NCBI GenBank assembly: GCA_903844815.1
Contig: CAIMVD010000174.1
Coordinates: forward strand, 1 to 37,859
DNA: 37,859 nucleotides
Reading direction: 5' to 3'
From: an uncultured Bacteroidota bacterium
GTDB lineage: Bacteria; Bacteroidota; Bacteroidia; Bacteroidales; VadinHA17
Shown here piece after piece: positions 1 through 37,859 of the stretch. The number at the start of each line of letters is the position of its first letter. Within the stretch, counting starts at the first letter, position 1. A model generated the notes under the pieces. It had not been told where the DNA came from. It was given only the letters and a program-made list of their open reading frames with translations, and did no database searches. The translations under genes and the position numbers were made by a program.

Positions 1-1
1 C

Positions 2-3000
2 ACTGATAATGACAGGGATAAATCGTTTGAGCTTGGCCAGGATGTAAAGCTTTATGGAGGATTTGCGGGTACGGAAAATGACACTCTCGAACGAAATATC
101 AGCCTGCATCAGACAATATTCAGCGGGGATATCGGGAATCATAAAGACAGTACCGATAATACAAGGATCATCCTTAAAACCGTTTCCGGTGCATGGACAA
201 AATACTCTTTCATAGATGGAATAGATTTTATACAAGCAAATAATGATCTTGATTATGCCCAGGGAGGCGGTGTAAAGAATACCGGCTACCTCTCCTTGAG
301 GAACTGTAGTTTCCGCAATAATAATAATTTCGGGACATCTGATAATTTTAACAATGAAGGCGGTGGTGTTTTCAACAGCAACAGGTTGTTCTTGGAAAAA
401 TGCACGTTTATCAATAATAATTCCAGTATGGGAGGGGGAGTTTGCAATACAGGTTATGCTTACATTAGGTCAACAAAATTGTTTGGAAACACAGCCATTT
501 GGGGTGGTGCAATCCAGACAAGAGCAGACCTAACTCTTGTAAATTCCTTAATTGTTAATAATAGCGCTAGTTGGGGAGGAGGAATATGTGCTCATTTTTG
601 TTTTGGGGGAGGAGTTGTCAATGTCTTTAACTCAACAATAGCGAACAACAAAGAATGGAATATTCTAGGTTGGCATTCTAATTTAAAGATTTATAATTCA
701 ATAATATGGGGTATAAATGGAATAGTCAGTGCCTATAGTGTAACTGAATTCAGTAATTCAATTATTCAGGATAATATCGGGAATCAAACTGTTTACAACA
801 CAGATCCACTGTTTCTTTTTCCAAGTAACGGGATTGGAAAAGAATTTCTGGGATCAAAGAATGATTGGTCTCTACGTTGTAGTTCACAAGCCATTGACAA
901 GGGAGATATAAGCCTTATCCCACAGGGAATAACCACAGATATTGACGGAAATCCCCGGATCATCAATTCAATAGTAGATATTGGAGCATACGAACGGCAA
1001 GTTACTGCAGGTAACACCAATGATTGTTCGGATTCACACGGAGTTAATCTTGAGCTGTTTAACAATGCAACTCCCGATGTTGAGGTACTTTCTACAAGCA
1101 AAGCCTCAAGAATATTATATTTAGGATCCCTGGGCTCCAAAGACCTGATTGAAACTTTGGGAGAGAACTCCTTTAGGGTAAGAGGATATCTTATCCCGCC
1201 AAAGAGCGGATATTATAAGTTTTACCTTTCCAATAAATCAATAGGTTCTTTTTATCTGAGTACCGATTCGATGGAGTATCATAAGATACTTGTAGCCGAA
1301 AGCTCATCAAATGATGCATGGCCATCAACCTGGACAAACACCGGTTCAGGAACCACAATGCACACTGACAGTGTATTGTTGACTAAGGACAGACCTTATT
1401 ATTTCGAAGTAAGAGAGAGCTTCCAGCTCAACACGGTCGAGACATGCGGTTTGAGGTGGGCGCTGCCCGGAAGCAGGTCGCTCGCAGAGATAAATTATAC
1501 TAACCTTAGTCCGGCCGGTCCCCGGATGCCACGAAGCGAACTTAAATGGGAAATATTTACAAACAGGAACAGCTTCAACCCCGATGCTCTTGGAAATACC
1601 GATTCCCTCCCCAACAGAACTGTCGTAATTAACTCATTGCAGACAAAAAATTTCTCGGATACACTTAATCATTTCAATTCCAGGATAAGAGGGTTTATTG
1701 TTCCGGAGATAAGCGGAACTTACAATTTCTTTTTTGCGGCTGACGATGAAGGACAATTTTGGCTCAGTTCTGACACATCGGCGGTAAGTGCGCAATTAAA
1801 AAGTAACATATCCTCACCACAGACTGATTGGAAGCAAAACGTTTCAACCCAAGCTCTGGAGGCTGAGAAGCAATATTATTTCGAGATATTGCACCACGAT
1901 TCCTCCGGAGATGACGGGATCAACCTTGGCTGGGGACTTCAGGGAGACAATGACCCCGTGGTGATAGGCCGCAATTACCTTTTGGGCTATTTTCAAGACT
2001 TTGTGCCACACAGGTTACGATTCGGAGAAAAACAGATCTACCTGAAAAAAGGTAGTTCTGTAAAGCCTGTCTATCAGGTCTTCCCGTGGTACGCAGACAG
2101 CACTGTTATCTGGAAAAGCTCCGATCCTTCCATTGCCACAGTAGATCAAAACGGACAAATTAATTCCATAAATGGCGGTGATTGCAGGATCATAATAAGA
2201 TCTGTTGCCGACACAACTGTTTCCGATACCATGAATGTTTGTGTCAACAGGGTTGAACTTGAATTGTTTAAGAACAAGTTTATGCCGGACTTTGCAAATT
2301 TAAGAGTATCAAATGATATTCCGGATGAGATCTCCGAAATAGAATCTTTAGATAGAAGTAACGCTTTCTGGGTTGATTTTTTCACTGAAAGGGTGCGAGG
2401 TTACTTGATACCACCCGTAAGCGGAGAGTATTCATTTTATTTTGCATGCAACGACAAAGGCCAGTTCTGGCTAAGCAGCGACAGTCTCCCTTCAAATTCC
2501 GGATTAATTAACGATATCACGTCACCCCAGGATGACTGGACACAGAATACTTCAAGCCGGGTACTGATTGCCGGGCAAAAGTACTATTTTGAAGTACTTC
2601 ACTGGGATATGAATTACATTGATTTCTTCAGACTGGGATGGAAAATCCCCGGGAGGGAATCCCCGGAGGTGATTTCAACACCATATATTAATGGCTGGTA
2701 TGGTCATGAAAAAGTAAAACGGCTGTCATTCCTTGAGAGTAATATTGTGTCATCCCCGGGCTGCACATTTTCACCTCGTTATTTTCTTGAGCCATGGAAT
2801 TCATCAAACAGAACCATTAAGTGGTATAGCAGTAACGAAAATGTTGCAAAGGCCGGGACAAATGGGAAAATCAGCATGATAAATTCCGGAGAGTGCTTGA
2901 TAATTGCAACCATGCAGGATGACCCGACTGTCGGTGATACTATGCATGTTAATGTTACGGAGTATTATGGGCCATATTTTGTTAAGCAAAATGCTCCTGC

Positions 3001-6000
3001 AACTGGGTCAGGACTTTCATGGGATGATCCGGCTGAACTGACAAGACTGCTAAATAATCTGAACCTTAGTGAGCGGGCGCACATGGTGACAATATGCATT
3101 GCAGAAGGTACTTATATGCCCACCGCCACCTCTGACAGGACCGCGACATTCCTATTGAACAACATCAGGTTGACCGGTGGATTTGACAGAAATATTACAG
3201 GAACAGATACCCTTACACACGAGTACAAAATTAACGAGACCATTCTGAGTGGTGAAGTAGGGGATACATCAACCACAAGCGATAACAGCTTTCATGTGGT
3301 ATCTACAAGGGGATCTGTTATAATTGACGGCCTTACCATTCGAGATGGCAGGGCATCAATTTCTGATTATGGTTCTGAGGCCGGAATCTCCTATGCTAAA
3401 GCAAATGATAACGGGGCAGGAATATATGCAGGCAGTAATTACCTGTTGCTGATGAATTCAAAAGTTATTAGAAACGTTTCTGTAAGCAGAGGAGGAGGTA
3501 TTGTCAGCGGAGGAACGACAATAATTAAGAATTGCTTATTTGAAGGTAACGGCATGGATCCCGTTGCCATTAATATAGGTGGTGGAATATTTGATTTATC
3601 AATCGCGGCGCTTGGAGGAGGAATTCTTGCAACCGGGACACTAAATATATCAGGCACCCATTTTCAAAACAACCACGCATCTTATGGAGGAGCGATTTCT
3701 GCGATGAACAGTTTGTATGGTACAACAGTAAACATTGAAACAAGCTCTTTTGATAATAATGAAGGCGCACCGGGTAATTCGATTAATTTATTTGGATCAG
3801 GACTCAACTTCAGGAGTTCAATTATTAAGGGTATCATTAGCCGAGATAGTTTTTCATCAATAAATATTAATAGTTCAACTGTATTTGGCAATGTAATTCT
3901 GGGTGTCAATCCGGATGCATCTGGGTCGATATCAATCGATAATTCAATTGTTTCAGAATTCTCAGGAAGCCCTGATTATAAGACATCTTCAAAATACAGC
4001 ATCCTCGGTTACACTCTGTATGGTACGGATAAAACAGACATTATTTCAACCACTGTTCCTAACTACTCCTCATGGCTCGACACCCTCAATTATAACGGCG
4101 GCCCCACCCGTACTATGAAGCTTAAGCGTGTCGCCGGTAACCCTGCTGTTGGCAATGGCAACCCCGAATACCTCGGCACCACCGACCAGCGTGGAGCACT
4201 TAGAACGGGAACCGTAAGCATCGGATCTTACCAGGATGTCAATACTTCAGGGATGTCAATTTCACCTCAGCAAGTTACCATTTGCAGTGGAGAATCGGCT
4301 TTTTTTACTGCTTCAGTACTCCCGGCTTTTGCTCCTGACAGCACCTATACTGTTTCAAGTACCGATAATAGCATCGCATATATCGATGGGAATAAAATTT
4401 ACGGGGTTGTTCCCGGCAAAGCTGATATTATTGTAAGCTCTACTGACGGAGGATTCCGGGATACTTGCAGAGTGGTGGTAACAGGTCCCGTAACCTCACA
4501 TTTTGTTCCGGTATGGTTACCCTGCAAGGGAATTGAAGAAATGACCCTGATTGCACTTACTGCAACAATTGACAATGTCAATCTCCAGCCGGGGGATGAG
4601 ATAGGTGTTTTTGACGGAGATCTGTGTGTTGGAGTTGGGGTCGTAACTCAGGTTCCTGGAGGCAGCAACAACCTTGAAATCAAGGTATCAAGGGATGACC
4701 CCGGGACCCTCGCAAAAGAAGGTTACACTACGGGAGATACAATTACTTACAGGGTTCTGGATATAAGCTCCTCCAAGGAGATTAACAGAGTACAGGCAGC
4801 ATATATTACAGGACAAGGAATTTTTTCAGCAGGATCAGGCGCCTCATTCAACCTTTTTGCTTCAACTGATATAGTACAGGACATAAATCTGTCAGGAGGC
4901 TGGAATATCCTCTCCTTTGCAGTAAAACCGTCAGATATGTCGATGATGACAGTAATTAATCCTATGATATCTGCCGGGACCCTTTTAAAGGTACAGGATG
5001 AGAAGGGAAATGCCATCGAAAAACTCCCTGCACCTATTGGCTGGGTGAATAATATAGGCCAGATGAGCGTTACGGAAGGTTACAAGATCAAGGTAAGCAC
5101 AGGTACATCACTTGAAATTATTGGTAAACCTGTTGTACTGCCCTATGCAATACCTCTTTCTGCAGGATGGAACATAATGGGTTACCCAATAATGACATCC
5201 CAGGCAGCACTTACTGCCTTTGATCCACTGGTAACTGCCGGAACGCTTTTAAAGGTTCAGGATGAAAAGGGAAATGCAATTGAAAAACTTCCTGTGCTGG
5301 GTTGGATAGATAATGTTAAAAATCTCACAGGAGGTAAAGGCTACAAGGTAAAAACAAGTGTGAGCACAACACTTAATATAACCGCCCCCGCAAAGGGAGA
5401 ATACTTTGCAGAAGAAAGGATAAAAACCCAGACAAGTCACTTTAAAACGGTATGGAGCGGTAACGGTCTGGATCACATGAATATCTATATAACCAAACCC
5501 ACTCTTGGAGGTGAAGGTCTGAAAGCAGGAGACGAGATAGGAGTATTTGACGGAAACGTGTGCGTGGGTGCTGTGGTGATAGAAGATGCAGAAAGCGGCT
5601 TTTTTATGGCAGCAGCCTCGCTCGATGATGCGGAAACGGAAGAAAGGGATGGTTACAAACCTGGAGACAAACTGGAACTCATGCTCTGGGACAGCAGGTC
5701 GGGAATTGAGAGGAAAATAAAAGAGGCAGAATATGCTAAGGGATATAAAGACCTCTTTGAGAAGAACGGAACCACGATGCTGAAACCAGATTTTCAGAGA
5801 GAAGGGAAAACAGATCTTGGTGATGCTTACCCAAATCCATCAACAGACAGGACAACCTTTACTTTCGAAACGGAAAGTGAGTCAGATGTACGGCTCGAGA
5901 TCTACGACGTCAGGGGCGACCTTGTAAAGATTCTGATCAATGATGTGTTAAAGGGAGGAGTTCATGCAACTGAATGGGACAACAGGACTGGAAGCGGTGA

Positions 6001-6079
6001 AAAGGCAGGAGCTGGAATATATTTCTACAGGCTGAAGGTGAATAATTTCATTCAAACAAAACAATTGGTTATTCTATAG
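2..6079 (+). CDS. Giant T9SS-exported beta-helix/PA14/Ig-like surface protein, 5'-truncated by window edge
   Basis: The frame is open from base 2 to the TAG at 6077-6079 (2025 codons), so the gene begins upstream. The TTG at 296 is internal, because the translation before it (with KSFELGQ and LYGGF) aligns with residues 475 onward of the next gene. Domains by position: Asn/Gly-rich right-handed beta-helix to about 1000; three PA14-like domains (1045-1510, 1541-1990, 2255-2700; motifs RIRGFIVPE and GQFWLSSD); Big_2 Ig-like domains after the second and third PA14 (2007-2250, 2717-2960); a second beta-helix (2963-4240) ending in a choice-of-anchor Q motif (NGGPTRTM, DQRGALRTG); an Ig-like domain (4240-4490); cassette A-B-B'-A' (4497-5810); type A T9SS sorting domain (5815-6076, AYPNPS, GIYFYRLK). 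Inferred role: cell-surface or released adhesin or carbohydrate-binding protein. No catalytic motif is visible. By analogy with its neighbour, about 475 residues including the signal peptide are missing. Confidence 0.9.
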   Translation, partial: TDNDRDKSFELGQDVKLYGGFAGTENDTLERNISLHQTIFSGDIGNHKDSTDNTRIILKTVSGAWTKYSFIDGIDFIQANNDLDYAQGGGVKNTGYLSLRNCSFRNNNNFGTSDNFNNEGGGVFNSNRLFLEKCTFINNNSSMGGGVCNTGYAYIRSTKLFGNTAIWGGAIQTRADLTLVNSLIVNNSASWGGGICAHFCFGGGVVNVFNSTIANNKEWNILGWHSNLKIYNSIIWGINGIVSAYSVTEFSNSIIQDNIGNQTVYNTDPLFLFPSNGIGKEFLGSKNDWSLRCSSQAIDKGDISLIPQGITTDIDGNPRIINSIVDIGAYERQVTAGNTNDCSDSHGVNLELFNNATPDVEVLSTSKASRILYLGSLGSKDLIETLGENSFRVRGYLIPPKSGYYKFYLSNKSIGSFYLSTDSMEYHKILVAESSSNDAWPSTWTNTGSGTTMHTDSVLLTKDRPYYFEVRESFQLNTVETCGLRWALPGSRSLAEINYTNLSPAGPRMPRSELKWEIFTNRNSFNPDALGNTDSLPNRTVVINSLQTKNFSDTLNHFNSRIRGFIVPEISGTYNFFFAADDEGQFWLSSDTSAVSAQLKSNISSPQTDWKQNVSTQALEAEKQYYFEILHHDSSGDDGINLGWGLQGDNDPVVIGRNYLLGYFQDFVPHRLRFGEKQIYLKKGSSVKPVYQVFPWYADSTVIWKSSDPSIATVDQNGQINSINGGDCRIIIRSVADTTVSDTMNVCVNRVELELFKNKFMPDFANLRVSNDIPDEISEIESLDRSNAFWVDFFTERVRGYLIPPVSGEYSFYFACNDKGQFWLSSDSLPSNSGLINDITSPQDDWTQNTSSRVLIAGQKYYFEVLHWDMNYIDFFRLGWKIPGRESPEVISTPYINGWYGHEKVKRLSFLESNIVSSPGCTFSPRYFLEPWNSSNRTIKWYSSNENVAKAGTNGKISMINSGECLIIATMQDDPTVGDTMHVNVTEYYGPYFVKQNAPATGSGLSWDDPAELTRLLNNLNLSERAHMVTICIAEGTYMPTATSDRTATFLLNNIRLTGGFDRNITGTDTLTHEYKINETILSGEVGDTSTTSDNSFHVVSTRGSVIIDGLTIRDGRASISDYGSEAGISYAKANDNGAGIYAGSNYLLLMNSKVIRNVSVSRGGGIVSGGTTIIKNCLFEGNGMDPVAINIGGGIFDLSIAALGGGILATGTLNISGTHFQNNHASYGGAISAMNSLYGTTVNIETSSFDNNEGAPGNSINLFGSGLNFRSSIIKGIISRDSFSSININSSTVFGNVILGVNPDASGSISIDNSIVSEFSGSPDYKTSSKYSILGYTLYGTDKTDIISTTVPNYSSWLDTLNYNGGPTRTMKLKRVAGNPAVGNGNPEYLGTTDQRGALRTGTVSIGSYQDVNTSGMSISPQQVTICSGESAFFTASVLPAFAPDSTYTVSSTDNSIAYIDGNKIYGVVPGKADIIVSSTDGGFRDTCRVVVTGPVTSHFVPVWLPCKGIEEMTLIALTATIDNVNLQPGDEIGVFDGDLCVGVGVVTQVPGGSNNLEIKVSRDDPGTLAKEGYTTGDTITYRVLDISSSKEINRVQAAYITGQGIFSAGSGASFNLFASTDIVQDINLSGGWNILSFAVKPSDMSMMTVINPMISAGTLLKVQDEKGNAIEKLPAPIGWVNNIGQMSVTEGYKIKVSTGTSLEIIGKPVVLPYAIPLSAGWNIMGYPIMTSQAALTAFDPLVTAGTLLKVQDEKGNAIEKLPVLGWIDNVKNLTGGKGYKVKTSVSTTLNITAPAKGEYFAEERIKTQTSHFKTVWSGNGLDHMNIYITKPTLGGEGLKAGDEIGVFDGNVCVGAVVIEDAESGFFMAAASLDDAETEERDGYKPGDKLELMLWDSRSGIERKIKEAEYAKGYKDLFEKNGTTMLKPDFQREGKTDLGDAYPNPSTDRTTFTFETESESDVRLEIYDVRGDLVKILINDVLKGGVHATEWDNRTGSGEKAGAGIYFYRLKVNNFIQTKQLVIL
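1626..1719 (+). repeat. 94 bp block identical to 9151-9244
   Basis: Lies in the second PA14-like domain of genes 1 and 2. Much of 1200-1720 and 8715-9245 differs only at scattered, mostly third-position, bases. Confidence 0.9.
5165..5286 (+). repeat. 122 bp block identical to 12903-13024
   Basis: Base-by-base comparison shows no difference between 5165-5286 and 12903-13024 (start of B' in genes 1 and 2). Flanking sequence differs at scattered positions. Confidence 0.9.
5471..5553 (+). repeat. 83 bp block identical to 29801-29883
   Basis: Start of the A' domain, shared exactly between the first adhesin-like gene and the second metalloprotease gene, 24 kb apart. Confidence 0.9.
5615..5714 (+). 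repeat. 100 bp block identical to 13353-13452
   Basis: Lies in the A' domain of genes 1 and 2. A single mismatch (5614 versus 13352) separates it from further identical sequence upstream. Confidence 0.9.
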
Positions 6080-6107
6080 ATTTCATGAAAAACATTAAAC
6101 TTTCATT

Positions 6108-9100
6108 ATGAAAAGGCTATTGGTTATTGTAAACCTACTCTTATTTACCTATTGCATGCATGGTCAGACAATGGATCTTACAAATGGGCTATTGGCGTAC
6201 TGGCCATTTGACGGGAATGCAAATGATGCAAGTGGCAATGGCAGTAATGGCGTTTTCCAGGGACAAACAATTATTCAATCCGGAATAAAAGGAGGCTCTG
6301 CCAGTTTCAGGGGTGAATCTCTTGGTGATTATATTTCAATCCCGCAAAATAATATTGACTCGATTGTGTCTGTTTCTGTATGGGTAAAGGTAACCGGATT
6401 TAATCTGGGTTGTTGGAGTGGAGCTGAGTCTATCATTTCAAGGGGATATTATGGGGCTGGCAACCATTTTACCCTGGATGTCTACAGAAATGAGAATCCA
6501 AATTGCGGGGAAGCACCATCATTAGACAGTGTGGGATTTATCCTGGAATACTCAAATAATGTACGAATAACCACCAGAAGATCATTCAGTCCAAATCAAT
6601 GGTATCATGTAGTTGGTGTTTATGATGATAACAGGCTGAAACTTTATGTAAACAATATACTTGTTGCTGAAAGCCAGCTTATATCCGGAGTGTTTTCAGC
6701 GGGACGAGATAGACTTTTTATTAACAGTTTCCTTGAAACCTCAGGCGGGAATGGAAGGATGGGAGGTATGATCGATGAACTGAGGTTGTATGACCGTGCC
6801 CTTAACACGTCGGAAATTGAATCACTCTATAATGATCCTGCAAACAGACCTGTGCTGGATGGTCCGCAATTCGTCTGTCAGGGACAAGCATCAGTAAATT
6901 ATAGCGTATCGGAAATTGCCAATGCCACCTCATATAAATGGATTTTGCCAACGGGGGCAACCGGTTTCAGCACAACAAACAATATAATTGTGGATTATGG
7001 ATCCTCAGCAATGTCGGGCACGATAATTGTCACAGGCCATAATGATACAGGTGATCTTGAAACCTATACTCTTGGAGTTACTATAAACACCCTACCTGCA
7101 AGTCCGGGATCGATTTTTGGTTCCACATCTGTTTGTAAGGAAAATAATCCTGTGACATATAAGGTGGCAAGCCAGAGTACACCGGTTTCATATTTATGGA
7201 CATTACCTGACGGCACAACAGGATCAGGCACAACGAATAGCATTGCATTAACATTCAGTGATGACTTTATTTCCGGCAAGCTAAAGGTCAGGTTGCAGAA
7301 CAGGTGCGGATTGGGAGAAGAAAGTGTACTTGATCTTGTAAAAGCACCCTGCAAAACCATAGTTTATGTCACCGAATCAGGAGCAGGACTAATGGACGGA
7401 ACTTCATGGAGTAATGCTCTGGGCGGGAATTTACCTTCATTTGGAGGTTATAGAAGGTTGGGGTATGAGCTGCTTTCAGCAACCTCAGGCACTCAATTCT
7501 GGATAGCGGAAGGAACCTACAAGGCCTGCACAGATAACGACCGTGAAAAGTCATTCGAGTTAGGACAAAACATAAAGTTGTATGGAGGTTTTCAGGGAAC
7601 GGAAACGGACACCTTGACCAGGAATATTGCCCTGCATCCAACTATCTTCAGTGGCGATATTGGGATCGCAAAGGATAGCACCGACAACACAAGGACGATC
7701 CTAAAAACTGTTTCTGGCGTATGGTACACATGGTCACTGATTAATGGCATAGAATTTATTGGCGCCTATAATGATAAAGGAAATGGCCAGGGGGCTGGAA
7801 TTCTGAATACAGGCTGGCTCTCTTTACGTAATTGCAAGTTCATGAACAATTACAGTAGCAGTGATGGGGGAGGTATTGCCAACTATAGAAGGATCGCAAT
7901 TGACAGATGCCTGTTTTTTAACAACAATGCCGGGTGGGGAGGGGGGCTTTCCAGCCAGGCTGGCATTGCAGATATCAGGAGTTCAAGGTTTATTGGCAAC
8001 TCTGGATCTTATGGCGGTGCTATCTCGGCAATTATGGGAGGAAGCCTCACATTGATAAATTCAATAATTTGCAACAATTCCGGATCGCATGGTGCAGGAA
8101 TCAATACTTTTAGCCCTTACTGGGGAGGCAGCATTACATTAATAAACACCACAATAGCGAATAATGCAGGATATGATATCGAATTGCTATCATCCACCTT
8201 TAAATCCTATAATTCAATAATATGGGGAGGATCGGGAATATTTGAAATTGAATGGGCTCCTTCCACTAAAGAGGTGAAAAACTCCATAATTCAGAATTAC
8301 TCATCCGGTTCCGGAAGTCTGAATATGGATCCAAAGTTTGTAGAGCCATCTTACGGACAAGGCCCTGTTTTCAAAGGATTGGTTAATGATTGGTCTGTGC
8401 TTTGTAGTTCACCAGCTATTGATGCAGGAGATCCAGGCCTCCTTCCTCCTGAAGTAACAACTGATATCGATGGAAACCCACGTAACGTTAATTCAACAGT
8501 TGATATCGGTGCATATGAGAGTCAGTTTGCAGGGGTTAACTCAATTAATTGTCCTGATTCAAAAGGGGTTAACCTGGAATTATTTCAAAATGCTTCACCC
8601 GGTATCGAAGTGGCTACGACAAATAGCGCCTCAAGAGTCTTAAAATTATTGCGCTTAGGTGCAAAAGCTTTGATTTCGACTTCAGGTGAAAACTCATACA
8701 GGATAAGGGGTTATCTTATTCCTCCAAAGAGCGGGTATTATAAGTTTTACCTTTCCAATAAGTCAATGGGCTCTTTTTATCTGAGTACCGATTCGATGGA
8801 GTACCATAAGATACTTGTAGCCGAAAGCTCATCAAATGATGTATGGCCATCAACCTGGACAAACTCAAGTCCCGGAATCACAATACACACTGACAGCTTA
8901 TTGTTGACAATGGGGAGGCCATATTATTTCGAAGTAAGAGAGACCTTCCCACTTAATTCAGTTGAAGCATGCGGTTTGAGGTGGGCGTTGCCCGGAAGCA
9001 GGTCGCTTGCAGAGATAAATTATACTAACCTTAGTCCGGCTGGTCCCCGGATGCCACGAAGCGAACTTAAATGGGAAATATTCACAAACAGGAACAGCTT

Positions 9101-12100
9101 CAACCCCGGAGTTCTCAGCAATACCGATTCTCTACCCAATAAAACTGTCTTAATTAACTCATTGCAGACAAAAAATTTCTCGGATACACTTAATCATTTC
9201 AATTCCAGGATAAGAGGGTTTATTGTTCCGGAGATAAGCGGAACGTATAATTTCTTTTTTGCGGCTGATGATGAGGGACAGTTTTGGCTCAGTTCCGACA
9301 CTTCTGAAGTAAATGCACAGTTAAAAAGTAGCATATCCTCTTCTCAACCTGACTGGAAACAAAATATTTCATCACAAACTCTGGAGGCTGAGAAAAAGTA
9401 TTATTTCGAGATAATGCAGCACGATTCCTCCGGTGATGACGGGATCAAACTGGGCTGGGCGCTTGATGGTGACAATGAACCGGTTGTAATCGGACGAAAT
9501 TACATTCTTGGTCAGATGGAAGGTTTTGCGCCGCAAAGATTAAAATTTAGCAAAAATCAGTTTCACATGGCAATCGGACAAGATGCAACGCCAATTTATC
9601 AGGTATTCCCCTGGTATGCCGACACAACAGTAACCTGGAGAAGTACTGATCCTACCATTGTCACTGTAGATCAGAAAGGACAAAACAAAGCTGTCGGATA
9701 TGGCGATTGTAAGATCATAATTAAGTCAATCATTGACTCCACTGTAACAGATACTATTATTTGGAATGTGAATAGAGTTGAACTGGAAGTATTTAAAAAC
9801 AGGTTCAGTTGGAATTTGGACCAACTGAAAGATGCCAACGAACCACCTGATGATATGGCCGAAATTGGATCTTTGAATCAGGTAACTCAAACAATAGTTC
9901 ATACTTATTACAGAATCAGGGGTTATCTTATTCCACCTGTGAGTGGCAATTATTCGTTTTATTTCGGCTGCGATCAATCGGGCCAATTCTGGTTAAGCAC
10001 CGATACCTGTTCTGCGAATGCCTGCCTTATGAGTAACATAACAACTTCGCAGGAGGACTGGACACAAAATATGTCAAACCAGGAGCTGTTAGCCGGCAAC
10101 ATCTATTATTTTGAGCTGCTCCATCGTGTTAATGTTCTGAATGATTTAATTAAACTCGGATGGAAAATTCCAGGAAAGGATTCTGTTGAGATAATTGAAA
10201 TTCCTAACATGATCGGGTGGAGCAGGCACGAATCTGCAAGGAAGCTAACCCTCAACGACCAGAAGATTTTGTCATTTCCGGGCTGCCATATAACACCTCC
10301 ATACTTCATAGAGCCATTCAATACTACGAACAAGAAAATAACCTGGAGAAGCACTAATTCAGGTATTGCACAGGTAAATGAGAACGGAACAATAACAATG
10401 ATAAGTAAGGGAAATTGCATGATAATAGCTGCAATAAAGGAAAATCCGCTTGTGGCGGACACGCTTGAAATCAATATTACTGATTACTATGGTCCTTATT
10501 TTGTAAAGAATAATGCAACATCAGTCGGTTCAGGCCATTCTTGGGAAGATCCTATTGAACTGACCAGTCTGCTTTACAATATCAATCTCGGCGATAGACA
10601 GCAAATGGTAACTATTTGTATTGCAGAGGGGACATATAAATCAACTTCCACCACTGACAGAACAAAATCATTTATGTTTAAAAATGCAAGGGTTTTCGGC
10701 GGATTTGATGCTGCAATATCAGGCGTTGATACAATTACACGCGATTGGATTGGCAATGAGACTATCCTAAGTGGAAATATTGGAGATCCTGATAGCCCTT
10801 TGGACAATAGTTTCCATGTTGTTGTGACAGGAGGGTTATCATCAATTGACGGATTTACAATAAGGGATGGAAGGGCAAGCAGCGATGAATATGGTACAAA
10901 CAGCGACATATGTGGCGGAGGAATTAACGGAGGCAATTTAACTCTTAAGAACTCAAGGATAACAAACAATCAAGCCAGTTGGAGAGGAGGAGGCATGAAC
11001 TGCGGTGGGATTACAGACATCAATAATTGTATGTTTGAAAGGAACACCATGATTGCAAGTTCTTATTCAACAGGAGGCATGTTTGAGATAAATATAGCCA
11101 GATTTGGTGGCGGTATTCACGCAGAAGGGACACTTAATGTCAATGACTGTGAGTTCAGGAACAATGAAGCCACAGTAGGAAGTGCAATTGCCGGGAGACA
11201 AAGTTATTATGTGGCTGCGTTAAATATAGAAAAAAGTTCGTTTGTTGGCAATTCAATTGAGCTTCTTTGGGGTGCAACCTTGAATTTGAGGAGTTCAACA
11301 CTTCAGGGAGACATTAAAGGATGGATGTCTGGCTCAATTAATATTACAAATTCAACAGTTATCGGCATGGTCAAATCAAATGTTGGAGGATATCCAGCCT
11401 CAGTTTCATGCGATAATTCCATTGTCACGGCTATCTCTGAAGTAGATAATTTATTATCTAAATACAGTATAGTTGGAAATAATCTGTATGGTTCAGATAA
11501 AACTGCCATTATCTCATACTCCGTTCCCATCTACTCCACCTGGCTCGACACCCTTAATTATAACGGCGGCCCCACCCGCACTATGAGACTGAAGCGTGTC
11601 GCCGGCAACCCCGCTATCGGCAATGGCAACCCCGAGTACCTCGGCACAACTGACCAGAGGGGAGCCATCAGAACAGGGAGTGTGAGCATTGGTTCCTACC
11701 ATGAGGTCATTGCCTCGGGAGTCACAGTAACTCCACAGGAGGTAACTCTATGCAGCGGAAGCTCCGTGCCATTTAGTGTTAATCTTATTCCTGATTTTGC
11801 ACGCGATACAACATTTACTGCAACAACCACCGACAATACAATTGCCTATGCTGAGAACGGAAAGATTTACGGTCTCCTTCCAGGAACAGCAAAAATAATC
11901 ATAACCTCAACAGATGGCGGATACAGAGATACATGTACAGTTATGGTAACATCACCAGTCGGCACCGGATCGGTCTCGGGTAGCTCAAGCGTGAAGAAGG
12001 GACAAACATCGGTGGAATACACCACCACTTCTATCAGCAATGCAGCAACATATATCTGGACAATATCTCCTTCTGATGCGGGAATTATATCAGGTACGGG

Positions 12101-13817
12101 TATAACCGCAAAAGTCGATTTCAGCTCTGCCTTCACGGGAACAGCAGAAATAAAGGTAGCCGGTCAGAACATCTGCGGAACCGGCACCCCTTCAGAGGGA
12201 TTTAATGTTACAATATTGCCGTCGCTCGAAAACACCCATTTTGTTCCCGCCTGGTGGCCGGGTAACGGCACGGAACACATGAACCTCTATGCCCTCACTG
12301 CAAAGCTTGATAATCATGATCTTCAGGCGGGCGATGAGATAGGGATTTTTGACGGAGACCTCTGCGTTGGAGTGGGCGTTCTTACGAAGGTCCTCGACGG
12401 TTCGGGTTACCTTGCAATAGCGGTTTCGAAAGATGATACCGACACACCGGAAAAGGATGGATATTCGGAAGGAAACAACATAATCTTCAAAGTGTGGGAT
12501 TCAGACACTGGATCGGAGGTAAACAGTGTTGAGGCAACCTATGTTTCAGGCCAGGGGATCTTCTCGGCAGGTGCCGGAGCCTCGTTTAACCTGTCGGCAA
12601 CAACAATGATAACACAGACTATAAGCCTTGCTTCAGGCTGGAACATCATCTCCTTCGCTGCCGAACCTGCAAATATGTCTCTTGTATCGATAGTCGATCC
12701 TTTAGTAACTGCCAATATCCAGTTAAAGGTTCAGGACGAAAAGGGAAATGCCATCGAAAAACTCCCTTTCCCCATTGGATGGGTAAATAGTATTGGCCAG
12801 ATGAGCGTTACGAAAGGTTACAAGATAAAGGTAACGGGCAGCACAACATTGAGCATAACGGGGAGACCTGTTTCACTTCCATATACAATACCCCTTTCGG
12901 CGGGATGGAACATAATGGGTTACCCAATAATGACATCCCAGGCAGCACTTACTGCCTTTGATCCACTGGTAACTGCCGGAACGCTTTTAAAGGTTCAGGA
13001 TGAAAAGGGAAATGCAATTGAAAAGCTTCCTGTGCTGGGCTGGATAGATAATGTTAAAAATCTTAACGGGGGTAAAGGCTACAAGGTAAAAACAAGTGTA
13101 GGCACAACACTTAATATAACCGCCCCCGCAAAGGGAGAATCCATTGCAGAAGAAAGGATAAAAACCCCGGCAAGCCACTTTAAGACTGCATGGAGCGGTA
13201 ACGGTCTCGATCACATGAATATCTATATAACAAAACCCACACTCGGGGGAGAAGGTTTGAGAGCAGGTGACGAGATAGGCGTATTTGACGGGGATGTGTG
13301 CGTGGGTTCTGTGGTGATAGAAGATGCAGAAAGCGGCTTTTTTATGGCAGCGGCCTCGCTCGATGATGCGGAAACGGAAGAAAGGGATGGTTACAAACCT
13401 GGAGACAAACTGGAACTCATGCTCTGGGACAGCAGGTCGGGAATTGAGAGGAGTATAAAAGAGACCCAATATGAGAAGGGATATACCAACCTCTTTGAGA
13501 AGAACGGAACCACGATGCTGAAAGCAGATTTTGAGAGAGAAGGCAAAACAGTTCTTTATGATGCCTGGCCAAATCCTTCTTCGCGACAGACCACCTTCAG
13601 ATTCACTCTTGAGGCTGAATCGGATGTAACTCTTGAGCTATACAATTCAAGGGGTAATCTAGTGAAGGTTCTGGTTAAAGGAAAACTTTACGGAGGAGAC
13701 CATTCCATTGAATGGAACAACTCTGCAGGACCAGGAGAAAAGGTTGCCGGGGGGGTGTACTTTTACAGGCTAAAGTCAAATAATTTTAATCAGACGAGGA
13801 AACTGGTTATCAGATAA
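6108..13817 (+). CDS. Giant T9SS-exported LamG/beta-helix/PA14/Ig-like surface protein (2569 aa)
   Basis: This is the complete paralogue of the preceding gene and starts 28 bp after its stop, so the two are probably co-transcribed. The N-terminus MKRLLVIVNLLLFTYCMHGQ is a good Sec signal peptide and fixes the ATG. Domains by residue: LamG/concanavalin-like fold 20-245 (AYWPFDGN, then WYHVVGVYDDN and IDELRLYDRAL); two PKD-like Ig domains 248-415; beta-helix 419-805 ending in DIGAYES; PA14-like 820-976, 985-1136 and 1223-1371; Big_2 1143-1221 and 1375-1458; second beta-helix 1460-1865 with a choice-of-anchor Q end; Ig-like 1870-1950; PKD-like 1951-2038; cassette A 2044-2165, B 2170-2251, B' 2255-2344, A' 2355-2481; type A T9SS sorting domain 2483-2569. 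LamG and PA14 are usually glycan- or ligand-binding folds, so an adhesin or polysaccharide-binding role is inferred. No enzyme motif was found. Confidence 0.93.
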   Translation: MKRLLVIVNLLLFTYCMHGQTMDLTNGLLAYWPFDGNANDASGNGSNGVFQGQTIIQSGIKGGSASFRGESLGDYISIPQNNIDSIVSVSVWVKVTGFNLGCWSGAESIISRGYYGAGNHFTLDVYRNENPNCGEAPSLDSVGFILEYSNNVRITTRRSFSPNQWYHVVGVYDDNRLKLYVNNILVAESQLISGVFSAGRDRLFINSFLETSGGNGRMGGMIDELRLYDRALNTSEIESLYNDPANRPVLDGPQFVCQGQASVNYSVSEIANATSYKWILPTGATGFSTTNNIIVDYGSSAMSGTIIVTGHNDTGDLETYTLGVTINTLPASPGSIFGSTSVCKENNPVTYKVASQSTPVSYLWTLPDGTTGSGTTNSIALTFSDDFISGKLKVRLQNRCGLGEESVLDLVKAPCKTIVYVTESGAGLMDGTSWSNALGGNLPSFGGYRRLGYELLSATSGTQFWIAEGTYKACTDNDREKSFELGQNIKLYGGFQGTETDTLTRNIALHPTIFSGDIGIAKDSTDNTRTILKTVSGVWYTWSLINGIEFIGAYNDKGNGQGAGILNTGWLSLRNCKFMNNYSSSDGGGIANYRRIAIDRCLFFNNNAGWGGGLSSQAGIADIRSSRFIGNSGSYGGAISAIMGGSLTLINSIICNNSGSHGAGINTFSPYWGGSITLINTTIANNAGYDIELLSSTFKSYNSIIWGGSGIFEIEWAPSTKEVKNSIIQNYSSGSGSLNMDPKFVEPSYGQGPVFKGLVNDWSVLCSSPAIDAGDPGLLPPEVTTDIDGNPRNVNSTVDIGAYESQFAGVNSINCPDSKGVNLELFQNASPGIEVATTNSASRVLKLLRLGAKALISTSGENSYRIRGYLIPPKSGYYKFYLSNKSMGSFYLSTDSMEYHKILVAESSSNDVWPSTWTNSSPGITIHTDSLLLTMGRPYYFEVRETFPLNSVEACGLRWALPGSRSLAEINYTNLSPAGPRMPRSELKWEIFTNRNSFNPGVLSNTDSLPNKTVLINSLQTKNFSDTLNHFNSRIRGFIVPEISGTYNFFFAADDEGQFWLSSDTSEVNAQLKSSISSSQPDWKQNISSQTLEAEKKYYFEIMQHDSSGDDGIKLGWALDGDNEPVVIGRNYILGQMEGFAPQRLKFSKNQFHMAIGQDATPIYQVFPWYADTTVTWRSTDPTIVTVDQKGQNKAVGYGDCKIIIKSIIDSTVTDTIIWNVNRVELEVFKNRFSWNLDQLKDANEPPDDMAEIGSLNQVTQTIVHTYYRIRGYLIPPVSGNYSFYFGCDQSGQFWLSTDTCSANACLMSNITTSQEDWTQNMSNQELLAGNIYYFELLHRVNVLNDLIKLGWKIPGKDSVEIIEIPNMIGWSRHESARKLTLNDQKILSFPGCHITPPYFIEPFNTTNKKITWRSTNSGIAQVNENGTITMISKGNCMIIAAIKENPLVADTLEINITDYYGPYFVKNNATSVGSGHSWEDPIELTSLLYNINLGDRQQMVTICIAEGTYKSTSTTDRTKSFMFKNARVFGGFDAAISGVDTITRDWIGNETILSGNIGDPDSPLDNSFHVVVTGGLSSIDGFTIRDGRASSDEYGTNSDICGGGINGGNLTLKNSRITNNQASWRGGGMNCGGITDINNCMFERNTMIASSYSTGGMFEINIARFGGGIHAEGTLNVNDCEFRNNEATVGSAIAGRQSYYVAALNIEKSSFVGNSIELLWGATLNLRSSTLQGDIKGWMSGSINITNSTVIGMVKSNVGGYPASVSCDNSIVTAISEVDNLLSKYSIVGNNLYGSDKTAIISYSVPIYSTWLDTLNYNGGPTRTMRLKRVAGNPAIGNGNPEYLGTTDQRGAIRTGSVSIGSYHEVIASGVTVTPQEVTLCSGSSVPFSVNLIPDFARDTTFTATTTDNTIAYAENGKIYGLLPGTAKIIITSTDGGYRDTCTVMVTSPVGTGSVSGSSSVKKGQTSVEYTTTSISNAATYIWTISPSDAGIISGTGITAKVDFSSAFTGTAEIKVAGQNICGTGTPSEGFNVTILPSLENTHFVPAWWPGNGTEHMNLYALTAKLDNHDLQAGDEIGIFDGDLCVGVGVLTKVLDGSGYLAIAVSKDDTDTPEKDGYSEGNNIIFKVWDSDTGSEVNSVEATYVSGQGIFSAGAGASFNLSATTMITQTISLASGWNIISFAAEPANMSLVSIVDPLVTANIQLKVQDEKGNAIEKLPFPIGWVNSIGQMSVTKGYKIKVTGSTTLSITGRPVSLPYTIPLSAGWNIMGYPIMTSQAALTAFDPLVTAGTLLKVQDEKGNAIEKLPVLGWIDNVKNLNGGKGYKVKTSVGTTLNITAPAKGESIAEERIKTPASHFKTAWSGNGLDHMNIYITKPTLGGEGLRAGDEIGVFDGDVCVGSVVIEDAESGFFMAAASLDDAETEERDGYKPGDKLELMLWDSRSGIERSIKETQYEKGYTNLFEKNGTTMLKADFEREGKTVLYDAWPNPSSRQTTFRFTLEAESDVTLELYNSRGNLVKVLVKGKLYGGDHSIEWNNSAGPGEKVAGGVYFYRLKSNNFNQTRKLVIR
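12903..13024 (+). repeat. 122 bp block identical to 5165-5286
   Basis: Partner of the block in the first gene. The surrounding B' and A' domains remain very similar to it. Confidence 0.9.
13062..13113 (+). repeat. 52 bp block identical to 29654-29705
   Basis: End of the B' domain, shared between the second adhesin-like gene and the second metalloprotease gene. Confidence 0.88.
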
Positions 13818-14148
13818 TGGTTAGAATGATTTTTACCCTGACAGGCATATGAAGCATTTCCGGGTTATGACAGTAATCGGCCTGTTTGTTACATGGTTCT
13901 GCCTGGTTATGACACGGGATAACATAAAATGAATATTCTTATTTATTTTTGTGATTGGGCCATTGTGCCTTTTCAAACTGGGGAGAAATAAAGTTAGGAA
14001 TGCTGGATAAAAAATCTGTTAAAGAGTTTGTTCAACTTTATTAGTCAGGTCATTATTAATGTGCTGCTTATGGTACTGTGATAAATTGTTCTGAATAATT
14101 CAAACCTGTAATCAATTAATTGAACGGCCAACCAAAAAACACGGATAT
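13818..14148. other. 331 bp intergenic gap, no convincing gene
   Basis: The gap separates the two giant adhesin-like genes from the small beta-helix pair. It holds one tiny open frame, 13849-13932 (27 codons, beginning MKHFRVM and rich in V/L/F/W like a signal peptide), possibly the leftover start of a lost secreted-protein gene. A 10 bp direct repeat (GGTTATGACA) occurs at 13863 and 13905. I found no clear hairpin-plus-T-tract terminator and no Bacteroidota TAnnTTTG promoter box at a proper distance from a TTTG box. Confidence 0.5.
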
Positions 14149-15132
14149 ATGAAAAGAATAGCATTAGTAATGACCATCCTGGGATTAATTTATTTCAATG
14201 CGCTTTCGAAGATCCTTATTGTTGACAATCATGTGCCTACACCTTCAGGCGCTTATGCAACCATTCAGCTTGCACATGATGCGGCAGCTACAGGGGATAC
14301 CCTGCTGCTTACACCATCTGAAGCCCAATATACGGGCATAACACTTACCAAGCCGGTGTGCATTACGGGCAATGGCTGGGCAAAGGCATCGAGCCAGATG
14401 CCAAATACAAAAACATCAGGTTTTATTTTTAATACGGGATCGGCTGGTTCAATTTTAACCGGATGTGAGATTATTGGGGATGTGACAATTAATACAGGGA
14501 GCATAAATATAAAAAGGAATAGATGTAATTATATTGGTGTAACTCAGGGCACAAATGTTTTAATTATCCAGAATGTTATTATTTATGATAGAAGAGATTT
14601 CTCGGTAAATGTTGCAGGAGGTACTGTAACCTTAATTTCGAATAATATTATTATCAATAACTATTACTCCAACGATTATTATGGCAGTGGAATAAACATA
14701 CTATACCCTTCAACTGTAATAGTTTCAAACAATATTGTTAGTGGCCGGTCAACAGCTTTGAGTCTTAATTCCTCAAGTACACTGACAATTAAGAACAATA
14801 TTGTTCTCGCCGGCGGAATTGGTGGCCTGACAAGTCCTTTCAATAATATCGGCAATTCAACCCAGTTCCCGGCCATTGACGGTAATATTCAGAACGTTGA
14901 TATCAACCTCCTGTTTGTCGACAAGGCAAACAATGATTTCCATCTGAAGGCCGGTTCGCCTGCAATCGGAGCAGGATACGGAGGTACCGACTGCGGCGTC
15001 TATGGTGGAGAACTGGGGTTTGTCGACAAAGGGGTTCCGAACCTGCCCTACATCTATTTCCTCGATGTGCCTGAAATAGCCAGGAAGCAGGAAGGACTGA
15101 ACATTACGGTGAAAGCAAAATCAGGAAACTAA
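14149..15132 (+). CDS. Secreted right-handed beta-helix protein (327 aa), copy 1
   Basis: The ATG is followed by a signal peptide (MKRIALVMTILGLIYFNALS). The mature protein opens with KILIVDNHVP and a segment that resembles the start of pectate-lyase-like or DUF1565 beta-helices (YATIQLAHDAA, GDTLLLTPSE). The middle (about residues 105-240) is a run of short beta-helix coils rich in Asn, Ile, Val and Ser (repeated SNNI, KNNI). The end has a choice-of-anchor Q-like motif (HLKAGSPAIGAG, DCGVYGGELGF). The protein stops at ITVKAKSGN with no T9SS sorting domain, so it may be periplasmic, outer-membrane associated or exported differently. No catalytic residues can be assigned. The next gene, 19 bp downstream, is a clear paralogue, and both end at the same point, so the short C-terminus looks natural rather than truncated. 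Confidence 0.88.
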   Translation: MKRIALVMTILGLIYFNALSKILIVDNHVPTPSGAYATIQLAHDAAATGDTLLLTPSEAQYTGITLTKPVCITGNGWAKASSQMPNTKTSGFIFNTGSAGSILTGCEIIGDVTINTGSINIKRNRCNYIGVTQGTNVLIIQNVIIYDRRDFSVNVAGGTVTLISNNIIINNYYSNDYYGSGINILYPSTVIVSNNIVSGRSTALSLNSSSTLTIKNNIVLAGGIGGLTSPFNNIGNSTQFPAIDGNIQNVDINLLFVDKANNDFHLKAGSPAIGAGYGGTDCGVYGGELGFVDKGVPNLPYIYFLDVPEIARKQEGLNITVKAKSGN

Positions 15133-15151
15133 TAATAAAATATTCAAAGAG

Positions 15152-16168
15152 ATGAATCCACACAAACTGCTTTTTTCAACAATCATGTTATTCGCTGCCT
15201 CACTCGCTTGCAGCGCCAGGATAATGATAGTCGATAACCATGTTCCTGCTCCTGCCGGAACCTATGCCACCTTACAGCTTGCTTTTACAGCGGCCACAGC
15301 AGGAGATACCCTTTTGCTGACCCCGAGTGAAATTGAATATGCAGGAATTACTGCAACTAAAAAAGTAGCAATAATCGGTAATGGCTGGGAAAAAAACTCC
15401 CTGCTTCTGCCGAATACCAAAACCTCATCTTTTAATTTTGCCGCGGGATCAGAAGGATCTATGCTTACAGGTTGTGCAGTAAATGGAGATGTAGCTGTAA
15501 ATGCCAGCAGCATAACTATCAAGCGCAATAAGTGCAATTTTATTATTGTTAATACACAATTGAATAACATTCAAATTTTACAGAATTTGATAATTTCATC
15601 CCGCTATTCATATAATCCTTATAGTTGCTTGATATACATATTTTCAAATTCCTTCACAGTTATTTCAAATAATGTTTTAATTAACACTTTCTCGGGCAGT
15701 TGGTCAGCTTCGTCTATAACTGGCCTATTCCCTTTAAATGTAATAATCACAAATAATATAATAAGCGGACAAAACATTTCAATAGGATTGGATCAATCGG
15801 GTAACAGTTCCGCGATACAAACTGTCAATAATAATATTGTACTGAATGGTTCTATTGGAGGAGTAATAACGCCGGTCAACAATATCTGCAATTCCACCCA
15901 ATTCCCTGCAACCGACGGCAACATTCAGAATGTGGATATTTCTACCCTTTTTATCGACAGGGCCAATTACGATTTTCACCTGAAGGCAGGATCACCTGCT
16001 ATCGGTGCCGGAGTGGATGGTACCGACTGCGGTATCTATGGTGGAGAGCTTGGTTTCGTTGATAAGGGAATCCCTAATCTCCCTTATATCTATTACCTCA
16101 AAGTGCCGGCCATCGTAAATAAGCAGGAGGGGCTCAATATTACCGTAAAGGCAAAATCGGGACTTTGA
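15152..16168 (+). CDS. Secreted right-handed beta-helix protein (338 aa), copy 2
   Basis: Tandem paralogue of the gene ending 19 bp upstream; probably the same transcript. The signal peptide is MNPHKLLFSTIMLFAASLAC, and the Cys at residue 20 within LACSAR could be read as a lipobox. The copy-1 protein has no Cys there, so lipidation is uncertain. The first ~100 residues (IMIVDNHVPAP, IGNGWEKNS, PNTKTSSF, KRNKCNFI) and the last ~75 (LKAGSPAIGAG, YGGELGFVDKG, NLPYIYYL, ITVKAKSGL) match copy 1 closely. The intervening helix coils have diverged and are AT-rich. No T9SS sorting domain and no enzyme motif are present. Binding or structural role inferred only from the fold. Confidence 0.88.
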   Translation: MNPHKLLFSTIMLFAASLACSARIMIVDNHVPAPAGTYATLQLAFTAATAGDTLLLTPSEIEYAGITATKKVAIIGNGWEKNSLLLPNTKTSSFNFAAGSEGSMLTGCAVNGDVAVNASSITIKRNKCNFIIVNTQLNNIQILQNLIISSRYSYNPYSCLIYIFSNSFTVISNNVLINTFSGSWSASSITGLFPLNVIITNNIISGQNISIGLDQSGNSSAIQTVNNNIVLNGSIGGVITPVNNICNSTQFPATDGNIQNVDISTLFIDRANYDFHLKAGSPAIGAGVDGTDCGIYGGELGFVDKGIPNLPYIYYLKVPAIVNKQEGLNITVKAKSGL

Positions 16169-16327
16169 TCGCTTAAATAATTTTCAACGGAAATGAAAAA
16201 GTTAAAAGCTTGCTAAACCTCGTCATCAGGCGGATTATCCGGGTACCGGACCTTTTGAAACAGAGCATCATTCAGGCAGGCAGAATATTTGAAAAATGAA
16301 ATTTAATAAACCGGAAAACCAGGTAAA

Positions 16328-19300
16328 ATGAGGTACTTTCTGAACATATTTTTCTGCGTGGTTTTTTTTCTGACAGGGGCTGCTTCCTTACTTGCTGTAA
16401 GCGCTTACCCCTATCCCGTTACTATTACCCAGAAAGATGGAACACGCATATCTGTTATACAAAAGGGAGATGAATTTATCAGCTGGTTTCAAACTACTGA
16501 CGGGTTTACTATTCTTCGTAACAGCGAAGGGATATTTGAATATGCGATATTGAATTCGGATAATAATCTGGTTATTTCAGGGATAAAGGCAAGGAACAAC
16601 CAGGACAGGACATCCTCCGATCGGCTATTCCTTATGGGTGTGAAACGGGGACTCTCTTATTCCAGAAAGCAGGCAAGCATTGCAAAAAGCGCCTCCGGCA
16701 TTACCGAAACATCGCCTCAGAAGGCCTTTCCGGCCAAGGGTAAGCGAAAATTGGTTTGTATCCTTATGGGTTTTTCCGATGTGCCTTTCACAAAAACAAA
16801 GTCGGATTTTCAAAATCTCTTTAACCAGACAGGATATAGTGAAGACGACGCTTCAGGCAGCGTCAAAGACTATTTCAGGGAGGTCTCATACAACCAGCTT
16901 GATCTGGACGTAACCATTGCCGGCCCCTATACTGCCGCACACGAAATGGCTTTTTACGGAGGAAATATTACAAATGGAGATAATATTGAGATAAAGGATG
17001 TAAGACACCGCGACATGATGTATGAAGCTTTGTCAGCTGCCGATCCTGATATCAATTTCAGTGATTATGATAATGACAATGACGGGACAGTTGACGGAGT
17101 ATATATTATTTATGCCGGACATGGTGAAGAAGCCACCTTCGGCACGGCACCGGATGCCATTTGGGCCAAAGCCGGTTTTCTCCTTCCGGTTACCCACGAT
17201 GGCATTAGCATCAGCAGATATGCATGTTCGTCTGAACTGCGATTGGATACAGGGAATGGTATTTCAAGGATAGGTGTGATATGCCATGAGTTCGGTCACG
17301 TTATAGGCGCAGCTGATTATTACGATACCGATAATAGCGATGCAGGCAATTTTGAAGGGACGGGGCATTGGGACCTTATGGGAGCCGGGAACTGGAATAA
17401 TAATGGAGCAACCCCGGCGCACCCTAATCCTTATGTGAAAGTTTATATCTATTCCTGGGCGTCTGCAACAACAATCACATCGGAAGTTCTTGTAACCATG
17501 TACAGCGCTGAACAGAGCAATAACAGTTTCATCAGGATTGATACCCAGAGCCCTGATGAGTTCTTTCTTATTGAGAACAGGCAGCAGGTTCTGTTGTTTG
17601 ACAAAGCCATTCCCTACCATGGTATGATTATCTACCATGTGGATGGACGATATATCGACAAAAATCCCTTATCCATTAATGCCGGGATGCACCAGGGAAT
17701 GTATCCTGTTTGTGCAAATGCTACGGGAAATCCCCCTTTGGATTATGGGATGATCGACAAGAATGAAGGTTTACCTTTCCCGGGTAAAAGCAACAGGCAG
17801 GTGTTCTCAAATACTACAATCCCGTCAGCAAAATCATGGCTGGGGGAAGATACAAAGCTGACCCTGGTAAATATCAGGGAAACCAACGGAGAAATATCGT
17901 TCCAGGTAATTGGTCCGAAAGAACCTCAGGCCGAAGAGTCTGGCGGGTTCGATTATCCGATTGGTAACAGGGGCTATCTCAACAGTATAACTGCTTGCAT
18001 TCCTCAGCAGATTAATCCGGAATATAATCCACTATTCCTGTCAGCAGATCTAAGTTCAACAGATATGATTGCATCGGTCGACAGGGGAGCCTCAGGAAAA
18101 TCTGACTGGTATGTGAGCAGCGATGCCGGGAACTTTGCCCCTAAGGGGGTGCCCTCACATGCAGGGTTACACCCGGCGGAAGATTGGAATCTCGGTCCTA
18201 ATGCCACATCAGATGTAGGACAACCAGTATATGCTGTTGCAAATGGAGAAGTGTGGCAGATCAGGCCTACCACTAGCGGAAACCTTGTGGTACTAAAGCA
18301 TACAATGACCGATGGGCATATATATTACAGCATATACCAGCATATTACAGCAGTTTATTATAATGGAGTACCAAACGCATCTGGTGTTTGTGTCGGAGAT
18401 GACAAAATGGGATATTCCCTGCATGATTACTTTACTAAAGGAATGCAAATAGGGAGAATTGCAAGTGGGCCCAACCACCTTCATTTCGAAATAAGAGATG
18501 GAAGCTACATTGAATTATTTACTCCCTCCGGAAGTAAAAATACTCAGGGTTTCACCGGGATCGGAATATATCCCCTCGGACAGTCAAACGGTTATTATAC
18601 AAGCAGTAAGTCGACAAGCTGGGATAATATTACGAATGCTGCAAACTTACAGTCAAAGGATCTTCAGGCAGCGGTAGAGAATATGAAAAAGGACGGGATT
18701 GTTGATCCGTCAGACTTTATTGAAAGTCACAGGCCTGTGGTTTACCCGATAAACGGCGGAGCCGAGATCTACGGCGGCTCACCTTCCGATCCGTTAAAAG
18801 ATATCCGGATTATATTCTCAATTCCTCAGAAAAGCTTCCAGGTTACTGATGCAAAAATAAACGGAGCTTCTATTTATTCCAAAGCTTCTTTTGGAATGAT
18901 CTCTTTTATGGGAGGGGGTTATTACAATACAATGATGGATTTGTCAAAGACAAAAGACCTGATCAGTTATGAGAACAAGACCTATGACCTTGAGATTACT
19001 CTCACCAATAATGTCACGCTTCTGGGAAAGATTAATTTCTGTGATCCCAACGGATTTACTGATGTAAGCGACTGGCTAAAGTCATACGTAAAAGCGCTGG
19101 CAGAAAAAGGGATAGTGAAGGGAAGCATGTCGGGGAATAACCTGCTTTTCAGTCCCGATAATTATATGACTCGCGGACAGGCAGCAAAAGTTCTGGTTAC
19201 TTCTGCTTTTGAACTGAACCTCAGAACAAATGCATATCCTGACCTTACCCATCTTATTAACCTTTCCGGTCAGAGGTTTACAGATGTTGACGCCGAAAAT

Positions 19301-22300
19301 GCCTTTTTTCCCTACGTTCAGACCCTAAGGAACTGGAAAACGCTTAAAAATGAGCCCTGCATAAGCACTGCTAATTCAAAATTCAACTATAATTCAAATA
19401 TTACAATTGCACAATTTGCCAAGATACTTTGCAATGTCTTTAACCTTACCGAAGCGGATGAGAACACGGGCAGCCTTAAAAACGGTGGTGTTATAGGAAG
19501 CTCGGTCAAACTAATAAACTCCCCGACAAATGACCTTGTAGCATTTGTTAACATAATAAGCAATATCCTGGTTACCGACCTCGAAACAGAGATACCTGAA
19601 CTCCTGATTACCTCCTTTAAGGATCTCACTCAGGAGGACCTGCTCTCCTCAGTGATTGAGATAAATTGCGATGCTCTGGTGAAAAGGTCGATGATGGCCA
19701 AGGTGATTGCGAATGCCTATGGCTATAAACTAAATAAAGCTAAAAACCGTACTACGGCTCCTACTGAAGTAATGGCTATTGCAGATTCTACGGGAGTCGG
19801 GTCATCAGCGCTAATTTCAGGTCTGGGCAGTTACACCATCATAGGTGATAAATTCGAACTAAATAATATCAATTCAGGAACGGAAATCGATGAGCCACTG
19901 ACATCAAAAGTCAGGATGAAATCCGGCGAAATCCGGACCTTCGATTTTCTCAAAGACTCATGGGATGGTGCGCCAATGTTCTTCTACTGGGCGCTTGACA
20001 ACGGGGAGATGGAGTCGCTGAGGGCCAACCACCGGGCTGTAAAGGTCACGGCTCCTTCGGGTATTACAGAACCTTTAACTATCCGCCTATACAGCTTCAG
20101 GGGTACGGCGCTCGGAAATTCCGCCGAGACATATTTCAATATTCTGGTGGAACCCTCGGGTCCCGCGGTTGTTACAAAGCTCACGCCTGACTTTGCTGCA
20201 AACATTACCGATGGTAGGGGACCACTTCCGGTGCAGTTCTCAAATACTACACGAATACCAGCAGGAACCTCACAGGTATCATACCTGTGGAATTTTGGTG
20301 ACGGTTCTACTGCAAATGACCCTTCACCTGCACATACTTACCTTCAGCCGGGAACCTATACAGTGTCACTTACTGCAACCTCTTCATCGGAAAACATTAA
20401 GACAATCAAAACCGGCTTCATTACAGTTGTAGATTACAATGCCAGTGCCAGCCTGGTTGCGGTTGAATATTACTTTGACTCAGACCCGGGTGTCGGAAAA
20501 GGGACATTGCTTTCATCGGCATCACAGCCATACCTAGTTGCCACAAATAATATCGACATATCGGGACTAACCACAGGGCTTCATACAATATATTTCAGAG
20601 CCAAAGACAATATGGGTGTCTGGGGAGCGCCTCAGTTGCGGCCGTTTCTGGTGACAGACGATGACACCGGATCACCGGTGCATGAATTGGCATCAGCCGA
20701 ATATTTTTTAGATAATGCCGATAACAGGATATTGTCACATTCGGTTACCCGAAACTCCGATATCCAGTTTACCAGGAAAATTGATATCAGTCAGACATCC
20801 GAAGGGCTTCATACCCTGATGATAATGGTCAGGGACCGAAGCGGCCTTCGCAGCAATATCCTCTCCAGGCCTTTCTATGTGAGCTGTACCGCGGCCCTGT
20901 CTCCGGAGATTGCCGAATATGAGTACTCAATCGACCAGGCCGAAAACTGGACGAGCTACCGGCTAAGCATTCCATCTCTGGATAATTCAGGATCAATGAA
21001 CATAGGACTAAGTCAGGTTCCCGAGGGCTTGCATACTTTTAATATCAGGGCGGCCAGCAAAGGAGGCTATGCAGGTGCATTTGTTTCAAGATCCTTCTAT
21101 GCAAATAATAGTGCAACAGTGGAGGATGTGAAGGCCATTGAGTATGCTTTCGACAATGCGGCAGAGTTTACTCAGATCAGAAACTTCAATTCAGGAAGTG
21201 ATGTTAATTATTCAACTATACTTCCCCTGGATGCTTTGACAACCGGGCTTCATACGTTGAATATCAGGGCGGTCTCATCAGGAGGTAAGTACAGCTCCGT
21301 TTATTCTCGTCCGTCGTATATCAGCACCGGGCCTGAAAGGACGGAACTGAATGAGATACAATTTGCTTTTGATAATTCCTCTGATTTTAAAACGCTCATT
21401 TCGGGGATAAATGACACGGTTGTTGATGTTACCGGGAAGATAGGCACAGGAGATTTGTCTGACGGGCTTCATACCCTGTTTATTAAGGTTACCAATTCTT
21501 CATATTTAAATGGGAATATCCTTTCAAAACCTTTTTATGCATTCTCTCCGGAGAACAGGAAATATGGCATAACTGCCATAGAATATTCCGTTGATTCCGA
21601 CCCGTCGGCCGGAGGCGCAACGCAGCTGTCATTCGATCCCGGCAAGGATGTTACTGCTTCCGCGGCACTTAACCTGACCTCACTTTCTGCAGGATCCCAC
21701 TCAATATCTGTAAGAGCAAAAGATGAAATATCACAATGGTCCTATTCAAAAACAAATCTGTTCCAGGTTTTGGATAATAATAATCAGGCGCCTGTTGCTA
21801 ACGCGGGCAATGACCAGTCTGTTGCTGAATATTCAATTGTGACGATCGACGGAGCAGGTTCATACGATCCTGAGGGTTCAGCGTTGACCTACCAATGGAA
21901 TGCACCTGGTCTGACATTAAACCTTTCAAACCCTGTAAAACCGTCATTCAAAGTGCCGGAGATTATCTCAAATACTGATTTTACGATTGATCTTGTTGTA
22001 ACCGACGGGATTTCGTCATCACAATCTGACAGAGTTGTGATCCATGTCCTGAATGTGGAAGTAAACCATCCGCCGGTTTCCGTTATTGATGCTGCCCTTT
22101 CTGTTGATGAAGAATTGCAGGTGACATTGAACGGTTCTGCATCCTATGACGAAGATGGCAATCCCTTAACTTACCTGTGGACGGCGCCATCGGGCATCAG
22201 ACTTAGTTCTGTAACAACCCAGGGAACAACATTTATGGCACCGTCAGTGCAATCCGACACACCTTTTGAGTTGAAACTTACTGTCAGTGACGGAACATTA

Positions 22301-25300
22301 AGGACAACATCAGCAGTAACGATTATCGTCAAGAATGTTATAATAAATCATTCTCCTGTTGCTGACGCAGGGCTATACGAGACTTACTATGTCAACGAGA
22401 CAGTTAATCTCAACGGATCTGGATCTTCTGATCCTGATGGAGATCCTCTTTCTTACTTTTGGGCTGCACCGCCAGAAATAATTCTTAACTCTGCTACTGC
22501 TCCAAATCCGTTGTTTACTGCTCCAGATGTTACAAGCAGTACGGGTTACACTTTTACGCTGAGAGTCAGCGACGGGCAAAATACTTCACTTCCTGACAAT
22601 GTTGTAATCAATATAAGTCCTCCTGATCAGCAATATGATCCGCTTGATCCGGTTTCAAATGCCGGAACTGATCAGTTGGTGAATGAAGGGACAATTGTTA
22701 CACTCGATGGGTCAACGTCGGTCAGCCCGGAAGATAAACAGCTTACCTATAACTGGGTATGCCCTGCCGGAATCACCCTTAGCTCTTCCGTTTCCTCTAT
22801 GCCAACCTTTTCTGCACCTGAGGTAACGAAAAGGACGCTTTATACGTTTTACCTGACAGTAAGTGACGGCAGCAGGATTTCCGCATCAGATCAGGTGGAG
22901 ATCATAGTAAACAATAATGTTGAAAATGCGGATCCTGAAGCAAATGCGGGAGGCAGCCAGGTTGTAACCGAAGGATCAATGGTTATCCTTAATGGAACGG
23001 GGTCCTTTGACCCTGATGGAGAAACAGTGACTTACATCTGGTCAGCGCCGGCAGGAATAACATTAAGTTCGGTTAAAGAGGCTGTTCCGACTTTTACAGC
23101 TCCGGATGTCCTGACCCAGACTGACCTTACTTTTAGTCTGGTTGTAAATGATGGAATCCTGAATTCCATACCGGCGACAGTAAAAGTCCGGGTTCTTGAT
23201 AAGGACCAGCAGATTTGTACTCTTGGTGTTGCTCCTTCTGAAATAAACTCTGAGTATTCATCCGGAGGATATTCAACTTTTGCCGTGACTACTGAATGTT
23301 CATGGACAGCCGCAAGTGATCAGGAATGGTGTATCGTAACTACCTCCGGCGCTGCAAACGGTACAATTACGGCAAACTACACAGCAAATAACACTGCAAG
23401 TACAAGAAAAGCCAATATAACAGTAACAGTGAACGGGCAATTTCCTGTTGTTGTTACCCTGATGCAAGCGGCAATGCTTTTCGTTCCGGTCCTCACAACA
23501 TCCGCGATAAGCTCTGTCAGTTATACCTCAGCTGTTTCAGGTGGTATCATTGCCAGTGACGGAGGTTCGGCAATTATATCGAGGGGTATATGCTGGTCAA
23601 CTGCGGTAAATCCTTCAATTAATGATTCAAAAACGATCAATGGAGCCGGAACCGGGGTTTTCACCAGTGAATTAACGGGATTGTTGCCCGGAACTACTTA
23701 TCATGTCCGTGCCTATGCCAGCAATAGCGTTGGTAATTCGTATGGCAATGAATTAACAGTTACAACTTCAACACATTTTGTTCCAGTCTGGTGGCCGGGG
23801 AATGGTACTGAACACATGAACCTGTATGTTTTGTATGCAACAATCGATAATGCAGACCTTCAACCCGGAGACGAAATAGGAGTATTCGACGGCGATATAT
23901 GTGTTGGTATGGGCATAATAACTGCTGTACTTGATGGGACCACTATCTATCTGTCCATCAGGGTGTCGCAGGATGATCCGGATACCCAGGTAACAGACGG
24001 CTATATTTCAGGTCATTCCATAAACTACAGGATTTGGGACACAAGCGAGGGTGCAGGTTACTCCTCCTGTGAGGCAATATATAAATCGGGACAAGGAATC
24101 TTCGCCCCGGGTTCCTCCTCCTCCTTTAATTTGTCAGCAACCTCTTCAATTACACAATCGATTAAACTTGCATCGGGATGGAACATAGCTTCTTTTGCCA
24201 TTTTACCCTCCAATATGTTATTGAAAAATATACTTGATCCGCTTATAGTTGCAGGGACACTTGTAAAGGTGCAGGATAAGAAAGGAAACGCCATCGAGAA
24301 ACTTCCTGTAATAGGTTGGGTCGATGCCATTGGAATGATGAAAATAACTGAAGGATATAAGATAAAAGTGTCGGCTGCAGTAACTCAAAGTTTTACGGGT
24401 CTTCCTGTTACATTACCACAGACTGTATCGTTTGATGCCGGATGGAATATCATGGGGTATCCGTCACTCTTCTCCCAGGCTGCACTGACGGCATTCGATC
24501 CCCTGGTAACGGCCGCAACGCTAATAAAAGTTCAGGACGAAAAGGGAAATGCAATTGAGAAACTGCCAGTAATAGGATGGATCGACAATGTAAAGACACT
24601 TCTGCCAGGGAAAGGATACAAGATTAAGACCTCTGCAACCACATCCTTGACTCTAAATAATGCCACTAAAGGCACTTCCATTGCCGAGACACCCGAGGAA
24701 AAGATGAAGACCTCACATTTTATACCAGGCTTCACCGGCAACGGTTTAGAACATATGAATATCTATATTTTCAATCCTGCAATTGAAGGAGTTGGTTTGG
24801 GGGCAGGCGATGAGATAGGGGTATTTGACGGAGATGAATGTGTCGGATCCGTTGTAATAGAAACTGCAGGAAGGGATTATTACATGATTGCAGCTTCACT
24901 GGATGATCCATTAACCGATAAAAAAGATGGCTTCATGCCAGGAAATACACTAAAAATGAAGCTTTGGGATAATCACACGGGTACTGAAGTTAACCAGGGT
25001 GAAACCATTTTTGCCAAAGGATATGCTAATGCATTTGAAAAGAATGGTACAACTACACTGTCGGTGAATTTTGAAAGAGAATACAAAACTATCCTGGGTG
25101 ATGCTTTTCCTAATCCTTCAACTAAAAGCACAACTTTTATTTACCAGCTTGAAAGAGAATGTGATGTGCGGCTTGAGGTTCTGGATATTTTTGGACATAC
25201 TGTTAAGACACTCACGGATGGAATGATGCAAACAGGTTTACATAAATCAGAATGGGACAATGCTACCGTAACTGGTGAGCGGGCCAAGCCCGGAATATAT

Positions 25301-25357
25301 TTCTACAGGCTTAAAACGAGTAACAATGTTATAACCAAAAAACTAATCATTAATTGA
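16328..25357 (+). CDS. T9SS-exported M6-type metalloprotease with M23-like, SLH-like, PKD, BACON and Fn3-like domains (3009 aa)
   Basis: A hydrophobic signal peptide (residues 1-24) is followed by a propeptide. The M6 (immune inhibitor A type) zinc protease has HEFGH at 320-324 and the third ligand D330 (HExxHxxGxxD), then GHWDLMGAGNW. A second putative peptidase of M23/LytM type spans about 595-735: H615 and D619 (HxxxD), a YQH near 673, and H717-L-H719-F-E, so the zinc and catalytic residues appear intact. Two SLH-like domains (910-967 with FTDV and MTRGQAAKVL; 983-1040 with RFTDVD) and a degenerate third (to about 1135) follow. Next: PKD 1287-1369 (WNFGDGS, HTY); six repeats of an EY-FD...GLHT unit (20440-21765); five PKD/REJ-like Ig repeats (21784-23200, NAG and GS-DP/DG motifs); BACON 23212-23475; Fn3-like 23490-23770; cassette A-B-B'-A' 23774-25080; T9SS type A sorting domain. 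Inferred extracellular protease, possibly with peptidoglycan-cleaving activity. Confidence 0.93.
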   Translation: MRYFLNIFFCVVFFLTGAASLLAVSAYPYPVTITQKDGTRISVIQKGDEFISWFQTTDGFTILRNSEGIFEYAILNSDNNLVISGIKARNNQDRTSSDRLFLMGVKRGLSYSRKQASIAKSASGITETSPQKAFPAKGKRKLVCILMGFSDVPFTKTKSDFQNLFNQTGYSEDDASGSVKDYFREVSYNQLDLDVTIAGPYTAAHEMAFYGGNITNGDNIEIKDVRHRDMMYEALSAADPDINFSDYDNDNDGTVDGVYIIYAGHGEEATFGTAPDAIWAKAGFLLPVTHDGISISRYACSSELRLDTGNGISRIGVICHEFGHVIGAADYYDTDNSDAGNFEGTGHWDLMGAGNWNNNGATPAHPNPYVKVYIYSWASATTITSEVLVTMYSAEQSNNSFIRIDTQSPDEFFLIENRQQVLLFDKAIPYHGMIIYHVDGRYIDKNPLSINAGMHQGMYPVCANATGNPPLDYGMIDKNEGLPFPGKSNRQVFSNTTIPSAKSWLGEDTKLTLVNIRETNGEISFQVIGPKEPQAEESGGFDYPIGNRGYLNSITACIPQQINPEYNPLFLSADLSSTDMIASVDRGASGKSDWYVSSDAGNFAPKGVPSHAGLHPAEDWNLGPNATSDVGQPVYAVANGEVWQIRPTTSGNLVVLKHTMTDGHIYYSIYQHITAVYYNGVPNASGVCVGDDKMGYSLHDYFTKGMQIGRIASGPNHLHFEIRDGSYIELFTPSGSKNTQGFTGIGIYPLGQSNGYYTSSKSTSWDNITNAANLQSKDLQAAVENMKKDGIVDPSDFIESHRPVVYPINGGAEIYGGSPSDPLKDIRIIFSIPQKSFQVTDAKINGASIYSKASFGMISFMGGGYYNTMMDLSKTKDLISYENKTYDLEITLTNNVTLLGKINFCDPNGFTDVSDWLKSYVKALAEKGIVKGSMSGNNLLFSPDNYMTRGQAAKVLVTSAFELNLRTNAYPDLTHLINLSGQRFTDVDAENAFFPYVQTLRNWKTLKNEPCISTANSKFNYNSNITIAQFAKILCNVFNLTEADENTGSLKNGGVIGSSVKLINSPTNDLVAFVNIISNILVTDLETEIPELLITSFKDLTQEDLLSSVIEINCDALVKRSMMAKVIANAYGYKLNKAKNRTTAPTEVMAIADSTGVGSSALISGLGSYTIIGDKFELNNINSGTEIDEPLTSKVRMKSGEIRTFDFLKDSWDGAPMFFYWALDNGEMESLRANHRAVKVTAPSGITEPLTIRLYSFRGTALGNSAETYFNILVEPSGPAVVTKLTPDFAANITDGRGPLPVQFSNTTRIPAGTSQVSYLWNFGDGSTANDPSPAHTYLQPGTYTVSLTATSSSENIKTIKTGFITVVDYNASASLVAVEYYFDSDPGVGKGTLLSSASQPYLVATNNIDISGLTTGLHTIYFRAKDNMGVWGAPQLRPFLVTDDDTGSPVHELASAEYFLDNADNRILSHSVTRNSDIQFTRKIDISQTSEGLHTLMIMVRDRSGLRSNILSRPFYVSCTAALSPEIAEYEYSIDQAENWTSYRLSIPSLDNSGSMNIGLSQVPEGLHTFNIRAASKGGYAGAFVSRSFYANNSATVEDVKAIEYAFDNAAEFTQIRNFNSGSDVNYSTILPLDALTTGLHTLNIRAVSSGGKYSSVYSRPSYISTGPERTELNEIQFAFDNSSDFKTLISGINDTVVDVTGKIGTGDLSDGLHTLFIKVTNSSYLNGNILSKPFYAFSPENRKYGITAIEYSVDSDPSAGGATQLSFDPGKDVTASAALNLTSLSAGSHSISVRAKDEISQWSYSKTNLFQVLDNNNQAPVANAGNDQSVAEYSIVTIDGAGSYDPEGSALTYQWNAPGLTLNLSNPVKPSFKVPEIISNTDFTIDLVVTDGISSSQSDRVVIHVLNVEVNHPPVSVIDAALSVDEELQVTLNGSASYDEDGNPLTYLWTAPSGIRLSSVTTQGTTFMAPSVQSDTPFELKLTVSDGTLRTTSAVTIIVKNVIINHSPVADAGLYETYYVNETVNLNGSGSSDPDGDPLSYFWAAPPEIILNSATAPNPLFTAPDVTSSTGYTFTLRVSDGQNTSLPDNVVINISPPDQQYDPLDPVSNAGTDQLVNEGTIVTLDGSTSVSPEDKQLTYNWVCPAGITLSSSVSSMPTFSAPEVTKRTLYTFYLTVSDGSRISASDQVEIIVNNNVENADPEANAGGSQVVTEGSMVILNGTGSFDPDGETVTYIWSAPAGITLSSVKEAVPTFTAPDVLTQTDLTFSLVVNDGILNSIPATVKVRVLDKDQQICTLGVAPSEINSEYSSGGYSTFAVTTECSWTAASDQEWCIVTTSGAANGTITANYTANNTASTRKANITVTVNGQFPVVVTLMQAAMLFVPVLTTSAISSVSYTSAVSGGIIASDGGSAIISRGICWSTAVNPSINDSKTINGAGTGVFTSELTGLLPGTTYHVRAYASNSVGNSYGNELTVTTSTHFVPVWWPGNGTEHMNLYVLYATIDNADLQPGDEIGVFDGDICVGMGIITAVLDGTTIYLSIRVSQDDPDTQVTDGYISGHSINYRIWDTSEGAGYSSCEAIYKSGQGIFAPGSSSSFNLSATSSITQSIKLASGWNIASFAILPSNMLLKNILDPLIVAGTLVKVQDKKGNAIEKLPVIGWVDAIGMMKITEGYKIKVSAAVTQSFTGLPVTLPQTVSFDAGWNIMGYPSLFSQAALTAFDPLVTAATLIKVQDEKGNAIEKLPVIGWIDNVKTLLPGKGYKIKTSATTSLTLNNATKGTSIAETPEEKMKTSHFIPGFTGNGLEHMNIYIFNPAIEGVGLGAGDEIGVFDGDECVGSVVIETAGRDYYMIAASLDDPLTDKKDGFMPGNTLKMKLWDNHTGTEVNQGETIFAKGYANAFEKNGTTTLSVNFEREYKTILGDAFPNPSTKSTTFIYQLERECDVRLEVLDIFGHTVKTLTDGMMQTGLHKSEWDNATVTGERAKPGIYFYRLKTSNNVITKKLIIN
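23774..25080 (+). repeat. Shared stalk cassette A-B-B'-A', copy 3
   Basis: A 23774-24140, B 24150-24400, B' 24415-24670, A' 24710-25080 in the 3009 aa metalloprotease. Protein motifs match the other copies, but the DNA is clearly more diverged than between copies 1, 2 and 4. Confidence 0.85.
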
Positions 25358-25390
25358 CAATAAAAGATTTAATCAAATAATTTTAAAGGC

Positions 25391-28300
25391 ATGAATATGA
25401 AAAACCGCTTAAGTATTTTGGTTATTGTTTTAGCATCTCTGTTTTCAAATAATAAAACACTGGCGGTTACGGCTTATCCTTTACCTGTAGATATTACTCA
25501 GAAGGATGGCTCAAGACTGACAATTATTCTTCGTGGCGACGAATATATTAAATGGGCTGTTACAACAGACGGTTATTCACTTCTCAGGAATAAAGGAGGA
25601 ATTTATGAATATGCCGTATTGAATAGTGATAACGACCTTGTGCCCTCAGGAACTGCTGCCAGAAACAGGGAGGACAGGAGTATTACTGATGAGGCTTTCC
25701 TCAAAGGTGTCAATAAGGGATTGTCCTATTCAGGAAAACAGAAAGGAGTTATGAAAAGTATCATAAACCTCTCTTTAACAGCGCCACAGAAAGCCTTTCC
25801 CACCACTGGATCAAGGAAGCTTGTTTGTATACTAATTGGCTTTAAGGATGTAGCCTTTCAAAAAGCAAAATCCGATTATGAAAACCTGTTTAACCAGGTC
25901 GGATACAGTACTGATGGTGCTTCAGGGAGTGTTTATGATTTCTATAAGGAAAACTCCTATGGTAATCTTGATTTGACTGTAACGGTTGCAGGTCCGTTTA
26001 CCGCGGCAAACAATATGGCATATTATGGCGGAAATGATGTAAATGGCTACGACATGAGACCAAGGGACCTTGTTACAGAAGCCGTTAACCTGGCAAATTC
26101 TTCAGTGAATTTTGCCGATTTTGATAATGACGGGAACGGTTACGTCGATGGGGTTTATGTCATCTATGCCGGTTACGGGGAAGAGTATGCCGGTGTTAGC
26201 AGCGATGCTATATGGGCACATGCCTGGGGTATAACACCTGTGACACTTGACGGGAAGATAATAAGCAGTTATTCATGTTCGTCGGAATTACGAGGTAACA
26301 GTGGTTCCAATATTACGCGTATCGGAGTGATTTGTCATGAATTCGGTCATGTTATGGGGGCACACGATTATTATGATACAGATTACGAAACAGGCGGTCA
26401 ATACAGCGGCACAGGTATCTGGGATCTTATGGCAGGGGGAACATGGAATAATTCCGGTGCAACACCTGCTCATCATAATCCATATACAATTATTAATTCA
26501 TACGGATGGGCTTCGGCTACAACTCTCAGCTCTTCGTTGGGCATAACCATGACAAATGCAGAACAAAACTCTGGCAGTTTTTACAGGATAAATACAACCA
26601 CCGCAAATGAATATTTTTTATTGGAGAACAGGCAACAGCATAAGTTTGATACGCAGATTCCAGGCCATGGGTTGATAATATATCATGTTGACGACAATTA
26701 CATTTCCTCCAATGCCTATGAAATAAATGCAGGGGAACACCAGGGAATGTACCAGGTATGCGCCAGTGCTGCAGGCAATCCTCCTTCTGACTATGGCACA
26801 ATCAATGCAAGTGGCCTTCCGTTTCCGGGAAGTTCGGGAAAAACATCCTTTTCTGATCTTACAACACCTTCATCTCAGTCGTGGGCCTTGGCCAATACAA
26901 ACATAATAATCAGCAATATAGCTGAAAATATAACCAATAAGACAATAAGTTTTGATTTTACTCCTGTTGCAACAGTTAGTCGTCCTGCTTTAAGCACAAC
27001 AATAGTTTCATCAATCACAATATCTGCAGCCTCCTCCGGCGGTAATGTAACTTCTGATGGCGGTGGACCGATTACTTTAAAAGGAGTATGCTGGAGTATT
27101 TCATCAGGTCCAACTATGACTGACAATAAAACCGTCGACGGAAGCGGGACCGGGATATTCTCAAGCTCCATTACAGGATTAACTTCCGGAACTACCTATT
27201 ATGTAAGGGCCTATGCAACCAACAGTGCAGGAGGAGCTTATGGCAATGAAATTAGCTTCACAACAAATGCAGTTAGTTTACCTGTAATTACGACTTCACC
27301 CATAACATCAGTTTTATATAGCTCATCAATTTCAGGTGGTGAAATAATATTTGATGGTGGTAGTGAAATTACTGCACGAGGTGTTTGCTGGTCAGAATCA
27401 TCAGATCCGACGCTTTCAAATTCTTTGACGAACGATGGAACCGGAACGGGTCAATTTGAAAGCAGCATAACCGGACTATTGCCTGGAAAGACATATCATG
27501 TCCGCGCTTATGCAACCAACATCGGCGGCACCTCATACGGAGAGGATTTATCCTTCAACACAAAGTCGGTTGAAGTTCCGATTCTAAATACAACTGACAT
27601 ATCTTCCATTCTGAAAACATCGGCTTTTTCCGGAGGCAATATTACTTCTAATGGAGGTGCAGAAATTACTCAACGAGGTGTATGTTGGAACAATACAGGA
27701 AATCCAACCAAATTCAGTGCCTATACCTCCGATGGAACGGGAACAGAGTCTTTTACCAGCAGGATTACAGGGCTTACAGGAACTACAACTTATTATGTCA
27801 GGGCATATGCCATTAACAGCGCCGGAACATCTTACGGAAATCAGGTAAGCTTTACAACTTCAGCAGATGAGTTAATACCAACGGTTTCTGCACCACACAT
27901 GCCAGAAGGTTATACAAAGACTTCAGTTACTTTATATGGAGATGTTTCAAGCGACGGCGGAGCTGATGTTTTAGAAAGAGGAGTGTGTTGGAGTACATCC
28001 GTTGATCCCACAATTGATGGTGATCATGTCTTTAATGGTTCTGGTCTGGGAGCATTTACCTGCAGTATAGCAGGGCTTACTCAAAACACAACATATTATG
28101 CCCGCGCATATGCAACCAATAATGCAGGAACTGCCTATAGCTGGAATAGTGTGTTCAAAACAACGTTGGGAATCGTTTTTAATCCAGATTTAAAATATGG
28201 ATCTGTGAAAGATATTGACGAACATACATACAAAACAATTCAGATTGGAAACCAGACATGGATGGCTGAAAACCTCAAAACAACTAAGTACAACGATGAA

Positions 28301-30409
28301 ACGCCAATTCCGAACATTACTGATGATGTATTATGGTCAGCCTCTTTGGAAGGTGCCTATTGCGACTATATAAATGCCCCGGCAACTTCCGAGGAGTACG
28401 GAAGATTGTACAATTGGTATGCAGTGGATAATAACACTGTCACTAAAAATGCAAGCAACAAAGGTAAAAATGTTTGTCCGATAGGCTGGCATGTGTCATC
28501 TGAAGATGACTGGACAACACTGGTTGACTATCTTGGAGAAACAACAGCAAGTGCAGCCCTTAAGGAAGAAGGATCATCACACTGGTTCGCCAATAATGGG
28601 ACAAATTCATCAGGTTTTACCGCCATTAGTTGTGGTTACCGCAGGGATGCTTATCTGGCTATGGGCTGGTGGAATTTTCTCTGGGAATCCCCAGTATCCA
28701 ATTTTGATCCGGAGGCAACAGCTGCGCGATGTATTATAAGTAATTATGGTTATGTAACTAAACCAGGAGGAGCTAAGAATTGGGGCTTTTCAGTACGTTG
28801 TGTTCAGGATGTAAATCCTCCTTTACCCCAGTATTTTGCCCCGGCCTGGTGGCCTGGGAATGGGATCGACCATATGAACCTTTATGCACTTTCGGCTACC
28901 CTGGATGGAACAGACCTGCAGCCAGGCGATGAAATAGGTGTGTTCGACGGGAATCTTTGTGTCGGGGCTGGGATCATGACCGAGGCACTTGATGGCTCAA
29001 ATTATCTGGCTGTTTCTGTTTCAAAAGATGATCCGGATTCGGAAGCTAAGGAGGGATATACATCTGGAAACAGCATTGCTTTTAGAGTTTGGGATTATAG
29101 CTCCGGGTCTGAGATAAGCTACGTAAATGCCAATTATATTTCGGGAGTAGGTATCTTTTCACAGGGTGCCAGTGCTACGTTCAACCTCTCGGCAATATCT
29201 TATCTGATTCAGAATGTTAGCTTGGCCTCAGGATGGAACATTATCTCGTTTGCAATTATCCCTCCTGATATGTCGCTCAAGACAATTCTCAATCCCCTTA
29301 TTACAGCCGGAACTCTTGTAAAAGTCCAGGATAAGAAGGGAAATGCAATTGAACAGATTCCGGTAATAGGATGGGTTGATAATATCGGCGTTATGAAGGT
29401 CGCTGAAGGGTACAAGATCAAGGTCTCGACAGCTGTTTCACAGGATTTTACCGGACTTCCGGTTACTCTGCCATATACAATCAGCCTTGATGCAGGATGG
29501 AACATAATGGGTTACCCGTCACTCAGCGCCCAGGCAGCCCTGACCGCGTTTGATCCCCTGATAACTGCCGGAACGCTCATAAAAGTCCAGGACGAAAGGG
29601 GTAATGCAATAGAAAAGATTCCTGTGATAGGATGGATCGACAATGTTAAGAACCTTAACGGGGGTAAAGGCTACAAGGTAAAAACAAGTGTAGGCACAAC
29701 ACTTATAATAACCGCTCCCGGGAAGGGAGAATACTTTGCAGAAGAGACGTTAAAATCCTCCCCAAGCCATTTTAAAACTGCATGGAGCGGAAACGGTCTC
29801 GATCACATGAATATCTATATAACCAAACCCACTCTTGGAGGTGAAGGTCTGAAAGCAGGAGACGAGATAGGAGTATTTGACGGGATCGTGTGTGTGGGTG
29901 CTGTGGTAATTGAAGACCCGGAAAACGGATTCTTCATGGCAGCAGCTTCGCTCGACGATCCTGTCACAGATGTCAGGGACGGTTTCACTCCTGGCAACGA
30001 ACTTGTGCTGAGGCTGTGGGACAGCAGGACGGGAACTGAGAGTATGGTAAAGGAAACGGATTACCAAAAGGGATATGGAAAGTTCTTTGAGAAGAATGGA
30101 ACCACGGTGCTGAAAGCCGATTTTGAAAGAGAGGGAAAAACGGTTCTCAGAGATGCCTTTCCTAACCCCTCAAAAGAGAGGACCACCTTCACCTTCGAAA
30201 CGGAAAAGGAGTCAGATGTACGGCTTGAGTTATTTAATGTTAAGGGCGACCTTGTAAAGATACTTGTCAATGACAGGCTCAGAGGAGGAGTTCATAATAT
30301 TGAATGGGACAACAGGTCGGGAAGCAGGGAAAAGGCCGGTGCAGGAATATACTTCTACAGACTGAAAACAGACAGGTTTATTCAGACTAAACAATTAGTA
30401 GTTTATTAA
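25391..30409 (+). CDS. T9SS-exported M6-type metalloprotease with Fn3-like repeats and FISUMP domain (1672 aa)
   Basis: Starts 33 bp after its paralogue; likely the same operon. The ATG at 25391 or the in-frame ATG at 25397 both give a signal peptide (to about residue 25, ending near TLAVTAYP). The propeptide and M6 protease (about 130-510) match the upstream gene: H316-E-F-G-H320 with D326, then TGIWDLMAGGTWNN, so the active site looks intact. Four Fn3-like repeats common in Bacteroidota follow (26980-28170; GVCWS, TGLTSGTTYYVRAYATN). A FISUMP / Fibrobacter major paralogous domain lies at 28190-28810 (IGNQTWMAENLKT, GRLYNWYAV, CPIGWHVSSEDDW). Then cassette A-B-B'-A' (28830-30135) and a type A T9SS sorting domain (30138-30406, AFPNPS, GIYFYRLK). 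Likely an extracellular protease with a long binding tail. It lacks the M23, SLH and PKD parts of its paralogue. Confidence 0.93.
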   Translation: MNMKNRLSILVIVLASLFSNNKTLAVTAYPLPVDITQKDGSRLTIILRGDEYIKWAVTTDGYSLLRNKGGIYEYAVLNSDNDLVPSGTAARNREDRSITDEAFLKGVNKGLSYSGKQKGVMKSIINLSLTAPQKAFPTTGSRKLVCILIGFKDVAFQKAKSDYENLFNQVGYSTDGASGSVYDFYKENSYGNLDLTVTVAGPFTAANNMAYYGGNDVNGYDMRPRDLVTEAVNLANSSVNFADFDNDGNGYVDGVYVIYAGYGEEYAGVSSDAIWAHAWGITPVTLDGKIISSYSCSSELRGNSGSNITRIGVICHEFGHVMGAHDYYDTDYETGGQYSGTGIWDLMAGGTWNNSGATPAHHNPYTIINSYGWASATTLSSSLGITMTNAEQNSGSFYRINTTTANEYFLLENRQQHKFDTQIPGHGLIIYHVDDNYISSNAYEINAGEHQGMYQVCASAAGNPPSDYGTINASGLPFPGSSGKTSFSDLTTPSSQSWALANTNIIISNIAENITNKTISFDFTPVATVSRPALSTTIVSSITISAASSGGNVTSDGGGPITLKGVCWSISSGPTMTDNKTVDGSGTGIFSSSITGLTSGTTYYVRAYATNSAGGAYGNEISFTTNAVSLPVITTSPITSVLYSSSISGGEIIFDGGSEITARGVCWSESSDPTLSNSLTNDGTGTGQFESSITGLLPGKTYHVRAYATNIGGTSYGEDLSFNTKSVEVPILNTTDISSILKTSAFSGGNITSNGGAEITQRGVCWNNTGNPTKFSAYTSDGTGTESFTSRITGLTGTTTYYVRAYAINSAGTSYGNQVSFTTSADELIPTVSAPHMPEGYTKTSVTLYGDVSSDGGADVLERGVCWSTSVDPTIDGDHVFNGSGLGAFTCSIAGLTQNTTYYARAYATNNAGTAYSWNSVFKTTLGIVFNPDLKYGSVKDIDEHTYKTIQIGNQTWMAENLKTTKYNDETPIPNITDDVLWSASLEGAYCDYINAPATSEEYGRLYNWYAVDNNTVTKNASNKGKNVCPIGWHVSSEDDWTTLVDYLGETTASAALKEEGSSHWFANNGTNSSGFTAISCGYRRDAYLAMGWWNFLWESPVSNFDPEATAARCIISNYGYVTKPGGAKNWGFSVRCVQDVNPPLPQYFAPAWWPGNGIDHMNLYALSATLDGTDLQPGDEIGVFDGNLCVGAGIMTEALDGSNYLAVSVSKDDPDSEAKEGYTSGNSIAFRVWDYSSGSEISYVNANYISGVGIFSQGASATFNLSAISYLIQNVSLASGWNIISFAIIPPDMSLKTILNPLITAGTLVKVQDKKGNAIEQIPVIGWVDNIGVMKVAEGYKIKVSTAVSQDFTGLPVTLPYTISLDAGWNIMGYPSLSAQAALTAFDPLITAGTLIKVQDERGNAIEKIPVIGWIDNVKNLNGGKGYKVKTSVGTTLIITAPGKGEYFAEETLKSSPSHFKTAWSGNGLDHMNIYITKPTLGGEGLKAGDEIGVFDGIVCVGAVVIEDPENGFFMAAASLDDPVTDVRDGFTPGNELVLRLWDSRTGTESMVKETDYQKGYGKFFEKNGTTVLKADFEREGKTVLRDAFPNPSKERTTFTFETEKESDVRLELFNVKGDLVKILVNDRLRGGVHNIEWDNRSGSREKAGAGIYFYRLKTDRFIQTKQLVVY
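28830..30135 (+). repeat. Shared stalk cassette A-B-B'-A', copy 4
   Basis: A 28830-29200, B 29205-29450, B' 29465-29720, A' 29765-30135 in the second metalloprotease. The first half resembles copy 3, while the end of B' and A' carry blocks identical to copies 1 and 2, so this copy looks mosaic. Confidence 0.85.
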
Positions 30410-30453
30410 GGGGGACATAGCCGGGAATTCTCAAAACATAAATGACTGACCGG

Positions 30454-30488
30454 AAATACTCTGAAATTTGATATTTCAGAGTGTTTTT
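30454..30488 (+). terminator. Rho-independent terminator after the M6 protease gene
   Basis: The left arm ACTCTGAAAT (30458-30467) pairs perfectly with ATTTCAGAGT (30473-30482) around a five-base loop. The stem can extend outward through a T-G wobble and three A-T pairs. Five Ts follow at 30484-30488. It lies 45 bp after the stop of the 25391-30409 gene and separates the metalloprotease unit from the dockerin/cohesin unit. Confidence 0.8.
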
Positions 30489-30611
30489 GTTGTGAAATTA
30501 ATGGGGTAAACCTTAAAATCGTTCATCCTAGAACCTGAAATACCCTGCGTTAAGAAAATATCTGCCGTAGTTCAAGCTTAAAATTCATGCGTTCAGCCTT
30601 ATTGGAACAAA

Positions 30612-30645
30612 TTGGGTTATTTTATATCTAAATTTACTATGTTTT
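30612..30645 (+). promoter_or_regulatory. Possible Bacteroidota-type promoter for the dockerin-protease gene
   Basis: TTGG at 30612-30615 and TATGTTTT at 30638-30645 resemble the -33 (TTTG) and -7 (TAnnTTTG) elements, 22 bp apart. Each box has one mismatch at a conserved position, and the implied leader is about 180 nt. Visual match only. Confidence 0.25.
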
Positions 30646-30832
30646 AAGGAATTGGGTTTAGGAATATTTAAAATGTGTTGTCGGCTTAATGGATGTAATT
30701 GAGTTCTGATATCATTTCAGTTATTCTTATTAATCACATGAATTTAACTGTGTATATCGGTTGTGATAAGACTGTGAAATCATTCCTGGCATTAGAAGTA
30801 TAAGAAGTATTGTCGGGGATAAAATATTGTTA

Positions 30833-33800
30833 ATGAAAAAAGTAATAAAATCTACTGATATGAAAATTCTTTACGCTGCACTGTTATTGTTTGTGTCTGC
30901 ACTGACGCTTAATGCCCAGGAAGCAGATAAATTTGCAAAGACCGATGCCCGTACCGGTGAAGCTGTTATTCCCGGGAAAATGGATTTTGTGCCTGGCGAA
31001 ATCCTGATAAAGTTCAGGGACGGGGTCAGCATTACTCCGGAAGCTCTGTTGGCCGGCTCATCCCTTTCAAAAGGGGTAAATTCCACCCTTGGCAACTATA
31101 AGGTTACTAGGGCAGAAAAGCTCTTCCCCCTTGCAAAGACCAGGAAAAGCCTTCAGGTTGTAAGGACCCCCCAGGGAACAGAAATGGTAATACCAAACCT
31201 TTCAAATATCTTCAGGATTGTATTACCTGCTGAATCCCAGGCAAAAGGCTTACCTGTAAACCTAATGGAAGTGATTGAGGAATTAAAGCAATCGCCCGAA
31301 GTTGAATATGCCGAGCCAAACTATTACTATTCTATAGGCAGTTTTAAACCTGAATCTCCTGAAATGAGTCTGGTTGAGGCAAAGAACTGGACAAATGAAA
31401 ATTATTCTTTAAAAGGTCAGACGGGTCTTCTTCCTAACGACCCGTTGTACGGATCGCAGTGGGGTATTCCGGCAATCAAGGCCGACGAGGTGTGGAATAC
31501 ACATACAGGAGATACTACTTCGATAATAGCTATTCTCGACACCGGAGTTGATCTTCTCCATCCTGACCTCGTAGAGAACATCTGGACAAACCCGAATGAA
31601 ATCCCGGGAAACGGAAAAGACGATGATGGCAATGGTTACATTGACGACGTTTACGGATGGGATTTTATAAATAATGACAATGATCCCAAAGATGACAATT
31701 CGCACGGAACACATTGTGCAGGTATCGCGGCTGCAACAGGTGATAACGGGATAGGCATTGCAGGGGTAAACTGGAAGGCAAGAATAATGGCTGTTAAGGT
31801 TTTCCAGTCTTCGGGCTGGGCCGATGCTGCCACGATTGCAAAAGGTATAAACTATGCCGCACAGAAGGGTGCCACTGTTATATCGATGAGTTTCGGAGGT
31901 TATGGTGAATCCTATACTACCAGAAGTGCCCTTGCAAATGCATATGCAACAGCTGTACTTGTGGCAGCTGCAGGGAATGATGGTCTATGTATCGGACCCG
32001 GGAGGTGTCCCGACATGAGGCCAGGCCAACCCTTGTTTCCCGGGGCATATTCTTTTGTTCTGGGTGTTGAAGCGCCGCCAAGTCCGCCCAATGGTTTTAC
32101 CAACTATGACCAGGACGGACCCGTATTTTCTGCTTATCAGGATCAGCTTAATTATGAACTTAAGGCCCCTGGTACGGGTATACTTTCGTGTGTCCCTGGA
32201 GGAAATTACAGAAGTTATAGCGGTACATCAATGGCAGCACCCATGGTGGCAGGAGCTGTCTCATTGTACAGGGAATTAAAGAGTAGTGACAGCCAGGAAC
32301 TTATGTGGGGTAATTTCATCAACACACTTTCAGCTTATATCGATGTTAAGAGTGCAGTTACAGTTATCCCAAAACCTGTATTAAATGTGATCAGATATTC
32401 CGTTTCCGATACACTTGCCGGAGGTGGGGGGGACAGGGATATGAAGGCTGATGCAGGAGAAACAATCCAGCTAGAAATCTTTGCAAGAAATTCCTGGGGT
32501 CCTTCCGATAGTATTTTTGTGGGAGTGGAATTTGCTGAATTTGAAGATCAGTCAACTGCTGCCATTCTTCAAAGTGAAACCATGATTGGTTCAATAGGAG
32601 CTTATTCTAACCTATCGAATTTTATTGATCCTCTCGAAATTAAAATAAATTCTATAGTTGCACATGGAAGAGAAATTAAGTTCATATTGAAAACCTGGAA
32701 AGGGAAACAACACCTTTCTGAATCATTATCTCCGCTCAATATCAGAGTTGAACATGGTACAGAGCTTATCGGAGTCCTCGAGGACACTCTTATTTTGACC
32801 CCCGATAAATTTTGGCTGGTTTCAAATAGTTTTAAAATAGGAACAGATGGAATTCTGATTATTAAACCCGGGACAACCATAAAAATTGAAAAAAGGGTAA
32901 TTAATTATGGTAAGATACTCGCAGCAGGGACAAAGGATTCCACTATTCAAATTATAGGTCCAGAAGGAATTACAAGTGGAAGAGAACTAAAATTCGAGCA
33001 CACAAATTTTACAGGAATTGGTGTTATTTTAGGAAATGGGGCCTCCTCCTATGAAAGTTGCAGATTTGAAAATATAAGCAACATTAGTTCTATTTCTGAT
33101 AACTATTCAGGATTAGGGATTTCAGCACGAAATTGTTTATTTAAAAATATTAATTTCAAGACTTGGGGATTTCCATCCACATTAATATTTTCACAAACTA
33201 GCAATTTACTAATAGAGAAATCCAACTTTTATAATATAGACGGAGGAGGTGTTTATACAATTGCCACAAATGGCAAAATAACAGGGTGTAATTTTTCTGG
33301 ATTTAATGATAATTCCTTTTATGCCCTCCCAACTTCTTCAGAATTTAGTAATAATAATATTCTAACAAATGCAAAATATTTTTATTCTGTAATCTCAGGA
33401 ATATCCTTGAATTTACCGAATGTTTATTGGGGAACAACTGATTCTGTAAAAATTTCAAAAGTTATTGTTGATTTTTGGGATGATGCGGGAAGATCATTGT
33501 TGAAGTATAAACCATTGCTTATCAAGCCAAATCCGTTAGCCCACGGCTGCGTCTGGAAAGTTGTTGTTAACGGCTTTGACGCCCAGGATGAATTTAAAAT
33601 TCTTGACCCTCTTGGCATTGGCAGGCACAAGTTCGAAGTTTATTTCAATCGTCCGATGGATGTAAAATACCCTCCAACCGTTACAATGGGTGTAAGGTAT
33701 CCCTACAACCAGATGTCAATAAATGAGAATGGCTCCTGGAGCCCTGATTCATTGATTTATACTGTCTATAAAACTTTGGGACTTACCCAGACCGACGGCA

Positions 33801-35020
33801 TAAACAGGATACAGGTCACAGAAGGTAAGGACACTGAAGGATTCGACCTTGTTCCCGAAAATGAGCGGTTCAATGTAAATATTCAGTCACAGGGATCACT
33901 CTCCACCGATTTCATGGCAACGCCCGGAATGGGAAAGGTGTCGCTCGAATGGTCTTCACCCGAAAAGGAGGTAAGTGACCTTTTGGGCTACAATATGTAC
34001 CGCTACTCCTATATTAATGATTCGGTAACAACCGATACTCTTCTTGTAAGCAAGTCGCTGTTATCCGATACTCTTTATACCGACTATACTGTTGTTCCCG
34101 CCACACGTTATTTTTATACCTATAAAACAGTTAAGACCGACTTCTCCGAGAGTGCATTCTCAAAGGTGGTTGCGGCTACTCCCTTCACCGCAGCCAAGGG
34201 CGATGCCAACGGCGACCTTGCAGTTAATGTCTCCGATATTATCACAACAGTTTCATATATCCTCGTAAAAAACCCTGCGCCATTTATCTTCGAGGCTGCC
34301 GACATTAATTCTGACGGTACAATAAACGTGCTTGATGTAACGGGAATAGTGAGCAGGATACTTAATCCAGCCAAATCAGGGATACAAAATAATTCCGATG
34401 TAACGGCAACTCTTTTCTTCAGGAACGATACTGTGTTCATAAGCACCGAGGTTCCGATTGCAGGGATTCAGTTCACGCTTCATAATTTAACAGCCGATGG
34501 TTATACTTTACTGCCGGGGGTTGACGGATTCGAAAAGGCAGTAAATTTCAATGCCGACTCGCTTCTATTCATTGCTTATAGCATGAGCGGCAAAACAACC
34601 GGTCCGGGTGTTGTTCCTGTACTGAAGCTCAAATCGAAATCGACCTGGCTTGACCGGCTTGTCCTGTCTGATCCTTCGGGAAAGAGCATAACCGGAATCA
34701 TAACCAAAGACGCAAGTCCGGCGGCAAATGTTAACAGGCTTGGAGGCCTGTTCGAACTCGGGCAGAACTTTCCGAACCCGGTTTCAGGTGAGACAACTAT
34801 TACCTTCCGTCTTCAGAGGGCTGTTGATGAAGCCGTATTTACAATAATCGACTCTCAGGGAAGGGAAATCGATCAGTTAAGGATTGAACAACCCTCGGAA
34901 GGAGAGAATCATTTTACATGGCGACCGCGCACTGCAAGAGGTATTTACCTCGGAAAACTGTCGGTGAGACTCTCGGGAACATATTCTTCGGAGAAGAGCA
35001 TCAAGATGATTATAAAGTAA
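30833..35020 (+). CDS. T9SS-exported subtilisin-like (S8) protease with beta-helix, Fn3-like and type I dockerin domains (1395 aa)
   Basis: Start taken at ATG 30833; ATG 30860 also gives a signal peptide (MKILYAALLLFVSALTLNAQ), and an upstream TTG at 30827 is unlikely. Propeptide about 50-170 (VPGEILIKFRDG, VEYAEPNYYY). The S8 catalytic domain runs about 205-485 with D236 (AILDTGVD), H291 (NSHGTHCAG), oxyanion N382 (AAAGNDG) and S466 (SGTSMAAPM), all present. Then come an uncharacterised stretch, an AT-rich beta-helix (32795-33525), a Big_5-like strand set (HKFEVYFNRPMDV) and an Fn3-like domain. Dockerin at 1123-1177: two Ca-binding loops with D1124-N1126-D1128-D1135 and D1157-N1159-D1161-D1168. 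A cohesin-like beta-sandwich segment (34399-34700) and a divergent type A T9SS sorting domain (34740-35017; NFPNPV, GIYLGKL) follow. It does not carry the A/B cassette. Likely an active extracellular protease that can dock to a cohesin; the next gene encodes candidates. Confidence 0.93.
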   Translation: MKKVIKSTDMKILYAALLLFVSALTLNAQEADKFAKTDARTGEAVIPGKMDFVPGEILIKFRDGVSITPEALLAGSSLSKGVNSTLGNYKVTRAEKLFPLAKTRKSLQVVRTPQGTEMVIPNLSNIFRIVLPAESQAKGLPVNLMEVIEELKQSPEVEYAEPNYYYSIGSFKPESPEMSLVEAKNWTNENYSLKGQTGLLPNDPLYGSQWGIPAIKADEVWNTHTGDTTSIIAILDTGVDLLHPDLVENIWTNPNEIPGNGKDDDGNGYIDDVYGWDFINNDNDPKDDNSHGTHCAGIAAATGDNGIGIAGVNWKARIMAVKVFQSSGWADAATIAKGINYAAQKGATVISMSFGGYGESYTTRSALANAYATAVLVAAAGNDGLCIGPGRCPDMRPGQPLFPGAYSFVLGVEAPPSPPNGFTNYDQDGPVFSAYQDQLNYELKAPGTGILSCVPGGNYRSYSGTSMAAPMVAGAVSLYRELKSSDSQELMWGNFINTLSAYIDVKSAVTVIPKPVLNVIRYSVSDTLAGGGGDRDMKADAGETIQLEIFARNSWGPSDSIFVGVEFAEFEDQSTAAILQSETMIGSIGAYSNLSNFIDPLEIKINSIVAHGREIKFILKTWKGKQHLSESLSPLNIRVEHGTELIGVLEDTLILTPDKFWLVSNSFKIGTDGILIIKPGTTIKIEKRVINYGKILAAGTKDSTIQIIGPEGITSGRELKFEHTNFTGIGVILGNGASSYESCRFENISNISSISDNYSGLGISARNCLFKNINFKTWGFPSTLIFSQTSNLLIEKSNFYNIDGGGVYTIATNGKITGCNFSGFNDNSFYALPTSSEFSNNNILTNAKYFYSVISGISLNLPNVYWGTTDSVKISKVIVDFWDDAGRSLLKYKPLLIKPNPLAHGCVWKVVVNGFDAQDEFKILDPLGIGRHKFEVYFNRPMDVKYPPTVTMGVRYPYNQMSINENGSWSPDSLIYTVYKTLGLTQTDGINRIQVTEGKDTEGFDLVPENERFNVNIQSQGSLSTDFMATPGMGKVSLEWSSPEKEVSDLLGYNMYRYSYINDSVTTDTLLVSKSLLSDTLYTDYTVVPATRYFYTYKTVKTDFSESAFSKVVAATPFTAAKGDANGDLAVNVSDIITTVSYILVKNPAPFIFEAADINSDGTINVLDVTGIVSRILNPAKSGIQNNSDVTATLFFRNDTVFISTEVPIAGIQFTLHNLTADGYTLLPGVDGFEKAVNFNADSLLFIAYSMSGKTTGPGVVPVLKLKSKSTWLDRLVLSDPSGKSITGIITKDASPAANVNRLGGLFELGQNFPNPVSGETTITFRLQRAVDEAVFTIIDSQGREIDQLRIEQPSEGENHFTWRPRTARGIYLGKLSVRLSGTYSSEKSIKMIIK
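34199..34363 (+). other. Type I dockerin domain (within the S8 protease)
   Basis: There are two F-hand repeats: GDANGDLAVNVSDIITTVSY and, 33 residues later, DINSDGTINVLDVTGIV. Calcium positions 1, 3, 5 and 12 are D/N/D/D in both loops. Positions 10-11, which set cohesin specificity in clostridial type I dockerins (often S-T), are V-S and V-L here. The asymmetry hints that a dual binding mode is less likely (inference). Confidence 0.9.
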
Positions 35021-35099
35021 CAACTGACAGCAGATTCCGGATTGGAGACAGGGAATTGGGATTTAAACAATAATATTCTGGTTTAAAAACAGAGAGAAA

Positions 35100-37859
35100 A
35101 TGGCAAGGATACGTATCATCAAATTATTCCTGGCGGTGATGCTAACAGTCATTATTCCAGGGAAAACCTTTGGAACCAATACTCTATACGTTCAGGATGC
35201 AGCGGCAGGACCCGGGAAAAGCGTGACTGTTTCGGTTGGGGTCAATAACAGCGATACCTTCAGTGCCCTTCAGTTCGACCTGGTATTTCCGTCGGTTCTC
35301 ACCTGGACAACCGATGCCGTAAGGCTCACCTCACGGGCGCAGGGTCACTCCTTCTCCGCTTCGCTTATCGAGCCGGGAAGGCTCAGAATTGTTGCATGGT
35401 CCTTCGCAAATGCAAGTTTCACAGGCAGTTCGGGCGCAGTTGTTGAAATTGACTTCAAGACAGGTGATGCTCCCGGCGGCTATCCAATTACGCTTGGTAA
35501 TGCAACCCTTGGAGGTGCATCGGGGAATATTTTATCAGGAACTACTTCAGGTACTTTTACCCTCCAGTCGCCTTCAATAAGTTTATCATCAACACTTATC
35601 AGCTGGGGCAGGGTGCCGATTCTGAGCGAGTCGTTTCAAACACTTACAATCACAAACACCGGGAATCTTGACCTTAACGTAAGCAAACTGGACTTTGCTG
35701 ATATAAGATTCACAACACCTGTAACAGTACCATTTACTCTCAGTGCAGGAACTTCAATACAGATCAGCATAAGGTTCTATTCTGCAGTTAAGGGTACAAT
35801 AAGCAGCAGACTGATAATAAACTCAAACGACCCGTCGGGGACTAAAAATTGTGACCTCAGCGGTGTGGCATTTGCGGTGAACGAAATTCATATAGGAACG
35901 GCCACGGGACGATCGGGCTATGAAGTCACGCTTCCTGTCACCATTAACAACATGGAGCCAATGACGGCCTTTCAGATTAAGATAAAGCTTCCCGTGAATG
36001 CAAGGTTTGTCAGAGGATCGGAGAGTCTCAGCCTTTCGAGAAAAATCGATCATATCCTGGTGGCTGATACGACCAGGGGCATACTTACTATCGTTGCATA
36101 TTCACCTGCCAATAAATCCTTTCTTTTAAATGAGGGGGAAGTGCTCACCTTTAAACTTTTTACGGAAGGCCAGGGAGGAAGGTACGCTTTGGAATATCAG
36201 GAACCGGTTATTTCGGGAACTGACGGTCAGAATAGTTTGTCGGCAACTTACAGCGGATGGGTCGAGATCGCAGCGCCTGTGCTTTCGGTAAGCACATCAG
36301 TTCTGGATTTCGGTAATGTTTCATCGCTCGAAACCAACTCAAAGGATCTTGTGATATATAATAATGGCAATGATAATCTAATAGTCACCCAGATAAGCGT
36401 GGGCGACAATGCATTTAAGCACAATGCCACACTTCCTTTCACCCTCACACCAGGGCAGAACAAGGTCATAGCCATTACTTTCGGCGCCACCGATGGCCTG
36501 AGCCACCAGGCAACTTTGAGGATACGCAGCAACGACACCCCGAGGGATCCGACTGATGTTACCCTAAAAGCAAAGTCGTTCTTCCCGAACGAACTTCGCA
36601 TACCTGACATGACGGCAGTTACGGGGATGCTGGATACACTGTACCTTGAATTGTTCAACCAGCTCCAGTCATCAGGCTTCCAGTTCGACATTGAGTTTCC
36701 GGCAGGGACATTGCCTTCACCTGCTTCTGTCTTTCTTACAAACCGAAAGGCAGATCACATGTTTATTGCATCAGCCCTCACGGAAACGAAACTTCGTGTA
36801 CTGTCATATTCTTTTTCTCTAAAACCATTCTCAGGAGCTTCAGGATACGTGCTCGGGATCCCTTTCAGGGTTACGGCAACAACCGAGGGTACCTATCCGA
36901 TAACCATTTCGGGTGTCGAAATTAGCGACCTTGCCGGAAAGTCGATAGTTACAGGCTCTAAGTCGGGTAATATCCTTATATCGTACCTTTCGCAGTCCAT
37001 TACCCTCACCGCGGGGTGGAATATTATTTCCTTTGCCGTACAGCCCCCGGATATGTCGCTGAAAAACATGCTATCCCCGTTGATAGCCGACGGTACACTC
37101 CTGAAGGTGCAGGACGAAAAAGGAGCAGCCATTGAGAAGCTGCCAGAACCAATAGGGTGGATAAACAATATCGGGACAATGAAGCTCCCCGAGGGATATA
37201 AGATTAAGGTCACAACAGGATCGGCCAGGACTTTCTCAGGGCTGCCTGTGACTCTCCCATACACTATCTCTCTCGATGCCGGGTGGAACATTATCGGATA
37301 CCCTCTTTTGACTGCTCAGCCGGCGCTAAATGCTTTCAGTCAGCTCGTATCATCAGGAACCCTGTTAAAGGCTCAGGACGAGAAGGGCAATGCCATTGAG
37401 AAGCTTCCCGATCCGATTGGATGGATCGATAACATAAAAACTCTCTCACAGGGAAAGGGATACAAGGTAAAGGTTTCTGCAGCTTCATCGCTTCTGTTAA
37501 ACAATGCTTCAAAAGGATTATCCGATTATGAAACGGTAAACACGGAAAGCCCGGTTCATTTCAGTAAGGTCTGGAACGGAAACGGTCTAGATCAGATGAA
37601 TATTTATATAACAAATCCGACACATGAAGGCAAAAGAGTTGAAGCCGGAGATGAGATTGCAGTTTTTGATGGGGTTTCCTGCGTTGGGACAGTAGTAATA
37701 GACGATCCGCAGAGAGAATACTTCATGATTACGGCTTCGCTCGACGATCCTGTTACAAACGAGAGAGACGGATTTATTCCCGGCAATAAGCTGGAATTAA
37801 GGCTTTGGGACGGCAAATCGGGAGAAGAGAAGGTCGCCGGACAAACTGAGTTCAGCAAA
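35100..37859 (+). CDS. Scaffoldin-like protein with three cohesin-like domains and the shared cassette, 3'-truncated by window edge
   Basis: The ATG lies 79 bp after the protease stop. The frame is open for 920 codons to the end of the window. The signal peptide is MARIRIIKLFLAVMLTVIIP, continuing to TFG. Domains: cohesin-like 1 (35175-35570; VTVSVGVNNSDTFSALQFDL), ASH/choice-of-anchor D 1 (35576-35875; LTITNTGNLDL, LIINSNDP), cohesin-like 2 (35875-36270; VTLPVTINNMEPMTAFQIKI), ASH 2 (36272-36585; LDFGNVS, LRIRSNDTP), cohesin-like 3 (36587-36981; LYLELFNQLQSSGFQFDI), then cassette B (36990-37255), B' (37260-37510) and most of A' (37550 to the end). By analogy a T9SS sorting domain should follow outside the window. 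Inferred role: surface or secreted scaffold that binds dockerin proteins such as the preceding protease. Cohesin assignment rests on fold pattern by eye; domain 3 is the most divergent. Confidence 0.88.
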   Translation, partial: MARIRIIKLFLAVMLTVIIPGKTFGTNTLYVQDAAAGPGKSVTVSVGVNNSDTFSALQFDLVFPSVLTWTTDAVRLTSRAQGHSFSASLIEPGRLRIVAWSFANASFTGSSGAVVEIDFKTGDAPGGYPITLGNATLGGASGNILSGTTSGTFTLQSPSISLSSTLISWGRVPILSESFQTLTITNTGNLDLNVSKLDFADIRFTTPVTVPFTLSAGTSIQISIRFYSAVKGTISSRLIINSNDPSGTKNCDLSGVAFAVNEIHIGTATGRSGYEVTLPVTINNMEPMTAFQIKIKLPVNARFVRGSESLSLSRKIDHILVADTTRGILTIVAYSPANKSFLLNEGEVLTFKLFTEGQGGRYALEYQEPVISGTDGQNSLSATYSGWVEIAAPVLSVSTSVLDFGNVSSLETNSKDLVIYNNGNDNLIVTQISVGDNAFKHNATLPFTLTPGQNKVIAITFGATDGLSHQATLRIRSNDTPRDPTDVTLKAKSFFPNELRIPDMTAVTGMLDTLYLELFNQLQSSGFQFDIEFPAGTLPSPASVFLTNRKADHMFIASALTETKLRVLSYSFSLKPFSGASGYVLGIPFRVTATTEGTYPITISGVEISDLAGKSIVTGSKSGNILISYLSQSITLTAGWNIISFAVQPPDMSLKNMLSPLIADGTLLKVQDEKGAAIEKLPEPIGWINNIGTMKLPEGYKIKVTTGSARTFSGLPVTLPYTISLDAGWNIIGYPLLTAQPALNAFSQLVSSGTLLKAQDEKGNAIEKLPDPIGWIDNIKTLSQGKGYKVKVSAASSLLLNNASKGLSDYETVNTESPVHFSKVWNGNGLDQMNIYITNPTHEGKRVEAGDEIAVFDGVSCVGTVVIDDPQREYFMITASLDDPVTNERDGFIPGNKLELRLWDGKSGEEKVAGQTEFSK
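35175..36981 (+). other. Three cohesin-like domains alternating with two ASH-type domains
   Basis: Each cohesin-like unit shows the usual order: a 'G..V.VPV.INN'-like strand, 'G(F)QF.L.FP' next, a 'RI(V)AYS' strand in the middle, and a 'Y.I...ATLGG..G' C-terminal sheet. The spacers have the 'DFG.V....S....TI.N.GN.DL' and 'L.I.SNDP' signatures of ASH (ASPM/SPD-2/Hydin) domains. The alternation looks like a scaffold built from binding domains and rigid spacers. Confidence 0.7.
36990..37859 (+). repeat. Shared stalk cassette, copy 5 (B-B'-A' only, cut by window end)
   Basis: The first A domain is absent and cohesin-like domain 3 abuts B directly. B begins GWNIISFAVQPPDMSLK, and both B domains keep the QDEKG...AIEKLP core. 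A' is nearly complete when the window ends. Confidence 0.8.

Follow-up and report, generated by a model that had tools for sequence, protein, structure and literature searches.

A dockerin-bearing protease and an adjacent triple-cohesin protein as a probable dedicated pair in Bacteroidales

Most of what is known about cohesin-dockerin assembly comes from organisms that degrade cellulose. We asked what it may serve at the end of a contig of an uncultured Bacteroidales bacterium, where the gene of a dockerin-bearing protease is followed by that of a multi-cohesin protein, a pair that an earlier note had proposed to form a protease-bearing, cellulosome-like complex exported by the type IX secretion system (T9SS). 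The window, i.e., the whole stretch of DNA analysed, is the entire contig C174 (37,859 nucleotides), and all the features described below are on its forward strand. The two genes probably constitute a conserved, dedicated protease-scaffold module whose products would be exported and would dock onto each other outside the cell.

The protease gene (30833 to 35020) has an in-frame ATG at 30833, with an alternative at 30860, and its stop at 35020. Pfam detected a Peptidase_S8 domain in the product (152 bits), and the catalytic domain (31520 to 32293; PF00082, E = 2.7e-44) contains an intact Asp/His/Ser triad, in agreement with the subtilisin-like protease described earlier. An ortholog with 42% identity is present in genome G209. 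The dockerin (34196 to 34354) scored 29.1 bits with Dockerin_1 (PF00404; cut-off, 22.9) and 34.9 bits in the genome search. The D-x-N-x-D-x3-N-x2-D pattern occurs in both of its EF-hand-like calcium loops, confirming the two-loop type I dockerin with D/N/D/D ligands that had been read from the sequence. A feature overlooked by the earlier note is a short cohesin-fold domain, invisible to Pfam, located between the dockerin and the T9SS tail (34388 to 34711); it is the fourth cohesin fold of the locus, and a cohesin-FN3 construct was the top-ranking Foldseek match of the protease end. The last domain (34733 to 35017) is the T9SS C-terminal signal domain. Over this stretch, FlgD_ig exceeded its cut-off of 27 with 30.1 bits, and Por_Secre_tail, at 19.7 bits, fell short of its own, also 27; the predicted structure supports a sorting domain, as proposed in that note, and the assembly contains SprA, a core T9SS gene. 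Judging from the model, the protease would be exported by this system.

The scaffold gene (35100 to 37859) starts 79 bp after the stop of the protease gene, the distance given before, and its open reading frame reaches the end of the contig, with 920 aa read. Three cohesins (35175 to 35570, 35874 to 36278, and 36576 to 36989) alternate with two ASH/PapD-like spacers (35571 to 35873 and 36279 to 36575), the first of which matched HYDIN_VesB_CFA65-like_Ig and SPD-2/HYDIN-like structural rows. Pfam reported two stretches each of Cohesin (PF00963; 52.2 bits, above the cut-off) and HYDIN/ASH (80 bits). The third cohesin was missed by Pfam and detected with a home-made profile (E = 1e-5), and AlphaFold2 models aligned with VIA-align showed the cohesin fold in all three; the three cohesin-like domains and ASH-type spacers noticed earlier were thus borne out. 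Foldseek searches with the array ranked cilia ASH proteins at the top because the ASH spacers dominate it, and the VIA-align rows resolve the cohesins. The structural matches include cohesins from outside cellulosomes, those of Archaeoglobus fulgidus (2xdh) and Clostridium perfringens NagJ (2jh2/2w1n), which share the fold with our locus and to our knowledge do not belong to a paired protease-scaffold module. No carbohydrate-binding module (CBM) was recognized by Pfam within the 920 aa read, the C-terminus being beyond the contig end. The last part of the frame (37017 to 37859) is a C-terminal module that also occurs in the contig's four giant secreted proteins, with six further long copies in the genome that are 58 to 70% identical. 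As the M6 protease encoded at 25391 to 30409 has the same module followed by a T9SS tail, such a tail is expected past the contig end, and the scaffold is most likely exported by the T9SS as well.

Between this M6 protease gene and the pair, a terminator-like hairpin (30451 to 30489) has a 17-pair stem, a free energy of -19.8 kcal/mol, and a z score of -5.5, consistent with the upstream terminator claimed before, though it was absent from the list of a simple terminator scan. The six genes that precede the pair (2 to 30409) code for two PA14/GLEYA proteins, a beta-helix protein, one other protein, and two M6 metalloproteases of 3009 and 1672 aa. The four giant proteins end with a T9SS tail and have the 281-aa C-terminal module in common with the cohesin protein. 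The 3009-aa metalloprotease (16328 to 25357) also harbors an M23 peptidase stretch (residues 628 to 724) and an SLH domain (910 to 953), odd companions in a T9SS protein. The assembly has the C-terminal module on three of its contigs, none of the 12 same-genus genomes searched has it, and contamination of the assembly was estimated at 3.8%; for these reasons the contig may be either recently acquired or wrongly binned. This caution about the host leaves the conclusions drawn below from 79 named loci untouched.

We then considered in which sense the locus is cellulosome-like. Cellulosomes combine a scaffoldin with several cohesins and several dockerin enzymes, mainly glycoside hydrolases. The cohesins, the dockerin, the protease and its T9SS signal were all borne out, and the three-cohesin protein agrees with the scaffoldin of a cellulosome; for many different dockerin enzymes on one scaffold, this genome gave no support. 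The search for other dockerin proteins that the earlier note had suggested returned a single PF00404 match at E ≤ 0.001, the protease itself, and PF00963 also gave one match; the multi-enzyme sense is therefore unsupported here. No cohesin match was found in 24 same-genus genomes. An alternative is that the three cohesins recruit different dockerin proteins, of which the protease is one. It is encouraged by genomes of the order that are rich in both domains, such as G027 with at least 16 dockerin and nine array-profile matches, by the distinct cohesin positions (see below), which could serve distinct partners, and by a precedent in Cloacimonadota, as far as the available text of that report goes (PMC8542988). 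Dockerins diverged beyond the reach of the profile and a draft that is 97.8% complete leave some room for it. Nevertheless, the single dockerin match in the genome of the window, and in each of G209 and G045, which hold related pairs, makes this alternative quite improbable. A dedicated pair of one kind of protease and one scaffold is the better reading.

Cohesins and dockerins are associated more generally in the order. Among its 393 genomes, 83 have both, 24 have cohesins only, 56 have dockerins only and 230 have neither (Fisher p = 3e-26, kinship being ignored). In 80 other genomes with a single PF00404 match, eight of these matches scoring below the family cut-off, a cohesin gene lies directly downstream of the dockerin in 25 and directly upstream in three (L111, L119 and L167, two of which also have one downstream); six of the 80 contigs stop within 100 bp behind the dockerin frame. 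The payloads of the dockerin genes scanned with Pfam were S8 in the window, L091 and L085, M6 in L092, kelch and beta-helix in L074 and L081, and beta-helix in L084, L086, L098 and L100; none was recognized in L087. The dockerins of L085, L087 and L086, below the Pfam cut-off or unlisted, rest on the home-made profile. Five genomes, G027 (including contig C25, locus L177), G072, G295, G203 and G099, have from 10 to at least 16 dockerin matches and 4 to 10 cohesin-array-profile matches, and are candidates for true multi-enzyme cohesin-dockerin complexes. A second class of dockerin proteins (L097, L123, L124, L125, L147, L152), of approximately 1230 to 1370 aa, matches the cohesin profile with the last 140 residues, which leaves no space for an additional T9SS tail. 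No cohesin neighbour was found for this class; the L124 contig ends at once.

To look at the pair itself, named genomes were searched with a profile built from the alignment of the dockerin, cohesin-fold domain and tail only. This yielded 157 confirmed loci, and 79 from the best 80 were analysed. The S8 domain is present in 72 of these 79, and five of the seven others are cut by the contig start. A cohesin gene lies directly downstream in 69 and directly upstream in two more; the downstream genes code for at least three cohesins in 64 cases and for ASH domains in 68. In the other eight, neither neighbour is a cohesin gene; the contig ends within about 1 kb in three, and more than 2 kb of contig is left in five (L180, L192, L239, L244, L255). 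Frames in the relatives run from stop to stop, and intergenic gaps refer to frame edges rather than start codons. There is some redundancy in the set, since L193 and L194 have identical lengths and scores, one MAG supplies three loci (L223, L225, L233) and another two (L251, L255). As the loci were fetched by the dockerin-to-tail profile alone, with the S8 domain and the neighbour gene scored afterwards, we rejected the idea that the two genes are neighbours by chance. Conservation of the gene pair supports a functional partnership of the two proteins.

Judging by their labels, the hosts of these 79 loci, from the best 80 of 157, are mostly Bacteroidales MAGs, many of rumen or gut origin; others are the isolate Ancylomarina salipaludis, two Prolixibacteraceae MAGs, one KSB1 and two Marinimicrobia MAGs. 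A full protease-scaffold pair also occurs in a MAG labelled Clostridium sp. (L213), perhaps a labelling or binning error, as this type of protein belongs to T9SS phyla. When the 393 genomes were searched with this family's array profile, a near-full triple-cohesin array was present, among the matches listed, in six genomes, and all six arrays adjoin a dockerin-tail match, with a one-cohesin frame in between in G361 and G239. A full array is missing beside three (G047, G161 and one in G027) of the nine strongest dockerin-tail matches of the order. The matches in G209, G045 and the genome of the window are self-matches of the profiles, and the first two seem to be L216 and L236.

Part of the family appears to be more elaborate. 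Nine scaffolds among the 79 loci, from the best 80 of 157, carry a terminal dockerin, and a further cohesin gene lies behind the scaffold in all nine, compared with one of 39 that lack the dockerin (p = 6e-9); when each genome counts once, the association holds in 7/7. This comparison used 48 of 66 three-cohesin pairs, the 39 without dockerin having at least 900 bp of contig left; 16 pairs with less than 900 bp and two in reversed order were left out, and L251, where the three-cohesin gene lies behind a one-cohesin gene, is outside the 66. Searches of the scaffold C-termini of 56 relatives (E ≤ 0.01) detected TIGR04183, a T9SS sorting domain, in 21, Por_Secre_tail in 13 and a dockerin in nine. 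By eye, the C-terminus of the third genes printed resembles a short sorting tail. Genetically, the strongest indication that the parts would bind each other is that the scaffold dockerin and the further cohesin gene occur together. In MAG SIG119 (L223, L225, L233), the whole three-gene module occurs in three copies, which offers a chance to see if the plugs and sockets of paralogues have diverged together.

Residue conservation, identity and co-evolution were compared in 61 of 67 pairs, including the window. The S8 triad and the oxyanion Asn are invariant (61/61). In the dockerin, positions 1, 3 and 12 of loop 1 and the D, N, D, N/D and D ligands of loop 2 are kept in all 61; at position 5 of loop 1, 51 members have Ser and 10, the window included, have Asp. 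These data bear on the possibility that dockerins and cohesins do not bind each other at all, their folds having been kept as rigid calcium-stabilised or adhesive modules of large surface proteins. In its favour, dockerin, cohesin and Ig-like folds are combined in these proteins, and what the dockerin genes of the order carry as payload differs greatly, from kelch and beta-helix to M6 and S8. The conserved calcium ligands, the pairing and order of the genes, and the scaffold dockerin accompanied by a further cohesin gene would be hard to explain in this manner, which makes it very improbable.

Mean identities within cohesin positions 1, 2 and 3 are 41%, 41% and 28%, and 21 to 28% between positions. 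As the three are distinct in sequence, they need not all bind the same dockerin. With S8 distances controlled for, the dockerin correlates with cohesins 1, 2 and 3 (partial r = 0.37, 0.41 and 0.43; 0/500 permutations each), and the cohesin-fold domain of the protease correlates with them below the values of the dockerin (0.22, 0.23 and 0.10). The co-evolution signal is weak, because the correlation of the FN3-like domain with cohesin 3 comes close to that of the dockerin (0.40, and 0.22 with cohesin 2); it is suggestive and supports binding without deciding the matter.

The cohesin fold of the protease itself counts against our explanation, since it sits a short linker away from the dockerin and could capture it. 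The dockerin might thus engage the domain right behind it, either its own or that of a second protease molecule, and serve as a clasp or chain link; the scaffold would then be a co-expressed adhesin. In many of the other dockerin proteins inspected, cohesin-like sequence likewise lies behind the dockerin, and the dockerin and its own cohesin-fold domain correlate given S8 (partial r = 0.34). That domain, however, is only 13 to 16% identical to the array cohesins, and this arrangement leaves unexplained both the adjacent cohesin gene in 71 of 79 loci, from the best 80 of 157, and the association of the scaffold dockerin with a further cohesin gene. We consider it unlikely; the domain could instead serve as a stop-gap clasp before docking.

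For the dedicated pair, we propose docking outside the cell: the dockerin of the protease, loaded with calcium, would plug into one or more cohesins of the neighbouring scaffold. The ASH domains would act as spacers between the cohesins, so that one scaffold could carry as many as three molecules of the protease, all of one kind because there is a single dockerin gene for the three sockets. It may also be that one socket is for the protease and the others, being distinct cohesins, are for partners beyond recognition by the profile. In some relatives, the scaffold's own dockerin and the cohesin of the third gene would fasten the entire assembly to a second protein acting as an anchor, and the purpose of such surface display would be to break down external protein. 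The broader proposal has about even chances in our estimation: a widespread cohesin-dockerin machine for protein rather than carbohydrate, in which a T9SS-exported subtilase would sit in up to three copies on a conserved three-cohesin scaffold, which in part of the family would use a dockerin of its own to dock onto a third protein, an anchoring one with a cohesin. Such a machine would be a minimal counterpart of the cellulosome, built from three genes, in Bacteroidales and other phyla with a T9SS.

If so, the assembly logic of the cellulosome would be used for protein degradation in a different phylum and with a different secretion route, and a relative of the cellulosome that digests protein may have been overlooked. 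The module is a testable two- or three-part system, and it could provide new cohesin-dockerin pairs for engineering. It may also help explain the prevalence of peptidase-dockerin fusions in one rumen consortium, where peptidases are, in the portion of the report accessible to us, the commonest catalytic domains fused to dockerins (PMC7480376). In the open-licence PMC literature, as far as its accessible text extends, we found no description of this protease-scaffold gene pair. Excerpts of related work show that a survey of 305,693 genomes targeted dockerin-fused glycohydrolases and scaffoldins, with 'Bacteroid' appearing solely in two references of the text available (PMC11557425). Among 913 rumen genomes, proteins with two to six cohesins were reported in 15, nine of them near R. 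flavefaciens, and the remaining ones could include this module, going by the available extract (PMC5830445). Dockerins are listed in Alistipes, Bacteroides and other Bacteroidales of the cockroach gut in the part of that study at hand (PMC10266427).

The following comparisons are with the known systems as they appear in the accessible parts of the papers cited. Clostridial and ruminococcal cellulosomes share with our locus the cohesin and dockerin folds and a multi-cohesin scaffold (PMC11557425), and some relatives of the window resemble them further by a scaffold dockerin and a separate cohesin protein; in contrast, neither a glycoside hydrolase nor, in the part read, a CBM was found at our locus, which has a single dockerin protein and predicted T9SS export. 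The S8 protease of Clostridium thermocellum is likewise a subtilase with a dockerin and is believed to attach to ScaD, a cell-bound scaffoldin, but it has a double dockerin and belongs to a large cellulosome, with no dedicated neighbour scaffold described in the text available (PMC12484212). A scaffoldin of Acetivibrio mesophilus, with FN3 repeats and a C-terminal Coh1-Doc1 unit and likened to ScaO/ScaO2, also unites an S8-peptidase-like domain, a cohesin and a dockerin in one protein; it differs in that the cohesin precedes the dockerin and that the organism is a cellulosome producer, and the available passages report no T9SS tail or three-cohesin partner gene (PMC11557425). A further close system is that of Ca. 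Stygibacter (Cloacimonadota), for which a protease-bearing, T9SS-anchored cellulosome-like complex has been proposed, so that the general idea of S8 and C25 dockerin peptidases with a T9SS-anchored scaffoldin is already published (PMC8542988). Both have S8 peptidases (and, in Ca. Stygibacter, C25 peptidases) with C-terminal dockerins and a cohesin scaffold with a T9SS-type C-terminal domain, the latter expected in our case. As described in the accessible text, Ca. Stygibacter has several dockerin enzymes, GH18 and GH57 among them, and a 3,755-aa scaffoldin with CBM2/CBM3, whereas the window is set apart by one protease gene beside a compact coh-ASH-coh-ASH-coh protein, a pair that is conserved (PMC8542988).
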